DNA of 64,000 bases from Variovorax sp. WS11 (lineage in GTDB: Bacteria > Pseudomonadota > Gammaproteobacteria > Burkholderiales > Burkholderiaceae_C), in assembly GCF_010499245.1 (NCBI RefSeq), contig NZ_JAAGOW010000001.1, positions 2,914,001 through 2,978,000 on the forward strand. The letters run 5' to 3'. This document shows positions 1-64,000 of the stretch, one piece after another. A model generated the notes under the pieces. That model was not told the DNA's origin. It was given only the letters and a program-made list of their open reading frames with translations, and made no database searches. Each line of letters opens with the position of its first letter. Positions within the stretch are counted from its first letter, which is position 1. Made by a program: the position numbers and the translations under genes.

Positions 1-1
1 C

Positions 2-412
2 TGCGCGATCGGCCCCTTCATACGCCTGTTCGACACGCATTTCGGCATCGACGACGTGCGCCGCATCACGGTGGCGCTGCGCGTCGCCGGGCCCGAGGGT
101 TTCGCGCTCGAGGGATCGAGCTCGCTCGCGCAGATCAGCCGCGATCCGCTGGACCTGGTCTCGCAGGCCATCGGGCCGCATCACGCCTACCCGGACGGGC
201 TGATGCTCTTCCTCGGCACCATGTTCGCGCCCACGCAGGACCGCCACGGCCCGGGTCAGGGCTTCACCCACGTGGTGGGCGACCGCGTCACCATCTCGGC
301 GCCCGAACTCGGCGCGCTGGAGAACCGCGTGGTGCATGCCGATCAGGCGGCGCGCTGGTCCTTCGGCATTGGTGCGCTGATGCGCAACCTGGCGGGGCGC
401 GGTCTTCTCTAG
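2..412 (+). CDS. Fumarylacetoacetate hydrolase-family protein, C-terminal part
   Basis: The reading frame is open from the first bases of the window, so only about the last 136 residues are present. The segment has the beta-rich look of the FAA hydrolase fold (runs such as SSSLAQISRDP and VGDRVTISAPELG), a family that hydrolyses C-C bonds or dehydrates 2-oxo acids in sugar-acid and aromatic catabolism. The motif GDRVTISAPELGAL near the end matches the usual C-terminal strand of the family. The metal-binding residues normally lie further upstream, so the specific reaction cannot be read. The next gene, a LuxR-type regulator, starts about 146 bp downstream on the same strand. Confidence 0.6.
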   Translation, partial: CAIGPFIRLFDTHFGIDDVRRITVALRVAGPEGFALEGSSSLAQISRDPLDLVSQAIGPHHAYPDGLMLFLGTMFAPTQDRHGPGQGFTHVVGDRVTISAPELGALENRVVHADQAARWSFGIGALMRNLAGRGLL

Positions 413-422
413 CGCCTGGCGT

Positions 423-470
423 TGCAACAAAACCTAGCACTCGGAGTGCAATAAAACCTAGCAGTCAGTT
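423..470. repeat. Two-copy 24-bp imperfect direct repeat with an internal palindrome
   Basis: TGCAACAAAACCTAGCA at 423-439 recurs as TGCAATAAAACCTAGCA at 447-463 with one mismatch, giving a 24-bp period. Between and across the copies lies the palindrome GCACTCGGAGTGC (437-449). It is intergenic, after the FAA hydrolase gene and about 100 bp before the LuxR-type gene. It could be an operator or a decayed terminator; nothing in the sequence decides. Confidence 0.5.
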
Positions 471-546
471 ATCCCGCGCCGGCCAGAAGAGCGGAAAGCG
501 GGTTTGTCCCGAGCCCCGTGGTCTTCGCGCGCCACGGCCGCGACCG

Positions 547-552
547 GACAAT
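547..552 (+). promoter_or_regulatory. Putative -10 hexamer for a leaderless transcript of the LuxR-type gene
   Basis: GACAAT lies exactly 6 nt before the ATG at 559 and no Shine-Dalgarno sequence precedes that ATG. The spacing would put the transcript start at the start codon. No good -35 is seen. The same arrangement recurs before six other genes in this window. Confidence 0.4.
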
Positions 553-558
553 GGCCGC

Positions 559-1368
559 ATGCCTGCCACCTGGCGCGTCCCCGCCGTTCCCCACCAGCAC
601 ACGCTCGACCTGCACGCGGTTTCGCTGCTGCTGGAGGCGCCGCGCGAGGCGGAGCCGACGCGCGCCATGCTGCATTTCCTCAACGCGCTGTTGCCGGTCG
701 ACTACATCAGCCTGGTCTCGCACATGGAGGATCCACCGGCGCTGCTCGAAGGGCATGCCTTCGGCGCCGGGCTGCGCAACGTCACCGGCCAGTGCTTCGA
801 CAAGTACCGCCGCCATTTCTACCTCTTCGACGATGCAATCCGCATCGCCGGGCAGATGCGCGCGCAGCCCGGCGAGAACGCGGAGGTGACGGCGCTGCGC
901 TTCCGCGCCGGCGAAATCCCCGACTCCGGCTGGCGCCACCGCATCTACGAGCGCGAGCATCTGTCGGACCGGCTCACGCTGCTCTTCACGCCGGCGCCGC
1001 GCACCGCCTTCTCGATCAACCTCTACCGCAGCGAGGCCAAGGGCGCCTTCGCCGCGCAGGAGATCGAGCGCGTGCTGGCCGTTGCGCCGCTGCTTCGCCA
1101 GGTGCACCGCAATGCCGTCGGCACCGGCGCGGCCGCGCGCCAGATGGCCACGCGCGTCGCGCTCGCGCGGGCACGGCTCGACGCGCGCGACGCCGCACTC
1201 AGCCCGCGCGAGCTCGACGTCTGCGCGCGCATCGCCTGCAGCATGACGGCCGACGGCATCGCGGCCGACCTGGACATCGCGGCCTCCACCGTGCTCACGC
1301 TGCGCAAGCGCGCCTACCTCAAGCTCGACATCCACGACCGCGCCGAGCTGATCCGCCTGGCTGCCTGA
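559..1368 (+). CDS. LuxR-type helix-turn-helix transcriptional regulator
   Basis: A 269-residue protein whose last ~55 residues form a LuxR-type DNA-binding domain: SPRELDVCARIACSMT opens the four-helix bundle and ADLDIAASTVLTLRKRAYLKL is the recognition region. The N-terminal ~200 residues show no recognisable autoinducer, PAS or receiver domain, so the signal is unknown; single-domain regulators of this shape often control adjacent catabolic genes in Burkholderiales. A Rieske oxygenase follows 94 bp downstream, with a perfect 18-bp palindrome between the two genes, so local control is a reasonable inference. The ATG at 559 is preceded by a -10-like hexamer rather than a ribosome-binding site. 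Confidence 0.8.
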   Translation: MPATWRVPAVPHQHTLDLHAVSLLLEAPREAEPTRAMLHFLNALLPVDYISLVSHMEDPPALLEGHAFGAGLRNVTGQCFDKYRRHFYLFDDAIRIAGQMRAQPGENAEVTALRFRAGEIPDSGWRHRIYEREHLSDRLTLLFTPAPRTAFSINLYRSEAKGAFAAQEIERVLAVAPLLRQVHRNAVGTGAAARQMATRVALARARLDARDAALSPRELDVCARIACSMTADGIAADLDIAASTVLTLRKRAYLKLDIHDRAELIRLAA

Positions 1369-1380
1369 GGGCAGGGCACT

Positions 1381-1398
1381 GTCCCCTGCGCAGGGGAC
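1381..1398. promoter_or_regulatory. Perfect 18-bp palindrome, possible operator
   Basis: GTCCCCTGCGCAGGGGAC reads identically on both strands. It lies 12 bp after the LuxR-type stop codon and about 65 bp before the Rieske oxygenase start, a normal position for an activator site. LuxR-type dimers bind palindromes of this size. No U-run follows, which argues against an intrinsic terminator. Confidence 0.5.
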
Positions 1399-1462
1399 GC
1401 GGGCGCGAGGCCCTGCGCGCCACCATCAGCTGGCCCCACAACCACCGATGGAGACAAGCGCA

Positions 1463-2482
1463 ATGTTCCTGCGCAACTGCTGGTATGTCGTCGCCTGGGA
1501 CCGTGAGGTTCCGGCCGACGGCCTCTTCAACCGCACCGTGATCGGCGAGCCGCTGCTGCTGTTCCGGCGCGCCGACGGCAGCATCGTCGCGCTGGAGGAT
1601 CGCTGCTGCCACCGGCTGGCGCCGCTCTCCAAGGGCCGCAAGGAAGGCGATTGCGTGCGCTGCGGCTACCACGGCCTCAAGTTCGATGCCGAGGGCGTCT
1701 GTGTCGAGGTCCCCGGCCTCGAGAGCGTGCCACCCAAGGCGCGCGTGCGCAGCTATGCGGTGGCGCTGCGCCATGCCTGGGTCTTCGTGTGGATGGGCGA
1801 TCCGGCCCTGGCCGATCCGGCGCTGCTGCCCGACAACTTCTCCTGCGAGCATGCCGACTGGCGCAACATCCCCGACTACCTGCACTACGACACGCCCCAC
1901 CTGCTGATCTGCGACAACCTGCTGGACTTCTCGCATCTGAGCTACGTGCATGAGAAGACGCTGGGCAACTCCACCGCGATCGCGCGGGTGCGGCCCGAGA
2001 TCGAGAAGATCCCGCGCGGCCTGCGCGTCAGCCGCAAGGTCCGCGACGTGCCGCCGCCCGCCTACTGGGCACGGGCGCGCGACTTCGGCGGCGGCCATGT
2101 GGACCGCTGGTTCATCTACGACTTCCTGCTGCCCGGCACGCTGCTGATGCACTCGGGCGGCCGCCCCACCGGCGATGCCGAGGGCGACATGCGGCGCGCG
2201 GTCGAGCTTCACAGCTGCCAGGCGCTAACGCCTGAGACCGAGAGCAGCACCCACTACTTCTTCCAGCAGTCGCACCGCGCCGGGCTGGGCGGCGAATGGC
2301 TGACGAAGATGATTCACGACGGCCTGGTCGTCGCCTTCGACGAGGACCGCGACATGATCACCGCGCAGGCCCGCAACATCGAGCGCGGGCCCGAGGCCCC
2401 GATGCTGCCGCTTGCGATGGACGCGGCACTCATGCAGTTCCGCCGCCTGCTGGCGCAGGCGATCGAGGCCGAGCGGGCCTGA
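1463..2482 (+). CDS. Rieske non-heme iron oxygenase (vanillate O-demethylase oxygenase-like)
   Basis: The protein (339 aa from this start) has an N-terminal Rieske [2Fe-2S] domain with CCHRLAPL and CGYHG supplying the Cys/His pairs. The catalytic domain carries NLLDFSHLSYVHEKTLG, matching the mononuclear-iron histidine motif of VanA-type oxygenases. Such enzymes O- or N-demethylate or hydroxylate small aromatic acids using electrons from a reductase; no reductase gene is in the window. The start at 1463 is preferred over the in-frame ATG at 1448 because the GGAGA ribosome-binding site covers 1450-1454. A Bug-type binding protein follows after 42 bp, so the pair probably takes up and attacks one aromatic substrate. 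The substrate cannot be read. Confidence 0.85.
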   Translation: MFLRNCWYVVAWDREVPADGLFNRTVIGEPLLLFRRADGSIVALEDRCCHRLAPLSKGRKEGDCVRCGYHGLKFDAEGVCVEVPGLESVPPKARVRSYAVALRHAWVFVWMGDPALADPALLPDNFSCEHADWRNIPDYLHYDTPHLLICDNLLDFSHLSYVHEKTLGNSTAIARVRPEIEKIPRGLRVSRKVRDVPPPAYWARARDFGGGHVDRWFIYDFLLPGTLLMHSGGRPTGDAEGDMRRAVELHSCQALTPETESSTHYFFQQSHRAGLGGEWLTKMIHDGLVVAFDEDRDMITAQARNIERGPEAPMLPLAMDAALMQFRRLLAQAIEAERA

Positions 2483-2524
2483 GGCGCCGCTGGGCGCCCT
2501 TTCATCCATCACCGGAGACCCACC

Positions 2525-3505
2525 ATGTTCAGGACCTGGATGGCTGCCTGCTGCCTGGCCGCCCTGCCGCTTTGCGCGTTCGCGCAGACCGCGCCCTCGC
2601 CGCTCCCCGCCAAACCCGTGCGGCTGGTCGTGCCCTATCCGGCCGGCGGCGCCACCGACTTCGTCGCACGTCTGGTCGGCGAGCGCCTGGCCAAGCGCCT
2701 GGGGCAGCCCGTGGTGGTGGACAACAAGCCCGGCGCCGCCGGCGCGCTGGGCGCCGCCGAGGTGGCGCGCGCGCCGGCCGACGGCAGCGTGCTGCTGCTG
2801 ACCATCACCGATTCGCAGATCAACAACACGGCCCTCTTCAAGGCGCTGCCCTACGACCCGCAGAAGGACTTCGCCTTCGTCACGCAGATCGTGCGCAGCC
2901 CGGCGCTCATCTCCGCCAACGCCGATCTGCCGGCGAAGAGCATCGACGAGCTGCGCCGCCTCGCAGCGCGTCAGCCCGCGAGCCTGAGCTATGCCTCCTG
3001 GGGCGTCGGCGGGCTCGGCCACCTGGCCGGCGAATCGCTCAACCGCGAGCTCAAGGCGGGCATGGTGCATGTGCCGCAGAAGGGCGAGGGCCCGGTGGTG
3101 ACCGACCTGCTGTCGAAGACGGTGAGCATCGGCCTTTCGTCGGTGGCGAGCGCCAAGCAGCATGTGCAGGCGGGCAAGCTGGTGCCGCTGGCCGTGCTGG
3201 GCCGCGAGCGCTCGACGGCCTTGCCGCAGGTGCCGACGCTGCGCGAGCTCGGCTTCACCGACCCGTTCTACGACACCAATGTGTGGCTCGGCGTGCTGGC
3301 GCCGGCGCGCACGCCGCCGGCCGTGGTGCAGCGGCTCGCGGCCGAGATTCGCGCCATCGTCGCCGCCGAGGACGTGCGCCCGGTGCTGGTCGAGCGCGGC
3401 TTCGAGATCATGAACACCACGCCCGAGCAGTTCGCCGGCGGCTACCGAGCTGAGTTCGAGGTGATCACGCAGCGCATCCGCGCCTTCGGCATCGAGGCCC
3501 AGTAG
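2525..3505 (+). CDS. Bug/TctC-family tripartite tricarboxylate-type solute-binding protein
   Basis: A 326-residue periplasmic receptor with an N-terminal signal peptide ending near CAFAQ. The mature protein starts with the family hallmark KPVRLVVPYPAGGATDFVAR and contains VVVDNKPGAAGALGA, the two loops that contact ligand carboxylates in Bug structures. The family binds carboxylated or aromatic metabolites. No TctA/TctB membrane genes are nearby, as is common for this expanded family. It lies 42 bp downstream of the Rieske oxygenase on the same strand with the unit CCGGAGACCCACC before the ATG, so both are probably co-transcribed. Confidence 0.9.
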   Translation: MFRTWMAACCLAALPLCAFAQTAPSPLPAKPVRLVVPYPAGGATDFVARLVGERLAKRLGQPVVVDNKPGAAGALGAAEVARAPADGSVLLLTITDSQINNTALFKALPYDPQKDFAFVTQIVRSPALISANADLPAKSIDELRRLAARQPASLSYASWGVGGLGHLAGESLNRELKAGMVHVPQKGEGPVVTDLLSKTVSIGLSSVASAKQHVQAGKLVPLAVLGRERSTALPQVPTLRELGFTDPFYDTNVWLGVLAPARTPPAVVQRLAAEIRAIVAAEDVRPVLVERGFEIMNTTPEQFAGGYRAEFEVITQRIRAFGIEAQ

Positions 3506-3630
3506 GGAGCGGAAACACAGTAAGACAATTTCCTCAAGGGTTTCTTCCCGAACGGCCAGAGGCGAGGCTGGTAACAATTGTTCACAATCTGTGCCGCGCG
3601 TTTTCACGCCCGGCCCCTTTGGAGGAGCCC

Positions 3631-4740
3631 ATGAAAACCGTGCGAGTTCTTTGCTGTGCCGCTGCGCTCGTCTTGAGCGCCGCGAATGCGGCCGCCCAGA
3701 TCCTGATCGGCCAGTCCGCCGACATGTCGGGGCCCGTCGCGGCCAGCGTGAGGGAGACCATCGCCGGCTCGCAACTGGTCATCGACCACGTCAATGCGCA
3801 GGGCGGCATCCACGGCGAGAAGGTCGAGGTGATCCGCCTGGACGACGGGCTGGACCCGAAGCGCTCCGCGGAGAACTCGCGCATCCTGATCGAAGACAAG
3901 AAGGTGATCGCGTTGCTGCTCAACCGCGGCACGCCCAATGCACTGGCCGTCATCCCGCTGCTCGACAAGAGCGGTACCCCGCTGATCGGGCCGTCCACCG
4001 GCGCGATGTCGCTGCACAAGCCGGTGCAGAAGCTCGTGTTCAACGTGCGCTCCACCTATCAGCGCGAGGCCGAGAAGGCGGTCCTGCATTTGCACACGGT
4101 GAGCATGCAGCGCATCGCCGTGGTCCAGGCCGACGACTCCTTCGGCAAGGACGCGATGGAAGGCGCGATGAAGGGCTTCGACAAGGCGGGCCTGAAGCCG
4201 GTCGCGCTGGCGCTGGCCGACCGCAACAAGCCCGACTACGCCACCATCGTGCCCAAGCTCACCGCCGCCAACGCGCAGGCCGTGCTGTGGATCGGCTCGG
4301 GCACGGCCGTCACCGAAGGCATCAAGGCGCTGCGCGCGGCGGGTTCCGCGGCGCAGGTCATCACGCTGTCGAACAACGCGGCCTCGGGCTTCATCAAGGA
4401 ACTGGGCAGCGCCAGCGGCGGCGTGGTCGTCATGCAGGTGCTGCCCTCGGAGCGTGCGATGGCGCATCCGCTGATCAAGGAGGCCTCGGACCTGGCCAAG
4501 GCGAAGGGCGATATCGAGCTCTCGCCGGCGCTGCTCGAGGGCTTCGTCGCGACCAAGGTGTTGGTCGAGGCGCTGCGCCGCGCTGGCCCCAAGCCCACGC
4601 GCGCCAAGCTGCTCGCGGTGCTCAACGACTTCCGCTACGACGCGGGCGGCGGCCTGGAGGTGGGTTACTCGCCTCAGGACCACACGGGTATCGACTACGT
4701 CGATCTGTCGATCATCAGCGGGGGGCGCTTCAAGCGCTGA
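3631..4740 (+). CDS. Branched-chain amino acid (LIV-I)-type ABC transporter substrate-binding protein
   Basis: A Peripla_BP_6-type receptor of 369 residues with a signal peptide ending around ANAAAQ, followed by ILIGQSADMSGPVAASVRET, the typical opening of LivJ-like proteins used for amino acids, amides or aromatic acids. The ATG at 3631 is chosen over the TTG at 3619 because GGAGGAG at 3621-3627 is a strong ribosome-binding site for it. No permease or ATPase is adjacent. The 125-bp upstream gap holds a palindrome, AACAATTGTT (3573-3582), which may belong to its promoter. Ligand unknown; the nearby oxygenase suggests an aromatic compound, but this is inference. Confidence 0.85.
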   Translation: MKTVRVLCCAAALVLSAANAAAQILIGQSADMSGPVAASVRETIAGSQLVIDHVNAQGGIHGEKVEVIRLDDGLDPKRSAENSRILIEDKKVIALLLNRGTPNALAVIPLLDKSGTPLIGPSTGAMSLHKPVQKLVFNVRSTYQREAEKAVLHLHTVSMQRIAVVQADDSFGKDAMEGAMKGFDKAGLKPVALALADRNKPDYATIVPKLTAANAQAVLWIGSGTAVTEGIKALRAAGSAAQVITLSNNAASGFIKELGSASGGVVVMQVLPSERAMAHPLIKEASDLAKAKGDIELSPALLEGFVATKVLVEALRRAGPKPTRAKLLAVLNDFRYDAGGGLEVGYSPQDHTGIDYVDLSIISGGRFKR

Positions 4741-4784
4741 GCGGTTGCGGCGCTGACTCATGCCCAGTACATGCGGGCGAACAT

Positions 4785-4894
4785 CGGCAAAAAGATCGGC
4801 AAAAACGACCCCGAATCCTGGATGTAATGATCATGTAAGTCATTGTTTTTATTGGAATTTGCTTGTACCATCAGCCGGCAAAAAGATCGGCAAA
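4785..4894. promoter_or_regulatory. Two perfect 19-bp direct repeats flanking the fic promoter
   Basis: CGGCAAAAAGATCGGCAAA occurs at 4785-4803 and again at 4876-4894, a spacing of 91 bp; each copy contains two (A)TCGGCAAA-like units. Between them are TTGTTT (4843-4848) and TACCAT (4866-4871) separated by 17 bp, a plausible sigma-70 promoter. The downstream copy overlaps the expected transcript start and touches the fic start codon. This is the layout of a looping autorepressor. Confidence 0.55.
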
Positions 4895-6105
4895 TGGCCT
4901 CCAGTCCTCCTGTACTCCTCAAGGTCTACGACCAGATCCATCAGTTCGAGCCTTTGCTGCCGCGGGCGCGCTTGGATGAGCTTTGTCTCGCCACCCGCGC
5001 CGTGGTCGAGAAGTCCCTCCGCCTGCAGGGGGCCGCGAGCGAATCGGCGCGGGAGGGCCTGCGAGAAGTCGTGCGTGCCATGAACTCCTACTACTCGAAT
5101 CGCATCGAGGGGCAGAGCACGCATCCTGTGAACATCGACCGGGCGATGAGGCAGAACTTTTCGGACAAGCCTGCAGTCGCGAAGCTTCAGCGAATTGCTG
5201 TCGCGCATATCGAGGCCGAAAAGGAACTGGAACATCAGATGCCGGACCAAGCCGCCGTATTGCGCAGCGACTGGTTGCTGAAGAGCCATGCGTGCCTCTA
5301 CGGCCGCTTGTCGGAGGAAGACCGTCGTACCGATGACGGCCATGTGGTTCAGCCGGGAATGCTTCGCACGGAGGAAGTCAGCATCGGCCACCATCAACCG
5401 CCGGCATGGCGGTCCGTGCCGGCATTCCTCGCGCGGATGGATGAGGTCTACGGGCGTGCCTGGGGATTCGATCCGATGCTGTATGCCATTGCGGCTCAAC
5501 ATCATCGGGCGGTGTGGACCCACCCGTTCCGCGATGGCAATGGGCGAGCGAGCCGGCTGCAGATGCACTGCGCACTCTGGCCGTTGACCGCAGGCCTCTG
5601 GTCGGTCAATCGCGGCTTGGCGCGCCAGCAGAACCGCTACTACGACCTGCTGTCCAATGCCGACATGGCGCGCCACGGCGATCTCGATGGCCACGGCAAC
5701 CTGAGCGAGCGAATGCTCTGGGAGTGGTGCCGCTTCTTCATTCAGCTGTGCGAGGACCAGGTCACATTCATGACCAAGATGTTGAATCTGGACGAGCTGA
5801 AAGAGCGAATCAGAGGGCTGTTGCTGTACCGCAGTGCTTCCGGGTCCTACCAGGGCTATCGCCAGGAAGCCGTGTTGCCCTTGCATCACGTTCTGGCGGT
5901 GGGCCCGGTGACGCGCGGGGAGTTCGTCCAGATGACCGGCCTGGCGGAGCGGACGGGTCGAAAGCTGATGTCGCAGCTCTTGAAGGACGGCTTGCTGGTC
6001 AGCGACGGCCCCAAGGGGCCGGTCGGCATCGGTTTTCCGCTCGATGCCCTGCATCTGCTGCTGCCGAACCTCTATCCGGAGGCCGCGACGGCGTCCTTCG
6101 ATTGA
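4894..6105 (+). CDS. Fic-domain protein (AMPylase type) with N-terminal inhibitory helix and C-terminal winged helix
   Basis: The 403-residue protein contains the complete Fic active-site motif HPFRDGNGRASR (His near residue 210), used to transfer AMP from ATP to target proteins. SNRIEG at residues 68-73 matches the (S/T)xxxE(G/N) inhibitory motif, whose Glu blocks the ATP site, so this is a self-inhibited class II Fic protein. The last ~70 residues (TRGEFVQMTGLAERTGRKL and following) look like a winged helix and could bind DNA. The ATG at 4894 is preferred over the TTG at 4843, which lies in a putative -35 element. No antitoxin gene is adjacent. It faces the comM gene convergently with a 10-bp gap. 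Confidence 0.88.
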   Translation: MASSPPVLLKVYDQIHQFEPLLPRARLDELCLATRAVVEKSLRLQGAASESAREGLREVVRAMNSYYSNRIEGQSTHPVNIDRAMRQNFSDKPAVAKLQRIAVAHIEAEKELEHQMPDQAAVLRSDWLLKSHACLYGRLSEEDRRTDDGHVVQPGMLRTEEVSIGHHQPPAWRSVPAFLARMDEVYGRAWGFDPMLYAIAAQHHRAVWTHPFRDGNGRASRLQMHCALWPLTAGLWSVNRGLARQQNRYYDLLSNADMARHGDLDGHGNLSERMLWEWCRFFIQLCEDQVTFMTKMLNLDELKERIRGLLLYRSASGSYQGYRQEAVLPLHHVLAVGPVTRGEFVQMTGLAERTGRKLMSQLLKDGLLVSDGPKGPVGIGFPLDALHLLLPNLYPEAATASFD

Positions 6106-6115
6106 GGAAGCTTGA

Positions 6116-7650
<1,535 letters not shown>

Positions 7651-7661
7651 TTTTCTCCCTT

Positions 7662-7679
7662 TTCACCAAGATGGTGCAA
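7662..7679. promoter_or_regulatory. NtrC-like enhancer site
   Basis: TTCACCAAGATGGTGCAA has the arms CACCA and TGGTG separated by 3 bp, the arrangement of classical NtrC sites upstream of glnA promoters. It lies about 65 bp upstream of the sigma-54-type promoter in front of the TorF/glnK/amtB genes. A weaker partial site, TGCACCAAAGACA, lies at 7631-7643 inside the start of comM. Confidence 0.7.
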
Positions 7680-7743
7680 CCATCACTTGTTCATGCGCCT
7701 CCATGCACCTCTCTCAGGCTCCGCGACACACGGCTGCGAGATT

Positions 7744-7759
7744 TGGCACGCTCCCTGCT
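7744..7759 (+). promoter_or_regulatory. Sigma-54 (RpoN) -24/-12 promoter
   Basis: TGGCACGCTCCCTGCT matches the consensus TGGCACR-N4-TTGCW with one substitution (CTGC for TTGC). It lies about 47 bp before the TorF start codon, with an NtrC-like site upstream, so nitrogen limitation is the expected inducer of the following operon. Confidence 0.75.
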
Positions 7760-7805
7760 TTGAATCGGTATCCAACCATTTCAAAACTGACCGAGGAGTC
7801 TCCCG

Positions 7806-9036
<1,231 letters not shown>

Positions 9037-9062
9037 CTTCGAGGCACGAAAGAACAGATCCA

Positions 9063-10598
9063 ATGAAAAAACTGCTTGTCTCTCTCGCCCTCGGGCTGGG
9101 CGTGCTCGTCGCCGGCACCGCCGGCTTTGCCCAGACCCCGCCGGCCCCGGCCGAAGCGCCTGCTGCCTCGGCCCCGGCTGCTGCCGCGCCCGCTGCACCT
9201 GCTGCAGCGGCCCCGGCCGCTCCCGCCGCCGCAGCACCCGCCGCCGATGCAGCGGCCGCGGCGCCGGCGCCTTCGTTCAACAAGGGCGACACCGCCTGGA
9301 TGCTGCTGTCGACGCTGCTGGTCATCATGATGACCATCCCCGGCCTGGCCCTCTTCTACGGCGGCCTGGTGCGCAGCAAGAACATGCTGTCGGTGCTCAT
9401 GCAGATCATGGTCACCTTCTCGATGATCGTGGTGCTGTGGCTGATCTACGGCTACAGCCTGGCCTTCACCGAGGGCAACTCCTTCATCGGCGGCTTCGAC
9501 CGTCTCTTCATGAAGGGCATCTTCGACGCCGCCACCGGCACCTTCGCGCCGGGCGCGACCTTCAGCAAGGGCGTTTACATCCCCGAGTTGCTGTTCGCCG
9601 CCTTCCAGGCCACCTTCGCCGGCATCACCTGCTGCCTGATCGTGGGCGCCTTCGCCGAGCGCATCAAGTTCTCGGCCGTGCTGCTCTTCATGGCGCTGTG
9701 GTTCACCTTCAGCTATGCGCCGATCGCGCACATGGTCTGGTTCTGGATGGGCCCGGACGCCTACGCCAACAAGGACGTGGTCGACGCCATGAACGCCAAG
9801 GCCGGCCTGCTCTGGCAATGGGGCGCGCTCGACTTCGCGGGCGGCACCGTGGTGCACATCAACGCGGCCGTTGCCGGCCTGGTCGGCGCCTTCCTGGTGG
9901 GCAAGCGCATCGGCTACGGCAAGGAAGCCTTCACGCCGCACTCGCTGACGCTCACGATGGTCGGTGCCTCGCTGCTGTGGGTGGGCTGGTTCGGCTTCAA
10001 TGCGGGCTCCGCACTCGAAGCCGGCACCAGCGCCGTGCTGGCCTTCATGAACACCTTCTCGGCCACGGCCGCGGCGGTGCTCGCCTGGTCCATCGGCGAA
10101 GCGCTGATGAAGGGCAAGGCCTCGATGCTGGGTGCCGCATCCGGCGCCGTCGCCGGCCTGGTGGCCATCACGCCGGCGGCCGGTAATGTCGGCCTGATGG
10201 GGGCGATCATCATCGGCTTCATCGCCGGCTTCGCTTGCCTTTGGGGCGTCAACGGCCTCAAGCGCATGCTCGGCGCCGATGACTCGCTGGACGTGTTCGG
10301 CGTGCACGGCGTGGGCGGCATCGTCGGCGCATTGCTGACCGGCGTGTTCAACACCCAGGCGCTCGGCGGCCCCGGCCTGGTGGGAGACTGGGTTACGGCC
10401 GGCGTGGTGTCCAACGGCATCGGCGCGCAAGTCTGGATCCAGCTCAAGGCCGTGCTGCTGACCGTCGTCTGGTCCGCAGTCGTTTCCTTCGTCGCCTTCA
10501 AGATCGTCGACCTCACCGTCGGCCTGCGCGTGAGCGAAGAGGAAGAGCGCGAGGGCCTGGACATCTCGGCCCACGGCGAAACCGCCTACAACCGCTGA
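9063..10598 (+). CDS. amtB: Ammonium transporter
   Basis: A 511-residue Amt/MEP/Rh channel. After a signal peptide (MKKLLVSLALGLGV...GFAQ) comes a Pro/Ala-rich segment of roughly 45 residues, then the membrane domain beginning DTAWMLLSTLLVIMMTIPGL. The conserved pieces ALFYGGLVRSKN, AHMVWF, DFAGGTVVHINA (pore His) and DVFGVHGVGGIVGALLTGVF (second pore His) are all present. The in-frame TTG at 9033 is rejected because the ATG at 9063 begins the signal peptide. Last gene of the nitrogen operon; a good terminator follows. It probably works with glnK to control ammonium entry. Confidence 0.97.
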   Translation: MKKLLVSLALGLGVLVAGTAGFAQTPPAPAEAPAASAPAAAAPAAPAAAAPAAPAAAAPAADAAAAAPAPSFNKGDTAWMLLSTLLVIMMTIPGLALFYGGLVRSKNMLSVLMQIMVTFSMIVVLWLIYGYSLAFTEGNSFIGGFDRLFMKGIFDAATGTFAPGATFSKGVYIPELLFAAFQATFAGITCCLIVGAFAERIKFSAVLLFMALWFTFSYAPIAHMVWFWMGPDAYANKDVVDAMNAKAGLLWQWGALDFAGGTVVHINAAVAGLVGAFLVGKRIGYGKEAFTPHSLTLTMVGASLLWVGWFGFNAGSALEAGTSAVLAFMNTFSATAAAVLAWSIGEALMKGKASMLGAASGAVAGLVAITPAAGNVGLMGAIIIGFIAGFACLWGVNGLKRMLGADDSLDVFGVHGVGGIVGALLTGVFNTQALGGPGLVGDWVTAGVVSNGIGAQVWIQLKAVLLTVVWSAVVSFVAFKIVDLTVGLRVSEEEEREGLDISAHGETAYNR

Positions 10599-10680
10599 AG
10601 CGAGGCGAGTGTGGGCCGCGCGCGGCCCGCACCCATCGCCTGCAGGAACAATTCAAAGCAAGAGTCTCCTTTGGATGTTC

Positions 10681-10718
10681 GGCCCGCAAGCGCCCTGGCG
10701 CGAGCGGGCCATTTTTTT
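10681..10718 (+). terminator. Rho-independent terminator after amtB
   Basis: GGCCCGC (10681-10687) pairs with GCGGGCC (10704-10710), and the inner GCGCC (10690-10694) pairs with GGCGC (10697-10701). A run of seven T residues follows at 10712-10718. It closes the TorF-glnK-amtB unit. A second GC hairpin (GGGCCGCGCGCGGCCC) lies just after the amtB stop but has no T-run. Confidence 0.88.
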
Positions 10719-10721
10719 GGC

Positions 10722-10727
10722 TAAGCT
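10722..10727 (+). promoter_or_regulatory. Putative -10 hexamer for a leaderless SMP-30 gene transcript
   Basis: TAAGCT sits 6 nt before the ATG at 10734, directly after the terminator T-run, and no ribosome-binding site is visible. Transcription would start at or next to the start codon. Confidence 0.45.
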
Positions 10728-10733
10728 GCCGGC

Positions 10734-11657
10734 ATGTGGACCGCCCTCGACGACAGCCTCTGCCAGCTCGGCGAATCGCCCTTCTGGCACCCCCATGAGC
10801 GCTCGCTCTACTGGCTCGACATCCCGGGCCGCGCCGTGTTGCGCACCCGCGGCGAGATCGGGGGCAAGCCCACGGTCGAGCGCTGGAGCCTGCCCACCGA
10901 GCCCGGCTGCATGGCGCCCGCGGCCCGCGGCGGCCTGGTGATCGCACTGCGCGATGGCATCTACCGTGCGCGCAAATGGGGCGGGGCGCTCACCGTTCTC
11001 GCGCACGTGGACCACGACGCGCGCAGCATGCGCTTCAACGACGGCAAGTGCGACGCGCAGGGCCGCTTCTGGGCCGGCACGCTCAACGAGGCCAAGGACC
11101 GCGCCAGCGGTGCGCTCTACTGCCTCGATGCGCGCGGTGGCCGCGCGCCGCAGCTGACCCGCATGGCTGAAGGCGTCACCACCGCCAACGGCCTGGCCTT
11201 TGCGCCCGATGCGGCAGCGCTCTACTGGGCCGACACCGCAGCGCACTGCGTGAGCGTGTGGGACTGGGATGCCCAGGCCAATCGCCTCGCGCGTCCCCGC
11301 GTTTTGCGCCAGTTCGAAGCCAAGCCAGAGGGCTGGTCGTCGACTTCCGCGCAGCGCTACCAGGGGCGGCCCGATGGCGCAACCGTCGACGCCGAGGGCT
11401 GCTACTGGGTCGCCATGTTCGAGGGCGGGCAGTTGCTGCGCTTCTCTCCCCTGGGCGAACAGGTGGCGGCGCTGCCCGTGCCGGTGCAATGCCCCACCAT
11501 GCCCTGCTTCGGCGGCGACGATCTGCGCACGCTGTTCGTTACCAGCGCACGCCGCGGGCGGCCTGCCGATGAACTCGAGCAGAGGCCGGCTTCCGGGCAG
11601 GTGATCGCGATGCGTTCGGAAGTGTCAGGACTGCCCGTCCATTTCTTCGCGGAATGA
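10734..11657 (+). CDS. SMP-30/gluconolactonase-family lactonase
   Basis: A 307-residue beta-propeller hydrolase. The family's metal site is visible as GESPFWHPHERSLYWLDIPG (Glu), RFNDGKCDAQGRFWAGT (Asn/Asp), TTANGLAFAPD (Asn) and PDGATVDAEGCYWVA (Asp). These enzymes open sugar lactones or related esters using a divalent metal. The next gene, glcE, overlaps its end if counted from 11654, so the two are close neighbours, though glcE seems to have its own promoter. Exact substrate unknown; sugar-acid lactones fit the glycolate-oxidase neighbourhood. Confidence 0.85.
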   Translation: MWTALDDSLCQLGESPFWHPHERSLYWLDIPGRAVLRTRGEIGGKPTVERWSLPTEPGCMAPAARGGLVIALRDGIYRARKWGGALTVLAHVDHDARSMRFNDGKCDAQGRFWAGTLNEAKDRASGALYCLDARGGRAPQLTRMAEGVTTANGLAFAPDAAALYWADTAAHCVSVWDWDAQANRLARPRVLRQFEAKPEGWSSTSAQRYQGRPDGATVDAEGCYWVAMFEGGQLLRFSPLGEQVAALPVPVQCPTMPCFGGDDLRTLFVTSARRGRPADELEQRPASGQVIAMRSEVSGLPVHFFAE

Positions 11658-11673
11658 AGCCGGTAGTGGGCGC

Positions 11674-11679
11674 TACCAT
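11674..11679 (+). promoter_or_regulatory. Putative -10 hexamer for a leaderless glcE transcript
   Basis: TACCAT lies 7 nt before the ATG at 11687, with no ribosome-binding site in front of that ATG. This supports 11687 over 11654 as the glcE start. Confidence 0.4.
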
Positions 11680-11686
11680 CGTCCGC

Positions 11687-12781
11687 ATGGATCCAGCCCT
11701 TCGCCAGATCGCCGAGCGCATTCGCGCCGCTGCCGCCGAGCGCACTGTGCTGCGCATTCGTGGCGCCGGCACCAAGGATTTTTACGGAGAGCCGCCGCGG
11801 GGCGAGCCGCTTTCCACCGGCGAGCTCCAGGGCCTCGTGAGCTACGAACCCAGCGAGCTTGTCGTCACTGTGCGCGCCGGTACGCCGCTGGCAGCGCTCG
11901 AAGCAGCATTGGCGGCGCAGGGCCAGTGCCTGCCTTTCGAGCCGCCGCGTTTCGAGCAAGGCGGCACGGTCGGTGGCATGGTCGCCGCGGGCCTCAGCGG
12001 CCCTGCGCGGGCCAGCGCCGGCGCCGTGCGCGACTACGTGCTGGGCGCCCAGCTTCTCAACGGCCGCGGTGAGCTGCTCAGCTTCGGCGGCCAAGTCATG
12101 AAGAACGTTGCCGGCTACGACGTCTCACGCGTGCTGGCCGGCTCGCTGGGCGTGCTGGGGCTGATCACGGAAGTCAGCCTGAAGGTGCTGCCCGTGCCGC
12201 CGGCCGAAGCCACGCTGGTCTTCGATTGCCACCAGGCCGATGCGCTGCGCCTGCTCAACGGCTGGGGCGGCCAGCCGCTGCCGCTCAATGCGAGCCGCTG
12301 GACGCATGAGCAGGGCCAGGGGCGGCTTTGGCTGCGCCTGCGTGGCGCGACGGCCGCGGTGGCGGCGGCCTGCACCCGCCTCGGCGGCGAGCGGCAGGAC
12401 GATGCGCAGGCCCGCAGCGACTGGGAGGCCGCGCGCGATCTCCGGCTGCCCTGGTTCGACGCGCGCCAGGGCAAAGAGCTGTGGCGCCTGTCCGTGCCGC
12501 AGACCGCGCCGGTGCTTCCGCTGGAAGAGCCACCGCTGATCGAATGGCATGGAGGCCAGCGTTGGTATCAGGTGGCGCCCGGCGAGGGCGAGCGGCTCCG
12601 GGAAGCGGCCCGTTCCGCAGGCGGCCATGCAACGCTGTTCATGACCGCGGACGGCGCCGGCACCGCCACCCGCCGCTTCGATGCCCTGAGCGCACCGCTC
12701 AAGCGCATCCACGAGGCGCTGATGCGCGAGTTCGATCCCCATGCCGTGTTCGACCGCGCACGGCTCTTCCCCACGACTTGA
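11687..12781 (+). CDS. glcE: Glycolate oxidase FAD-binding subunit GlcE
   Basis: A 364-residue FAD_binding_4 protein. The core QCLPFEPPRF-GGTVGGMVAAGLSGPARA-VLGAQLLNG-VMKNVAGYDVSR is the GlcE form of the dinucleotide-binding domain, and the C-terminal section ends around HAVFDRARLF as in other GlcE proteins. GlcDEF oxidises glycolate to glyoxylate and passes electrons to the respiratory chain. I use the ATG at 11687 (MDPALRQIAERIRAA) because this is where the family alignment begins; an upstream ATG at 11654 would add 11 residues. glcD is not in the window, though it normally precedes glcE. Confidence 0.93.
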   Translation: MDPALRQIAERIRAAAAERTVLRIRGAGTKDFYGEPPRGEPLSTGELQGLVSYEPSELVVTVRAGTPLAALEAALAAQGQCLPFEPPRFEQGGTVGGMVAAGLSGPARASAGAVRDYVLGAQLLNGRGELLSFGGQVMKNVAGYDVSRVLAGSLGVLGLITEVSLKVLPVPPAEATLVFDCHQADALRLLNGWGGQPLPLNASRWTHEQGQGRLWLRLRGATAAVAAACTRLGGERQDDAQARSDWEAARDLRLPWFDARQGKELWRLSVPQTAPVLPLEEPPLIEWHGGQRWYQVAPGEGERLREAARSAGGHATLFMTADGAGTATRRFDALSAPLKRIHEALMREFDPHAVFDRARLFPTT

Positions 12782-12782
12782 G

Positions 12783-14009
12783 ATGCAAACCGAACTCGCT
12801 CCCGAATTCAAGGGCACGCCCGACGGCGAAGAGGCCGAGGCCATCCTGCGCAAGTGCGTGCACTGCGGCTTCTGCACGGCCACCTGCCCGACCTACCAGC
12901 TGCTGGGCGACGAGCTCGACGGCCCGCGCGGGCGCATCTACCTGATCAAGCAGGTGCTCGAAGGCAAAGCGCCGACGCGCAGCACGCAGCTGCACCTGGA
13001 TCGGTGCCTCACGTGCCGCAACTGCGAGAGCACGTGTCCGAGCGGCGTGCAGTACGGCCACCTGGTCGATATCGGCCGCAAGATCGTCGACGAGAAAGTG
13101 CAGCGGCCGCCGCTGGAAGGTGCGCTGCGGTGGACGCTGAAGGAGGCGCTGCCCTCGCCGCTCTTCGGTCCTGCGATGAAGCTGGGCCAGTCGGTGCGCG
13201 GCCTGTTGCCGGCCAAGCTCAAAGCCAAGGTGCCGGCGCCGCAGCCCGCCGGGGCGTGGCCCACGCGCAGTCATGCGCGCAAGATGCTCATGCTTGCCGG
13301 CTGTGTGCAGCCATCGATGGCGCCCAACATCAACAGCGCGACCGCGCGCGTGCTCGATGCCGCGGGCATCGAGGCGGTGATCGCGCCAACTGCCGGTTGC
13401 TGCGGTGCGGTGAAGTTCCATCTCAACGACCAGGAAGGCGGCAAGGCGCAGATGCGCGCCAACATCGATGCGTGGTGGCCCTACGTCGAGGACGGTGTGG
13501 TCGAAGCAATCGTGATGAACGCCTCCGGCTGCGGCGTCACCGTGCGCGAGTACGGCCATGTGCTGCGCGATGAGCCGGCCTATGCGCAGAAGGCCGCGCG
13601 CATCGGCGCACTCACGCGTGACCTGAGCGAGCTGCTGCCCGAACTGGTGCCGCTGTTGAAGGACCGCGTAAAGGCGCCGCCGGGCGTCTACGCCTACCAC
13701 CCGCCGTGCACGCTGCAGCATGGGCAGAAGCTGCGCGGCGGCGTCGAGGTGAATCTGCGCGCACTCGGCTTCGACATTCAGGTCGCGAAGAACGAGTCGC
13801 ATCTTTGCTGCGGCTCGGCCGGCACGTACTCCGTGCTGCAGCCCGAGCTGGCCTATGCGCTGCGCGACCGCAAGCTGGGCCATCTCGATCAGCTGCGGCC
13901 CACCGCCATCCTGTCGGCCAACATCGGCTGCATCACGCATCTGCAAAGCGGCAGTGCGCTGCCGGTGCGGCACTGGGCGGAAGTGCTGGACGAGGCACTG
14001 GGTTCCTGA
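12783..14009 (+). CDS. glcF: Glycolate oxidase iron-sulfur subunit GlcF
   Basis: The 408-residue protein has two [4Fe-4S] ferredoxin motifs (Cys 25, 28, 31, 35 and Cys 75, 78, 81, 85) followed by two CCG-type cysteine-rich domains: CVQPSMAP with APTAGCCGAVKFHLND, and HPPCTLQHGQKL with LCCGSAGTYS. This is the standard GlcF architecture that relays electrons from the flavin subunits. The start codon is 1 bp after the glcE stop, so the two are translationally coupled. An upstream ATG at 12741 would only add 14 residues inside glcE. Confidence 0.95.
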   Translation: MQTELAPEFKGTPDGEEAEAILRKCVHCGFCTATCPTYQLLGDELDGPRGRIYLIKQVLEGKAPTRSTQLHLDRCLTCRNCESTCPSGVQYGHLVDIGRKIVDEKVQRPPLEGALRWTLKEALPSPLFGPAMKLGQSVRGLLPAKLKAKVPAPQPAGAWPTRSHARKMLMLAGCVQPSMAPNINSATARVLDAAGIEAVIAPTAGCCGAVKFHLNDQEGGKAQMRANIDAWWPYVEDGVVEAIVMNASGCGVTVREYGHVLRDEPAYAQKAARIGALTRDLSELLPELVPLLKDRVKAPPGVYAYHPPCTLQHGQKLRGGVEVNLRALGFDIQVAKNESHLCCGSAGTYSVLQPELAYALRDRKLGHLDQLRPTAILSANIGCITHLQSGSALPVRHWAEVLDEALGS

Positions 14010-14057
14010 CTGGGATCACCCGAACTGCCCTCGAGTCATTGCGGTCCCGCAGCGGAG

Positions 14058-15491
14058 TTAGCGCACCGGTGTGATCTTGCGGATCGCATTGTCGGTGGCG
14101 ACGTAAAGGTTGTCGCCGGCGTCCAACTTCACGTCCCAAGGATTGTTGAATTGCGCCGTGGTCCCAATGCCGTCGGCTAAACCTGCCGTTCCTGAACCGG
14201 CGAGTTTCGTGACGACTCCAGCCGGTGTGATCTTGCGAATCGCGTGGTTGCCCAGCTCCGAGACGTAGACATTGCCGCTGGTATCGACTGCAACGCTGGA
14301 CGGAAAGCTGAATTGTGCGTTTGAGCTCGTGCCGTCCGCTGAGCCGGCCGTTCCTGTCCCGGCAAATCTTGCCACGACACCTGCCGGTGTGATCTTGCGA
14401 ATCGCATGGTTCCAGGTGTCCGCCACGTAGACATTGCCGCTGGTATCGACCGTGAGGCTGTACGGCCAGTTGAATCGCGCAACCAGCCCGGCGCCATCGG
14501 TCGAGCCGGACGTGGTCGTGCCGGCCAGGGTGGAGACAACGCCATTCGGCGTGATCTTGCGAATCATGTGGTCATCCGCTACGTAGACGTTGCCGCTTGC
14601 ATCGATTGCGAGGCCACTCGGATAGTTGAATTGCGCGGTACCGCCGGGGCCATCGGCCGAGCCTGCTGTTCCGGAGCCGGCCAGCGTGGTGACAACGCCG
14701 ACCGGTGTGATCTTGCGGATCTTGTGGTTGATGTTCTCCGCCACGTAGACATTGCCGCTGAGATCCACCGCGATGCCCCATGGGCCATTGAACTGCGCCG
14801 CAGTACCGGTGTCGTCGGCGAAGCCTGCTGTTCCGGAGCCGGCCCAGGTAGTGACGACGCCGGCCGGAGTGATCTTTCGGATCCTGTTGTTGTTGAAATC
14901 CGCCACGTAGACATTGCCGCTGGGATCAACCGCTATGCCGTCTGGGCTATTGAACCGCGCGGCATTGCCGGTGTCGTCAGCGAAGCCTGGTGCAGCCGAG
15001 CCGGCAAGTGTCGAGACCTGCGCTTGCGCTTCGATGCAGGTCACCTGTACGCTGTTCACATCAGCCGTGGCGGTCCCGCTGCCGTTGCTCACGCTGCAGT
15101 TTTGCCATAGAGGCTGTGTGCCCACCGTCACCGCGTAGGCAGTATTGAAAGCCACGGGCGCAGCGAAGCTGAAGGCGCCATTGGTCGCCAGTGTCAGTGC
15201 ATCACCGGCGTTGTCCAGCAGAACCAACTTGGTGTTGCTGGCCAGCCCCGTGAGAGCGCCGCCGATGGCATAGGTGGGAGGCGCCGTATCGCCAGCGGGA
15301 GGGAACTGCGCAGGTGCCGTGTCGCCAGCGGAAGGGATCTGCGCAGGTACCGTGTCGCCGGAGGCAGGTGCACTCGGAACGGAAGCCAGGAAGCCGCATG
15401 TTGAGCACCCGCCATCGCCTCCACCGCCACAAGCAGCGAGAGACAGGCAGAGGGCGGCCATGGCGAGGGGGCGGAGAGTGAGAAGTCTCAT
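14058..15491 (-). CDS. NHL-repeat beta-propeller lipoprotein
   Basis: A 477-residue lipoprotein (lipobox LAAC, acylated Cys21, followed by a Gly-rich stretch and CSTC). After a linker of 11-residue repeats comes a Gly/Thr-rich sandwich-like domain (YAIGGALTGL ... VQVTC), then about six NHL repeats with the signature GIAVDPSGNVYVADFNNNRI-RKITPAGVVTTWAGSGTAG. NHL propellers bind proteins or carbohydrates outside the cell. The neighbouring gene at 15602-17020 encodes the same layout, so the pair is a tandem duplication. Function unknown; surface or periplasmic, anchored by lipid. Confidence 0.85.
   Translation of the reverse strand: MRLLTLRPLAMAALCLSLAACGGGGDGGCSTCGFLASVPSAPASGDTVPAQIPSAGDTAPAQFPPAGDTAPPTYAIGGALTGLASNTKLVLLDNAGDALTLATNGAFSFAAPVAFNTAYAVTVGTQPLWQNCSVSNGSGTATADVNSVQVTCIEAQAQVSTLAGSAAPGFADDTGNAARFNSPDGIAVDPSGNVYVADFNNNRIRKITPAGVVTTWAGSGTAGFADDTGTAAQFNGPWGIAVDLSGNVYVAENINHKIRKITPVGVVTTLAGSGTAGSADGPGGTAQFNYPSGLAIDASGNVYVADDHMIRKITPNGVVSTLAGTTTSGSTDGAGLVARFNWPYSLTVDTSGNVYVADTWNHAIRKITPAGVVARFAGTGTAGSADGTSSNAQFSFPSSVAVDTSGNVYVSELGNHAIRKITPAGVVTKLAGSGTAGLADGIGTTAQFNNPWDVKLDAGDNLYVATDNAIRKITPVR
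15280..15369. repeat. 33-bp in-frame tandem repeat (about 2.7 copies) in the first NHL lipoprotein gene
   Basis: Units start at 15280, 15313 and 15346 and share the core CCGTGTCGCCAGCGG with few mismatches. They encode 11-residue Pro/Ala linker repeats around GDTAPAQ between the lipobox and the first folded domain. The paralogue next door has a different linker here. Confidence 0.8.
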
Positions 15492-15601
15492 GTTCGATTG
15501 GCTCGATGGTTGATGGCGCCGAGTCGGATGGATTGCTCGTGCGTTCAGCGCCCCGATGCACGGGTGAATATTCGCGAGAGGAGGTGATGCATTCCGTTCT
15601 G

Positions 15602-17020
15602 TCAGCGCAACGGACTGATCTTGCGGACGCTGTAGTCGTCGAGCACGTAGACGTTGCCGCTGGCATCCACTGCGACGTCCAGCGGATCGTCGAACTGGGC
15701 TGTGAGGCCGAAGCCGTTTTCCGAGCCGTTCGTACCCGAGCCGGCAAGCGTGGTGACAACGCCGTTCGGCGTGATCTTGCGGATCTTGTTATTGCTGGAG
15801 TCCGCCACGTAGACGTTGCCGTCGGCGTCGAGGGCGATACCCCACGGGTAGTCGAATTGCGCAGCGATGCCGGTGCCGTCTGCGAAGCCTTGCGTCGAGC
15901 CGGCCAGAGTGGTGACGACACCATCGGGCGTGATCTTGCGGATAAGGTGGTTGGAGGCGTCGGCGACGTAGATATGGCCGCTGGCGTCGACCTTGAGCCC
16001 GTTCGGTCTGTCGAACGACGCAGCCGCTCCTTGGCCATCCGCCGCCCCTCGGCTCCCGGAACCGGCCACGGTCGTGACCGTTCCGTTCGGCGTGATCTTG
16101 CGGATCACGTTGTTGTCATAGTCCGCGACATAGACGTTGCCGCTCGAATCGATCGCCAACCCTGCCGGCCCGTTGAATTGGGCATCGGTACCGGTGGCAT
16201 CGGTCCAGCCCTCCGTGGAACCGGCCAGGATGGAGGCATCACCGGTTGGCGTGATCTTGCGGATCACGTTGTTCTCGTAGTCCGCGACGTAGACATTGCC
16301 GCCGGCATCGACGACCACGCCAACGGAGTAGCCGGGCACAACCGAACCGGCCAAGGTGCTCACCTCGCCAGTCGGCGTGACCTTGCGGACCACAAAGTTG
16401 TCGGAGTCCATCACATAGATGTTTCCGCTGCCGTCCATCGCCATGCTTTGCGGGCTGTCGAACCTTGCTGCACCGCCCGTGCCGTCGGCCGAGCCCGTCG
16501 CCGAAGAGCCGGCCAAGGTCGAGACCAGCGCTTGCGCGTCGGCGCAGGACACCGCGACGCTGGTGACGTTGGCGACGGCGGTGCCGTTGCCATTGGCTAT
16601 GCGGCAGGCTTGCCACAGAGGCTGGGTGGCGATCGTGACCGCGTAGCCGGTATTGAAGGTCACGGGCGCCGCGAAGCTGAATGCACCATTGGCTGCCAGC
16701 GTCAGGGTGTCGCCCGCGTTGTTCAGCAGAACCAGCTTGCTGTTGGCGGGCAGTCCTGTGAGCGAGCCGCCAATGACGTAACTGGGAGGCGTCGTGCCAG
16801 GCGGCGGCGGAGGCTCGGTCGAGGGCGTTTCGGTCGAAGGCGGGGTTGTCGGCGACGTGGGCGGTTGGGCCGTCGAGGGATCTGCCGATGCGCCCGCCAG
16901 GGAAGCCCCGAACCCGCAGGCTGCGCAACCGCCATCGCCGCCTCCGCCACAAGCGGCAAGACACAAGGAGAAGATGGCCGCGGCAAGGGCGCGGAGCGGC
17001 AGGGCGCGATAACTGATCAT
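15602..17020 (-). CDS. NHL-repeat beta-propeller lipoprotein, tandem paralogue
   Basis: A 472-residue lipoprotein with lipobox LAAC (Cys24), a Pro/Thr-rich linker (TPPSTETPSTEPPPPPGT), the same ~75-residue sandwich domain as its neighbour (YVIGGSLTGLPANSKLVLL onward) and about seven NHL repeats such as GLAIDSSGNVYVADYDNNVI. Its order and domain sequences parallel the 14058-15491 gene, separated by 110 bp. The linkers differ, so they have diverged since duplication. Role unknown; perhaps a cell-envelope scaffold. The 246-bp gap to the next gene on the plus strand is non-coding and presumably holds the divergent promoters. Confidence 0.85.
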   Translation of the reverse strand: MISYRALPLRALAAAIFSLCLAACGGGGDGGCAACGFGASLAGASADPSTAQPPTSPTTPPSTETPSTEPPPPPGTTPPSYVIGGSLTGLPANSKLVLLNNAGDTLTLAANGAFSFAAPVTFNTGYAVTIATQPLWQACRIANGNGTAVANVTSVAVSCADAQALVSTLAGSSATGSADGTGGAARFDSPQSMAMDGSGNIYVMDSDNFVVRKVTPTGEVSTLAGSVVPGYSVGVVVDAGGNVYVADYENNVIRKITPTGDASILAGSTEGWTDATGTDAQFNGPAGLAIDSSGNVYVADYDNNVIRKITPNGTVTTVAGSGSRGAADGQGAAASFDRPNGLKVDASGHIYVADASNHLIRKITPDGVVTTLAGSTQGFADGTGIAAQFDYPWGIALDADGNVYVADSSNNKIRKITPNGVVTTLAGSGTNGSENGFGLTAQFDDPLDVAVDASGNVYVLDDYSVRKISPLR

Positions 17021-17266
17021 GGGTCTGTTCGAAGGCGTGGGGTCGGCGCCGACTTTGCTGATGCGCGCGGCGCCAAGGCGAGAGCCGAAGTGTGGCGAGC
17101 GGGCGCGGATTGCTTGCCGTCTTGCGACAATTCGTCAGATTGGCGATCCGCCTGAGCGGCATGTGCGCGGCGACGGTTTGATCGCACAAGCGAAGAGGCA
17201 CTGGTCCGACCCGGGCCGGGTGGCAGCGCGGCACGATACGCATGTCTTCACTTCGGGAGCAAGACC

Positions 17267-17704
17267 ATGCACAACCGCCCTCTCCACACGCTGTTCTTCG
17301 GCGCTGCGCTCGCATGCGCCTGCGCCACAGGGCCACTGGCGTCGCACGCGCAGACCGTCGACCCCGGCACCGGCACGCTGCCTGCCATGAAGGTGCAGGG
17401 CAACGCGCGCTTCGCCTGCGGCGGCATCGGCTCGGACGAGTCCAACGCCATGCGTGCCGCGATGAAGGACCATCCGCTCGCGCTGCTGTTCGCGCGCGCC
17501 GGCGGCGAGTACCTGGCCAACGTGGAAGTCACCATCAAGTCCGCCGGCGGCGACACCGCGCTCGCGATGCGCGCCTCCGGGCCCGTGTGCCTGGTCGACC
17601 TGCCGGCCGGCCGCTACACCGTCGAGGCCCGTACCGAGGGCATGACCAAGACGCACACGGTCATGGTCGGCCGCGGCTCGCAGACCGCGGATTTCCGCTT
17701 CTGA
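17267..17704 (+). CDS. Exported carboxypeptidase regulatory-like protein of unknown function
   Basis: A 145-residue protein with a signal peptide (cleavage after SHAQ) and a compact beta-sandwich-like C-terminal part: LANVEVTIKSAGGDTAL and PAGRYTVEARTEGMTKTHTV resemble the carboxypeptidase regulatory-like (CarboxypepD_reg/PEGA) fold, which often acts as a cell-surface adaptor. Two cysteines (FACGGIG and GPVCLVD) could form a disulfide. GGGAGCAAGACC precedes the ATG. No functional partner is evident. Confidence 0.6.
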   Translation: MHNRPLHTLFFGAALACACATGPLASHAQTVDPGTGTLPAMKVQGNARFACGGIGSDESNAMRAAMKDHPLALLFARAGGEYLANVEVTIKSAGGDTALAMRASGPVCLVDLPAGRYTVEARTEGMTKTHTVMVGRGSQTADFRF

Positions 17705-17712
17705 GCGAAGCT

Positions 17713-17779
17713 GCTCACTGGAGTACCTTCGCCTTCGGCTGCGGTGCTATTCGCCTTGGGAGCGGCCCGGCCGGCTCAT
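17713..17779. repeat. Dispersed intergenic repeat, copy 1
   Basis: 67-bp copy of a sequence found four times in the window; core GCGGTGCTATTCGCCTTGGG. This copy runs up to the glutathione peroxidase stop codon (TCA at 17776-17778 on the plus strand). It is almost identical to the copy at 52145-52210. See the repeat finding for details. Confidence 0.8.
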
Positions 17780-18261
17780 GACGCCAGCGCCGCCTCGATG
17801 TCGCGCGTCATCGAGGCCGGCGTGTCCAGTGGCGCATAGCGCTTGAGGACGCGGCCGTCCTTGCCGACCAGGAACTTGGTGAAGTTCCACTTGATGGCCG
17901 TGCTGCCCAGCAGGCCCGGCGCTTCCTTCGCCAGCCACTTGTAGAGCGGCGTCGCGCCGGAGCCGTTGACCTCGATCTTCTCCATCATCGGGAAGCTCAC
18001 GCCGTAGTTCTGCACGCAGAAGGCGCCGATCTCCTCGTTCGTGCCCGGGTCCTGGTTGCCGAACTGGTTGGATGGGAAGCCGAGCACCGCGAGGCCTTTT
18101 CCGGCGTATTTCTTGTGGAGCGCCTCCAGGCCTTCGAACTGCGGCGTGAAGCCGCATTTGCTGGCCGTGTTGACGATCAGGAGCACCTGGCCCTTGTACT
18201 TGGAAAGCGGCACCTCGCTGCCGTCGATCTGCCGGGCTTCGAAGTCGTAGACGCTGGTCAT
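17776..18261 (-). CDS. Glutathione peroxidase (Cys-type, thioredoxin-dependent peroxidase family)
   Basis: A 161-residue protein with the peroxidatic site NTASKCGFTPQ (Cys36), the FPSNQFGNQDPGT loop (Gln) and KWNFTKFLV (Trp/Asn). A second Cys at 82 (CVQNYG) may resolve the sulfenate. Cys in place of selenocysteine and the probable CxxxxT-type resolving Cys place it with bacterial BtuE-like peroxidases that reduce hydroperoxides. Its start codon overlaps the stop of the upstream transporter remnant (ATGA), so the two belonged to one operon. Confidence 0.92.
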   Translation of the reverse strand: MTSVYDFEARQIDGSEVPLSKYKGQVLLIVNTASKCGFTPQFEGLEALHKKYAGKGLAVLGFPSNQFGNQDPGTNEEIGAFCVQNYGVSFPMMEKIEVNGSGATPLYKWLAKEAPGLLGSTAIKWNFTKFLVGKDGRVLKRYAPLDTPASMTRDIEAALAS

Positions 18262-19165
18262 GATGGCTTGTCCTCCAGGATGCGGGAATGCCGATCATCC
18301 TCGCCGCCGTTCGTTCGTGCAAACGAGGACCACAGGGCCGCCAGCACGATCAGCGCGCCGCCGGCCCAGACGCGGGCATCCAGCGTGGCCGCGCCCAGCG
18401 CCACCGAGGAGACGCTGGCGAAGAGCACCTCCGACAGCATGATCCATATGGTGGCGCGCTGTCCGCTCAAACGCAGCGCCATACTGCAGGCGAACATTGG
18501 CGAGGCAAAGCCCGCCCAGGAATTGCCGCCCAGCCGCCACCCGCCGCCGCCGACAGCTGCAGCTGGCAGCGGCAGGTGATAACCGAGCGCGGTGCTGGCC
18601 GCCGGTCAGGCCCGCCACTCCAGCAGCCGGCGAACATGGCGAGCGCGCGCGATTCGCCGGGCGCCGGGCGCAAGCGGCGGAGCAGGATGTTGGCCAGCGC
18701 GAAGCTGAAGCCGGCCGCCACCCCCAGCCAGTCGGGCAGGCTCGCCGGCACCGGCCAGTCGGTCTCCGGCGTCTTGAGCACGACGGCCACGCCGGCGAGC
18801 GCAAGTGCCATGCGCGCGAGTGCCGAGGCGCTGGGCCGCTCGCCGAGGAAGATCCAGGCCAGCAGCACGCTCCACAAGGGCATCAGGTAGAACAGCAGCA
18901 CCACCCGCACCACGTCGCCCTGCGTCACGGCCCAGTTGAAGCCCACGTTGGTGAAGCCGGCCGCCAGCCCCAGGAGCCACAGACCCGGCCACGTCGCGAA
19001 GGCTCGCCACGCATGGCGGCGCAGCCATCCCATGGCCAGCGCGATCAGCGCATAGATGAGGGCCGTGGCCCAGACGGGATGCAGGCCATGCGCCTCGATC
19101 TGGCGGAAGGGGAACCAGGAGACGCCCCAGACGAAGGCGTTGAAGACAAGCGCGAGAGCGGGCAA
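18258..19165 (-). pseudogene. EamA/DMT-family transporter, frameshifted at several points
   Basis: The N-terminal ~180 residues (MPALALVFNAFVWGVSWFPF through LLRRLRPAPGESRALAMFAG) form six to seven membrane helices of an EamA metabolite exporter in one frame. Near 18620 the frame shifts: VAGLTGG lies in a second frame, and the conserved end MLSEVLFASVSSVALGAA is in a third frame that reads to the stop at 18258. At least two indels are needed. The original protein was about 300 residues. It lies between lplT and the peroxidase in the same direction. The damage could be genuine decay or an error-rich stretch. Confidence 0.8.
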
Positions 19166-19178
19166 GGCAGCGATGGGC

Positions 19179-20483
19179 TCAGTGATGCTTGTCGCTGCGG
19201 GCGATCGCGAGCAGGTGCTCCACCTCTTCCGGATAGCGCTGCAGGTTGTTGCGATGCCAGCGCTTGATCAGCCACATGAAGCCCGCCACCACCAGCCCGA
19301 AGGCGGTAATGGCCCAGTAGGCCGACAGCCCGAGGCCGGTGCAGGCGCTGTAGAACGCGCCGAGGATCAGGATGCAGGCCTGCTCGTTGAAGTTCTGCAC
19401 CGCGATCGAGCGGCCGGCGCCCATCAGGTTGTGGCCGCGGTGCTGCAGCAGCGCATTCATCGGCACCACCAGGAAGCCGCCCAGGCCGCCTAGCAGGATA
19501 AGGAAGGGCACCGCGATCCAGATGTTGCCGATGAAGTTCATCCCGATCAGCAGGATGCCCATGCTGATGCCCATCGGGATCACGCGCGTGGCCATGTCCA
19601 GGCGCATGCGCATCGACGCCACCACCGCGCCCACCGCGGTGCCGATGGCCACCACGCCGGTCAGCGAGGACGCCTGCGCCGTGCTGTAGCCCAGCGCCAG
19701 CGAGGCCCAGGCCAGCACGATGTACTTGAGGTTGCCGCCCGCGCCCCAGAAGAGCGTGGTGGTCGCCAGCGAGATCTGGCCCAGCTTGTCGCGCCACAGG
19801 CGCGAGTTGCAGTGCCAGAAGTCCGGCAGCAGCGCCAGCAGGTTGCGCAGCATGCCCTGCTGCGCATTGGCGCGCAGCGGCCGCATCTCGACGCCGGTGT
19901 CGGGGATGCGCGTGTTGAACCAGGCCGCGATGATGTAGACGAGGATCAGCGCGGAAATCGCCGCCTCGGGCGGGGTGTCGATGCCGGTGTCGAACACCGG
20001 CAAGTCCAGCCCGAGCAGCCGGGTCGACAGCGCATGCCCCACCAGCTGCCCGCCGAGCACGATGCCCAGGATGATCGAGGCGATGGTCAGGCCCTCGATC
20101 CAGCCGTTGGCCTTGACCAGCTGCGAGGCCGGCAGCAGCTCGGTCAGGATGCCGTACTTGGCCGGCGAGTAGGCGGCCGCGCCCAGGCCGACCACCGCAT
20201 AGGCCCAAAGCGGATGGCCGCCGAACAGCATCATCACGCAGCCCACCACCTTGATCGCATTGCTGATGAACATCACGCGACCCTTGGGCAGCGCATCGGC
20301 GAAGGCGCCGACCAGCGGCGCCAGTGCCACGTAGAAGATGGTGAAGATCGGGACCAGTGCCGCGCGCTGCCACTCGGGCGCGCCACCGCTTCGCATCAAT
20401 TCCACCGCCGCAACGAAAAGCGCGTTGTCGGCCAGCGACGAGAAGAACTGGGCCGACATGATGGTGTAGAAACCGCGCTTCAT
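19179..20483 (-). CDS. lplT: Lysophospholipid transporter LplT (MFS)
   Basis: A 434-residue twelve-helix MFS protein. Its opening MKRGFYTIMSAQFFSSLADN and the loops FYVALAPLVGAFADALPKGR and AAYSPAKYGILTELLPASQ are those of LplT, which flips lysophosphatidylethanolamine inward for re-acylation. The ALPKGRVM motif is the MFS motif-A equivalent. It begins a unit with the EamA remnant (13-bp gap) and glutathione peroxidase. The divergent alr start is 160 bp away; lplT-alr pairs are common in Burkholderiales. Confidence 0.92.
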   Translation of the reverse strand: MKRGFYTIMSAQFFSSLADNALFVAAVELMRSGGAPEWQRAALVPIFTIFYVALAPLVGAFADALPKGRVMFISNAIKVVGCVMMLFGGHPLWAYAVVGLGAAAYSPAKYGILTELLPASQLVKANGWIEGLTIASIILGIVLGGQLVGHALSTRLLGLDLPVFDTGIDTPPEAAISALILVYIIAAWFNTRIPDTGVEMRPLRANAQQGMLRNLLALLPDFWHCNSRLWRDKLGQISLATTTLFWGAGGNLKYIVLAWASLALGYSTAQASSLTGVVAIGTAVGAVVASMRMRLDMATRVIPMGISMGILLIGMNFIGNIWIAVPFLILLGGLGGFLVVPMNALLQHRGHNLMGAGRSIAVQNFNEQACILILGAFYSACTGLGLSAYWAITAFGLVVAGFMWLIKRWHRNNLQRYPEEVEHLLAIARSDKHH

Positions 20484-20643
20484 CGATGGGCTGGCTGGCC
20501 AGGAGGTGGGCTGCTGGCAATAGTGGAAATTGGCCGCGGTACTGGCGGAAATGCGCGGTTATAGCATGGGGGTGCAATGTCAAAATGAGGTCGCGTCCCG
20601 CGTCCTCCGGGTGTTTGTCCTCATGTCCTGAACGGGTTTCACC

Positions 20644-21732
20644 GTGCCTCGTCCCATCCTCGCCACCATCCACACCGCCGCCCTGGCCCACAACCTCGAG
20701 CGCGCGCGCCGCGCCGCCGTCGACGCCCGCGTCTGGGCGGTGGTCAAGGCCAACGCTTACGGGCACGGCATCGAGCGCGTCTTCGAGCCCTTCCGCGCCG
20801 CCGACGGCTTCGCGCTGCTCGACCTGGCCGAGGCCGTGCGCGTGCGCGCCCTGGGCTGGCGCGGGCCGGTGCTGCTGCTCGAAGGCGTGTTCGAGCCGCG
20901 CGACCTGGAGCTGTGCTCGCGCCTGGAGCTCTGGCACACCGTGCACTGCGACGCGCAGATCGACATGCTGGCCGCCCACAAGACGCAGGTGCCGCAGCGC
21001 GTGTTCCTCAAGATGAATTCCGGCATGAACCGGCTGGGCTTCTCGCCCGAGCGCTTCCGCGCCGCCTGGACGCGGCTCGACGCGCTTCCGCAGGTCGACG
21101 AGATCTCGCTGATGACCCACTTCAGCGACGCCGACGGCGCGCGCGGCGTGGCCCACCAGCTCGCGGTCTTCGAGCGCGTCACGCGCGACCTGCCGGGCGA
21201 GCGCACGATCGCCAACAGCGCCGCCACCCTGCGCCATGCCGCCACGACGCGCGCCGACTGGGTGCGCCCCGGCATCCTGCTGTACGGCAGCGCGCCCGAC
21301 TTCCCCGAGCACGATGCGGCGCACTGGCAGCTGCAGCCGTCCATGACGCTGTCCACGAGGCTGCTCTCGGTGCAGACGCTGGCTGCGGGCGCCACCATCG
21401 GCTACGGCTCCCGCTTCACCGCCGAAGGGCCGCTCACCATCGGCGTTGCGGCGGTCGGCTATGCCGACGGCTATCCGCGCCATTGCGACACCGGCACGCC
21501 GGTGCTGGTGAACGGCGTGCGCACCCGCATGGTCGGCCGGGTCAGCATGGACATGATCACGGTCGACCTCACGCCAGTGCCCGATGCCGTGTTCGGCAGC
21601 GAGGTCACGCTGTGGGGGCGTGCCTCGAACGGCGCCGTATTGCCCATCGACGAGGTCGCGCGGTCAGCCGGCACCATCGGCTACGAGCTCATGTGCGCGG
21701 TGGCGCCGCGCGTGCCCGTGGCGGTGGATTGA
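20644..21732 (+). CDS. alr: Alanine racemase
   Basis: A 362-residue PLP enzyme that interconverts L- and D-alanine for peptidoglycan or D-alanine catabolism. The PLP lysine is Lys35 in [10 protein letters not shown] and the opposite base Tyr254 lies in [18 protein letters not shown] and [10 protein letters not shown] complete the family signature. The start is a GTG at 20644. Length and the absence of insertions match standard Alr/DadX. The following membrane-protein gene starts about 17 bp downstream. Confidence 0.96.
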
Positions 21733-21748
21733 GCAAGGCGCGGGCCGC

Positions 21749-22471
21749 TTGAAGATCCTGTCCAACTGGCGCTCGGTGCGCCTCTGGGAAACGCAGGTCG
21801 AGCGCGACCTGCACCGCGACCACGACCTGCGCACGCACGGCCTGCTGATCGGGACGGCGACGCTGCTGCTCATGTGGCTCGCGTCCTGGCTGCAGATGAA
21901 GGCCGGCGTCGAGTCGCTGGCGCTGCGCTACCTGTTGACGCTGGGCGTGGGCTACCTGGGGTACCTCTGGATCCTGCGCTGGTGGGCCACGATGCTGATC
22001 CGCAAGAACACCCAGTTCGATCCCGACCTGCCCGACCCGCAGATCGCCGACTGGCCGTCGTTCCGCGGCGGCACGAGCCCGGCCGGTGGAGGCCACGGCG
22101 CCGGCGACCTGGCCGGCGGCGCGCTGGAAGCCGCGGCTGGGGCCGACGAAGGCGCCATCGTCGTGGTGCCGGTGGTCGCCATCTTCCTGATCGGCCTGGC
22201 CATCCTCTTCGGTGCCGGCGCGCTGGTGCTGCTGTACTTCGGCTCGGAGGCGCTGCTCGCGGTGGCGATCGAGCTCGCCTTTGGCTACGTCACGGCCACC
22301 GCCGCGGTGCGCGTGGCGCGCGAGGGCTGGCTCACGGCCGCGGTGCGGCTGACGTGGAAACCACTGCTCGGCGCGCTGCTGTGCGCGGTGCTGCTCGGTG
22401 CGGCGCTGGACCGCTTCATGCCGCAGGTGAACTCGCTGCCGGAGGCGGTGCGGGTGTTGCTCAAGCGCTGA
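21749..22471 (+). CDS. Conserved membrane protein of unknown function
   Basis: About 241 residues with an N-terminal cytosolic stretch (RDHDLRTHGLLIGTAT...), two early helices (LLIGTATLLLMWLASWL and a YLLTLGVGYLGYLWIL segment), a Gly/Ala-rich linker and three hydrophobic helices near the end (VVVPVVAIFLIGLAILFGAG and following). No known family motif is seen. The frame is clear but the start is not: I use the TTG at 21749, whose product begins MKILSNWRSVRLWE. It is next to alr and probably co-transcribed. The gene ends 12 bp from the convergent end of the hpa unit. Confidence 0.65.
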   Translation: MKILSNWRSVRLWETQVERDLHRDHDLRTHGLLIGTATLLLMWLASWLQMKAGVESLALRYLLTLGVGYLGYLWILRWWATMLIRKNTQFDPDLPDPQIADWPSFRGGTSPAGGGHGAGDLAGGALEAAAGADEGAIVVVPVVAIFLIGLAILFGAGALVLLYFGSEALLAVAIELAFGYVTATAAVRVAREGWLTAAVRLTWKPLLGALLCAVLLGAALDRFMPQVNSLPEAVRVLLKR

Positions 22472-22483
22472 GCAGCTTTCGCT

Positions 22484-23461
22484 TCAGTACAACCCGAGCT
22501 GCCGCGCCTGCAGCCTCGCCAGCCCCAGCAGCGCATCGGTGAAGGGCGTGGCCACGCCCGCGTGCTGCCCCAACTCGCGCACCACCGACACCAGCGCGTC
22601 GAGCTCGACCGGCCGCTGGGCCTCGACATCCTGCAGCATCGAGGTCTTGAAGGCCCCCAGCTTGCGCGTGACCGCGTGCCGGTCCTCGGGGCTCTCGGCG
22701 ATCGGCACGCCGATGCGCTCGCCGATCTCGCGTGCCTCCAGCATGATGGTGGAGATGAAGCCGCGCACCAGCTCGTCGTTGAGGATCAGGTCGGTGGTCG
22801 CACCGGTCAACGCGCTGATCGGATTGACTGTCATGTTGCCCCACAGCTTGTACCAGACGTCCTTCTGGATTTGAGGCGAGAGGCGGGCCTCGAAGCCGGC
22901 CTGCTTCAGCAGCGCCTCGAGCCGCTGCGCGCGCGGCGTCGCCTCGCCCGAGGGCTCGCCGATGATCAGGCCGTTGCCGAAGTGGTGCCGCACCACGCCC
23001 GGCGCATCCAGCGAGCAGCTCGCGTGCACCACGCAGCCGATCACATGCTGCGCGGGGATCGCGGCGTCGATCTTGCCGCCCGGGTCCACCGCCTCCAGCT
23101 GCGTGCCGGCCAGCGGGCCGCCGAAGCCGCCCTGCAGGAACCACCAGGGCACGCCGTTCATGGCGGTCAGCACGATGGTGTCGGGGCCGAGCAGCGGCGC
23201 GATCTGCGCGGCGACGGCCGGCAGCGCCGGTGCCTTCACTGCGACCACCACCAGGTCCTGCACGCCCAGGTCGGCCGGGTCGGCCACCGCGTTGACCGCG
23301 ACGCGCGTGCGCTGGTCGCCGCGCATCACGCTCAGCCCATCGCGCTGCAGCGCCTCCAGCGTCGCGCCGCGCGCCACCACGTTGAGCCGGCTGCCCGCCT
23401 GCGCGAGGCCGGCCCCGATCCAGCCGCCGATCGCGCCGGCGCCGTAGATGCAGACTTTCAT
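22484..23461 (-). CDS. 2-dehydropantoate 2-reductase family protein (ApbA/PanE type)
   Basis: A 325-residue NADPH-dependent reductase. The Rossmann motif GAGAIGGWIGAGLAQAG starts at residue 7, and the C-terminal helical part has the catalytic Lys region KLWGNMTVNPISALTGATTD (Lys/Asn/Ser/Thr). PanE makes pantoate for CoA, but distant relatives in catabolic operons reduce other 2-oxo acids. Its place at the tail of a 13-gene unit beside an aldolase supports that second role. The start is at 23461 (MKVCIYGAGAI); an ATG 36 codons further upstream is in a shadow frame. It ends the hpa unit. Confidence 0.85.
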   Translation of the reverse strand: MKVCIYGAGAIGGWIGAGLAQAGSRLNVVARGATLEALQRDGLSVMRGDQRTRVAVNAVADPADLGVQDLVVVAVKAPALPAVAAQIAPLLGPDTIVLTAMNGVPWWFLQGGFGGPLAGTQLEAVDPGGKIDAAIPAQHVIGCVVHASCSLDAPGVVRHHFGNGLIIGEPSGEATPRAQRLEALLKQAGFEARLSPQIQKDVWYKLWGNMTVNPISALTGATTDLILNDELVRGFISTIMLEAREIGERIGVPIAESPEDRHAVTRKLGAFKTSMLQDVEAQRPVELDALVSVVRELGQHAGVATPFTDALLGLARLQARQLGLY

Positions 23462-23471
23462 CGCGCCTCGC

Positions 23472-24263
23472 TCAGTGCTTGTAGGAATCGTCGATGCGAT
23501 CGACCTGCCGGACCAGCGCGTCGAACACGTCCTGTCCGCCGCCGTGCTTCGGGTTGAACTGCAGCGCATCCCGCGTGCACTTGCGCGCGATCTCTTCCGA
23601 GACAGGGATGGGCGCGCCCATCGACAGCGTCGCCATCTGGATCTCGCAGGCGCGCTGCAGCGTCCAGAGGATGGCGAAGGTCTGCGGCAGCGTCTGGCCC
23701 CAGGCCAGCAGGCCGTGGTTGCGCAGGATCACGGCCGGCCTGTCGCCGATGCTCTTCAGCAGCCGCGGCCCTTCGTCGGCATGGATGGTGATGCCCTCGA
23801 AGTCGTGGTACGCCACCATGCCGTGCAGCTGCGCTGAATAGAAGTTGGTCTGCTGCAGGCCGCCCTGCAGGCAGGCCACCGCCACGCCGGCGGTGGTGTG
23901 CGTGTGCATCACGCAATGCGCGTCGGGCAGGCCGTCGTGGATCGCGGCGTGCACGGTGAAGCCGGCCGGGTTGACCGGATGGCGCGAGCCGTCCAGCACC
24001 TTGCCCTGCAGGTCGATCTTGACCAGGTTGCCGGCCGTGACCTCGCTGTAATGCAGACCGAAGGGGTTGATGAGGAACTGCTTCTGCCCGCCCGTCACGC
24101 TGTCGGGCAGCCGCACCGTGATGTGGTTGTAGATCATCTCGGTCCAGCCCAGCATCGCGAACACGCGGTAGCAGGCGGCCAGCTGCAGGCGCGCCTCCTG
24201 TTCGTCGGGATGGATGGCGGGTCGGGCCGCGGCGGCGGCCGGGGTGGCGAGCGGTGTGTTCAT
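23472..24263 (-). CDS. Class II aldolase/adducin-family protein
   Basis: A 263-residue enzyme of the FucA/AraD-type fold. The metal ligands appear as HTHTTAGVAVA and LRNHGLLAWG, and INPFGLHYSEVTAGNLVKIDL is the family's characteristic loop. The family cleaves or epimerises hydroxyl-carrying carboxylates or sugar phosphates, or decarboxylates; the reaction is not fixed by sequence. The gene is placed 10 bp from the PanE-like gene and 23 bp after the Bug gene, so they probably share one substrate. The start is at 24263 (MNTPLATPAAAAA). Confidence 0.82.
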   Translation of the reverse strand: MNTPLATPAAAAARPAIHPDEQEARLQLAACYRVFAMLGWTEMIYNHITVRLPDSVTGGQKQFLINPFGLHYSEVTAGNLVKIDLQGKVLDGSRHPVNPAGFTVHAAIHDGLPDAHCVMHTHTTAGVAVACLQGGLQQTNFYSAQLHGMVAYHDFEGITIHADEGPRLLKSIGDRPAVILRNHGLLAWGQTLPQTFAILWTLQRACEIQMATLSMGAPIPVSEEIARKCTRDALQFNPKHGGGQDVFDALVRQVDRIDDSYKH

Positions 24264-24286
24264 CAAACAGTTCCTTTGGGGGTGGG

Positions 24287-25282
24287 CTATTGCTCCGCGG
24301 TAAACCCGATCTGCTTCACGATCGGCGCCCACTTCGCGGTGTCCTTCTTGAGCAGTTCTGTCAGCTCGCCGGGCGACGAAGACATGGCCTCCAGCCCGAA
24401 GGTGGCCAAGCCGTCGATCACATCCTTCTGCGCCAGCGCGGTCTTCATCGCCGCATTGGCGCGTGCCACAACCTCGGGCGAGGCCTTGGCCGGCAGCAGG
24501 AAGGCGAACCATTCGCTGTGCGTGACGTTCTTGATGCCCTGCTCCTCGAAGGTCGGCACGTCGGGCGCGAAGCGGCTGCGCTTGGCGCCGGAGACGCCGA
24601 GGATGCGCACCTTGCCCGAGGCCAGGTGCTGCGTGATGTCGCCGATCGGCCCCGACACCGCCGCCACGTTGCCGCCCAGCAGATCGAGCATGGCCGGCTG
24701 CGTGCCGCGGTAGGCGGCGTGCTTGAGATCGACGTCGGCGTTCTTGCCGAGCAGCGCGCCGATGAAGTGCGGCGTGGAGCCGGCCGCGGGCGAGCCGTAG
24801 TTGGCGCCGGCGGGGTTCGTCTTGGCCCAGGCCAGGAACTCGGGCACCGACTTCACGCTCGCCGGCACGGCCGGGCCGACCGCGAAGCCGAAGTCGAACT
24901 GGCAGGCGATCGTCACCGGCGTGAGGTCCACCAGCGGGTCGTAGGGCAGCTTCTTGTAGATGTGCGGATAGATCGTGAGGATCGAGGTCGGCGTCTGCAG
25001 GATCGTCGCGCCGTCGGCCGGCTGGCCCTTCACGTAGGTGACGGCGATCTGGCCGCCCGCGCCGGTGCGGTTCTCGACCACCACGGCCTTGCCGTAGTCG
25101 GGCTGGAGGCGGCTCGCGACGCGGCGGCAGAGCGTGTCGGAGGTGCCGCCGGCGGCGAAGCCGGTGATCAGGCGCGCGGTCTCCATGGGCTGCTGGGCCT
25201 GCGCGAAGGCCTGCTGGCCCAGGCTGGCGAGCAGCGCCGAGGCGCCGGTGGTCTGCAGCAAATGGCGGCGGGTGAGGGTCAT
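24287..25282 (-). CDS. Bug/TctC-family solute-binding protein
   Basis: A 331-residue receptor with a twin-Arg-like leader (TRRHLLQTTGASALLAS) ending near QAFAQ and the Bug hallmark ARLITGFAAGGTSDTLCRR with VVVENRTGAGGQI. The segment LPYDPLVDLTPVTI is the conserved ligand-loop region. It lies within the hpa unit between the IlvD-like dehydratase (26 bp) and the class II aldolase (23 bp). Bug proteins bind small carboxylates; the neighbouring enzymes suggest a sugar-acid or branched 2-hydroxy acid, but this is inference. Confidence 0.88.
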   Translation of the reverse strand: MTLTRRHLLQTTGASALLASLGQQAFAQAQQPMETARLITGFAAGGTSDTLCRRVASRLQPDYGKAVVVENRTGAGGQIAVTYVKGQPADGATILQTPTSILTIYPHIYKKLPYDPLVDLTPVTIACQFDFGFAVGPAVPASVKSVPEFLAWAKTNPAGANYGSPAAGSTPHFIGALLGKNADVDLKHAAYRGTQPAMLDLLGGNVAAVSGPIGDITQHLASGKVRILGVSGAKRSRFAPDVPTFEEQGIKNVTHSEWFAFLLPAKASPEVVARANAAMKTALAQKDVIDGLATFGLEAMSSSPGELTELLKKDTAKWAPIVKQIGFTAEQ

Positions 25283-25308
25283 GATGGGGATGTCTCCGTG
25301 TGAGCGTT

Positions 25309-27030
25309 TCAGGATTCGTCGCGCAGCCAGGTGACTGCGCCCGAATGGGTCACGGCGCCCTGGTGGCTGGGGCGCACGGTGAGCGCGTATTTTTCCAGCA
25401 AGCCTGTATGCCGCACCCCCGCGTTTACCTGACGTTGCGCGAGCCGCGCAGCGATTTCCTGATCGCTCAGCTCGACGGAGATGCTGCGGATTTCTGCCCG
25501 CGCGTCGATGGCGACGATGTCGCCGTCGCGCAGCGCCGCGATCGGTCCGCTGTCGGCCGCCTCGGGCCCCGCGTAGCCGATGCACAGGCCGCGCGTCGCG
25601 CCCGAGAAACGGCCGTCCGTCAGCAAAGCCACCTTGTCGCCCATGCCTTGGCCGTAGAGCAGGGCGGTGATGCCCAGCATCTCGCGCATGCCGGGGCTGC
25701 CCTTGGGCCCTTCGTTGCGGATGACGATCACGTCGCCGGCCTGGTAGCGGCGGTTCTGCACGGCGGTCTGCGCTTCTTCCTCGGACTCGAAGACGCGCGC
25801 CGGTCCGCGATGCACCAGCGTCTTCAGGCCCGCGGTCTTGAGCAGGGCTCCGTCGGGGCACAGGTTGCCCTTGAGCACCGCGAGGCCGCCGTCGCGCGTG
25901 ATGGGATCGCCCGCCTTGCGCACCACGCGGCCGTCCGGCGCGGGCGCATCGGCCACTTCCTCGGCCAGCGTGCGGCCGGTGAAGGTGAGCACGTTGCCAT
26001 GCAGGTAGCCCTGCTCCAGCAGCGTGCGCAGGATCACGCCGGCGCCGCCGATGTAGTACACGTCGCGCGCCAGGTACTGCCCGCCCGGGCGCAGATCGGC
26101 GATGAGCGGCGTGCGCGCGAACACCTCGGCCACGTCGTCGAGGTGGAACTTGATGCCCGCCTCATGCGCGATCGCCGGCAGGTGCAGCGCCGCATTGGTC
26201 GAGCCGCCGGTGGCCGAGACCAGCGCGCAGGCGTTCTCCAGCGCCTGGCGCGTCACGATGTCGCGCGGCAGCGGGCCTTCGCCCATGACGGCCTTCATCA
26301 GCTGCTTCGCGGCGCGGCGCATCAGCGGCGCGCGTTCGCTGAACACGGCCGGCACCATGCTGGAGCCGATCGGCGCCAGGCCCAGCGCCTCCGACACCAT
26401 GCCCATGGTGTTGGCGGTGAACTGGCCTGCGCAGGCGCCGGCGGTGGGCAGGCAGGCGCGGCTCATGGCGTCGAGTTCCTCGTGCGTGGCGTCGCCGGCC
26501 AGCACCTTGCCGATGGTCTCGTAGGTATCGACCACGTTGAGGTCGTGGCCATCCGGCCCCGGCATCTGGCCGGGCAGCGCCGAACCGCCATGCACGAACA
26601 CGCTGGGCACGTTGCAGCGGACCATGCCCATCATCAGGCCCGGCAGGTTCTTGTCGCAGGCGCCGATGGCGAAGATGCCGTCCCACTGGTGGCCGCGCGT
26701 CGAGGCTTCCACGCTGTCGGCAATCAGCTCGCGCGAGATCAGCGAGAAGCGCATGCCCGAATGCGCCATCGTCAGGCCGTCGCTCACCGACACCACCGGG
26801 CATTCGTGCGGGGTGCCGCCGCCTGCGTAGATGCCGGTCTTGGCATGCTGCGCCTGCTCGCGCAGGTTGAGGTTGCACGGGCTCATCTCGCCGCCGGTGT
26901 GGAACACGCCGATGTGCGGGCGGGCGATGTCCTCGTCGTCCTGGCCCAGCGCATGCAGGAAGCTGCGCGTGGTGGCGCGGATGGTGCCCTCGCGGATGAT
27001 CGCGGAGCGGAAGCGCTTGGGGTCGCTCAT
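25309..27030 (-). CDS. IlvD/Edd-family dehydratase
   Basis: A 573-residue iron-sulfur dehydratase. Three Cys are placed for a cluster: Cys52 (MSPCNLN), Cys125 (GACDKNLPG) and Cys200 ([14 protein letters not shown]). [19 protein letters not shown] is the family active-site region. It removes water from 2,3-dihydroxy acids; whether the substrate is dihydroxyisovalerate or a sugar acid such as xylonate or arabinonate cannot be read. A catabolic role is likely because it sits in a catabolic operon beside an aldolase and a binding protein, 10 bp after hpaI. The start at 27030 gives [20 protein letters not shown]; an ATG 24 codons upstream lies in hpaI. Confidence 0.87.
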
Positions 27031-27040
27031 GGCGAGGGGC

Positions 27041-27850
27041 CTAGTAAGTGCCGCCGGCGGACGCCGGCTTCGCTCCGCCCTTGAAGCGCGCGGCCAGCGC
27101 ATTGGTGCTGCGCACCAGCAGGTTGGTGTCGAGCCCGACGGCGACGAAGAGGGCGCCCAGTTCCAGGTACTTCTGCGCCAGCGTCTCGTCCGGCGTCAGG
27201 ATGCCGGTGGCCTTGCCGGCACGCTGGATGCGCGCAATCGCGTCCTCGATGGCGGCCTGCACCTCGGCGTGGTTCGAGTCGCCGACATGGCCGAGCGAAG
27301 CCGACAGGTCGGCCGGGCCGATGAAGACGCCGTCGACCCCGTCGACGCCTGCGATCGCGTCCAGGTTCGCCAGCGCTTCGCGCGACTCGGCCTGCACCAG
27401 CAGGCAGACCTGTGAGTTGGCCTCCCTGGCATAGCCCGGGTAGCGGCCCCAGCGCGAGGCGCGCGCGCCGCCCATGCCGCGGATGCCCTGCGGCGGATAG
27501 CGCATGGCACGCACGATGGCCTGCGCCTGCTCGGGCGTGTCGACCATCGGCACCAGCAGGGTCTGCACGCCCAGGTCGAGGTACTGCTTGATCAGCGCCG
27601 TGCCCACGTCGCCGTGTCCCACCGGCACGCGCGCGATGGCGTTCACGCCCGGATAGGCCGCGATCGCCTGCGCCTGCTGCAGCACGCTGCGCAGGCCGTT
27701 GGGCGAATGCTCGCCGTCGATGAGCAGCCAGTCGAAGCCGGCGCCGGCGCAGATCTCCGCGCTGTAGGCGTCGGCCAGGCCGAGCCACAGGCCGATCTGC
27801 GCGCGCTTCTCGGCCAGGGCTTGCTTGAAGGGATTCGTGGGGGTTTGCAT
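27041..27850 (-). CDS. hpaI: 4-Hydroxy-2-oxoheptanedioate aldolase
   Basis: A 269-residue class II (metal-dependent) pyruvate aldolase of the HpcH/HpaI family that splits 4-hydroxy-2-oxoheptanedioate into pyruvate and succinate semialdehyde. The conserved catalytic residues fall at His48 (DGEHSPNG), Arg74 (NAIARVPVG), Glu155 (VQAESREAL) and Asp181 ([10 protein letters not shown]), matching the E. coli enzyme's H45, R70, E149 and D175. It is the last dedicated step of the meta-cleavage route. The start is [10 protein letters not shown] at 27850, 11 bp after hpaH. Confidence 0.95.
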
Positions 27851-27861
27851 GGGGTTCTTCT

Positions 27862-28665
27862 TCAGACGAAACGGAAAGCGACGGCGCCGAGCGGGCCGTA
27901 GTCCGCATGGAAGGTGTCGCCGGGCTTGGCATTGGTGGGCCGGGTGAAGGACCCGCCGAGCACCACCTCGCCGGCCTCCAGGCATTCGCCCCAGGGCGCG
28001 AGCTTGTTGGCCAGCCAGGCCACGCCGGTGGCCGGATGGTTGAGCACGGCCGCGGCCAGGCCCGACTCCTCGATCACGCCGTTCTTGTAGAGCAGGGCGC
28101 CGACCCAGCGCAGGTCCACCGCGTCGGGCTTGACCGGCCGCCCGCCGGTCACGATGCCGGCATTGGCCGCGTTGTCGGCGATCGTGTCGAAGACCTTGCG
28201 CATCGCGCCGGTCTCGCGGTCGAACTGCTCGATGCGCGCGTCGATGATCTCGATGGCCGGCACCACGTAGTCGGTGGCCGCGAGCACATCGAAGATGCTC
28301 ACGTTCGGGCCCTGCAGCCGCTTGCCCAGGACGAAGGCGAGCTCGACCTCGATGCGCGGCGCGATGAAGCGGGTGAAGGGAATGTCGCCGCCCTGCTCGA
28401 AGAACATGTCGTCCAGCAGCGTGCCGTAGTCCGGCTCGGTGATCTGGCTGGCCTGCTGCATGGCGCGCGAGGTGAGACCGATCTTGTGGCCACGGACCAC
28501 GCGGCCCTCGGTCAGCTTGGCCTTCACCCACTCGCGCGAGATGGCGTAGCCGTCCTCGATGCTCATCTCGGGAAAGCGCTTGGAGAAATGCTCGACCTGC
28601 ACGCGCGACCTCTCGCTTTCGTGCAGTTCCGCGGCGAGCTGCTGGATGACGTTCCTGGCGAGCAT
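27862..28665 (-). CDS. hpaH: 2-Oxo-hept-4-ene-1,7-dioate hydratase
   Basis: A 267-residue hydratase of the FAH/MhpD superfamily, the same length as E. coli HpaH. It adds water to 2-oxohept-4-ene-1,7-dioate. The middle section [19 protein letters not shown] contains the metal-binding glutamates of the family, and [16 protein letters not shown] is a typical N-terminal block. It starts 6 bp after hpaF and precedes hpaI by 11 bp, the order found in hpa clusters. Confidence 0.93.
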
Positions 28666-28671
28666 GCTTTT

Positions 28672-29076
28672 CTACTTGTTGAAGAGAGGATGCAGGTTGC
28701 CGTACTTGCCGTCGTAGACCTGGTCGGGCGCTTCGTCGATCTGCAGCGTGGTCCCGATGTGCCGCTGCGCGACCAGCGGCTCGAAATGCTGCTTCACCTT
28801 GGCGAGCAATGCATCGCCGATGCGCTTCTTGACCGCCTCCGTACGTCCCGACGCCATGCGCACGTTGAGATAGACGAAGGCGTAGTCGCCCTTGCCGTCG
28901 GCCACGGCATAGTGCGCGGCCGGGAAGGCCAGCACGCGCGTGCCGCCGGTCGGAAAGACCTGCCGGCCCTCGTCGTCGCGCTGTTCGAGCATGGCGTCGG
29001 CCATCGTGCGGCAGAGCGCCGTCATGTCGGTCTGCAGCTCGATGTTGGGGGTGTAGAGAATCACGAGATGCGGCAT
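28672..29076 (-). CDS. hpaF: 5-Carboxymethyl-2-hydroxymuconate delta-isomerase
   Basis: A 134-residue tautomerase-like protein of the CHMI family. The mature N-terminal Pro2 ([13 protein letters not shown]) is the expected catalytic proline. It converts the enol/keto forms of 5-carboxymethyl-2-hydroxymuconate after ring cleavage and oxidation. Slightly longer than the ~126-residue E. coli protein. It begins 13 bp after the hpaD stop and ends 6 bp before hpaH. Confidence 0.92.
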
Positions 29077-29089
29077 CGTTGTCTGCTCC

Positions 29090-29965
29090 TCAGGCTATGG
29101 CCGGCGCCGGCAGCGGCGTGACCGGAAAGATGGCATTGATCTGCCCCGTGCCCGAACTGCCGAAGTACGGCGTGACGATCTCCACCGGCGCCGTGTAGCG
29201 GTCCCACCCCAGCAGGCCCAGCAGCATCGCGGTGTCGTGCATGTCGCCTTCGCCCCAGCACTTGTCGGCATACATCGGCAGCATGCCGACGAAGGTCTTC
29301 CATTCGCCGGCCTCCCAGAGCTGGACCACGCGGCGGTCGACCTGCTCGAGGAAGGGATCGTAGACCTTGTGCATGAACTCGGGGGCGCGGCCGTTGTCGG
29401 CGAAATGATGCGACAGCGAGCCGCTCGCGAACACCGCGACCGTGCCCTCGTAGCGCTCCTCGATGGCGCGGCGCACCGCCAGGCCGAAGCGGCCCGATTC
29501 GGTGAGGTCATGCCAGTCGCACCAGCCGCTGATGCTGATCACCTTGTAGTGCTGATCGGCGTTCATGTAGCGCATCGGCACCAGCGTGCCGTACTCCAGC
29601 TCCAGCGTGGTGTCGCTGTGGGCGCGGCTCTTCACGCCCATCTCGTTGGCCACGTCGGCGATCAGATGACCCAGCGCCGGGTTGCCTGGATAGGCAAAGG
29701 GCATGTTCTTGATGAAGTGCGGCAGTTCGTTGCTGGTGTAGGTACCCTCGAACTTCGGGCCGCAGTTGATGTGGTATTCGCTGTTGACCTGCCAGTGCAC
29801 GTCGAAGACCACGATGGTGTCGACGCCCAGCTCCCGGCAGCGCCGGTCGATTTCCTTGTGGCCGTTGATCGCCGCCTCGCGGCAGCCGAAGTTCGGGCCG
29901 GGGAACTCCGACAGGTACATCGAGGGAACGTGCGTGATCTTGGCGGCGAGTGCGAGCGTGCCCAT
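29090..29965 (-). CDS. hpaD: 3,4-Dihydroxyphenylacetate 2,3-dioxygenase
   Basis: A 291-residue extradiol dioxygenase of the LigB superfamily, opening the ring of homoprotocatechuate next to its hydroxyls using Fe(II). The beginning MGTLALAAKITHVPSMYLSE and segments CREAAINGHKEIDRRCRE and ASGSLSHHFADNGRAPE follow the E. coli HpaD pattern closely; the His residues in KITHVP and DVHWQ are candidate iron ligands. Start at 29965, two bases after the hpaE stop. The key ring-cleavage enzyme of the cluster. Confidence 0.95.
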   Translation of the reverse strand: MGTLALAAKITHVPSMYLSEFPGPNFGCREAAINGHKEIDRRCRELGVDTIVVFDVHWQVNSEYHINCGPKFEGTYTSNELPHFIKNMPFAYPGNPALGHLIADVANEMGVKSRAHSDTTLELEYGTLVPMRYMNADQHYKVISISGWCDWHDLTESGRFGLAVRRAIEERYEGTVAVFASGSLSHHFADNGRAPEFMHKVYDPFLEQVDRRVVQLWEAGEWKTFVGMLPMYADKCWGEGDMHDTAMLLGLLGWDRYTAPVEIVTPYFGSSGTGQINAIFPVTPLPAPAIA

Positions 29966-29967
29966 GA

Positions 29968-31425
29968 TCAGACTCCCCAATGCGGGATGTGATGCGAACC
30001 CAGCGACACCGCCACGTTCTTCGGCTCGCAGAAGACCTCGTAGCTCCAGGTGCCGCCCTCGCGGCCCGTGCCCGAGGCCTTGGTGCCGCCGAAGGGCTGG
30101 CGCAGGTCGCGCACGTTCTGGCTGTTGACGAAGCACATGCCGGCCTCGACGGCGGCCGCCACGCGGTGCGCACGGCCGATGTTCTCGGTCCAGACGTAGC
30201 TGGAGAGGCCGTACTGGATGTCGTTGGCCAGGCGGATGGCATCGGCCTCGTCCTTGAAGGGGATCAGGCAGGCGACGGGCCCGAAGATCTCGTCCTGCGC
30301 GATCTTCATGCGGTTGTCGACATCGGCGAAGACCGTGGGCGCGACGTAGTTGCCGCGCCGCACGCGCTCCGGCAGCGGCGGCACTTCGAGCCCGCCGCAC
30401 AGCAGGGTCGCGCCTTCCTTCGGCCCCAGCTCGATGTAGCTGCGCACCTTGGCCAGGTGGGCCTGCGAGATCATCGGCCCCACGATGGTCGCTTCATGAA
30501 GCGGGTCGCCGACCACGATGCGCTTGGCGCGCTCGGCGAACTTCGCCGCGAAGTCGGCGTAGATCGACTGCTGCACCAGGATGCGCGAGCCCGCGGTGCA
30601 GCGCTCGCCGTTGTTGCTGAAGATCATGAACACGGCCGCGTCGAGCGCACGGTCCAGGTCCGCGTCCTCGAAGATCACGAAGGGGCTCTTGCCGCCCAGC
30701 TCCATGCTGAACTTCTTCAGGCCCGCGCTCTTGACGATGCGGTTGCCGGTGGCGGTGGAGCCGGTGAAGGAGATCGCGCGCACGTCCGGGTGCGCGACCA
30801 GCGGCTCGCCGGCCTCCTTGCCGTAGCCATGCACCAGGTTCAGCACGCCCGGCGGAATGCCGGCCTCCAGCGCCAGCTCGCCCAGGCGCGCGGCGGTCAG
30901 CGGCGACAGCTCGCTCATCTTGAGCACCGCCGTGTTGCCGAAGGCCAGGCAGGGCGCGACCTTCCAGGTGGCGGTCATGAAGGGCACGTTCCACGGCGAG
31001 ATCAGCGCGCACACGCCGACCGGGTGGAACAGCGTGTAGTTGAGGTGCGTCTCCGTCGGGTAGGTGTGGCCGTCCACCCGCGTGCACATCTCGGCGAAGT
31101 AATAGAAGTTGTCGGCCGCGCGCGGCACCAGCTGCTTGCCGGTCTGGGCGATGACCTGGCCGCAGTCGTTGGTCTCGGTCTGAGCCAGCTCGGGCACGTG
31201 GGCCGCGATCAGGTCGCCGAGCTTGCGGATCAGCTTCGCGCGCTGGGGGGCGGGCAGGCCCGCCCATTTCGGGAAGGCCGCCTTGGCGGCGGCGACCGCG
31301 GCGTTGACTTCCGCCTCGCCGCCGGAGGCGACCTCGGCCAGCACTTCCTGCGTGGCGGGGTTGACGGTCTCGAAGTAGTCGGCGCCGGCGACCGGTTTGC
31401 CGTCGATGAGGTGATCGATCTTCAT
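29968..31425 (-). CDS. hpaE: 5-Carboxymethyl-2-hydroxymuconate semialdehyde dehydrogenase
   Basis: A 485-residue aldehyde dehydrogenase that oxidises the product of ring cleavage with NAD. The catalytic set is Asn145 (SPWNVPFM), Glu242 (MELGGKSP) and Cys276 (NNGERCTAGS). Family identity rests on gene context and size (E. coli HpaE 488 aa). It is followed closely by hpaD (2 bp) and preceded by a Bug gene (7 bp). Confidence 0.95.
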   Translation of the reverse strand: MKIDHLIDGKPVAGADYFETVNPATQEVLAEVASGGEAEVNAAVAAAKAAFPKWAGLPAPQRAKLIRKLGDLIAAHVPELAQTETNDCGQVIAQTGKQLVPRAADNFYYFAEMCTRVDGHTYPTETHLNYTLFHPVGVCALISPWNVPFMTATWKVAPCLAFGNTAVLKMSELSPLTAARLGELALEAGIPPGVLNLVHGYGKEAGEPLVAHPDVRAISFTGSTATGNRIVKSAGLKKFSMELGGKSPFVIFEDADLDRALDAAVFMIFSNNGERCTAGSRILVQQSIYADFAAKFAERAKRIVVGDPLHEATIVGPMISQAHLAKVRSYIELGPKEGATLLCGGLEVPPLPERVRRGNYVAPTVFADVDNRMKIAQDEIFGPVACLIPFKDEADAIRLANDIQYGLSSYVWTENIGRAHRVAAAVEAGMCFVNSQNVRDLRQPFGGTKASGTGREGGTWSYEVFCEPKNVAVSLGSHHIPHWGV

Positions 31426-31432
31426 GGGGCTT

Positions 31433-32410
31433 TCAATCCAGTTTGATGTCGCGCGCCTTGATGAGGGCGTGCCACTTCTTGCGTTCCGCTTCGGTGTAGC
31501 GGTTCATCTCGGCGGCGTCGGCGGGCGTGGGGTCCCAGCCGGCATCCTGCAGCTTCTGCCGCACGCCGGGGTCGTTCATGGTCTTCATCAGGTCCGCGCC
31601 GAGGCGGGCCTGCACGTCCTTGGGCGTGGCGGCCGGCGCCACCAGGCCTTGCCAGGCGTAGGCCTCGACGGCAGGGAAGCCGAGCTCCTTCGCGGTCACG
31701 ACGTTCGGCAGCTGCGGCATGCGTTCGCCGGACATCGCGATCAGCGGGATGGCCTTGCCGGCCTTGACGGCGCTGACGCCGCTGGGAAGGTCGAGCACCA
31801 TCAGCGGCACCTGGCCGCCCATCAGGTCCTGCAGGGCCGGCGCGCCGCCCTTGTAGGGCACGTGCAGCACCGACACGCCCGCCTCGCGCTGGAACAGCTC
31901 GAGCGCCAGGTGATGCGGGCTGCCGAGGCCGGGCGTGGCGACGCTGTACTTGCCGGGCGAGCGCTTGAGCTCGGCCAGCAGCGCCTTCGCGTCGGTGATG
32001 CCGGCATTGGGAGCGGCCGTGATGATGAGCGAGGAGCGGCCCATCATGCCGAGCAAGGCGAAGTCCTTCTCGGCGTCGTAGGGCAGCTTCTTGTAGAGCG
32101 CCGGGTTGTAGACCAGCACGCCGTTGTCGGCCGAGAAGACGGTGTAGCCGTCGCCCGGCGAGCGGGCCACGTGCTCTGAGGCGATGATGGCCGCCGCGCC
32201 GGGACGGTTGTCGATGACCACGGGCTGGCCCAGCTGCTGCGAGAGCTGCGCGCCGGCCGTGCGCGCAAGAAAGTCGGTGCCGCCGCCGGCCGGATACCCG
32301 ACCACCCAGCGCACCTGCTTGTTCGGGTAGGGCTGCGCGGGCGCATCGAAAGCGAAGAGCGAAGCGGCCAGCGCGAGCAGCGCCGCGGCGAAACGGGAAA
32401 TCCGGGTCAT
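31433..32410 (-). CDS. Bug/TctC-family solute-binding protein inside the hpa operon
   Basis: A 325-residue receptor: signal peptide ending DAPAQ, then NKQVRWVVGYPAGGGTDFLAR and VVIDNRPGAAAIIAS, typical of Bug proteins. It is set between hpaG2 (53 bp upstream) and hpaE (7 bp downstream), so it is clearly part of the aromatic-acid operon. This suggests, without proving, that it presents 4-hydroxyphenylacetate, homoprotocatechuate or a related acid to an importer. No TctAB genes are in the window. Confidence 0.9.
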   Translation of the reverse strand: MTRISRFAAALLALAASLFAFDAPAQPYPNKQVRWVVGYPAGGGTDFLARTAGAQLSQQLGQPVVIDNRPGAAAIIASEHVARSPGDGYTVFSADNGVLVYNPALYKKLPYDAEKDFALLGMMGRSSLIITAAPNAGITDAKALLAELKRSPGKYSVATPGLGSPHHLALELFQREAGVSVLHVPYKGGAPALQDLMGGQVPLMVLDLPSGVSAVKAGKAIPLIAMSGERMPQLPNVVTAKELGFPAVEAYAWQGLVAPAATPKDVQARLGADLMKTMNDPGVRQKLQDAGWDPTPADAAEMNRYTEAERKKWHALIKARDIKLD

Positions 32411-32463
32411 AGCTTGTCTCCTAGTTGTGTTGTGGCGGGCAGGCGCTGCGCGGTCACGCCTTC

Positions 32464-33216
32464 TCAGGCCGCAGCGATGGTGTTGGTCAGCGCGCCGATG
32501 CCTTCGATCTCCGTCACCACCACGTCGCCGGGGCGGCAGTCGACCACGCCGTCGGGCGTGCCGGTGAGGATCAGGTCGCCGGGCGCGAGCGTCATGAAGC
32601 CTGAGAAGTACTCGACGAGGAAAGGCACGTCGAAGATCATGTCCTTCGTGTTGCCCGACTGCGTGAGCTTCCCGTTGACGGTGGTCTGCAGCGCGAGCGC
32701 CATCGGGTCGGGCACGTCCTCCGCGTCCACCAGCCAGGGCCCGATGGGCGTGCAGGTGTCGCGGTTCTTCACCCGCAGGTTGGGGCGGTACCAGTTCTCG
32801 AGGTAGTCGCGGATCGCGTAGTCGTTGGCCACCGTGTAGCCGGCGATGAAGTCGTAGGCATCGCCCCGCCGCACGTTCCGCGCCGTTTTGCCGACCACGA
32901 CCACCAGCTCGCATTCGTAGTGCATGAAGGACACGCCGTCCGGGCGCCGCGTCTTCTGGCGATGGCCGATGAGCGTGCTCTGGCCTTTGACGAAAACCAG
33001 CGGCTCCTCGGGCGCCTTGAATTCCAGCTCCTTCGCGTGGTCGGCGTAGTTGAGGCCGAGCGCGAGGATGGTGCGCGGGCGCGGCGTGGGCGCCAGCGGC
33101 GGCAGCCAGAGGGCGTCGTCGAAGGCGATGCTGCGGCCGTCGGCCAGCAGCAGCCGGCCGTCGCGCTCGGTGGCCGCCTGCTCCACGCCTTCGAAGGCGA
33201 TGCGTGCGTGCTTCAT
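32464..33216 (-). CDS. hpaG2: HpaG C-terminal-type subunit (FAA hydrolase fold isomerase/decarboxylase)
   Basis: A 250-residue protein of the FAA hydrolase family. GLNYADHAKELEFKAPEEP and FMHYECELVVVVGKTARN carry the divalent-metal glutamates and aspartate of the fold, and LTGTPDGVVDCRPGD is the terminal loop. In E. coli, HpaG is a fusion of two such domains with isomerase and decarboxylase activity on the ring-cleavage product. Here the halves are separate genes, this being the C-terminal half-like protein. The start overlaps the hpaG1 stop (ATGA). Confidence 0.9.
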   Translation of the reverse strand: MKHARIAFEGVEQAATERDGRLLLADGRSIAFDDALWLPPLAPTPRPRTILALGLNYADHAKELEFKAPEEPLVFVKGQSTLIGHRQKTRRPDGVSFMHYECELVVVVGKTARNVRRGDAYDFIAGYTVANDYAIRDYLENWYRPNLRVKNRDTCTPIGPWLVDAEDVPDPMALALQTTVNGKLTQSGNTKDMIFDVPFLVEYFSGFMTLAPGDLILTGTPDGVVDCRPGDVVVTEIEGIGALTNTIAAA

Positions 33217-33836
33217 GCGGCTTCTCCCACCAGCGTGTTGGCCAGCGTCTCGAAGCCCGGCGCACTGATCTCGATGCGGTCGCCGGGCCGCGCCAGCGGG
33301 CGGCCGGCATCGCAACCCAGCATCAGCACGTCGCCGTGCGCCAGCGTCATGAACTCGCTCACGTCGGCCAGCAGCTGCGAGGCGTTGCGCACCAGTTGCG
33401 AGAAGTCGATCGACTGGCGCTGCGCGCCGTTGATGCGCAGCTCGAGTTTGAACTCCGCCGGGTCGGCCACCTCCTGCGCATCACGCATCGCGGGGCCGAT
33501 GCCGAGGAAGCCGTCCACGCACTTGAACTTGACCGGCGGGCGGAAGAAGCTCGCGTGCGGGATCGAGAGGTCGTTCATCGGCACGAAGCCTTCGACGTCG
33601 CCGTCGGCACCGATCACCATCGCGATGGTGGCGCCGACCTCGACTTCGGGCACGCGTGCGGGCACCACGATCGCGCTGCCGTGCGGGCTCCAGGTGTTGG
33701 CCGTCTTCACGTACAGCACCGGCGCCTTTGGCGGTGCCTTGTAGGGGGGCTGCGTCATCTGCGGCGCCAGCGCCTCGACTTCCGCGCGGAAGTTGAGCAG
33801 CACGCCGTAGACGGTGCCGGTGGGGAGGAAGCTCAT
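33213..33836 (-). CDS. hpaG1: HpaG N-terminal-type subunit (FAA hydrolase fold)
   Basis: A 207-residue FAA-hydrolase-fold protein that begins MSFLPTGTVYGVLLNFRAE and contains YVKTANTWSPHGSAIVVPAR, the block of the HpaG N-terminal half. It probably partners with the next gene to form the isomerase/decarboxylase. Its start overlaps the hpaR stop (ATGA), so the three first genes of the operon are coupled. Confidence 0.88.
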   Translation of the reverse strand: MSFLPTGTVYGVLLNFRAEVEALAPQMTQPPYKAPPKAPVLYVKTANTWSPHGSAIVVPARVPEVEVGATIAMVIGADGDVEGFVPMNDLSIPHASFFRPPVKFKCVDGFLGIGPAMRDAQEVADPAEFKLELRINGAQRQSIDFSQLVRNASQLLADVSEFMTLAHGDVLMLGCDAGRPLARPGDRIEISAPGFETLANTLVGEAA

Positions 33837-34264
33837 GGTTGTTCCAGTTCGATCACTTGGTCGAGCAGCACATAGAGCTGCGACAGCTTCTGCTTGCCCA
33901 GCGACTTCTCCATCCAGGCGTAGTGCGCCTCGATGCTTTGCGAGAGCTGCTGGACCATGCGCGTGCCCTTGGGCGTGGCCTCGACCACCGTGCGGCGCTG
34001 GTCGGCGGGATCGCGCGCGCGGCGGATCAGGCCGTCGCGCTCCATGCGCGCGAGCACGCCGGTCAGGCTGGGTCCGAGGATGAAGGCCTCGCGCGCGACG
34101 CGGCCGGTCTCGACCATGCCGTGCTCGCCCAGCACCCGCAGCACGCGCCATTGCTGGTCGCTCAACCCATGCTCGCGCAGGCTGGGCCGGGTGTGCGCCA
34201 TGACGGCTTCGCGCGCCTGCAGCAGCAGGCGGGGCAGGTTGCGGTGGACGAAGGGGGTGCTCAT
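33833..34264 (-). CDS. hpaR: Homoprotocatechuate operon repressor, MarR family
   Basis: A 143-residue MarR-type winged-helix protein: LSDQQWRVLRVLGEHGMVE is helix 2-3, REAFILGPSLTGVLARMERD the recognition helix, GLIRRARDPADQRRTVVEAT the wing. It matches HpaR/HpcR in size and context, being the first gene of the operon and preceding hpaG1. A 12-bp palindrome lies 15 bp upstream of its start codon. Repression relieved by 4-hydroxyphenylacetate-type acids is known for HpaR; here it is inferred from homology. Confidence 0.92.
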   Translation of the reverse strand: MSTPFVHRNLPRLLLQAREAVMAHTRPSLREHGLSDQQWRVLRVLGEHGMVETGRVAREAFILGPSLTGVLARMERDGLIRRARDPADQRRTVVEATPKGTRMVQQLSQSIEAHYAWMEKSLGKQKLSQLYVLLDQVIELEQP

Positions 34265-34279
34265 GAAGGCCTCGATTAT

Positions 34280-34291
34280 TTAACATGTTAA
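34280..34291. promoter_or_regulatory. Probable HpaR operator
   Basis: TTAACATGTTAA is a perfect 12-bp palindrome 15 bp upstream of the hpaR start codon, on an AT-rich island (ATTATTTAACATGTTAAGTT) within GC-rich DNA. The size and symmetry suit a MarR-family dimer, and its position allows repression of the whole hpa unit. Confidence 0.7.
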
Positions 34292-34370
34292 GTTTTTTGC
34301 AAGTCCTCTCCGAAGCTGCTTTTCCCGGGTTTTCCCGTAGCCCGGATGAGGGCCGGCGATGGCCCCTCCC

Positions 34371-34376
34371 TACACT
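34371..34376 (+). promoter_or_regulatory. Putative -10 hexamer for a leaderless radA transcript
   Basis: TACACT lies 6 nt before the radA ATG at 34383 and no ribosome-binding site precedes that ATG. Confidence 0.45.
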
Positions 34377-34382
34377 CGGGCG

Positions 34383-35771
34383 ATGGCCAAGGAAAAAACA
34401 CTCTTCGTCTGCTCCGAATGCGGCGGCACCAGCCCCAAGTGGCTGGGCCGCTGCCCCAGCTGCGGCGCCTGGAACACCCTGATCGAGCAGGTGGCGGCGG
34501 CGCCCGGCGGCGGCAACAACCGCTTCGGCGCACCCTACGCCTCGCTCGCCGGCTCGGCCGAGCTGGCGGTGCTGTCGGAGATCGAGGCCACCGACATCGA
34601 GCGCACGCCCACCGGGCTCGACGAGCTCGACCGCGTGCTGGGCGGCGGCATCGTCGATGGCGGGGTCACGCTGATCGGCGGAGACCCCGGCATCGGCAAG
34701 TCCACGCTCCTGCTGCAGGCAACCGATGCGCTGCAGCGCGCAGGGCGGAACGCGCTCTACATCACCGGCGAGGAAAGCGGTGCCCAGGTGGCGCTGCGCT
34801 CGCGGCGCCTCGGCCTCGAGTTGTCGCAGGTGCAGGTGCTGGCCGAGATCCAGCTGGAGAAGATCCTGGCCACGCTGGACGCCACGCGCCCGGCGATCGC
34901 GGTGATCGATTCGATCCAGACCGTGTATTCGGACCAACTGACCTCGGCCCCCGGCTCGGTGGCGCAGGTGCGCGAATGCGCGGCGCACCTCACGCGCTTC
35001 GCCAAGGCCAGCGGCACGGCGGTGGTGCTGGTGGGCCATGTGACCAAGGAGGGCGCGCTGGCCGGCCCGCGCGTGCTCGAGCACATGGTCGACACGGTGC
35101 TGTACTTCGAGGGCGACACCCATTCCAGCTTCCGCCTGGTGCGCGCCATCAAGAACCGCTTCGGCGCGGTCAACGAGATCGGCGTGTTTGCGATGACCGA
35201 GCGCGGCCTCAAGGGCGTGGCCAATCCCAGCGCGATCTTCCTCAGCCAGCATGCCGAGCCGGTGCCCGGCAGCGTGGTGCTGGTCACGCTGGAGGGCACG
35301 CGGCCGATGCTGGTCGAGATCCAGGCCCTGGTCGACAACGGCGGGCCCAGCCCGCGGCGCCTGTCGGTGGGCCTGGACCGCGACCGGCTCGCGATGCTGC
35401 TGGCGGTGCTGCACCGCCATGCGGGCGTGGCCTGCATGGACCAGGACGTGTTCGTCAACGCGGTGGGCGGCGTGCGCATCAGCGAACCGGCGGCCGACCT
35501 GGCGGTGATGCTGGCCATCACCTCCAGCCTGCGCGGCAAGCCGCTGCCCAAGGGCTTCATCGCCTTCGGCGAGGTGGGCTTGGCCGGCGAGGTGCGGCCG
35601 GCGCCGCGCGGCCAGGAGCGGCTGCGCGAAGCCGCCAAGCTGGGCTTCAGCGTGGCGGTGGTGCCCAAGGCCAACGCGCCGCGCAAGGGCGCGAAGGAGA
35701 TCGAGGGGCTGACCATCCATCCGGTGGAGCGCATCGAGGAGGCGATGAACGTGGTGCGCGGCCTCGAGTGA
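34383..35771 (+). CDS. radA: DNA repair protein RadA (Sms)
   Basis: A 462-residue RecA-like motor that drives branch migration in recombination. It has an N-terminal zinc finger (Cys10, 13, 24, 27), Walker A GGDPGIGKST, the RadA-specific KNRFG motif (in AIKNRFGAVNEIGVF) and a C-terminal Lon-protease-like domain containing GGVRISEPAADLAV. MAKEKTLF at 34383 is the usual RadA start; the ATG at 34359 would add 8 residues. It diverges from hpaR; the gap holds the hpaR operator. Confidence 0.97.
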   Translation: MAKEKTLFVCSECGGTSPKWLGRCPSCGAWNTLIEQVAAAPGGGNNRFGAPYASLAGSAELAVLSEIEATDIERTPTGLDELDRVLGGGIVDGGVTLIGGDPGIGKSTLLLQATDALQRAGRNALYITGEESGAQVALRSRRLGLELSQVQVLAEIQLEKILATLDATRPAIAVIDSIQTVYSDQLTSAPGSVAQVRECAAHLTRFAKASGTAVVLVGHVTKEGALAGPRVLEHMVDTVLYFEGDTHSSFRLVRAIKNRFGAVNEIGVFAMTERGLKGVANPSAIFLSQHAEPVPGSVVLVTLEGTRPMLVEIQALVDNGGPSPRRLSVGLDRDRLAMLLAVLHRHAGVACMDQDVFVNAVGGVRISEPAADLAVMLAITSSLRGKPLPKGFIAFGEVGLAGEVRPAPRGQERLREAAKLGFSVAVVPKANAPRKGAKEIEGLTIHPVERIEEAMNVVRGLE

Positions 35772-35829
35772 GCCGTCGGCCTCCCGGCCGATTCGCGAAC
35801 GGATGAAGTAGCCCCGCTTCGACGGAGGC

Positions 35830-35835
35830 GACAAT
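35830..35835 (+). promoter_or_regulatory. Putative -10 hexamer for a leaderless transcript of the gene at 35843
   Basis: GACAAT is 7 nt before the ATG at 35843 and no ribosome-binding site is visible, favouring 35843 over the ATG at 35834. Confidence 0.4.
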
Positions 35836-35842
35836 GCGGCCC

Positions 35843-36322
35843 ATGAATTTCGGCAAAGTCTTCGTGCCTCTCGCAGGCCTGCTGCTGCTCGGCCTGGCCT
35901 ACCGCGCCTACAGTTGGCCCGGCGTCGCCTTCGCGGGCGGTGCCATCGTCATGTTCCTGCTGATGCACTTCAACCGCACCATGCAGGTCCTGAAGCGCGC
36001 GGCCGACCGGCCCATCGGCACGGTGGCGAGCGCGGTGATGCTCAATGCCAAGTTGAAGCCCAAGGTGACCCTGCTGCACGTGATCGCGATGACGCGCGCG
36101 CTCGGCGAGCAGCGCACGCCGAAGGACGCGCAGCCCGAGATCTATCGCTGGACCGACAACGGCGGTTCGTGGGTCGATGCCACCTTCGTCAACGGCAAGC
36201 TGACGGAATGGACGCTGGTGCGGCCCCAGGCGCCCGACGAGGACGCAGTGCAAGCGGCCGATGCGCCGAGCGCCGATGCGGTGAAGCCCGGGGCCGCGGA
36301 TGCGCTGCGGCCGCCGATGTAG
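35843..36322 (+). CDS. Conserved small membrane protein of unknown function
   Basis: A 159-residue protein with two N-terminal membrane helices (VFVPLAGLLLLGLAYRAYSW and VAFAGGAIVMFLLMHF) and a soluble tail. The core NRTMQVLKRAADRPIGTVASA is distinctive and occurs in a family of Burkholderiales proteins sometimes mislabelled as glycerate kinase, to which it bears no resemblance. The C-terminal ~30 residues are Ala/Asp/Pro-rich. The start is the ATG at 35843 (MNFGKVFVPL); the ATG at 35834 would add MRP. It meets the next gene convergently. Confidence 0.65.
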   Translation: MNFGKVFVPLAGLLLLGLAYRAYSWPGVAFAGGAIVMFLLMHFNRTMQVLKRAADRPIGTVASAVMLNAKLKPKVTLLHVIAMTRALGEQRTPKDAQPEIYRWTDNGGSWVDATFVNGKLTEWTLVRPQAPDEDAVQAADAPSADAVKPGAADALRPPM

Positions 36323-36325
36323 CGG

Positions 36326-37189
36326 CTAGCCCGCCCGCTCGGCTTCGACTCGGTTGCGCAGGACACCGATCCCCGCGACCTCGACCTCGACCACATCGCC
36401 AACCTGCATGAAGAGTGGAGGGGTGCGGGCCATTCCGACGCCACCGGGTGTCCCGGTCACGATGACGTCGCCGGGTGCAAGCGGAAGAATCGTGGAGCAA
36501 TACGCGATCAGCTCGGGGATGTCGAAGATCAACAAGCTGGTGTCGGACTGCTGGACCACCGTCCCGTTCAGCCGGGTGGTGAGCGTCAGGGGGCGGCGGC
36601 TTGGGTCGAGCTCGTCGGCGGATGTCATCCACGGCCCGAACGCACCCGAGGCGGCGAAGTTCTTGCCGGGAGTCCATTGGGTCGTATGGAACTGCCAGTC
36701 TCGCATCGAGCCGTCGTTGTAGCAGCTATAGCCGGCGATATGCCGCCATGCATCGGCCGGCGAGATGCGGCGCCCTCCATGGCCGATGATGACGGCGACC
36801 TCACCCTCGAAGTCGAAACGGGTCGACTCGGGCGGCAGCAGCAGGGGCTGTTCGTGTCCGACCTGGGATTCGGGATACCGCAGGAACACGGTCGGATGCG
36901 CCGCCTTGCGGATCTTCGTTTCCTCCAAGTGATCGGCGTAGTTCACCCCGATGCAGAAGATCTTGCCGGGGTTCGGGATCACCGGTCGATGGACAAGCTG
37001 GTCCAGCGCAATCGAGGGGTCGGTTGTGGCGAGGCAACGCCGTGCCTCCTCCAGCCCACCATCGGCGGTCAGGAGGGCCCGGAGGTCGGCAAAACGCTGC
37101 CCCAGGCGTGCCCCGAGATCGACCACGGCGTCGTCGACAACCGCGCCAAACGTGGGTTGACCGTCGATGAAAAAAGATCCCAACTTCAT
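36326..37189 (-). CDS. Fumarylacetoacetate hydrolase-family protein
   Basis: A 287-residue FAA-hydrolase enzyme. CIGVNYADHLEETKIRKA, FDFEGEVAVIIGHGGRRISP and VTGTPGGVGMAR are the family's metal and loop motifs, with the Glu-Glu pair in FEGEVAV as ligand. It lies last in the five-gene unit 41227-36326 and is more like ureidoglycolate lyase/acylpyruvate hydrolase-type members than the hpaG proteins in length. The substrate is unknown. Context (two Bug proteins, enolase-superfamily and TauD-type enzymes) suggests breakdown of an unusual acid. Confidence 0.85.
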   Translation of the reverse strand: MKLGSFFIDGQPTFGAVVDDAVVDLGARLGQRFADLRALLTADGGLEEARRCLATTDPSIALDQLVHRPVIPNPGKIFCIGVNYADHLEETKIRKAAHPTVFLRYPESQVGHEQPLLLPPESTRFDFEGEVAVIIGHGGRRISPADAWRHIAGYSCYNDGSMRDWQFHTTQWTPGKNFAASGAFGPWMTSADELDPSRRPLTLTTRLNGTVVQQSDTSLLIFDIPELIAYCSTILPLAPGDVIVTGTPGGVGMARTPPLFMQVGDVVEVEVAGIGVLRNRVEAERAG

Positions 37190-37199
37190 TCAATTCCTC

Positions 37200-38180
37200 C
37201 TATTGGACGGGCTTGTACTTGATCGTCTTGCCCACGCGCTCCCAGCGTGCCGAGTCTTCCGCCATATAGCGCGCGAAGGGCTCGGCGCCGAGCGGCATCA
37301 GCACCGAACCCTGCTGGATCAGTGCCTCCTGCACGGCTGGGATGCGCATCACCTTCAGCGCAGCTTCCGACAGCTTTGCGAGTACTGGCGCGGGCGTGCC
37401 TGCGGGTGCCAGCAGTCCGTTCCAGAAGCCGATGTGGAAGTCGGCGACGCCGGCCTGTGCCATGGTTGGAATGGCTTCCAGCGCCGGGAGCCGCTCGCGT
37501 GAGGTGACGGCCAGCACCTTCAATCGTTTGGTGTTGGCGTATGGCATCAGCGGCACCGGATTGCTGAACATCAACTGGACCCGGCCGGCGCTGAGGTCGG
37601 TGAGCGCGGGGCCGCCGCCTTGGTACGGGACCTCCTGCCAGTCCAGGCCCAGCTTGGTTTTCATCAGTTCGGTCACCAGGTTCTGCGGCGAGCCAGGGCC
37701 GGTCGATGCGTAGTTGAGCTTGCCGGGATTTGCCTTGCTATAAGCCACCAGCTCGGCGACCGACGCGACCGGGAGCGAATCCGCCACCGCCAGCGCTACG
37801 GGCGACTCGGTCAGCAGGGCCACCGGCGCGAAGTCCTTGGGTTTGAAGGGCGTCGACGGTTCGATTGCCGGTCGCAGCGTCGCATTGCCGGTGTCGAGCA
37901 GCAGCGTGTAGCCGTCGGGCGCGGCCCGTGCCGCGGCGACGGTGCCGATCACGCCGGCAGCGCCCGGCTTGTTCAGCACGACGAAGGACTGGCCCAGGGC
38001 CTTGCTCAATTCGGCCGAGATGATGCGCGCCAGGGTGTCGGTGCCACCACCAGCCGGGTAGGCAACGATCACCTGCACAGTCCGGCTCGGATAGTCGGTC
38101 TGCGCCTGCGCCGCCGAGCCCAGCAGCAGCAGGCCGAGGGCCGCAAGGTGCCGGCACCAGCCGGCTCGAAAGCGTTTCAT
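37200..38180 (-). CDS. Bug/TctC-family solute-binding protein
   Basis: A 326-residue receptor with signal peptide ending SAAQAQ, the Bug hallmark RTVQVIVAYPAGGGTDTLARI, and FVVLNKPGAAGVIGT. Placed 10 bp before the FAA hydrolase and 27 bp after a second Bug gene. Two receptors in one short operon suggest two related ligands or a duplicated receptor; their sequences differ enough to be distinct. Confidence 0.9.
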   Translation of the reverse strand: MKRFRAGWCRHLAALGLLLLGSAAQAQTDYPSRTVQVIVAYPAGGGTDTLARIISAELSKALGQSFVVLNKPGAAGVIGTVAAARAAPDGYTLLLDTGNATLRPAIEPSTPFKPKDFAPVALLTESPVALAVADSLPVASVAELVAYSKANPGKLNYASTGPGSPQNLVTELMKTKLGLDWQEVPYQGGGPALTDLSAGRVQLMFSNPVPLMPYANTKRLKVLAVTSRERLPALEAIPTMAQAGVADFHIGFWNGLLAPAGTPAPVLAKLSEAALKVMRIPAVQEALIQQGSVLMPLGAEPFARYMAEDSARWERVGKTIKYKPVQ

Positions 38181-38207
38181 CGGGTTGCCTCCTGGTCTTG
38201 CGCCGCG

Positions 38208-39197
38208 TTATTCCGCGCTGACGCCGAGTTTTTGCACGACATTGGCCCACTTTGCCACTTCGCTTTTCACGAAGCCCGCGAAGTACGACGCGCTCGTATC
38301 GGGCGAAGGTTCGAGATACATCGCTTCCAGCTTTTCCCGGATCTGCGGCTTGCCGAGCGCGTGGCCGAGATGGCTGCTGAGCTTCTGCACGACCGGAGCT
38401 GGCGTGCCGGCGGGCGCGAACACGCCGAACCACCCCGTTTCCTCCACAGAGGGATAGCCGAGCTCGACCACGGTCGGCACCTGTGGAAAGAAGCGACTAC
38501 GCTCGCGCGAGGTGACCGCCAGCGCCTTGAGCTGTCCTGACTTGAGGAAGGGCACCGCTGCGCCGGGCGTCACGAACATCATCGAGACCTGCCCGCCGAT
38601 CAAGTCCGTGATGGCCGGTGCGCTGCCCCGGTAAGGAACGTGCTGCATCGGTATGCCGGCCGTTTTGGCCAATGCGAAGCCGGCGATGTGCTGCGGCAGG
38701 CCGACGCCGGGAGATGCATAGGTCAACTGCGCGCCGGCCCTGCCCTTCGCCAGGAGTTCGTCGAGCGTCTTGATTCCGCTCTTGGCGGACACGACCAGCA
38801 GGTCCGGTGCCGTGCCGATCAGGGCCACCGGGACGAAGTCGCCGAGCGGGTCGTAGGGACGAGGCTTGATGAGCGCGGGCACGATGGCGTTGGTCGCCAC
38901 CTGTCCCATGAGCAGTGTGTGACCGTCGGGTGCCGCGCCCGCGACCACCTTGGTGCCGATGATGCCGCCCGCACCCGCTCGGTTGTCCACCACCACGCTT
39001 TGCCCCAGGTTCTGCGACAGCTCGGAGGCAGCGATGCGGGCGATGGCGTCGGTGCCGCCGGCCGGCGGGCCTGCCACGACCATCACCACCGGCTTGACGG
39101 GATAGTCGCCGGGCGGCTGCGCGCCCGCGCATGACGCCGAGAGTGCCAGCAGCCCCGAGAGCGCAGGCAGAAGGTACGTCCTGTACAGATATCTCAT
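38208..39197 (-). CDS. Bug/TctC-family solute-binding protein
   Basis: A 329-residue receptor, start MRYLYRTYLLPALSGLLALS at 39197 with AAGGAAAA before it. Signal peptide ends near CAGAQ. The Bug hallmark is VKPVVMVVAGPPAGGTDAIAR with VVVDNRAGAGGII. It lies 27 bp before the other Bug gene and 43 bp after the enolase-superfamily gene in the same unit. Confidence 0.9.
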   Translation of the reverse strand: MRYLYRTYLLPALSGLLALSASCAGAQPPGDYPVKPVVMVVAGPPAGGTDAIARIAASELSQNLGQSVVVDNRAGAGGIIGTKVVAGAAPDGHTLLMGQVATNAIVPALIKPRPYDPLGDFVPVALIGTAPDLLVVSAKSGIKTLDELLAKGRAGAQLTYASPGVGLPQHIAGFALAKTAGIPMQHVPYRGSAPAITDLIGGQVSMMFVTPGAAVPFLKSGQLKALAVTSRERSRFFPQVPTVVELGYPSVEETGWFGVFAPAGTPAPVVQKLSSHLGHALGKPQIREKLEAMYLEPSPDTSASYFAGFVKSEVAKWANVVQKLGVSAE

Positions 39198-39240
39198 ATG
39201 TTTTCCTTGAGGCGGTCTCTGCCGCGCGTTCGAATGTCGT

Positions 39241-40338
39241 TCAGGCCCGCAGCGTCTGCTTGCCGAACGTCGCCTTCCGCAGCGTGCAGCGCTCGACCAG
39301 ATCGGTGTCGAGCCGAGGCCTGTACCCGGCTGGAATGCGGATTGCACCGTTCGAGAACGGCAACGGATTCTCGAAAACGCGCTCTCGCGTCTTGAGGAAG
39401 CCATTCATTTCGCCAGCGTTGTCGATGGCGTGCGCGGCGACGCAGGCTTCCGCCCAGCAGCCGATCTCGAGCGACACGCCATCGCCCAGCACCGGGGTAA
39501 GGCCATTGGCGCGGATGCGTTCAAGGCCTTCGATCAGCATGTCCACGCTGCCCATCTTCTTGAGCTTCAGCTTGACGAAACCGACGCCATCCATCGCGCC
39601 GGCGCGGTCGATGTCGCCCAGGTCGTAGATCGATTCATCCAGCATCACCGGCACCGCCGAGCGAACGGCAACCGCGGCGTTGGCGCGCCAGTCGTCCAGC
39701 GGGCAGGGCTGTTCAAACAGTTCGATGCCCTGCGGTGCGAGGCGGCTGGCGAAGGCGATGCCATCGACCGAATCGAAGCCCTGGTTTGCATCGAGCCGCA
39801 GCGTGGCGCGGTCCCCGACAAGACCCTGGATGCGACCGACATGGTCCAGGTCGCGCTGCCAGTCGAAGCCGACCTTCACCTTGAGCGTGCGGAAGCCCTG
39901 CGCGAGCGTCCGCTCGATTTCCTCGGCAAGTGCCGCGGGCTCGGAGGATTGCACCGGGGCGAGCAGGGGGACTGCCACGGCCGCACGTGTCGCCAGGAGC
40001 GGGTGGCCGGTCAGCATGTCCAGTGCGGCCAGCATCGCGCTGGCGGCACCTACCCCGTCATGCACATGGCTTCGGGCGACAGCCTTGGCCGCTTCTGCAT
40101 CCATGCCCACCACGCGCGAGCCCAGGATTTCACACAGCCGCCATGAGCCCTCGACCGTCTCCGTCGTGTAGCCGGGAATGATCAGGGCCTCTCCAAAGCC
40201 GTGTTCGCCATCGGTGCCGCGAACTTCGATGACGAAGGGATCGAAGCGCTCGATCTTCGCCAGCGAGACTTCGTAGGGGACTCGAAGCGGCAGGTCGACC
40301 TGCCGCGCGCTCACCTGTTCGATCTGCACGCGCTGCAT
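39241..40338 (-). CDS. Enolase-superfamily enzyme, muconate lactonizing type
   Basis: A 365-residue MR/MLE-type enzyme. The acid/base Lys pair is in KVKVGF (Lys153/155) with a second Lys at 256/258 (FVKLKLKK). Metal ligands are Asp183 (RLDANQGF), Glu209 (LFEQP) and Asp234 (LDES). This Lys-x-Lys/Lys arrangement belongs to the muconate-lactonizing subgroup, which includes cycloisomerases, dipeptide epimerases and racemases; the substrate is not evident. Start uncertain: M at 40338 avoids overlap with the preceding gene; 40356 would add six residues. It follows the TauD-type dioxygenase directly. Confidence 0.82.
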   Translation of the reverse strand: MQRVQIEQVSARQVDLPLRVPYEVSLAKIERFDPFVIEVRGTDGEHGFGEALIIPGYTTETVEGSWRLCEILGSRVVGMDAEAAKAVARSHVHDGVGAASAMLAALDMLTGHPLLATRAAVAVPLLAPVQSSEPAALAEEIERTLAQGFRTLKVKVGFDWQRDLDHVGRIQGLVGDRATLRLDANQGFDSVDGIAFASRLAPQGIELFEQPCPLDDWRANAAVAVRSAVPVMLDESIYDLGDIDRAGAMDGVGFVKLKLKKMGSVDMLIEGLERIRANGLTPVLGDGVSLEIGCWAEACVAAHAIDNAGEMNGFLKTRERVFENPLPFSNGAIRIPAGYRPRLDTDLVERCTLRKATFGKQTLRA

Positions 40339-40342
40339 CCTT

Positions 40343-41227
40343 TCAGCGCACAGCATCGCCGGCGATCTGGGTCCGGTACATCAGCCGGCGCGCGCCCGGA
40401 TCGAAGGAGTCCCGCCGATGCATCGTGCAGCTGTTGTCCCACATCATGACGTCGCCGACCTTCCAGACCTGGGTCCAGGTCAGCTCGGGGCGAGTTGCGT
40501 GGGCCCAGAGCTGGTCCAGCAGCGCCTCGCTTTCCTCGAGGTCCAAGCCGGCGATGTAGGCATTGCGGCGCCGTCCCAGCAGAAGGCAGGCCCGGCCGGT
40601 CACGGCATGCACGGACACGAGCGGATGCGTCGCACCCACGGTCTGGCGCGGATCGGTGTTGTCCGAAAAGCCCAGCCGCAGTTCGCCGGCGCTGTTGCGG
40701 CTTGCGTCGTGAACGCAACGCAGGTCGCGAATGCGCGACTGAAGCGTGGGATCGAGCGTTTCGTAGGCTCGGTACATGTTCGAAAAATGCGTGTCGCCGC
40801 CGGCCGGCGGCACTTCGACCGCATACAGGCAGGCGCCCTTGGGCGGGCGCTCGTTGTAGGTCATGTCCGCATGCCATACGGCCTCGCCGTCACCGAGTGC
40901 GCCCAGCGGCTTGCCCCCGACCTTCACGTTGGAGATGACCGTGATGGCGGGGGGCAGCGCGTCGTGCTCGACGCTCATCTTGCCGCTGGCGGTCGGGCGC
41001 TTGTCGAGCGTGCCGAAGTGCCTCGAGAACGCCACAAGGTTCTCCAGCGTGAGGCGCTTCTGGTTGCGAAAGCGCAGCACCAGGTGATCGGCCCATGCGG
41101 CCTTGATGGCATCGACCTGCGCGGGCGCAAGCGCCTCGTTCAGGTCGATCGAGCCGATATCTGCGCCCAGTGCCGCCCCACTGGGACTCACCGTTGGTGC
41201 GTGCGTGACCTCGATCGCGCTGCTCAT
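40343..41227 (-). CDS. TauD/TfdA-family 2-oxoglutarate-dependent dioxygenase
   Basis: A 294-residue Fe(II)/2-oxoglutarate oxygenase. The ligand triad is His119 and Asp121 (VWHADMTYNERP) and His270 (DNSCTMHRRD), with Arg281 for 2-oxoglutarate (GARRLMYRTQ). Relatives hydroxylate taurine, phenoxyacetates and other substrates, often freeing a leaving group. It is the first gene of the five-gene unit, transcribed away from the LysR-type gene. The start at 41227 is favoured by GGAAAAAACC; an upstream ATG would add 21 residues. Confidence 0.88.
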   Translation of the reverse strand: MSSAIEVTHAPTVSPSGAALGADIGSIDLNEALAPAQVDAIKAAWADHLVLRFRNQKRLTLENLVAFSRHFGTLDKRPTASGKMSVEHDALPPAITVISNVKVGGKPLGALGDGEAVWHADMTYNERPPKGACLYAVEVPPAGGDTHFSNMYRAYETLDPTLQSRIRDLRCVHDASRNSAGELRLGFSDNTDPRQTVGATHPLVSVHAVTGRACLLLGRRRNAYIAGLDLEESEALLDQLWAHATRPELTWTQVWKVGDVMMWDNSCTMHRRDSFDPGARRLMYRTQIAGDAVR

Positions 41228-41321
41228 GGTTTTTTCCTCTGTCGACTGAATGGATGACCGAAACATATCGGCAAGGCATTTATCAGACAATTTCTATTTT
41301 TAAATGTATTTATCCATCTGA

Positions 41322-42242
41322 ATGATCAACGTTTCCCTGCGACAGATCGAGGTCTTCCTGGCCGTCTCCGCGACGCTGAGCTTCAGCCAAGCGGCTCGGC
41401 TGTGCCACCTCTCCCAGCCTGCCCTTAGCGCGAATGTGAAGCGCTTGGAGGAGGTGCTGGGTGCGCGCCTGTTCGACAGGCACACGCGCAAGGTGTCGTT
41501 GACCGCTGTGGGTGTGGAGTTTCTGAAGGCAGCATCCTCCGTGTCGGAGAACATCGAGGCCGCCCTGGCGCGGGTACAGGACTTCGTGTCCGGCAAGCGC
41601 GGCCGCCTTGTCGTGGCCGCTGCGCCCTCCATGGCGGCGACCTTCGCCCCGCGCGTGATGGCCAGGGTGGCTGCTGACCATCCCGAGCTCGATCTTGAGC
41701 TCCACGACGAACTCTCGGACCTCAGCGTCGACCTCGTTCGCCAAGGCACGGCCGACGTCGCGCTGGCGCCGGCCATGGATGACGCGTCGGACCTGACGCA
41801 GAAGCAACTGTTCCGCGACTACCTGGGCGTTGTCTGTCGGGCCGACCATCCGTTGGCGCGCCTGAAGACAGTGCAATGGCGCGATGTGCGGCCATACCCG
41901 CACATTGTCATGAACCGCAGCAGCAGCGTACGGCAGCTCGTCGACCAGCAGTTCGCACGCAACGGCGTCGGTCTGCGCCCCGCCTTCGAGGTCGCGCATG
42001 TCGGAACGATGCTGGGCCTGATCTCGGCCGATCTGGGCATCGGGGAACTGCCGGAGTCGTTCCTGCAGAACATCGACATGACGGGCCTGGTGTATCGCAG
42101 GATTGGGAGCAAAGCGACGTACCGCACGATCTGCGCCATTACCTCAAGGACGCGAAGCCCGTCACCGCTGCTCGCCGCCTTCCTCGAACATTGCGAGCAA
42201 GTTGCCAAGGAGGTCCTGCTCGAGCGTGGCAAGGCCTCGTAG
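41322..42242 (+). CDS. LysR-type transcriptional regulator
   Basis: A 306-residue LTTR: the N-terminal winged helix (FLAVSATLSFSQAARLCHLSQ, then ALSANVKRLEEVLGARLF) and a C-terminal ligand domain (LVVAAAPSMAATFAPRVMARV and following). It is divergent from the TauD-type operon with a 94-bp AT-rich gap, the normal LysR arrangement, so it probably controls that operon. The inducer is unknown. rdgC follows convergently after 9 bp. Confidence 0.92.
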   Translation: MINVSLRQIEVFLAVSATLSFSQAARLCHLSQPALSANVKRLEEVLGARLFDRHTRKVSLTAVGVEFLKAASSVSENIEAALARVQDFVSGKRGRLVVAAAPSMAATFAPRVMARVAADHPELDLELHDELSDLSVDLVRQGTADVALAPAMDDASDLTQKQLFRDYLGVVCRADHPLARLKTVQWRDVRPYPHIVMNRSSSVRQLVDQQFARNGVGLRPAFEVAHVGTMLGLISADLGIGELPESFLQNIDMTGLVYRRIGSKATYRTICAITSRTRSPSPLLAAFLEHCEQVAKEVLLERGKAS

Positions 42243-42251
42243 CGCGCGAGT

Positions 42252-43232
42252 TCAGAACGGCGCGGTCTCGTCCACCAGCTCAGGCGGCGCAGACGCGTCG
42301 CTCGGTGCCGAGGGCTCGGCCGGGGCCGCGCCCAGCTGCATCTCGCCGCCCAAGGCCTCGATCAGCTCCGGCACCAGCTGCCCGAGCTCGCCGGTCGCGA
42401 TCGCGGCATCTGCGTCGAAGTTGTCTTCCTTGGCCGAGCCCGGCGCGTCGTCGAGCGTGCCTTCGAGGAACACGATCTTGCGCAACTGCATGCCTTCGGT
42501 CAGTTCGAAGGACACGCGGTCGTCCCAGGTCATCGCCAGGCGGGTGGGGCGCTTGCCGTCGGCGATGTGCTGACGCACCTCCTCGATGTCCAGCGGGTGC
42601 TTGGCATAGCGCACCACGGCCTTCGACTCGTCGGTGGCCTTGAGCTCGCATTCGCGGTCGATGGTGAAGCCCGCCGGCGGCTCCTGCGTCGACAGCCAGT
42701 CCGACATGGCGACGGCCGGCTCCACCTGGGTATTGATCTGCGCTACCGCGAAGCCTTCCAGCGCCTTCACCAGGCTGGTCACGACCTCGTCGGCGCGCGC
42801 CGCATTGCTGGCGTTCACCACCAGCCGCCGCGCGGCCGGATCGATCCAGACCGCGATGCGCACATGGCGCGTGAAGGCCAGCGGCAGTAGCTCCTGCGTG
42901 ATGTCTTCCTTGAGCTCCTTCTTTTCCTTCTTGCCCGGCTTGCGGCCGGTGGTGGCCTCGATCTGCGCGGCGCGCTCCTCGACCTTGCGGCGCACCACCG
43001 AGCCGGGCAGGGTCTTGCTCTCGATCATGTATTCGAGCAGCCACTGGCCGCCGACGGATTCGACCAGCGGCCCATGGTCCTCGCCGCGGGGCTCGGCCCA
43101 GCCGGCGGCCTTCTCCTGCGAGGGGCTGCAGGGCACGAAGCGAAAGGCATCCAGGCGCTGCTCGACGTCGGTGAGCGTTTGCGACCAAGTGGATTCGATG
43201 CGATAGACGATGACGTTCTTGAAGACGGACAC
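42252..43232 (-). CDS. rdgC: Recombination-associated protein RdgC
   Basis: A 326-residue RdgC, a ring-shaped DNA-binding protein that restrains RecA. The start VFKNVIVYRIESTW is typical, and SWLTGEPP-like positions appear here as DWLSTQEPPAGFTIDRECEL. The C-terminal region ends in an acidic, Pro/Ala-rich tail. The start is the GTG at 43232, since the usual N-terminus begins there, with AAGGG in front. Divergent from ilvE. Confidence 0.93.
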   Translation of the reverse strand: MSVFKNVIVYRIESTWSQTLTDVEQRLDAFRFVPCSPSQEKAAGWAEPRGEDHGPLVESVGGQWLLEYMIESKTLPGSVVRRKVEERAAQIEATTGRKPGKKEKKELKEDITQELLPLAFTRHVRIAVWIDPAARRLVVNASNAARADEVVTSLVKALEGFAVAQINTQVEPAVAMSDWLSTQEPPAGFTIDRECELKATDESKAVVRYAKHPLDIEEVRQHIADGKRPTRLAMTWDDRVSFELTEGMQLRKIVFLEGTLDDAPGSAKEDNFDADAAIATGELGQLVPELIEALGGEMQLGAAPAEPSAPSDASAPPELVDETAPF

Positions 43233-43346
43233 GGAAACCCTTTTCCTGGCTGTTTGGCAAAGCCGAGCATTGTCGGCGGGACGAGCCCGGCCCGCGCCGT
43301 AAAATCGAAAGCTTTTGCGACTTCCCTTCCCCCAAAGGACAAAGAC

Positions 43347-44285
43347 ATGAGCGCGCTGCCCCCCGCACTGGACGATCGTGACGGAAAGATCTGGATGGAC
43401 GGTGATCTCGTGGACTGGCGCGAGGCCAAGATCCACGTGCTGAGCCACACGCTGCACTACGGCTGCGGCGCTTTCGAGGGGGTGCGGGCCTACAAGACGG
43501 TCGACGGCACCGCGATCTTCCGCCTGGCCGAGCACACCGAGCGCCTGTTCAACAGCGCCAAGATCCTGCGCATGAAGATCCCCTTCTCGCCCGAGCAGCT
43601 CAACGAGGCGCAGAAGCAGGTGGTGCGCACCAACAACCTGGAGAGCTGCTACCTGCGCCCGCTGGTGTGGATCGGCTCCGAGAAGCTGGGCGTGAGCCCC
43701 AAGGGCAACCGCATTCACGCGATGGTCGCGGCCTGGGCCTGGGGCGCCTATCTCGGCGACGAGGGCATGAAGCGCGGCATCCGTGTCAAGACCTCGAGCT
43801 ACACGCGCCACCACGTCAACATCACCATGACGCAGGCCAAGGCGGTGAGCAACTACAGCAACTCGATCCTCGCCAACATGGAGGCGCTGGACGACGGCTA
43901 CGACGAGGCGCTGCTGCTCGACGCATCGGGCTTCGTGAGCGAAGGTGCGGGCGAGAACATCTTCGTGGTCAAGGGCGGCGTGGTCTACACGCCCGACCTG
44001 TCGGCCGGTGCGCTGAACGGCATCACGCGCAACACCATCCTGCACATCTGCAAGGACCTCGGCATCGAGGTGGTGCAGAAGCGCATCACGCGCGACGAGG
44101 TCTATATCGCCGAGGAAGCCTTCTTCACCGGCACCGCCGCCGAGGTCACGCCGATCCGCGAGCTCGACCGCATCGAGATCGGCCAGGGCTCGCGCGGCCC
44201 CGTCACCGAGAAGATCCAGAGCGCCTTCTTCGACATCGTGAACGGCCGCAATCCCAACTACGCCCACTGGCTCACCAAGGTCTGA
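43347..44285 (+). CDS. ilvE: Branched-chain amino acid aminotransferase
   Basis: A 312-residue class IV PLP aminotransferase that makes or breaks Leu, Ile and Val. HYGCGAFEGVRAYKT, SKILRM, the PLP Lys region MTQAKAVSNYSNSILANMEA and ALLLDASGFVSEGAGENIFV are the diagnostic blocks. The start MSALPPALDDRDG is at 43347 after AAAGGACAAAGAC. The next gene, a small zinc-finger protein, follows by 8 bp. Confidence 0.96.
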   Translation: MSALPPALDDRDGKIWMDGDLVDWREAKIHVLSHTLHYGCGAFEGVRAYKTVDGTAIFRLAEHTERLFNSAKILRMKIPFSPEQLNEAQKQVVRTNNLESCYLRPLVWIGSEKLGVSPKGNRIHAMVAAWAWGAYLGDEGMKRGIRVKTSSYTRHHVNITMTQAKAVSNYSNSILANMEALDDGYDEALLLDASGFVSEGAGENIFVVKGGVVYTPDLSAGALNGITRNTILHICKDLGIEVVQKRITRDEVYIAEEAFFTGTAAEVTPIRELDRIEIGQGSRGPVTEKIQSAFFDIVNGRNPNYAHWLTKV

Positions 44286-44293
44286 GAGAAAAA

Positions 44294-44503
44294 ATGAGTG
44301 CCAACGCCGTGATCGAACTGTCGGGCCAGGACCTGAACCACCAGGGCGGGGTGTTCTGCCCCAATCCCAAGGCCGACATGAAGCTGTGGAGCGCGCATCC
44401 CAAGGTCTACCTGGACGTGGCGCGCACCGGCGAGGCCAAGTGCCCTTACTGCGGCACGGTCTACCGGCTCAAGGCCGGCGAGGCTGTGGCGCATCGCCAC
44501 TGA
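44294..44503 (+). CDS. Small zinc-finger protein (zf-CHCC type)
   Basis: A 69-residue protein with a CHCC zinc site: FCPNPKADMKLWSAHPK supplies Cys and His, and KCPYCGTVY the Cys pair. It resembles the zinc-finger domain of NDUFS6/zf-CHCC proteins found after ilvE in many betaproteobacteria. Function unknown. Its end overlaps the convergent ligase gene by about 35 bp. Confidence 0.85.
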   Translation: MSANAVIELSGQDLNHQGGVFCPNPKADMKLWSAHPKVYLDVARTGEAKCPYCGTVYRLKAGEAVAHRH

Positions 44504-45746
44504 GGGCAGGCTCTGCCTGGCGGCGCGGCAGCAGCCCGCGCCATGAATCCCCCGGCTCCTGCGCCAGCCGCAGGTAGATCGTCGACATCCACAGCAGGCT
44601 GAGCCCGATCTGCGCATCGCGCAGTGCCGAGTTCGCATTGGTCGCGATCAGCGCGATCAGCTGCGCGGCGAAGGCATAGCGCCCGTAGAGATCGTCGCGC
44701 CGCCAGGCCACCCAGACGCCCGTCAGCATGATCGCCAACAGAGCCAGCGCGCCTGGAATGCCGGCCTGAGAGCCCATCCACAGGAAGTCGTTGTGCGGCA
44801 TGTTGTAGTCGGCCAGCAGCTTGGGCCCGCGCAAATGCCACTGCTCGGTCCAGCCGCCGATGCCCCAGCCGGTGAAGGGCCGGTCGAGAATCATGCGGCC
44901 GGTGTCGCGGTACATGTAGTAGCGCACCACCCAACTGCCCTCTGACACGGCGCCGGCCTGCGCCTGCTCGAGTTCCTGCACGCCGAGCTCGAACTTCTGC
45001 TGCACCGCCGGCGAGTTCCACAGGCCCACGGCCACGATCGCGCCTCCCGCCATCAGCACCAGCGCCAGCACCTTGAGACGCCCGCGCCATTGATGGACGC
45101 AAGCCGCGGGGATGACCAGCAGCAGCGCCAGCAGCGAGGTGCGCGAGGGCAGGCTGAAGGTGATGATCACGATCACCGCCAGCGTCACTGCGAAGGCCGG
45201 CAGTGCGCGCAGCGGCCGGTGCTCCGACAGCGCCTGCAAGCCGAACACCGCCGCGGTCGCGCCCAGGATGGTGAAAAGCAGCGCGTTGCTGATGGACTTG
45301 TTGCCGATCAGGAAGATCACGCCGCGCCAGACCTCCAACACCGGGAAATACATCTTCAGGGCGACCGCCACCCAGAACATCGCGATCAGGACGATGTTGA
45401 AGAGTGCCATCAGCAGGAAGCCGCGCAGCGCCCAGATCGCCTCGTCGCGCGTAAGGGCCAGGGCCATGAGCACCGTGGCCGCGATGCGCAGCCCGTGCGC
45501 CAGGTTCGAGGGTGTCTGCGGATACTGCGGCTCGAGTGCCAGCACCACCAGCGTCCACACCACGTAGGCCACCACCGGCCACCACATCGGATTGCTGCGC
45601 AGCCGCTGCACGCGCGCGCGCCAGCCGCCGGCTGCGAGCAGGGCAGCGAGCATCAACAAGGCCGCGAGGTAGGGAACGCCGACCGGCATGAACACCGTCA
45701 GCCCCCAGAACATGGCTGCGGGGCGGACGAGTTGCGATCTCTGCAT
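44469..45746 (-). CDS. O-antigen ligase-like (Wzy_C) membrane protein
   Basis: A 425-residue protein with about twelve hydrophobic helices and the Wzy_C-type loop FTGWGIGGWTEQWHL followed by NMPHNDFLWMGSQAGIPG. Such proteins polymerise or ligate glycans on lipopolysaccharide or glycoproteins. The large periplasmic loop lies between helices near residues 265-340. No polysaccharide cluster is adjacent. It has a -10-like TAGAAT at 45755-45760 on this strand and no ribosome-binding site at the ATG. Confidence 0.8.
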   Translation of the reverse strand: MQRSQLVRPAAMFWGLTVFMPVGVPYLAALLMLAALLAAGGWRARVQRLRSNPMWWPVVAYVVWTLVVLALEPQYPQTPSNLAHGLRIAATVLMALALTRDEAIWALRGFLLMALFNIVLIAMFWVAVALKMYFPVLEVWRGVIFLIGNKSISNALLFTILGATAAVFGLQALSEHRPLRALPAFAVTLAVIVIITFSLPSRTSLLALLLVIPAACVHQWRGRLKVLALVLMAGGAIVAVGLWNSPAVQQKFELGVQELEQAQAGAVSEGSWVVRYYMYRDTGRMILDRPFTGWGIGGWTEQWHLRGPKLLADYNMPHNDFLWMGSQAGIPGALALLAIMLTGVWVAWRRDDLYGRYAFAAQLIALIATNANSALRDAQIGLSLLWMSTIYLRLAQEPGDSWRGLLPRRQAEPALSGDAPQPRRP

Positions 45747-45754
45747 GGGGGCGA

Positions 45755-45760
45755 ATTCTA
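45755..45760 (-). promoter_or_regulatory. Putative -10 hexamer for a leaderless transcript of the O-antigen ligase-like gene
   Basis: Read on the minus strand, TAGAAT is followed by 7 nt and then the ATG at 45746. No ribosome-binding site is seen. Confidence 0.45.
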
Positions 45761-45794
45761 GGGGGCGCTATTGCGCCCTTTCCTGACTTCCGCG

Positions 45795-46979
45795 TCAGTT
45801 CGGCAGCGCGATCACGAAGCTGGCCCCGCCGCCCGGCCGATCCTCGCAGCGCACGCTGCCGCCGTGCCGCTCGGTGATCGACTTCACCAGCGCGAGCCCG
45901 AGGCCCACGCCGCCGTTGCGCTCGCTCGCGCCCGGCAGGCGGTAGAAGGGCTCGAAGATGCGATCGCGCAGCGCCGCCGGCACACCGGGCCCCCGGTCGT
46001 TGACGCGGATCTCCGCCGCGCCCTGCCGATTGCCGAGCTCCACGCTGATCTCGCCTGCGCCATAGCGGCGCGCGTTCTCGAGCAGGTTGCGGATCGCGCG
46101 GCGCAGAAGGCGCGGCACGCCGCGCACGGTGAGGGCCTCGCTGCAGGCGCTCTCCGCCACGTCCAGCTCGGCATCGACTCGCGCGCACTCCTCGGCCGCC
46201 AGGCCGGTGAGGTCCACCGTCTCGATGGTGCCCATGTCGGCTTCCTTGGCGTCCAGCCGGCTGGCCAGCAGGATCTCGTCGATCAGCTGGTCGAGCTCGG
46301 CAATGTTGCGGGCGATTTCGTCCCGCGCGCTCGGGCTCGCCCGCTCACCGATCAATTCCAGCCCCATGCGGATGCGCGCGAGCGGCGAGCGCAGCTCGTG
46401 CGAGGCGTTGGCCAGCAGCGACTTGTGCGAGCGCACCAGTTCCTCGATGCGGGCCGCGGCGGCATTGAAGCGGTGGGAGAGGTCGGCCACCTCGTCCTGC
46501 CCTTCCTCCATCACGCGCGCCGACAGGTCGCCTTCGCCCCAGCGCTGCACGCCGCGCTGCAGCGCCTCCAGGCGCTTGGTGAGCCGCCGCACGATCGGGT
46601 AGACGCCCAGCGCCACCGCCATGCCGACCAGCGCCACCATCCAGCCCAAGCCGAAGGGCGTGCGCCAGGCTGCGAGGCCGCTGCTGCCCATCGGCCGGGC
46701 TCGCGGGGCCACGCGCAGCGACATCGAGCGGCCGTCCTCGAGCGTCACGTCGAACTCCAGTCCCTGGCCGGGCACGCGCACCGCGCTGCCGCTGCCGATG
46801 GCGCGGTCCTTGGTGTCGAGCACCACCACCTCGCGCGGCACGATCGACAGCCGTTCGCGTTCGTTCTCTGCGGCTTCCCGCACGATCCAGTTGGCGCACA
46901 GGGTGAGGATGACGACGCCGCCCACGACCGCGAGCCAGATGCGGACGTAGAGATGGCGTCGATACAGGTTGAGCAGCAT
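45795..46979 (-). CDS. Sensor histidine kinase (two-component system)
   Basis: A 394-residue kinase: N-terminal helix (YVRIWLAVVGGVVILTLCANW), a ~110-residue periplasmic domain, second helix, HAMP (RRLTKRLEALQRGVQRWGEG), H-box ASHELRSPLARIRM (phosphoaccepting His), N-box NLLENARRYG, G1 NDRGPGVP and G2 NGGVGLGLALV. The ATG at 46979 is preferred because AGGTGG lies 5 nt in front; the GTG at 46988 would add 3 residues. It directly follows the response regulator gene. The signal is unknown; the H-box resembles CpxA/RstB-type kinases. Confidence 0.9.
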   Translation of the reverse strand: MLLNLYRRHLYVRIWLAVVGGVVILTLCANWIVREAAENERERLSIVPREVVVLDTKDRAIGSGSAVRVPGQGLEFDVTLEDGRSMSLRVAPRARPMGSSGLAAWRTPFGLGWMVALVGMAVALGVYPIVRRLTKRLEALQRGVQRWGEGDLSARVMEEGQDEVADLSHRFNAAAARIEELVRSHKSLLANASHELRSPLARIRMGLELIGERASPSARDEIARNIAELDQLIDEILLASRLDAKEADMGTIETVDLTGLAAEECARVDAELDVAESACSEALTVRGVPRLLRRAIRNLLENARRYGAGEISVELGNRQGAAEIRVNDRGPGVPAALRDRIFEPFYRLPGASERNGGVGLGLALVKSITERHGGSVRCEDRPGGGASFVIALPN

Positions 46980-46988
46980 GGCGCCCAC

Positions 46989-47705
46989 CTAGTCTTGCTG
47001 CTTGGCGAAGACGTAGCCCACGCCGCGCACGGTCAGGATGCGCTTGGGGTTCTTGGCATCGACCTCGATCGCCGCGCGGATGCGGCCCATGTGCACGTCG
47101 ATCGAGCGGTCGAAGGCCTCCAGCTCGCGGCCGCGCACGGCTTCCATGATCTGGTCGCGCGTGAGCACCCGGCCAGCGCGCTCGGCCATCGCGACCAGCA
47201 GGTCGAACTGGTAGGAGGTGAGGTCCGCCAGTTCGCCGCCGACGGTCACGCTGCGCGCGTTGCGGTCGATCTCGAGCGTGCCGAAGCGCATCACCGCGGC
47301 GGGCGCCGCCTCGCTGCCGCCTTCGCTGCGCCGCCGCAGCACGGCACGGATGCGCGCCAGCAGCTCGCGCGGCTCGAAGGGCTTGGGCAGGTAGTCGTCG
47401 GCGCCGATCTCCAGGCCGATGATGCGGTCCATCGGGTCGCCCTTGGCGGTGAGCATCAGCACCGACACCTTGGCCAGCGCGTGGTTGGGCAGGGCGCGGA
47501 TGCGGCGGCAGACCTCGAGGCCGTCGGTGTCCGGCAGCATCAGGTCGAGGATCACCAGGTCGGGCGAGCGCTGCTGCAGCATCTCGAGCCCGCTGGCGCC
47601 GTCGAGGGCGTGATGGAAGCCGAAGCCGGACTGCGTGAGGTACTCGCCCACCATCTGGGCCAGGCGGGCATCGTCTTCGATCATCAGGAGTTGGGGTGTG
47701 CTCAT
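46989..47705 (-). CDS. OmpR/PhoB-family response regulator
   Basis: A 238-residue regulator with receiver domain (Asp54 phosphoacceptor in LVILDLMLPDTDG; Lys in LPKPFEPRELL) and winged-helix DNA-binding domain (DLTSYQFDLLVAMAERAGRV, DRSIDVHMGRIRAAIE). It heads the two-gene operon with the kinase. A tandem GTAAA-type box upstream suggests autoregulation. Targets are unknown. Confidence 0.92.
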   Translation of the reverse strand: MSTPQLLMIEDDARLAQMVGEYLTQSGFGFHHALDGASGLEMLQQRSPDLVILDLMLPDTDGLEVCRRIRALPNHALAKVSVLMLTAKGDPMDRIIGLEIGADDYLPKPFEPRELLARIRAVLRRRSEGGSEAAPAAVMRFGTLEIDRNARSVTVGGELADLTSYQFDLLVAMAERAGRVLTRDQIMEAVRGRELEAFDRSIDVHMGRIRAAIEVDAKNPKRILTVRGVGYVFAKQQD

Positions 47706-47810
47706 CAGGGTCCTCGGCCGGCGCTCCCGCCGCTTTGTTCGGCCCGGCAGGAAGCCGGGGAATGCTGAAGCCTAGCGTCGCCGCAGGGCGACAAGCAGGC
47801 TTGAAGGGTC

Positions 47811-47827
47811 CGTAAAGTTGGCGTAAA
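47811..47827. promoter_or_regulatory. CpxR-like tandem GTAAA box upstream of the response regulator
   Basis: CGTAAA at 47811-47816 is repeated at 47822-47827, an 11-bp period with GTAAA-N6-GTAAA, like the CpxR consensus. It lies about 106-122 bp upstream of the response-regulator start, fitting autoregulation by an OmpR-type dimer. Confidence 0.5.
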
Positions 47828-47856
47828 CCTCGCAGCCGGGCGTATCCATGGGGGCG

Positions 47857-49485
47857 TCACGCCGGGGCGAACAGCATGGGCGTCGTGGCCATGACGGGCG
47901 GCGCGGCACCACTGCGCTCGGCCAGGACGGCGCGCAGGGCCCGGCTGTCCAGGCCCGGGTGCTCGCCATCGGCGCGTTGCAGGATCTCGGCGGCGAGCAC
48001 CTGCAACTGCTCGGCCGAGGCCCGCATGCGCGCCTGGAAGGCGGCGTCGTCCAGCCGGTCGCCCAGGCTCCGGTTGAGCTCGGCGAACCACGGCAGCGCG
48101 GCCTGGTCCAGCATCACGGCCGGGTTGCGCCTGGCGCTTTGCTTCGACCAGGCGCGCAGGAAGTCCTGCATCGCGAAGTTCAGGCGCTGGCAGTGCTGCA
48201 GCTCCTCGCGCAGGCTGCCCAGCAGCGCCAGGTCGGTCAGCCGCTGCTGGAAGAAGATCTGCGAGAGCACGCCCCAGTAGTAGGTGTAGTCCCAGATCAC
48301 CTTCACCGGCAGCACCTCCGGATCGCCGAACAGCGCGTACTGGTCGGTGTAGAGCGCGAGCGTGCTTTCGTAGAAGGAGTGGTAGATCTGGTCGTAGAGC
48401 CGGGCGCGCGCCTCCACCGAACGGCCGGCGCGGTCGTGCGCGACCAGGTCGGCGATGTAGGTGTTGCTCATCGCGATGAAGTCGCTTCCCGGCGAGTAGA
48501 AGGGGTCGAGGAAGAGCCCCGCCTCGCCGGTCAGCGCCCAGCGCTGTCCCGAGAACACCTGCTTGCAGCCGTAGGAGAAGTCGCGGAAGAAGGCGAAGTC
48601 CTGCAGCAGGTGGCGCTTGCTGTCGAGCTCGTCGAAGAGGCGCGGCTGCCAGGTGCGGAACCATTCCATCGCCTTGTCGAAGCTGTCCATGGTCTCCAGC
48701 GGATGCTGCCGCGGGTCGGCCACGATGCCGACCGAATGCGAGCCCGAGGCCAGCGGGATCAGCCAGACCCAGTAGCCGGTGCCGACCAGGTGGTTGGTCG
48801 ACAGCCAGCGCGCCTGCGGCTCACATCGCTCGCGCCACTCGGCGCTGTCGGACCAGTGGTCGATGGTGATGCGATCGCCGATGCGGAACCAGGCCGCGTT
48901 GCAGAGATGCGCGTTGGGCTGCGCGAGCCCCAGCTTGCGCTTGAGCAGGCCGGCACGGCCGCAGGCGTCGACCAGCCAGCGGGCGTGGACGGCGTGCGTC
49001 TCGCCCTCCCGGGTCCATTCGAGCCGGTGCGGCGCCTGGGCGTCTTCGGCCAGGTCGATGCGGCGCACCAGCGCCCCGTCGATGAAGCGCACGCCGGCGC
49101 GCGTGACCTCCTCGGCCAGGAAGTTCTCGAAGATGCCGCGGTCGATCTGGTAGCTGGGCACCGAGAGGTAGCGGCTGGCGCCGATCTCGGTCACCTGGTC
49201 GATGTCGCGCCGGCCCTCGCTGAAGAAGAAGCGGAAGCCGAACTTGCGCAGCTGGGCGCCCTGCATGTGGGCCTTCAGGCCCAGCACCGTGTCGAAGTAG
49301 TGCGCGCCGATCTCCACCGAGGACTCACCGACCTTGTGCGCGGCGTGCGGCACCGGATGGGCGCGGCGCTCCAGCACCAGCACGTCGATGTCATCGAAGC
49401 GCCGCTTGAGCTGCAGCGCGAGCGTGAGCCCCCCGAGCCCTCCGCCCATGATGACGACATCGTGGTGGGAGAGCTTCGTGTTCAT
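47857..49485 (-). CDS. Flavin-dependent halogenase-like protein (tryptophan halogenase family)
   Basis: A 542-residue FAD protein: GGGLGGLTLA is the nucleotide-binding motif, Lys51 in HKVGES matches the catalytic Lys of flavin halogenases, and the WxWxIP halogenase motif appears as WVWLIP (residues 239-244). So it should make HOCl or HOBr at the flavin for chlorination or bromination, though some relatives are oxygenases. It lies third in a unit with two ketosynthase-type genes, resembling the halogenase of xanthomonadin-type aryl polyene clusters. The start MNTKLSHHDVV is 7 bp after the preceding gene. Confidence 0.78.
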   Translation of the reverse strand: MNTKLSHHDVVIMGGGLGGLTLALQLKRRFDDIDVLVLERRAHPVPHAAHKVGESSVEIGAHYFDTVLGLKAHMQGAQLRKFGFRFFFSEGRRDIDQVTEIGASRYLSVPSYQIDRGIFENFLAEEVTRAGVRFIDGALVRRIDLAEDAQAPHRLEWTREGETHAVHARWLVDACGRAGLLKRKLGLAQPNAHLCNAAWFRIGDRITIDHWSDSAEWRERCEPQARWLSTNHLVGTGYWVWLIPLASGSHSVGIVADPRQHPLETMDSFDKAMEWFRTWQPRLFDELDSKRHLLQDFAFFRDFSYGCKQVFSGQRWALTGEAGLFLDPFYSPGSDFIAMSNTYIADLVAHDRAGRSVEARARLYDQIYHSFYESTLALYTDQYALFGDPEVLPVKVIWDYTYYWGVLSQIFFQQRLTDLALLGSLREELQHCQRLNFAMQDFLRAWSKQSARRNPAVMLDQAALPWFAELNRSLGDRLDDAAFQARMRASAEQLQVLAAEILQRADGEHPGLDSRALRAVLAERSGAAPPVMATTPMLFAPA

Positions 49486-49492
49486 GGCCTGA

Positions 49493-50302
49493 TCAGCCCT
49501 GCGGCTCCAGCCGCAGCCGCAGCGCCAGGCGGGTGCCCAGCGGCAGGTCCAGCGATTCCGGTTCGGCGCGTGCCAGCGCTTCGTAGAAGGGCAGCGCATC
49601 GGCCATCGCGTTGGCCTTCAGCGCCGTCGCCGCCTCCGACAGCGGGCGCTGCGGCGCCGGCTCGCCGGCGGCCAGCGACCACTCCATGGCCGCCACCGTG
49701 CGCTCGCTGCGCGTGGGCGCGACCACCAGGGCCACGGCCAGCAGCTCGCGGCTCTTGATCACCGAGCCCAGGGCGCCGACCGACGGGATGTCGAAGCCGG
49801 CCAGCAGCACCGCCTGCCGGTCGGCCGCGCATTGCGTCGCGGCTTCCAGCAGGCCGGCCGCGAAGCTGTGCTCGTAGGCGGCCAGCGAATTGCTCGCGGC
49901 CGTGCAGCCGGTGCCGATGGTCCAGTAGCCGACTGCGGCGTTGTGCACCGAGTTGTGGAACTTGATCGGCGACAGCAGCTTGGGGTCGCTCGCGAGCGTG
50001 GCGGACATGTAGTCGTTGATGCCCAGGTCGCCGTGCGCCGAGGCGAACACGCAGGGCAGGTCCTTCGCCGCGCGGCCCGAGGCCTCGACCGCGGCGGCCG
50101 CGACCTCGAGCGCCAGCGCGACCGTGTCGGGGGCGCGCCGCCGCTCGGCCGGCGCCAGCATCTGGGGCGAGGGCCGCTTGGCCGGTGGATCGGCCGGCGC
50201 CGCCTCGCCGCGGAAGACCGCGCGGGCGCTGTGCCAGCCGGGCAGTGTGGCGGCCCAGAAGGCAGGACCTTCGATAAAAAGGGTAGGCATCCTGGCGCTC
50301 AT
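49493..50302 (-). CDS. Ketoacyl-synthase-like chain-length factor (ApeC-like)
   Basis: A 269-residue protein with the Ketoacyl-synt_2 block FHNSVHNAAVGYWTIGTGCT and SNSLAAYEHSFAAGLLEAA, but without the full KS active-site set. The shape fits the short chain-length-factor protein of aryl polyene pathways (ApeC-like). Its start ATG (MSA...) lies in the dispersed repeat that provides GGAGG in front of it. Upstream is the ketosynthase, downstream the halogenase-like gene. Confidence 0.72.
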   Translation of the reverse strand: MSARMPTLFIEGPAFWAATLPGWHSARAVFRGEAAPADPPAKRPSPQMLAPAERRRAPDTVALALEVAAAAVEASGRAAKDLPCVFASAHGDLGINDYMSATLASDPKLLSPIKFHNSVHNAAVGYWTIGTGCTAASNSLAAYEHSFAAGLLEAATQCAADRQAVLLAGFDIPSVGALGSVIKSRELLAVALVVAPTRSERTVAAMEWSLAAGEPAPQRPLSEAATALKANAMADALPFYEALARAEPESLDLPLGTRLALRLRLEPQG

Positions 50303-50364
50303 AAGGCCACCTCCGCGCTACGCGCTGCGGTGCTATTCGACTTGGGAGCGGTCCGGCATCTCAT
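50300..50364. repeat. Dispersed intergenic repeat, copy 2 (start/stop linker type)
   Basis: Overlaps the start codon of the ApeC-like gene (50300-50302) and the stop codon of the ketosynthase (50361-50363). Core GCGGTGCTATTCGACTTGGG. On the coding strand it carries GGAGGTGGCCTT immediately before the ATG. Close relative of the copy at 52083-52149. Confidence 0.8.
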
Positions 50365-51557
50365 GCTGCCGCCCCCTTGCCGAACAGCAGCGCGCAGTTG
50401 TTGCCGCCGAAGCCGAAGGAATTGGAGAGCGCATAGCGCACCTCGCCGTGCGCGGGCTGCAGCCGGATCTGCGGGCCGCAGCCGGGATCGGGCACGGTGG
50501 TGTTGACGGTGCCCGGCATCAGCCCGCGCTCGATGGCCAGCAGGCTGATCACCGCCTCGACGATGCCGGCCGCGCCCAGCGTGTGGCCGGTGAAGCCCTT
50601 GGTCGAGCTGGCATGGGTGCCGGGCGGGAAGCGGCGCGCCACCAGCGCGCCCTCGACCTCGTCGTTCTTGGCGCTGGCCGTGCCGTGCATGTTGATGTAG
50701 TCGATGGCCTCGGCCGTCAGGCCGGCGCGCGCCAGCGCGTCGTCGAGCGCCCGCTCGGCGCCCAGGCCTTCCGGGTGGGGCGTGGACATGTGGTGCGCGT
50801 CGCTTGCCTCGCCGTAGCCCAGCAGCTCGAGCCGGCCCGGGCCGCGCTCCAGCAGCGCGAAGCCCGCGGCCTCGCCCAGGCTGATGCCGTTGCGCTCGGC
50901 GTCGAAGGGGCGGCAGGGCTCGGGCGAGACCAGCTCGAGCGAGTTGAAGCCGAACAGCACGCTGCCGCACAGCGTGTCGACCCCGCCCACCACGGCCGCG
51001 TCGACCAGGCCCAGGCGGATCAGCCGCTCGGCCGAGGCGAAGACCTTGGCGCTGGAGGAGCAGGCGGTGGAGATGGTTTCGGCCGGCCCTTCGAGGCCCA
51101 GTGCCTCCTGCACGAACATCGCGAGCGAGTGCGGCGTGTGGACGCGCGGGCGGCGCTGGTCTTCCGGGAAACTGCCGTCGGCGTCGAGCTGCGTGTAGGC
51201 CAGCTCGGTCTCGCCGATGCTCGAGGTGGAGGTGCCCAGGATCAGGGCGATGCGTGCCGGCCCGTAGCGCTTGCGCGCCGCGGCCACCGCCTCGATGAAG
51301 CCGTCGGCCTGCAGCCCGAGCCAGGCCAGGCGGTTGTTGCGGCAGTCCCAGGACGCCAGGTCTTCGGGCAGGCTGATGTCTTCGAGGCCGTCGACGCGGC
51401 CGATCCAGGTGGGCAGCGGTGTGGCGCCGAAGTCGTTGGCGCGCAGGCCGCTCTTCGATTGTTCGAGCGCGCTGAGCAGGGGGTCCTTGCCGACACCGAC
51501 GGCCGAGGTTGCGGTGAAGGCGCTGATCTGGAGGGGAGGGATGCGGGAGGGCGGCAC
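50361..51557 (-). CDS. Beta-ketoacyl-ACP synthase (aryl polyene/fatty acid type)
   Basis: A 398-residue KAS II-like ketosynthase. Active-site Cys166 (TISTACSSSAK), His291 (INMHGTASAKND) and His325 with Lys320 (KGFTGHTLGAAG) form the complete C-H-H triad, so it should be catalytic. It condenses malonyl units in polyene or fatty-acid synthesis. First gene of the three-gene unit with the chain-length-factor and halogenase-like proteins. The start is the GTG at 51557, weakly supported. No acyl carrier protein, ketoreductase or dehydratase is present. Confidence 0.85.
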   Translation of the reverse strand: MPPSRIPPLQISAFTATSAVGVGKDPLLSALEQSKSGLRANDFGATPLPTWIGRVDGLEDISLPEDLASWDCRNNRLAWLGLQADGFIEAVAAARKRYGPARIALILGTSTSSIGETELAYTQLDADGSFPEDQRRPRVHTPHSLAMFVQEALGLEGPAETISTACSSSAKVFASAERLIRLGLVDAAVVGGVDTLCGSVLFGFNSLELVSPEPCRPFDAERNGISLGEAAGFALLERGPGRLELLGYGEASDAHHMSTPHPEGLGAERALDDALARAGLTAEAIDYINMHGTASAKNDEVEGALVARRFPPGTHASSTKGFTGHTLGAAGIVEAVISLLAIERGLMPGTVNTTVPDPGCGPQIRLQPAHGEVRYALSNSFGFGGNNCALLFGKGAAA

Positions 51558-51644
51558 GGTAAAGCGGTGATGCAGGACGTGAAAAACGTCACAGCCTACC
51601 AGCTACTTCCCCCGTCGAGGGGCCGTGAATGTCCTACGGCGTCG

Positions 51645-52088
51645 TCAGGACAAGGTGCCCAGGTGCGCCTGGGCCGCCTCGGCGAGCCCGCGGTCGAAAG
51701 TGGCGAGCGGCGCCCTGAGCTCGGCGGCCAGCCAGAGGTAGGCGGCGTCGTAGGCGCTAAGCCCGTAGCGTGTCGCCAACTCGTACTGGGCGATCAGGTC
51801 CACGGGATGAAGGTCGATGTCGGAAGCGGCGTAGTCGCGCAGCGCCTGCGCGAACGCCTCGGCCGGCCCGTCCTTTCGCCCCTTCTTGAGGGCGACGCTC
51901 ACGATCTCGTGGTCGAGCAGGTTGGGGGCATGCAGGCTGCGGCCGACCAACCGCGCCAGGGCTTCGTCGCGCGCCGGCTCGTCGAAGAGGATGGCGCTCA
52001 GCGCGCTGCAATCCACCACGATCGGCGGGCGCACGCTGAAGGCCGCCGGCGGCTCGGCAACGTAGAAGGCCGGCGCCGGAGCGCTCAT
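51645..52088 (-). CDS. PIN-domain toxin (VapC-like)
   Basis: A 147-residue protein with the PIN-domain acidic cluster: IVVDCSALSAILFDEP (Asp), LLDHEIVSVALKK (Glu/Asp), LSAYDAAYLWLA (Asp) and ATFDRGLAEAA (Asp). VapC toxins cut RNA. Unusually, an extra ~23-residue N-terminal stretch precedes the first PIN strand. Its start codon lies in the repeat at 52083-52149. The antitoxin gene ends 119 bp upstream on the same strand. Confidence 0.88.
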   Translation of the reverse strand: MSAPAPAFYVAEPPAAFSVRPPIVVDCSALSAILFDEPARDEALARLVGRSLHAPNLLDHEIVSVALKKGRKDGPAEAFAQALRDYAASDIDLHPVDLIAQYELATRYGLSAYDAAYLWLAAELRAPLATFDRGLAEAAQAHLGTLS

Positions 52089-52210
52089 AAGGCAAGCTCC
52101 GCGCTACGCGCTGCGGTGCTATTCGCGTTGGGGGCGGCCCGGCGGCTCACTGGAGTACCTTCGCCTTCGGCTACGGTGCTATTCGCCTTGGGAGCGGCCC
52201 GACGGCTCAT
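52083..52210. repeat. Dispersed intergenic repeat, two tandem copies (copies 3 and 4)
   Basis: 52083-52149 is the start/stop linker type (like 50300-50364) and overlaps the PIN toxin start codon; 52145-52210 is the copy-1 type and overlaps the antitoxin stop codon at 52207-52209. Both have the core GGTGCTATTCG and differ by a few bases. They fill the antitoxin-toxin gap. Confidence 0.8.
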
Positions 52211-52524
52211 CGGGCGTCGCGCTCGGCGCGAATGATGTCCACCGCGTCGGGCCCGCTGCGGATGGGTTGCGGGAAGCGAGCCCGGTGTTCGGCTGCGATC
52301 TGCTCGATGGTCTTGCTGCCGCGCCGCAGGATCGGCCGGCCACTCCAGCCGACGCCGACGACGGCTGGGCGCGGCAGGGGCGCAGCGACCTGCTCAGGCT
52401 CACGGACGGCCTGCTCGATGATGGCCATCAGCTCCCCCTGCAGCGACCGATGGTTGCGCGCCGCGCGCTGCCGCAGCCGCTCTGCCAAATCGTCGGGTAC
52501 GTCCTTGACCGAAAGATTCGCCAT
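52207..52524 (-). CDS. FitA-like ribbon-helix-helix antitoxin
   Basis: A 105-residue protein: the N-terminal ribbon-helix-helix (MANLSVKDVPDDLAERLRQR, LQGELMAIIEQAV) binds DNA, and the C-terminal half with the RGSKTIEQIAAEHRARFPQ segment is a likely toxin-binding tail. The start is at 52524. It precedes the PIN toxin in the same direction, the usual FitAB/VapBC order, but with a larger than usual gap filled by repeats. Confidence 0.88.
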   Translation of the reverse strand: MANLSVKDVPDDLAERLRQRAARNHRSLQGELMAIIEQAVREPEQVAAPLPRPAVVGVGWSGRPILRRGSKTIEQIAAEHRARFPQPIRSGPDAVDIIRAERDAR

Positions 52525-52546
52525 AGGCGCCTGCAAAATGGAGCCA

Positions 52547-53854
52547 TTATGGCGCCGATACGGATGCGGCGCCAGCCCGTCGGGCCGGGGCATTCCGCGC
52601 CGCCAGCGCCACCAGCAGCAGCACCGGCACGCCCAGCGCCGCCGTGCCCGTGAAGAAGGCGTGGTAGCCGTAGGCGTCCACGAAGGCGCCGGAATAGCCG
52701 GCGATGAACTTGGGCAGCAGCAGCATCAGCGAGCTGAACAGCGCGTACTGCGTGGCGGAATAGCTGACGTTGGTCAGGCTCGACAGGTAGGCGATGAAGG
52801 CCGCCGAGGCGATGCCTCCCGCCAGGTTGTCGGCCGAGACCACCAGCACCAGCGCCGTCAGGTCGTGCCCGCGCGAGGCCAGCCCGGCGAACAGCAGGTT
52901 GCTGGCCGCGCTCAGCACCGCGCCCAGCATCAACACCCGCATCACGCCCAGCCGCATCGAGAGCACGCCGCCCACGAAGGCGCCCACCAGTGTCATCACC
53001 ACGCCGTAGATCTTGCTGACCGTGGCCACCTCGTCCTTTGTGAAGCCCATGTCGACGTAGAAGGGGTTGGCCATGATGCCCATCACCACGTCGCTGATGC
53101 GGTAGACCGCGATCAGCGCCAGGATCAGCGCCGCCTGCCAGCGGTAGCGGCGGAAGAAGTCGGCGAAGGGCTCGATGAGCACGCTCTCCAGCCACTCGGC
53201 CGCGTTCTTCGCCTTCGGCAGCGCCACCCGTGCCGGCTCGGGGGACAGCAGCACCGTGAGCACGCCCACCGCCATCGAGGCGGCCATTGCGAGGTAGGCG
53301 GTCTTCCAGGCACTGTCTTGGTAGCCGGCGCTGCCGGCGAGCTCGGCCCAGGCCGCGATCCACAGCACGCCGGCGCCGGCCCAGATCATCGCGAGCCGGT
53401 AGCCGGTCTGGTAGGCCGCCGCGAGCGCAGCCTGCTTGCGCGTGGCCGCCGATTCGATGCGGAAGGCATCCAGCGCGATGTCCTGCGTGGCCGAGCCGAA
53501 GGCCACCAGCAGGGCGCACCACACCAGCGGCGCAAGCCCAGCGCGCGGATCGTTGAAGGCCATGCCCACCAGCCCGGCGATCACGATCATCTGCGCCAGC
53601 AGCAGCCAGCCGCGGCGCCGGCCGAGCAGCGTGGTCAGCGGCGGCACCGGCATCCGGTCCACCAGCGGCGCCCACACCCACTTGAAGCCATAGGCGAGGC
53701 CCACCCAGCTCAGGTAGCCGATGGTGGTGCGGTCGATGCCGGCCTCGCGCAGCCGGAAGCTGAGCGTGCCCAGCACCAGCAGCAGGGGCAGCCCCGCGGA
53801 GAAGCCCAGCGCGAGCATGCGCAGGTCGCGGGTTCGAGGACACCTTGAGCGCAT
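52547..53854 (-). CDS. ampG: AmpG-like MFS permease (muropeptide/anhydromuramyl type)
   Basis: A 435-residue MFS permease with twelve helices. The AmpG signature FSAGLPLLLVLGTLSFRLRE at the start, TIGYLSWVGLAYGFKWVWAP and QDIALDAFRIE are all present. AmpG imports anhydromuropeptides for cell-wall recycling and induces ampC in other bacteria; no ampC or ampR is nearby. Start uncertain; 53854 (MRSRCPRTRDLRMLALGFSA) is used. The antitoxin gene follows convergently placed at its 3' end by about 22 bp on the same strand. Confidence 0.88.
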   Translation of the reverse strand: MRSRCPRTRDLRMLALGFSAGLPLLLVLGTLSFRLREAGIDRTTIGYLSWVGLAYGFKWVWAPLVDRMPVPPLTTLLGRRRGWLLLAQMIVIAGLVGMAFNDPRAGLAPLVWCALLVAFGSATQDIALDAFRIESAATRKQAALAAAYQTGYRLAMIWAGAGVLWIAAWAELAGSAGYQDSAWKTAYLAMAASMAVGVLTVLLSPEPARVALPKAKNAAEWLESVLIEPFADFFRRYRWQAALILALIAVYRISDVVMGIMANPFYVDMGFTKDEVATVSKIYGVVMTLVGAFVGGVLSMRLGVMRVLMLGAVLSAASNLLFAGLASRGHDLTALVLVVSADNLAGGIASAAFIAYLSSLTNVSYSATQYALFSSLMLLLPKFIAGYSGAFVDAYGYHAFFTGTAALGVPVLLLVALAARNAPARRAGAASVSAP

Positions 53855-53925
53855 CGCGCCAGGGCAGGGCGGGGGAGTCTGGTCAGCCGGGGTAAGGGGG
53901 CATGAAGGAATGTCTTTGGCTCTCT

Positions 53926-53931
53926 TATTAT
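53926..53931 (+). promoter_or_regulatory. Putative -10 hexamer for a leaderless M48 peptidase transcript
   Basis: TATTAT lies 6 nt before the ATG at 53938, on a short AT island within GC-rich DNA, and there is no ribosome-binding site before that ATG. Confidence 0.5.
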
Positions 53932-53937
53932 TCCCGC

Positions 53938-54771
53938 ATGTGCCTGCACTGCCCCTCTCGCTCCGGTCCCTGGCAGGGTCGCCGTGCCTTTCTGCTCGCC
54001 GCAGCAGCTGCGGCGGCCACGCCGGCGCTGGCGCAGGTGGAGGTCGGCAAGTCCTCGGTTGCGCGCAACCTGGTGCCGGCCGAGAACGTCGAGCAGGCCG
54101 GCGTGCAGCAGTACGGCCAACTGCTGGCGCAGGCCAAGGCCAAGGGCGCACTGGCCGGCGACGGCAATCCGCAGCTGCAGCGCCTGCGCACGATCGCGGC
54201 GCGCACCATTCCCTTCGCGGCCCAGTGGAACGAGCGCGCCGCGCGCTGGAAGTGGGAGATCAACCTGATCGGCAGCAAGCAGATCAACGCCTTCTGCATG
54301 CCGGGCGGCAAGATCGCCTTCTTCACCGGCATCCTCGACCAGCTCAAGCTCACGGACGACGAGGTCGCGATGGTCATGGGCCACGAGATGGCGCATGCGC
54401 TGCGCGAGCACGCGCGTGCGCGACTGGCCAAGAGCGCCGGCACCGGCGCGGCGCTGTCGATCGGTGCCCAGCTGCTCGGGCTGGGCCAGGCCGGCGACCT
54501 GGCCGCGCGCGCCGGCACGCAGCTGCTCACCCTCAAGTTCAGCCGCACCGACGAGACCGACGCCGACCTGGTCGGGCTCGAGCTCGCCGCGCGCGCCGGC
54601 TACGACCCGCAAGCCGCGGTGTCGCTGTGGAAGAAGATGGGGCAGGCCTCGAAGAGCCAAGGCGGGTTGAGCTTCCTGTCGACGCACCCGAGCGGACCCG
54701 ACCGGATCGCCAAGCTCGAGGCCAACGTGCCCAAGGTCGAAGGGCTCTATCGCGCGGCCAAGCGGAGCTAG
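53938..54771 (+). CDS. M48-family zinc metalloprotease
   Basis: A 277-residue protein with a twin-Arg-like signal sequence (GRRAFLLAAAAAAATPALA) and the zinc motif HEMAH (in MGHEMAHALREHARARL); the third ligand is in DETDADLVGLELAA (Glu). The family contains BepA/YfgC- and YggG-like proteases that maintain the envelope. Start 53938 is preferred to the ATG at 53902 because a -10-like TATTAT ends exactly 6 nt before it. It stands alone between AmpG and the SDR remnant. Confidence 0.88.
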   Translation: MCLHCPSRSGPWQGRRAFLLAAAAAAATPALAQVEVGKSSVARNLVPAENVEQAGVQQYGQLLAQAKAKGALAGDGNPQLQRLRTIAARTIPFAAQWNERAARWKWEINLIGSKQINAFCMPGGKIAFFTGILDQLKLTDDEVAMVMGHEMAHALREHARARLAKSAGTGAALSIGAQLLGLGQAGDLAARAGTQLLTLKFSRTDETDADLVGLELAARAGYDPQAAVSLWKKMGQASKSQGGLSFLSTHPSGPDRIAKLEANVPKVEGLYRAAKRS

Positions 54772-54921
54772 ATCGAGCGCGCTCCCGGCTCCCCACTTCG
54801 CCTTTGCAGGATCGGGCAAGAAGCGCCCCCGAATCGGCTACCGCCTGCAGCCACCTCGTTCCTAGACTTCGTTCCTGTCCTCGTCGCACTTGCGCCGAGG
54901 GCCTTCTTCAAGGAGCGCAGC

Positions 54922-55305
54922 ATGTCGGGAATCCAGGAACAAGTCGTCGCCATCACCGGCGCCAGCAGCGAGGTCGGTGAAGCCGCCGCCAGGCTGCTGG
55001 CCGGGCGCGGTGCCAAGGTGATGCTGGGCGCGCTCGGGATCGGCCGGCTGTATGCGCTCGCCCACGAGATCGTCGAGGCCGGCGGCTCGGCGCACTACCA
55101 GGCGCTCGACGTCACGCAGCCCAAGAGCATGCAATGCTTCATCGACGAGGCCACCGAAGTCTTCGGCCGCGTCGATGTGATCGTCCATGTGGCCTCGCCC
55201 GCCCCGGCCATCCATTCGCGTGAGTCGAAGCGCGACTGTCGGCACATCGCCATCTCGTCCGGCGCCAGCCCGGGCGCCATCGTTCTCGCAATCGAAGGGC
55301 ACTGA
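54922..55305 (+). pseudogene. Short-chain dehydrogenase/reductase remnant
   Basis: The 127-residue frame begins with a good SDR Rossmann half: VVAITGASSEVGEAAARLLA, then ALDVTQ and FGRVDVIVHVA (usual NNAG position replaced by VASP). The central helices and the Ser-Tyr-Lys catalytic core are missing, and the frame ends with GASPGAIVLAIEGH, which resembles the C-terminal part of some SDRs. It looks like an internally deleted SDR of about half length. It has a good SD (AAGGAGCGCAGC), so it may still be translated. Confidence 0.65.
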
Positions 55306-55351
55306 TCCTCCCTCAGAGGGACCCGCTCTGCTGGCACGCAGCTTGCATCTC

Positions 55352-55367
55352 GTCTTGTACACAAGAC
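55352..55367. promoter_or_regulatory. Palindromic operator upstream of the ureide operon, GntR-like
   Basis: GTCTTG-TACA-CAAGAC: two 6-bp arms around TACA. This CTTGTANACAAG form resembles operators of GntR-family repressors of purine, pyrimidine and related catabolism. It ends 10 bp before the AtzF start codon, so a bound protein would block transcription. No regulator gene is in the window. Confidence 0.6.
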
Positions 55368-55377
55368 AGGATGCTTG

Positions 55378-57114
55378 ATGATGGTGCATGAAACAGCCTC
55401 GCCGCGCGGCAAGGCCCCGGCGCTGGACGGTGAAGCGGCTGCCGCGCAGGCCTGGATCGCGCGCATCGATCCGCCGCTGCCAGGCGCCGGGCACGGCCCG
55501 CTCGCCGGGCTGCGCTTCGCGGCCAAGGACAACATCGATGTCGCCGGTGTGCCCACCACCGCCGCCTGCCCGGCCTTCGCGCGCACGCCGGCCGCCCATG
55601 CACATGTGGTGCAACGGCTGCTCGATGCCGGTGCAAGCCTGGTCGGCAAGACCAACCTCGATCAGTTCGCCTGCGGCCTCAACGGCACGCGCTCGCCCTA
55701 CGGCGCCGTGCCCAACAGCTTCGATGCGCGCTATGTGAGCGGCGGATCGAGCTCCGGCTCGGCCTATGCGGTCGCCGCCGGCGAGGTGGACTTCGCGCTG
55801 GGCACCGACACCGCGGGCTCGGGCCGCGTGCCGGCCGGGCTCAATAACATCGTCGGGCTCAAGCCCTCGCGTGGCCTGATCAGCGCGCGCGGCGTGGTGC
55901 CGGCGGCGCAGAGCGTGGACTGCGTGTCGATCTTCGCGCCGACCGTGGGCCTGGCGGTGCGCGTGCTGCAGGCGGCGATGGGCTTCGACGCCGAAGACCC
56001 GTACGCACGCCGCCTCGCACTCGCCTCGCGGCCGCTGCCGGCGCGCTTCCGCTTCGGCGTGCCGCGTGCGCCGCGCTTCTTCGGCGACGCGCTGTCGGCC
56101 GCCGCCTTCGAGCGTTCCCTCGGGCAGATGCGGGCCCTGGGCGGCGCGCCCGTCGCCATCGACTACGCACCGCTCGCGGAGGCCGCCGCGCTCCTCTACG
56201 ACAGTGCCCTGGTGGCCGAGCGCTATGCCGCCGTGCGCAGTTTCTTCGATGGCAACGAGGAGGCCGTCATCGAGCCGGTGCGCGGCATCCTCGCTGCGGG
56301 CCGGCGCTACAGCGCGGCCGACTTCGTCGATGCCCGCACGAAGCTCCACGCACTGGGCCAGCGCGCGGCCGCAATGTGGGAGGACATCGACATGCTGCTG
56401 GTGCCCACCGCGCCCGCGCACTACACCATCGAGGTGATGCGCGCGGCGCCGGTCGCGCTCAACCGCAACCTCGGCGAGTACACCAACTTCGTCAACCTCC
56501 TCGACTACGCGGCGCTCGCGGTGCCCGCCGAACTGCGCGAGGACGGGCTGCCCTTCGGCATCACCCTGATCGGGCCCTGCGGCAGCGATCTGCAGCTGGC
56601 CGAGCTGGGCCAGCGCTTCCATCACGCCACCGGCCTGACCCAGGGCGCCACCGGCCGGCCGCTGCCGGCGCCCGAGGTGCTGCCGCTCGCGCCGCCGGAG
56701 CCGCTGGTGAAGCTCGCGGTCGTCGGCGCGCATCTCTCGGGCATGCCCTTGAACGGCCAGCTCGTCGAGCGCGGCGCCACGCTGGTGGCGCAGACCGCCA
56801 CCGCGCCGCAGTACCGGCTCTATGCGCTGCCCGGCACGGTGCCGCCCAAGCCCGGCCTGGTGCGCGTGGCGCCGGCGCAGGGCGCGTCGATCGCACTCGA
56901 GGTGTGGCAGATGCCGCTCGCGCACTACGGCAGCTTCGTCTCGCTGATCCCCGCGCCGCTGGGCATCGGCACGCTCGCGCTGGCCGACGGCAGCAGCGTG
57001 CAGGGCTTTCTCTGCGAAGCGCTGGCGCTCGAGGGCGCCGAGGACATCACGCACCTGGGCGGCTGGCGCCGCTACATCGAATCCCGCCAAGCTTCACAAG
57101 GAGTTCCCTCATGA
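55378..57114 (+). CDS. atzF: Allophanate hydrolase (AtzF-like)
   Basis: A 578-residue amidase: Lys50 (FAAKDNIDVAG), Ser cis (GGSSSGS at about 124-126) and the nucleophile Ser148 (DTAGSGRVPA) make the amidase-signature triad. A C-terminal ~130-residue domain (VLPLAPPEPLVKLAVVGAHL onward) is the AtzF-specific domain, fitting allophanate or 1,3-dicarboxyurea hydrolysis. The start is the ATG at 55378; another ATG follows directly. Operator 10 bp upstream. It overlaps the next gene by 4 bp (ATGA). Confidence 0.88.
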   Translation: MMVHETASPRGKAPALDGEAAAAQAWIARIDPPLPGAGHGPLAGLRFAAKDNIDVAGVPTTAACPAFARTPAAHAHVVQRLLDAGASLVGKTNLDQFACGLNGTRSPYGAVPNSFDARYVSGGSSSGSAYAVAAGEVDFALGTDTAGSGRVPAGLNNIVGLKPSRGLISARGVVPAAQSVDCVSIFAPTVGLAVRVLQAAMGFDAEDPYARRLALASRPLPARFRFGVPRAPRFFGDALSAAAFERSLGQMRALGGAPVAIDYAPLAEAAALLYDSALVAERYAAVRSFFDGNEEAVIEPVRGILAAGRRYSAADFVDARTKLHALGQRAAAMWEDIDMLLVPTAPAHYTIEVMRAAPVALNRNLGEYTNFVNLLDYAALAVPAELREDGLPFGITLIGPCGSDLQLAELGQRFHHATGLTQGATGRPLPAPEVLPLAPPEPLVKLAVVGAHLSGMPLNGQLVERGATLVAQTATAPQYRLYALPGTVPPKPGLVRVAPAQGASIALEVWQMPLAHYGSFVSLIPAPLGIGTLALADGSSVQGFLCEALALEGAEDITHLGGWRRYIESRQASQGVPS

Positions 57115-58109
57115 GTACACCCCGACCGATCTCCGGCGCTTCGCGGCGCCGCGTGCTGCAAGCCGGTGCGGCAGGCATCGCCGCGCTGGCGGCGCCGGCC
57201 GTGCTGGCCCAGGCTGCGCCGAAGATCCGCATCGGCTACTGGCCCGTGGCGGCCGGCCTGCCCTTCTTCGCCGCGGTGGACCGCGGCTACTTCAAGGAGG
57301 CCGGGCTCGAGGTGGAGCCGCTCAAGTTCGCCGGCGCGCAGCAGGTGATGGAGGCGATGCTCTCGGGCCGCTCCGACGGCAGCTCCAACGGCACCGGCTC
57401 CGCCAACCTGGCCATCGGCGAGATCGCGCAGCCGGGGCTCTTCAAGATCTTCTGCACCAATCCGAGCAACGCCAAGTTCGTGCTCGACGAATTCATCGTC
57501 GCCAAGGACAGCCCGGTCAAGAGCATGGCCGAGCTCAAGGGCAAGAAGGTGGCCTCGGGTCCGGGCATCCAGAACATGACGCTGTGCAAGACCATGCTGG
57601 AGCGTGCGGGTGCCACGGGCGCGGCCGTTTCCGAGCTGCCGATCGGCCAGCACGTGGCCGCGCTGGTGGCGGGCCAGGTCGACGCCTGCTACACACTCGA
57701 GCCCACGGGCACCGTGGGCCGCATGAACGGCACCACGCGCGTGCTGGAGGCCGGCGTTGTCGCCAAGTACATCCTCGGCGATCCGATGGCGCCGTGGCAT
57801 GGCGGCGCCGCGAGCCTCACGAGCGAGTTCATCAAGAAGAACCCCGAGGCGGCGAAGAAATACATCGCCGCCTATGCGCGCGGCATCGAGCTGGTGCGCA
57901 CCAAGCCCGAGGAGGCGCGCGCGCACATGAAGGGCTACACCGCGATCGAGGGCGCGCTCACCGCCGAGGTGCCGCTGGCCTCCTACATGCTCTACAACGA
58001 ATTCAAGCCCAGCGACCTGGCGTACTTCCAGAAGTTCTACGACCTGTTCACCGAAAAGGGCATCTTCGAGAAGAAGGTGGCGGTGGACGGGTTGATTTAC
58101 CGGGGCTGA
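57111..58109 (+). CDS. ABC substrate-binding protein, NitT/TauT (NMT1) type
   Basis: A 332-residue protein with twin-Arg-like leader (GASRRRVLQAGAAGIAALAAP) ending near VLAQ, and an NMT1/SsuA-type core (IRIGYWPVAAGLPFFAAVDRG onward). Receptors of this family bind taurine, sulfonates, nitrate, thiamine precursors or amides. As it overlaps atzF and precedes its own permease (2 bp gap) and ATPase, it probably delivers a ureide or a carboxyurea precursor. Ligand unproven. Confidence 0.87.
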   Translation: MSTPRPISGASRRRVLQAGAAGIAALAAPAVLAQAAPKIRIGYWPVAAGLPFFAAVDRGYFKEAGLEVEPLKFAGAQQVMEAMLSGRSDGSSNGTGSANLAIGEIAQPGLFKIFCTNPSNAKFVLDEFIVAKDSPVKSMAELKGKKVASGPGIQNMTLCKTMLERAGATGAAVSELPIGQHVAALVAGQVDACYTLEPTGTVGRMNGTTRVLEAGVVAKYILGDPMAPWHGGAASLTSEFIKKNPEAAKKYIAAYARGIELVRTKPEEARAHMKGYTAIEGALTAEVPLASYMLYNEFKPSDLAYFQKFYDLFTEKGIFEKKVAVDGLIYRG

Positions 58110-58111
58110 GC

Positions 58112-58948
58112 ATGGCCGACGCGAATCCCAGTTCCGCGGCCGGTGCGGCCTGGTCGCCGCCTGCCGGCGCCGTCGCGCCGATGGCAGCGAAGAAGTTGTC
58201 CTGGACCCCCTGGCTGCCGGCGATCGGCCCCGTGGTGCTCTTCATCCTCTGGGACCTGGTCGTTCGCCTGGGCTTCATCAAGCCCATCCTGCTGCCCACC
58301 CCGGCGGACACGCTGGCCGCGCTGATCACCGGCCTCGCGGGCGGCCCCTTGCTCACCGACTTCGCGGTCACGGTCTGGCGCACCCTGCAGGCCTTCCTGA
58401 TCGCCGCGGCCATCGGCGTGCCGCTGGGCGTGCTGCTGGGGAGCAACGAAAAGGCGTATCGCAGCGTCGAGTTCCTGATCGACTTCTTCCGCTCCACGCC
58501 CTCGTCGGCGCTGATCCCGCTGTTCCTGTTGATCTTCGGCGTGTCGGACATCAACAAGGTCGCGATCGCAGCCTTCGGGGCCCTGCTGATCGTGGTCTTC
58601 AACAGCGCCTACGGCGTGATCAACGCGCGCAAGCAGCGGGTGATGGCGGCGCGGGTGATGGGCGCCTCGCGCTGGCAGATCTTCAAGGACGTGCTGGTGT
58701 GGGAGAGCCTGCAGCCTTCCTTCGTCGGCCTGCGCTCGGCGGTCTCGATGGCGCTGGTGATCGTCATCGTTGCCGAGATGTTCATCGGCTCCGACAACGG
58801 GCTGGGCCACCGCATCATCGACGCGCAGCAGGTGCTCAACGTCAAGAGCATGTATGCGGCCATCCTGGCGGCCGGGGCGCTGGGCTATGCGCTCAACATC
58901 CTCTTCCTCGTGGCCGAGCGCCGCATCGTGCACTGGAGCGGACGATGA
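58112..58948 (+). CDS. ABC transporter permease, NitT/TauT (SsuC) type
   Basis: A 278-residue permease with about six helices after a ~40-residue N-terminal region. The EAA loop is visible around INARKQRVMAARVMGASRWQ and FLIDFFRSTPSSALIPLFLL precedes it. One permease gene implies a homodimer. Starts 2 bp after the binding-protein stop; its stop overlaps the ATPase start (ATGA). Confidence 0.9.
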   Translation: MADANPSSAAGAAWSPPAGAVAPMAAKKLSWTPWLPAIGPVVLFILWDLVVRLGFIKPILLPTPADTLAALITGLAGGPLLTDFAVTVWRTLQAFLIAAAIGVPLGVLLGSNEKAYRSVEFLIDFFRSTPSSALIPLFLLIFGVSDINKVAIAAFGALLIVVFNSAYGVINARKQRVMAARVMGASRWQIFKDVLVWESLQPSFVGLRSAVSMALVIVIVAEMFIGSDNGLGHRIIDAQQVLNVKSMYAAILAAGALGYALNILFLVAERRIVHWSGR

Positions 58949-59778
58949 GAGCCGTCAACGACACCGTCATCAACGGCCCGGTCTACGCCGACGTGCCCAG
59001 GCCCGCCTTCCAGCCCGGCCCGGCCGGCACGCACATCACCATCCGCGGCCTCACCAAGCATTTCGCCGGCTGGCCGCTGTACGAGAACTTCGATCTCGAC
59101 ATCCCGAAGAACCGCATCGTCTCGGTCTTCGGTCCCAACGGCTGCGGCAAGTCCACGCTGATCAACATGATCGCGGGGCTGATCCCCATCGACGCCGGTG
59201 AGATCCTGTTCGACGGCAAGTCGCTGAAGGACACCAAGATCGGCTACGTGTTCCAGAACTACCGCGAGGCGATGTTCCCGTGGATGCGCACCATCGACAA
59301 CATCGCCTATCCGCTGAAGCTGGAAGGCCGCTCCAAGGCGGAGGTCGACCGCCGTATGGCGGAGCTGGTGGCCTCCTTCGACGTCAAGTTCGACCTGCAC
59401 CGCTACCCGTACGAGCTCTCGGGCGGCCAGCAGCAGACCGCCTCGATCATGCGGGCGCTGGCGCCGAACCCCGAGGTGCTGTTCCTCGACGAGCCTTTCT
59501 CGGCGCTCGACTTCGAGATGACGCTGTTCATCCGCGAGAAGCTGCAGGAGGTCTTCATGCAGACCGGCACCACCATGCTGCTCGTCTCTCACGATCTGGA
59601 GGAGGCGGTGTACCTGGCCGACCAGGTGCTGCTGCTCACCAAGCGGCCGACGCGAGTGGCCGAGATCCTCGAGTACGGCGATGCGCGCCCGCGCACCCTC
59701 GAGACGCTGAGCGCGCCCAGCTTCGTCGCCACGAAAAAGCTGAGCCTCGAAATCTTCCAGCGCGAAGTGCGCCGCTGA
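58945..59778 (+). CDS. ABC transporter ATP-binding protein, NitT/TauT (SsuB) type
   Basis: A 277-residue ATPase: Walker A GPNGCGKST, Q-loop FQNYREAMFPWM, signature LSGGQQQTASIMRAL, Walker B VLFLDEPFSALD and H-loop LLVSHDLEEAV. Complete and functional-looking. It closes the first importer; the AtzG-like gene begins 91 bp later. Confidence 0.95.
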   Translation: MRAVNDTVINGPVYADVPRPAFQPGPAGTHITIRGLTKHFAGWPLYENFDLDIPKNRIVSVFGPNGCGKSTLINMIAGLIPIDAGEILFDGKSLKDTKIGYVFQNYREAMFPWMRTIDNIAYPLKLEGRSKAEVDRRMAELVASFDVKFDLHRYPYELSGGQQQTASIMRALAPNPEVLFLDEPFSALDFEMTLFIREKLQEVFMQTGTTMLLVSHDLEEAVYLADQVLLLTKRPTRVAEILEYGDARPRTLETLSAPSFVATKKLSLEIFQREVRR

Positions 59779-59869
59779 CATGCGTGCTCCTGCAGGCCTC
59801 GCCTACTTCGTGTCGCTTCCTGGCACGGTCTTCGCGTAGGTGATGCAACGAGACGAGAGGACAGCCGCC

Positions 59870-60076
59870 ATGACACCCAAGCAGATCGAGGCCTATGTCG
59901 ACGCCGCCGCAGCCGCGCTGGACCTGCGCTTGCGGCCGGACCACCGCGCCGGTGTGCTGCGCTACTTCGAACTGGCGGCCGAGTTCGCGGCCGTCGTCGA
60001 GGCGGTGCCGCTCAGTCCCCACGACGAGACGGCGGTGCACTTCTCTCCGGTGCCCCCGACGGAGCCGCGCGAATGA
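59870..60076 (+). CDS. atzG: AtzG-like small subunit (DUF4089)
   Basis: A 68-residue GatC-like protein ([20 protein letters not shown], then [22 protein letters not shown]). AtzG is required for AtzE activity in the cyanuric acid route; its Klebsiella relative is HpxX. A good ribosome-binding site (GAGAGGACAGCC) precedes it. It overlaps atzE by 4 bp (ATGA). The 91-bp gap before it contains no other feature. Confidence 0.87.
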
Positions 60077-61500
60077 CGCCGGCCGCGCTGCTGCTGAAGG
60101 ATGCCGCGGCGATGGCGCAGGCGGTGCGCTCGGGCGCGGTGAGCGCGGTCGCGCTGGTGCAGGCCAGCCTGGAGCGCATTGTCGCCACCGACGCGCGCGT
60201 CAACGCCTTCACCGACGTGGTTCGCGAGCGCGCCCTGCGGCGCGCCCGCCAGGTCGATGCTTCGCTGGCCTCCGAGCACGGCGTGCGCACGCGCGAGCTG
60301 CCGCTCCTGGGCGTGCCCTTCGCGGTCAAGAACCTGTTCGACATCGCCGGCCTGCCGACGCTGGCCGGCTCGAAGATCGAGCGCGAGCGCGAACCCGCGC
60401 GCGGGGACGCCACGCTGGTGCGCCGCCTCGAGAGCGCCGGCGCGGTGCTGGTCGGCGCGCTCAACATGGACGAGTACGCCTACGGCTTCACGACCGAGAA
60501 CAGCCATGTCGGCGCCACCCACAACCCGCACGACCTGGAGCGCATCGCGGGCGGCTCCTCGGGCGGCTCGGGTGCCGCGGTGGCGGCCGGCCAGGTGCCG
60601 CTGGCGCTCGGCTCCGACACCAACGGCTCGATCCGCGTGCCGGCCTCGCTCAATGGCGTGTTCGGGCTCAAGCCCACCTTCGGCAGGCTGCCGCGCACCG
60701 GCAGCTACCCCTTCGTCTCCAGCCTCGACCACCTCGGTCCCTTCGCCCGCACGGCGCGCGACCTGGCCCTGGCCTACGACGCGATGCAGGGCCCGGAGCG
60801 GCTGGCGCCACGCGATCCCGGCTGCGCGCAGCGGCCCGTCGAGCCGCTCCTCACCTCGCTGTCGCGCGGGGTGCAGGGCCTGCGCATCGGCGTGCTGGGC
60901 GGCTGGTTCCGGGAACGGGCGCTGCCCGAGGCGCTGGCGGCCGTCGATGCCGTGGCAGTGGCGCTGGGCGCGGTCCGGACTGTCGAGCTGCCGATGGTCG
61001 AGGCCGGGCGCGCCGCCGCCTTCCTCATTACCAATGCCGAGGGCGCGGCGCTCCATCTGCACGATCTGCGTACCCGAGCGCAGGACTTCGAGCCGCTGTC
61101 GCGCGACCGCTTCCTGGCCGGCGCGCTGCTGCCGGCAGTCTGGGTGGCGCGCGCCCAGCGCGTGCGCCGGCTCTACGCCCAGCAGGTGGCGCGCGTGTTC
61201 GAGCGCTTCGACATCCTGCTGGCCGCGGCCACGCCCTGCGCCGCGACGCCGATCGGCGCGGAGTGGATCGAGCTGAACGACCAGCGCCTGCCGCTGCGCG
61301 CCAACATGGGCGTGCTGACCCAGCCCATCTCGTGCATCGGTCTGCCGGTCTGTGCGGTTCCGGTGTGGGGTGCGCATGCGAGCCTCCCGATCGGCGTGCA
61401 GGTCATCGGCGCGCCCTGGCGCGAGGACCTGGTGCTGCGCGTGGCCGCGGCGCTCGAATCGGCCGGCGTGGTGCAAGCCCCGGTCGCCAGGCTGGGATGA
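60073..61500 (+). CDS. atzE: AtzE-family amidohydrolase (1-carboxybiuret amidohydrolase/HpxY-like)
   Basis: A 475-residue amidase-signature enzyme: Lys86 ([11 protein letters not shown]), Ser cis at 162 ([12 protein letters not shown]) and nucleophile Ser186 ([11 protein letters not shown]). AtzE removes a carboxamide from 1-carboxybiuret; homologues act on oxalurate in the hpx pathway. The pairing with AtzG and the HpxZ-like protein supports a carboxyurea or oxalurate-type substrate but does not fix which. Start overlaps atzG. Confidence 0.9.
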
Positions 61501-61892
61501 GCGAGTCCATGACGACACCCGAGATCAACCTGCCCGATGTGCTGGCCGAAGTCACGGCCGCCTTCGCGCGCTACGAGGATGCGCTGGTCCACAACAAGGT
61601 CGAGGTGCTCGACGAACTGTTCTGGAACAGCCCGCTGACGCTGCGCTACGGCGCCACCGAGAACCTCTACGGCTACCAGGCCATCCAGGCCTTTCGCGCA
61701 TCGCGCCCTGCGCGGGGCCTGGCGCGCGAGCTGCTGTGCACCGTGATCACCAGCTACGGCCGCGATTTCGCCACCGCCAACTGCGAGTTCCGCCGCGAAG
61801 GCGGCACGAAGCCCGGGCGCCAGAGCCAGACCTGGATGCGCACCGATCAGGGCTGGCGCGTGGTCGCCGCCCACGTGAGCCTGCTCGCCTGA
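61497..61892 (+). CDS. AtzH/HpxZ-like SnoaL-fold protein (DUF3225)
   Basis: A 131-residue small alpha+beta protein of the nuclear-transport-factor-2-like (SnoaL) class. [37 protein letters not shown] and [20 protein letters not shown] are the DUF3225 blocks. HpxZ and AtzH are encoded next to AtzE-type amidases; their exact role is unsettled. The start overlaps the atzE stop by 4 bp (ATGA). Confidence 0.87.
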
Positions 61893-61932
61893 CCGATCCC
61901 CAGCCACCCCCTCACTACTTGGAGCACACACC

Positions 61933-63048
61933 ATGAGCCAGTTCAATCGCCGCGATTCCCTCAAGTCCCTCGCCGCGCTCGCGTCGGCCACCACCCTGGG
62001 CGGCTGGAGCGCGCTGGCGCAGGCGCAGAAACCGCTGACCGTGGGCGTCATCTACGTCGGTCCGCGCGACGACTACGGCTACAACCAGGCGCACGCGCAG
62101 GCCGCGGCCGAGCTCAAGAAGCTGCCGGGCATCAAGCTGGTGGAGGAAGAGAACGTGCCCGAGACCGCGGCCGTGCAGAAGACCATGACCGGCATGATCG
62201 CGCAGGACGGCGCCAAGCTGCTCTTCCCCACCTCGTTCGGCTACTTCGACCCGCACATCCTCGCGGTCGCGCCCAAGAACCCCGACGTGCGCTTCTCCCA
62301 CTGCGGCGGCCTGTGGGCCGAGGGCAAGCATCCGAAGAACGTGGGCAGCTTCTTCGGCTACATCGACGAGTGCCAGTATCTGAACGGCGTGATCGCCGGC
62401 CACATGACCAAGAGCAACAAGATCGCCTTCGTCGCGGCCAAGCCCATCCCGCAGGTGCTGCGCAACATCAACGCCTTCACCATGGGCGCGCGCTCGGTCA
62501 AGCCCAACATCACCTGCAGCGTGATCTTCACCGGCGACTGGTCGATGGCCGTGAAGGAAGCCGAGGCCACCAACAGCCTGGCCGACCAGGGCTGCGACGT
62601 GTTCACCATGCACGTGGACGGGCCCAAGGTGGTGGTCGAGACGGCAGCCAAACGCGGCAAGATGGTCTGCGGCTACCACGCGAGCCAGGCCAAGCTGGCG
62701 CCCAACGCCTACCTGACGGGTGCCGAGTGGAACTGGCTCACCGCCTACAAGACCGCCATCGAGGCGGCGCAGTCCGGCAAGCCCCATCCCAACTTCCTGC
62801 GCGGCGGGTTGAAGGAGGGCTATGTGAAGACCTCGGCCTATGGGCCGATGGTGAGCGATGCCGCGAAGAAAAACGCGGAGGACATCAAGGCCAAGATGCT
62901 GGCCGGCGGCTTCGACATCTTCCAGGGCGGGCTGAAGGACAACAAGGGCGTCGTCGTCATCCCGGCCGGCAAGGCACTGAAGCAGACCGACCTCGAACTC
63001 GAGAAGATGAACTACCTCGTCGAGGGCGTGGTCGGCTCGATCGGCTGA
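61933..63048 (+). CDS. BMP-family (PnrA-like) ABC substrate-binding protein
   Basis: A 371-residue protein with a twin-Arg-like leader (RRDSLKSLAALASA...ALAQAQ) and a BMP/PnrA core (LTVGVIYVGPRDDYGYNQAH; FGYFDPHILAVAPKNPD; GYIDECQYLNGVIAG). The family binds nucleosides or purine-related compounds, which fits purine or ureide breakdown next door. It follows the AtzH gene by 40 bp. The permease begins 25 bp later. Confidence 0.9.
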   Translation: MSQFNRRDSLKSLAALASATTLGGWSALAQAQKPLTVGVIYVGPRDDYGYNQAHAQAAAELKKLPGIKLVEEENVPETAAVQKTMTGMIAQDGAKLLFPTSFGYFDPHILAVAPKNPDVRFSHCGGLWAEGKHPKNVGSFFGYIDECQYLNGVIAGHMTKSNKIAFVAAKPIPQVLRNINAFTMGARSVKPNITCSVIFTGDWSMAVKEAEATNSLADQGCDVFTMHVDGPKVVVETAAKRGKMVCGYHASQAKLAPNAYLTGAEWNWLTAYKTAIEAAQSGKPHPNFLRGGLKEGYVKTSAYGPMVSDAAKKNAEDIKAKMLAGGFDIFQGGLKDNKGVVVIPAGKALKQTDLELEKMNYLVEGVVGSIG

Positions 63049-63073
63049 TCTTCCAGTTCGACGCAAGCCGACC

Positions 63074-64000
63074 ATGCCCAGCGCATTGAAAGAAGCGGCC
63101 CTGCCGGTGTTCGCCATCGCGGCGGCGCTGCTCTTGTTCGGCGTCTTCGTCTGGTTCGCCGGCGCCAGCCCGCTGGAGGTCTGGGTGATTCTCTTCAAGG
63201 GTGCCTTCGGCGACTGGTTCTCCTGGCAGAACACCTTGCAGCGCGCCGCGCCGCTGATGCTCACTGCGCTGTGCGTCGCTATCCCCGCGCGCGCCGGACT
63301 CGTCATCATCGGCGGCGAGGGCGCGGTGGTGCTCGGCGGCCTGGCCTGCGCGGCCCTGCCTTATGTGCTGCCGCTGCCGGCCAACATCTTCGGTTCGCTC
63401 GCGCTGTGCATCGCCGGTGCCTTGGCCGGCGCGCTGTGGATCGCCCTGGCCGGCTGGCTGCGGCAGTACCGCGGCATCAACGAGACCATCAGCAGCCTGC
63501 TGCTGGCCTATGTCGCGATCGGCCTCTTCAAGCACCTGGTCGAGGGCGCGCTGCGCGACCCGGCCAGCCTCAACAAGCCGGCCACGCGCTCGCTCGCGGA
63601 AGGGCTGGCGATCGGCGGCATCGGCGGTTCGGACGTGCACTGGGGCCTGGTGATCGGCATCGTGGCCTGCCTGGCTTCGGGGCTGTGGCTGCGCGCGACA
63701 GCGTCGGGCTTCGCGGTGCGCGTGGTGGGCGGCAACCCGCGCACCGCGCAGCTGGTGGGGCTGCCCGCCAGCCGGCTGATCCTGGCGGCCTGCGGCCTCG
63801 GCGGCGCCTGTGCGGGCGTGGCGGGCGCGGTGGAGGTGGCGGCGGTCCATACCAACGCCAATGCCTCGCTGATCGCGGGCTACGGCTATGCGGGCATCCT
63901 GGTGTCCTTCATCGCTCGCCACAACCCGGTGGCGGTCATCCCGGTGGCGATCTTGTTCGGCGGCTTCGGTGCGGCCGGCAGCCTGCTGCAGCGGCGCCTG
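63074..64000 (+). CDS. ABC transporter permease (BmpC/YufP-like), N-terminal part
   Basis: An open frame of 309 codons running off the window end. It has at least six membrane helices (AALPVFAIAAALLLFGVFVWF onward) and the loop INETISSLLLAYVAIGLF (a LivH-type permease motif in nucleoside importers). It is the expected partner of the BMP protein. The second permease and ATPase should lie beyond the window. Confidence 0.85.
   Translation, partial: MPSALKEAALPVFAIAAALLLFGVFVWFAGASPLEVWVILFKGAFGDWFSWQNTLQRAAPLMLTALCVAIPARAGLVIIGGEGAVVLGGLACAALPYVLPLPANIFGSLALCIAGALAGALWIALAGWLRQYRGINETISSLLLAYVAIGLFKHLVEGALRDPASLNKPATRSLAEGLAIGGIGGSDVHWGLVIGIVACLASGLWLRATASGFAVRVVGGNPRTAQLVGLPASRLILAACGLGGACAGVAGAVEVAAVHTNANASLIAGYGYAGILVSFIARHNPVAVIPVAILFGGFGAAGSLLQRRL

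Follow-up and report, generated by a model that had tools for sequence, protein, structure and literature searches.

A small, patchily distributed cassette pairing a TauD-type dioxygenase with an enolase-superfamily enzyme in Variovorax sp. WS11, probably for the breakdown of one imported acid

The genes described here occupy positions 36,326 to 42,242 of the window, i.e., the whole stretch of 64,000 nucleotides of Variovorax sp. WS11 that was analyzed. Five of them lie on the minus strand and encode, in order, a TauD/TfdA-type Fe(II)/2-oxoglutarate dioxygenase (hereafter TauD; 40343..41227, 294 aa from MSSAIE, 205.5 bits to Pfam TauD), an enolase-superfamily enzyme of the MLE subgroup (hereafter MLE; 39241..40356, 371 aa, 107 bits to Pfam MR_MLE_C), two Bug/TctC-type periplasmic binding proteins (Bug2, 38208..39197, 329 aa from MRYLYR; Bug1, 37200..38180, 326 aa) and an FAA-hydrolase-family protein (FAH; 36326..37189, 287 aa). 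A LysR-type regulator (41322..42242, plus strand, 306 aa) is encoded divergently and scores 76 bits to Pfam HTH_1 and 157 bits to LysR_substrate. All six genes are present, with no internal stops, and have Pfam matches above the Pfam gathering score. The scanned ORFs of TauD and Bug2 reached 41290 and 39404, and their starts were re-set to 41227 and 39197 with a codon-based gene caller. The spacers measure 10 bp (FAH-Bug1), 27 bp (Bug1-Bug2) and 43 bp (Bug2-MLE), and MLE and TauD overlap by 14 bp, which becomes a gap of 4 bp if MLE starts at its second ATG. An earlier note on this DNA had described the five genes as one unit with gaps of 4 to 43 bp. This holds, the 4 bp corresponding to the second-ATG start, and the genes likely form a single transcription unit under the LysR gene, as was also claimed. 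The divergent gap of 94 bp between TauD and LysR (41228..41321) contains a GGATAAATACAT...GATAAAT block that we regard, from the alignment of intergenic regions, as a putative LysR operator. Fourteen columns are invariant across the eight aligned regions of clade I (the window MLE's own clade, 16 loci), window included; the full block is not present in all eight.

TauD belongs to the TauD/TfdA superfamily on the basis of its Pfam domain and of an HxD...H triad (H119, D121, H270), presumably the iron ligands, and R281 and R285 are located at the positions of the two C-terminal arginines, which we assume to be functional. These positions are the same as in characterized dioxygenases such as RdpA and TauD. 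In contrast to those enzymes, the window protein scores 152.2 bits against the taurine dioxygenase model NF007104, whose cut-off is 313, and groups with other MLE-linked TauDs: in a FastTree phylogeny, TauDs neighboring an MLE cluster apart from the six TauD paralogues of the same genome and from 6d1o (support 0.98). This last protein, an (R)-phenoxypropionate/2-oxoglutarate dioxygenase, is the best PDB sequence match of the window TauD (E = 1e-42).

MLE possesses the hallmarks of its subgroup, namely the KxK motif, the D-E-D metal ligands, the second catalytic lysine and the fold, and shares them with muconate cycloisomerase, dipeptide epimerase and OSBS/NSAR. Its K159, K161, D189, E215, D240 and K264 do not vary across an alignment of 28 sequences that includes the window. 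The AlphaFold model (pLDDT 93.9) is best matched in Foldseek by the L-Ala-D/L-Glu epimerase 1jpm (E = 6.6e-27). Unlike these enzymes, however, MLE fits no curated family: it passes none of the 12 NCBIfam families matched at E ≤ 0.001, among which the methylaspartate ammonia-lyase model TIGR01502 does not appear, its identity to the 50 best structural matches is 18-30%, and its family has motifs of its own (GYxxE and GEMNG). A pair of enzymes that cleaves an aryloxy acid and then acts as a cycloisomerase on a substituted muconate or a lactone would be in line with both best matches, since TfdA and RdpA cleave aryloxy acids and the highest-scoring NCBIfam model of MLE is TIGR02534 (muconate/chloromuconate cycloisomerase). 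Yet MLE obtains 97.3 bits where that model requires 334.95, a shortfall that by the curated threshold keeps it out of the muconate cycloisomerases, and the cassette contains no ring-cleaving dioxygenase, so that we hold this aromatic route to be very improbable.

A different order of events is conceivable, in which MLE comes first as a racemase or epimerase of the imported acid and TauD then oxidizes the right enantiomer. Indeed, the two racemase lysines, K161 and K264, are both present, which makes 1,1-proton transfer as possible as elimination, and the closest structure is that of an epimerase. An entry step would also explain why the partners of MLE vary among related loci: TauD, GlmSLE, SDR with Bug (L053, L105, L106) or MetK/carboxylase (L086). 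Against this, E316-M317-N318 of MLE aligns to D321-F-D323 of 1jpm, so that ExN replaces the DxD after the eighth strand that is the amine-binding motif of dipeptide epimerases, and TauD precedes MLE in the operon. We consider a racemase-first pathway possible but somewhat unlikely. Residue 29 suggests that the substrate may differ: a glutamate is found in the window and in the same-site copy of KK3, and the other aligned copies that reach this position carry K, R or, once, H.

The remaining products were assigned at the level of their domains. Both Bug proteins far exceed the gathering score of 27 of PF03401 (TctC), Bug1 with 218.2 bits and Bug2, called within the longer ORF, with 239.1 bits. 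FAH reaches 216.2 bits against PF01557 (gathering score 23.9), and H87, E90, E128, E130, D159 and K176, which we take to be its catalytic residues, were located. Although it shares this domain with catabolic enzymes such as HpaG/HpcE and diketo-deoxyrhamnonate hydrolase, it falls below the cut-off in all seven of its NCBIfam matches, including 2,4-didehydro-3-deoxy-L-rhamnonate hydrolase (NF053535, 159.6 vs. 500 bits) and the C-terminal domain of HpaG (TIGR02303, 148.5 vs. 276.4 bits), and it is an optional last gene of the cassette.

Six peptide patterns taken from the window MLE led to 63 related loci, so that the conservation of the pattern stretches (e.g., KVKVGFDW and IDNAGEMN) is partly built into this set. 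Sixteen loci form clade I and the other 47 comprise every locus outside it; among the latter, L057 falls outside both groups in the FastTree phylogeny and L063, L064 and L068 were left out of the tree. Counts refer to TauD within 5 kb of MLE, to any of GlmS/L/E within 8.5 kb and to SauS at any distance along the stretch; the contig often ends before these limits are reached. Genes were called with the codon-based caller, which missed some of them, e.g., the TauD of L018, visible by tblastn. The MLE of L018 reads with one in-frame stop. TauD is found immediately before MLE in 11 of the 16 clade I loci and Bug-Bug after it in 10, with no GlmS/L/E gene in the examined stretches of any of the 16. 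TauD was not seen in L013 and L019 (contigs below 4 kb), L065, L070 and L086, and the contig of L016 begins inside MLE. The search for the same gene order elsewhere, which the earlier note had called for, shows that it recurs in other genera, indicating that this arrangement is more than chance. The cassette core is TauD, MLE and the Bugs, conserved in content and order with the catalytic residues in place.

FAH, however, is present in just six clade I loci, with an identity of only 34-46% in four of them, and is missing beside five LysR-TauD-MLE-Bug-Bug loci (L008, L011, L012, L014, L015). An "oxidise, isomerise, split" sequence, as previously suggested for the operon, can therefore not be the common pathway; the proposal is partly supported, in that the genes for its first two putative steps belong to the conserved core and FAH does not. 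The earlier note knew of no pathway described with this gene set, and our literature search agrees: among the papers listed from an open-access library, no title or abstract opening described a TauD-MLE-Bug-Bug-FAH set.

The association was also evaluated in 399 evenly drawn genomes of the order, a sample that was not seeded by the peptide patterns. The MLE family, which carries no assigned reaction, was found in 11 of these genomes, own included, and the 10 others carry it in 11 places. Five of these places show the clade I marker LGDG (one of them, L119, being the genome of L020 again), and in each of the five a TauD is either the direct neighbor or no more than about 1 kb away. Outside clade I, TauD neighbors occur at three apparent tree positions (L026/L032, L059, L069). 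At L124, three TauDs lie within 19 kb, which makes a TauD near MLE less telling there.

Outside clade I, MLE often lies near a B12 mutase: parts of GlmS/L/E were found within 8.5 kb of MLE in 30 of the 47 loci, whereas in a phylum sample of 398 genomes only five have a GlmE match. This pairing of a GlmSLE-type mutase with an enolase-superfamily enzyme resembles the methylaspartate pathway, whose methylaspartate ammonia-lyase is an enolase-superfamily lyase; at L114, such a lyase follows a canonical GlmSLE set. Curated models label the MLE-linked enzyme methylaspartate mutase. It nevertheless lacks the full set of substrate residues of glutamate mutase (R66, R100, R149, E171), with the glutamate-binding R149 and E171 replaced by leucine in 24/24 aligned copies and R66 and R100 kept in 23/23. 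All four residues are kept in the five GlmE copies of the phylum sample; one of these, L113, matches weakly (127 bits) and comes with no more than about 1.5 kb of flanking sequence. Moreover, among 24 genomes whose MLE is GlmSLE-linked (many are MAGs of uncertain completeness), methylaspartate ammonia-lyase exceeded its cut-off in only one, and MLE is not this enzyme by model. A glutamate-to-mesaconate reading of these loci, to which GlmSLE and the class I fumarase-type genes at L039, L048 and L049 had pointed, is weakened by the leucines, and we keep it as an analogy only.

In place of the mutase, the window cassette has TauD, and GlmE was not found in its genome. More generally, no GlmE match was obtained in 15 of 15 searched genomes with TauD near MLE; among the 24 searched, many of which are MAGs, the one positive is G271 (L028), where no TauD lies near MLE. 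The two partners are not simple substitutes, since two MLEs occur in G800, one linked to GlmSLE and the other to TauD, and the L126 stretch of this genome combines GlmSLE with a distant TauD (39%). TauDs at least 48% identical to that of L032 are also found outside MLE loci in 4 of 24 GlmSLE genomes, as well as in G272 (L034). These cases counter a strict swap of GlmSLE for TauD.

Sulfonates offer another explanation, by which TauD would free sulfite from an imported organosulfonate and the other enzymes would use the leftover aldehyde or acid. A gene for a SauS-type acylating sulfoacetaldehyde dehydrogenase is present in 12 of the 63 loci (the one tested, at L049, scored 774 bits for a cut-off of 600), L030 was confirmed to encode a TauE/SafE exporter, and Xsc exceeded its cut-off in 16 of 24 GlmSLE genomes vs. 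7 of 143 in a class sample, two samples that differ in taxonomy. Sulfoacetate clusters with a TTT transporter (sauST or sauSCD) have been described (PMC12625764). However, all 12 SauS-type genes belong to the 47 other loci, none being seen in the examined stretches of the 16 clade I loci, and TauD misses the taurine dioxygenase cut-off. The presence of Xsc in all three cassette genomes of the genus (G000, G045, G097) says little, because 49 of 101 genomes of this genus have it. Overall, a sulfonate substrate appears decidedly unlikely for the window cassette.

We tentatively favor, at somewhat short of an even chance, a catabolic cassette for one imported organic anion, with activation by TauD, an alpha-proton step by MLE and FAH where present. 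The Bug proteins would capture the anion and LysR would switch the operon on. We infer that the two enzymes work one after the other: TauD would oxygenate a carbon of the acid, and MLE would abstract the proton alpha to a carboxylate with the enolate stabilized on the metal, then eliminate a substituent at the beta position (the new OH, or one that TauD has loosened) or re-protonate the enolate. Elimination is presumably the outcome rather than racemization. FAH, where present, may hydrolyze or decarboxylate the resulting keto acid. The variant B12 mutase beside relatives of MLE could provide an alternative activation of an inert acid before the same enolase-type step. It is a less probable, indeed unlikely, extension that MLE represents a new enolase-superfamily family whose partner is either an acid-activating TauD or a B12 mutase with an altered site, performing an unrecognized methylaspartate-like chemistry without the amino group; if true, these would be the oxygenase and radical versions of one catabolic logic. 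Five loose annotations are thereby replaced by a testable enzyme pair, TauD and MLE. Working out what MLE or the variant mutase does would correct the methylaspartate mutase annotation and might lead to a new catabolic pathway.

The distribution of the cassette within the genus is patchy, a close MLE being present in 3 of 101 genomes. Outside the cassette, its left border is a conserved gene of 159 aa (35843..36322, plus strand) with a match in 99 of these 101 genomes, and its right border is a gene that we take to be rdgC-like (42252..43232, minus strand). These two genes are adjacent in 6 of 6 sampled genomes of the genus that do not have the cassette. Given this adjacency and the rarity of the close MLE, the cassette looks inserted between them and was probably gained horizontally. 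The same-site copy of KK3 has its LysR in three pieces and two frames and has no FAH. Finally, among the best 20 of 121 records in a plasmid search, a single relative exceeded 40% identity; it is carried by a plasmid of Sulfitobacter.

The cassette in the window is real, conserved and patchily distributed, with an enzyme family without assigned function at its centre. Re-reading of the sequence confirmed its coordinates and gene spacing: the minus strand carries, from 36326 to 41227, genes for an FAA hydrolase (FAH), two TctC-type receptors (Bug1, Bug2), a muconate-lactonizing-type enolase-superfamily enzyme (MLE) and a TauD-type dioxygenase, and the plus strand a LysR gene at 41322-42242 (window at G000:C3:2914001-2978000; genome size 8.49 Mb). 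A stretch at 26001-34264 reads by eye as a homoprotocatechuate (hpa) meta-cleavage cluster, which includes Bug and FAH genes of its own; it seems unremarkable and unconnected with the cassette. The earlier note knew of no described pathway with this set, and our searches of open-access literature found none.

We compared 63 genome_contigs loci. The MLE falls in a clade (clade I; support 1.0, marker LGDG) containing 16 of these loci together with the window and a Sulfitobacter plasmid (L086); the other 47 loci present LGNG wherever that stretch was aligned. The gene order, which the earlier note proposed to seek elsewhere, recurs in clade I: TauD is immediately upstream of MLE in 11/16 loci (L008-L012, L014, L015, L017, L018, L020, L024) and MLE is followed by Bug2-Bug1 in 10/16 (L008, L010-L012, L014-L018, L020). 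In 10 of those 11 loci, TauD-MLE is preceded by a divergent LysR, which in L008 is broken; the exception, L024, carries a different LysR that shares the strand of TauD-MLE. FAH is present in only six of the 16 loci, after Bug1 in L010 and L016 (71-73% identity) and in L017, L018 and L020, and directly after MLE in L024 (34-46% in these last four). The core is therefore LysR, TauD, MLE and two Bugs; of the five-gene set originally described, only FAH falls outside it. No TauD was seen in L013 and L019 (contigs under 4 kb), L065 or L070, and the L016 contig begins inside MLE. Neither GlmS/L/E, the B12-dependent glutamate mutase set, nor SauS, an acylating sulfoacetaldehyde dehydrogenase, was seen in the sequence available around the 16 loci. 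A GGATAAATACAT...GATAAAT block in the LysR-TauD spacer is kept in part of clade I.

Some members present peculiarities. In Alcaligenaceae strain CAII-53 (L018:9001-10083), MLE reads with one in-frame stop. In Roseomonas (L024:8412-9728), the gene after TauD-MLE-FAH encodes an FMN monooxygenase of the NtaA/DmoA family and scores above its cut-off. On the Sulfitobacter plasmid (L086:14829-17098; NZ_CP136685.1), the start of the MLE relative shares 4 bp with a gene that scores above the curated cut-off for methionine adenosyltransferase; genes for carboxylase, CoA ligase and CoA lyase lie around it.

The cassette looks like an insertion. The 159-aa gene preceding it (35843-36322) has matches in 99/101 genus genomes, and a close MLE (at least 68%) occurs in three of the 101 (G000, G045, G097). 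Six genomes lacking the cassette were sampled, and in all of them the 159-aa gene adjoins the rdgC-like gene; the aligned stretches are separated by 2-22 bp in five genomes and by 814 bp in the sixth. G093 and G094, both among these six, have a more distant MLE (44-45%) at another place. Variovorax sp. KK3, whose contigs G045 matches in position, carries the cassette at the same site as the window, without FAH (L008) and with LysR in three pieces and two frames (L008:7220-8026); this copy may be decaying. A second, complete copy lies elsewhere in KK3 (L010), and the flanking genes of the G097 copy (L011) differ. Three genomes of the genus (L053, L105, L106) present a different unit, SDR-MLE-Bug, whose MLE is of the LGNG type or a near relative.

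Outside clade I, GlmS, GlmL and/or GlmE lie within 8.5 kb of MLE in 30 of the 47 loci, and all three in 22 (GlmE is near MLE in L022, L023, L027 and L049, for example). All three L022 proteins are over curated cut-offs, and curated models call the MLE-linked GlmE methylaspartate mutase despite R149L and E171L. Passages of PMC9545868 assign the holding of the glycyl part of glutamate mutase's substrate to R66, R149 and E171, and that of its acrylate part to R100 and Y177. Positions 149 and 171 are leucine in 24/24 aligned MLE-linked copies, and also in L107 and L108; Y177 is kept, as are R66 and R100 in all copies long enough to include them (23/23). The variant motifs PAIMLTGT and YLGS occur in four more loci (L120, L121, L126, L127). 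In the phylum sample, GlmE had matches in 5/398 genomes (three over cut-off), all five copies with R149 and E171. The variant thus retains the acrylate side and R66, while R149 and the amine partner E171 are gone; its substrate is probably not glutamate, and the enzyme is likely to be a B12 mutase that acts on a different compound. Methylaspartate ammonia-lyase, which follows GlmS-GlmL-GlmE in the canonical set L114, was over cut-off in one of the 24 genomes with GlmSLE-linked MLE (GlmE type read in 22).

Our analysis established gene content, order, residues and distribution only. By analogy with mutase plus lyase, we read the cassette as one that would work like oxygenase plus dehydratase: TauD would activate the acid, MLE would abstract the alpha-proton, and FAH or other enzymes would complete breakdown. 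A sulfonate substrate may be involved instead, the second likeliest of three alternatives. A SauS-type gene accompanies MLE in 12 loci, among them L049, where SucCD-like genes are also present, and L032 and L028, both with an AMP-forming ligase.

TauD is also found near MLE outside clade I in L026, L032, L059 and L069, at three tree positions; we saw no GlmS/L/E in the sequence available around these loci and found no GlmE match in their genomes. In an even sample of 399 genomes of the window's order, 11 were positive for the MLE family, the window's own genome included. TauD was nearby in 5/5 LGDG places and GlmSLE in four of six LGNG places; the other two LGNG places were L125 (MLE-Bug-Qor-TauD) and L123, in the same genome as L028, with SauS. 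A simple swap between TauD and GlmSLE is disfavoured by G800, with one MLE locus of each type, by L126, where both neighbours are present, by TauDs of the MLE-linked kind at other places in 4/24 GlmSLE genomes, and by L124, whose surroundings contain three TauDs.

The MLE-subgroup catalytic residues are invariant in 28 aligned sequences, and MLE was below cut-off in all 12 NCBIfam families matched. The enzyme is a member of the MLE subgroup, yet of none of the curated families tested. Its confident predicted model (pLDDT 93.9) is best matched in structure by L-Ala-D/L-Glu epimerase and by enzymes of the muconate-lactonizing type, with 18-30% identity. MLE may catalyze a racemisation, which we rank as the likeliest of the three alternatives to an oxygenase-dehydratase pair; in contrast to the DxD motif of the dipeptide epimerase, the window MLE has ExN. 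An aryloxy/muconate route may also apply and is ranked last. Finally, position 29 of MLE is E in the window and the KK3 same-site copy; every other aligned copy that extends this far has K or R there, except for a single H.
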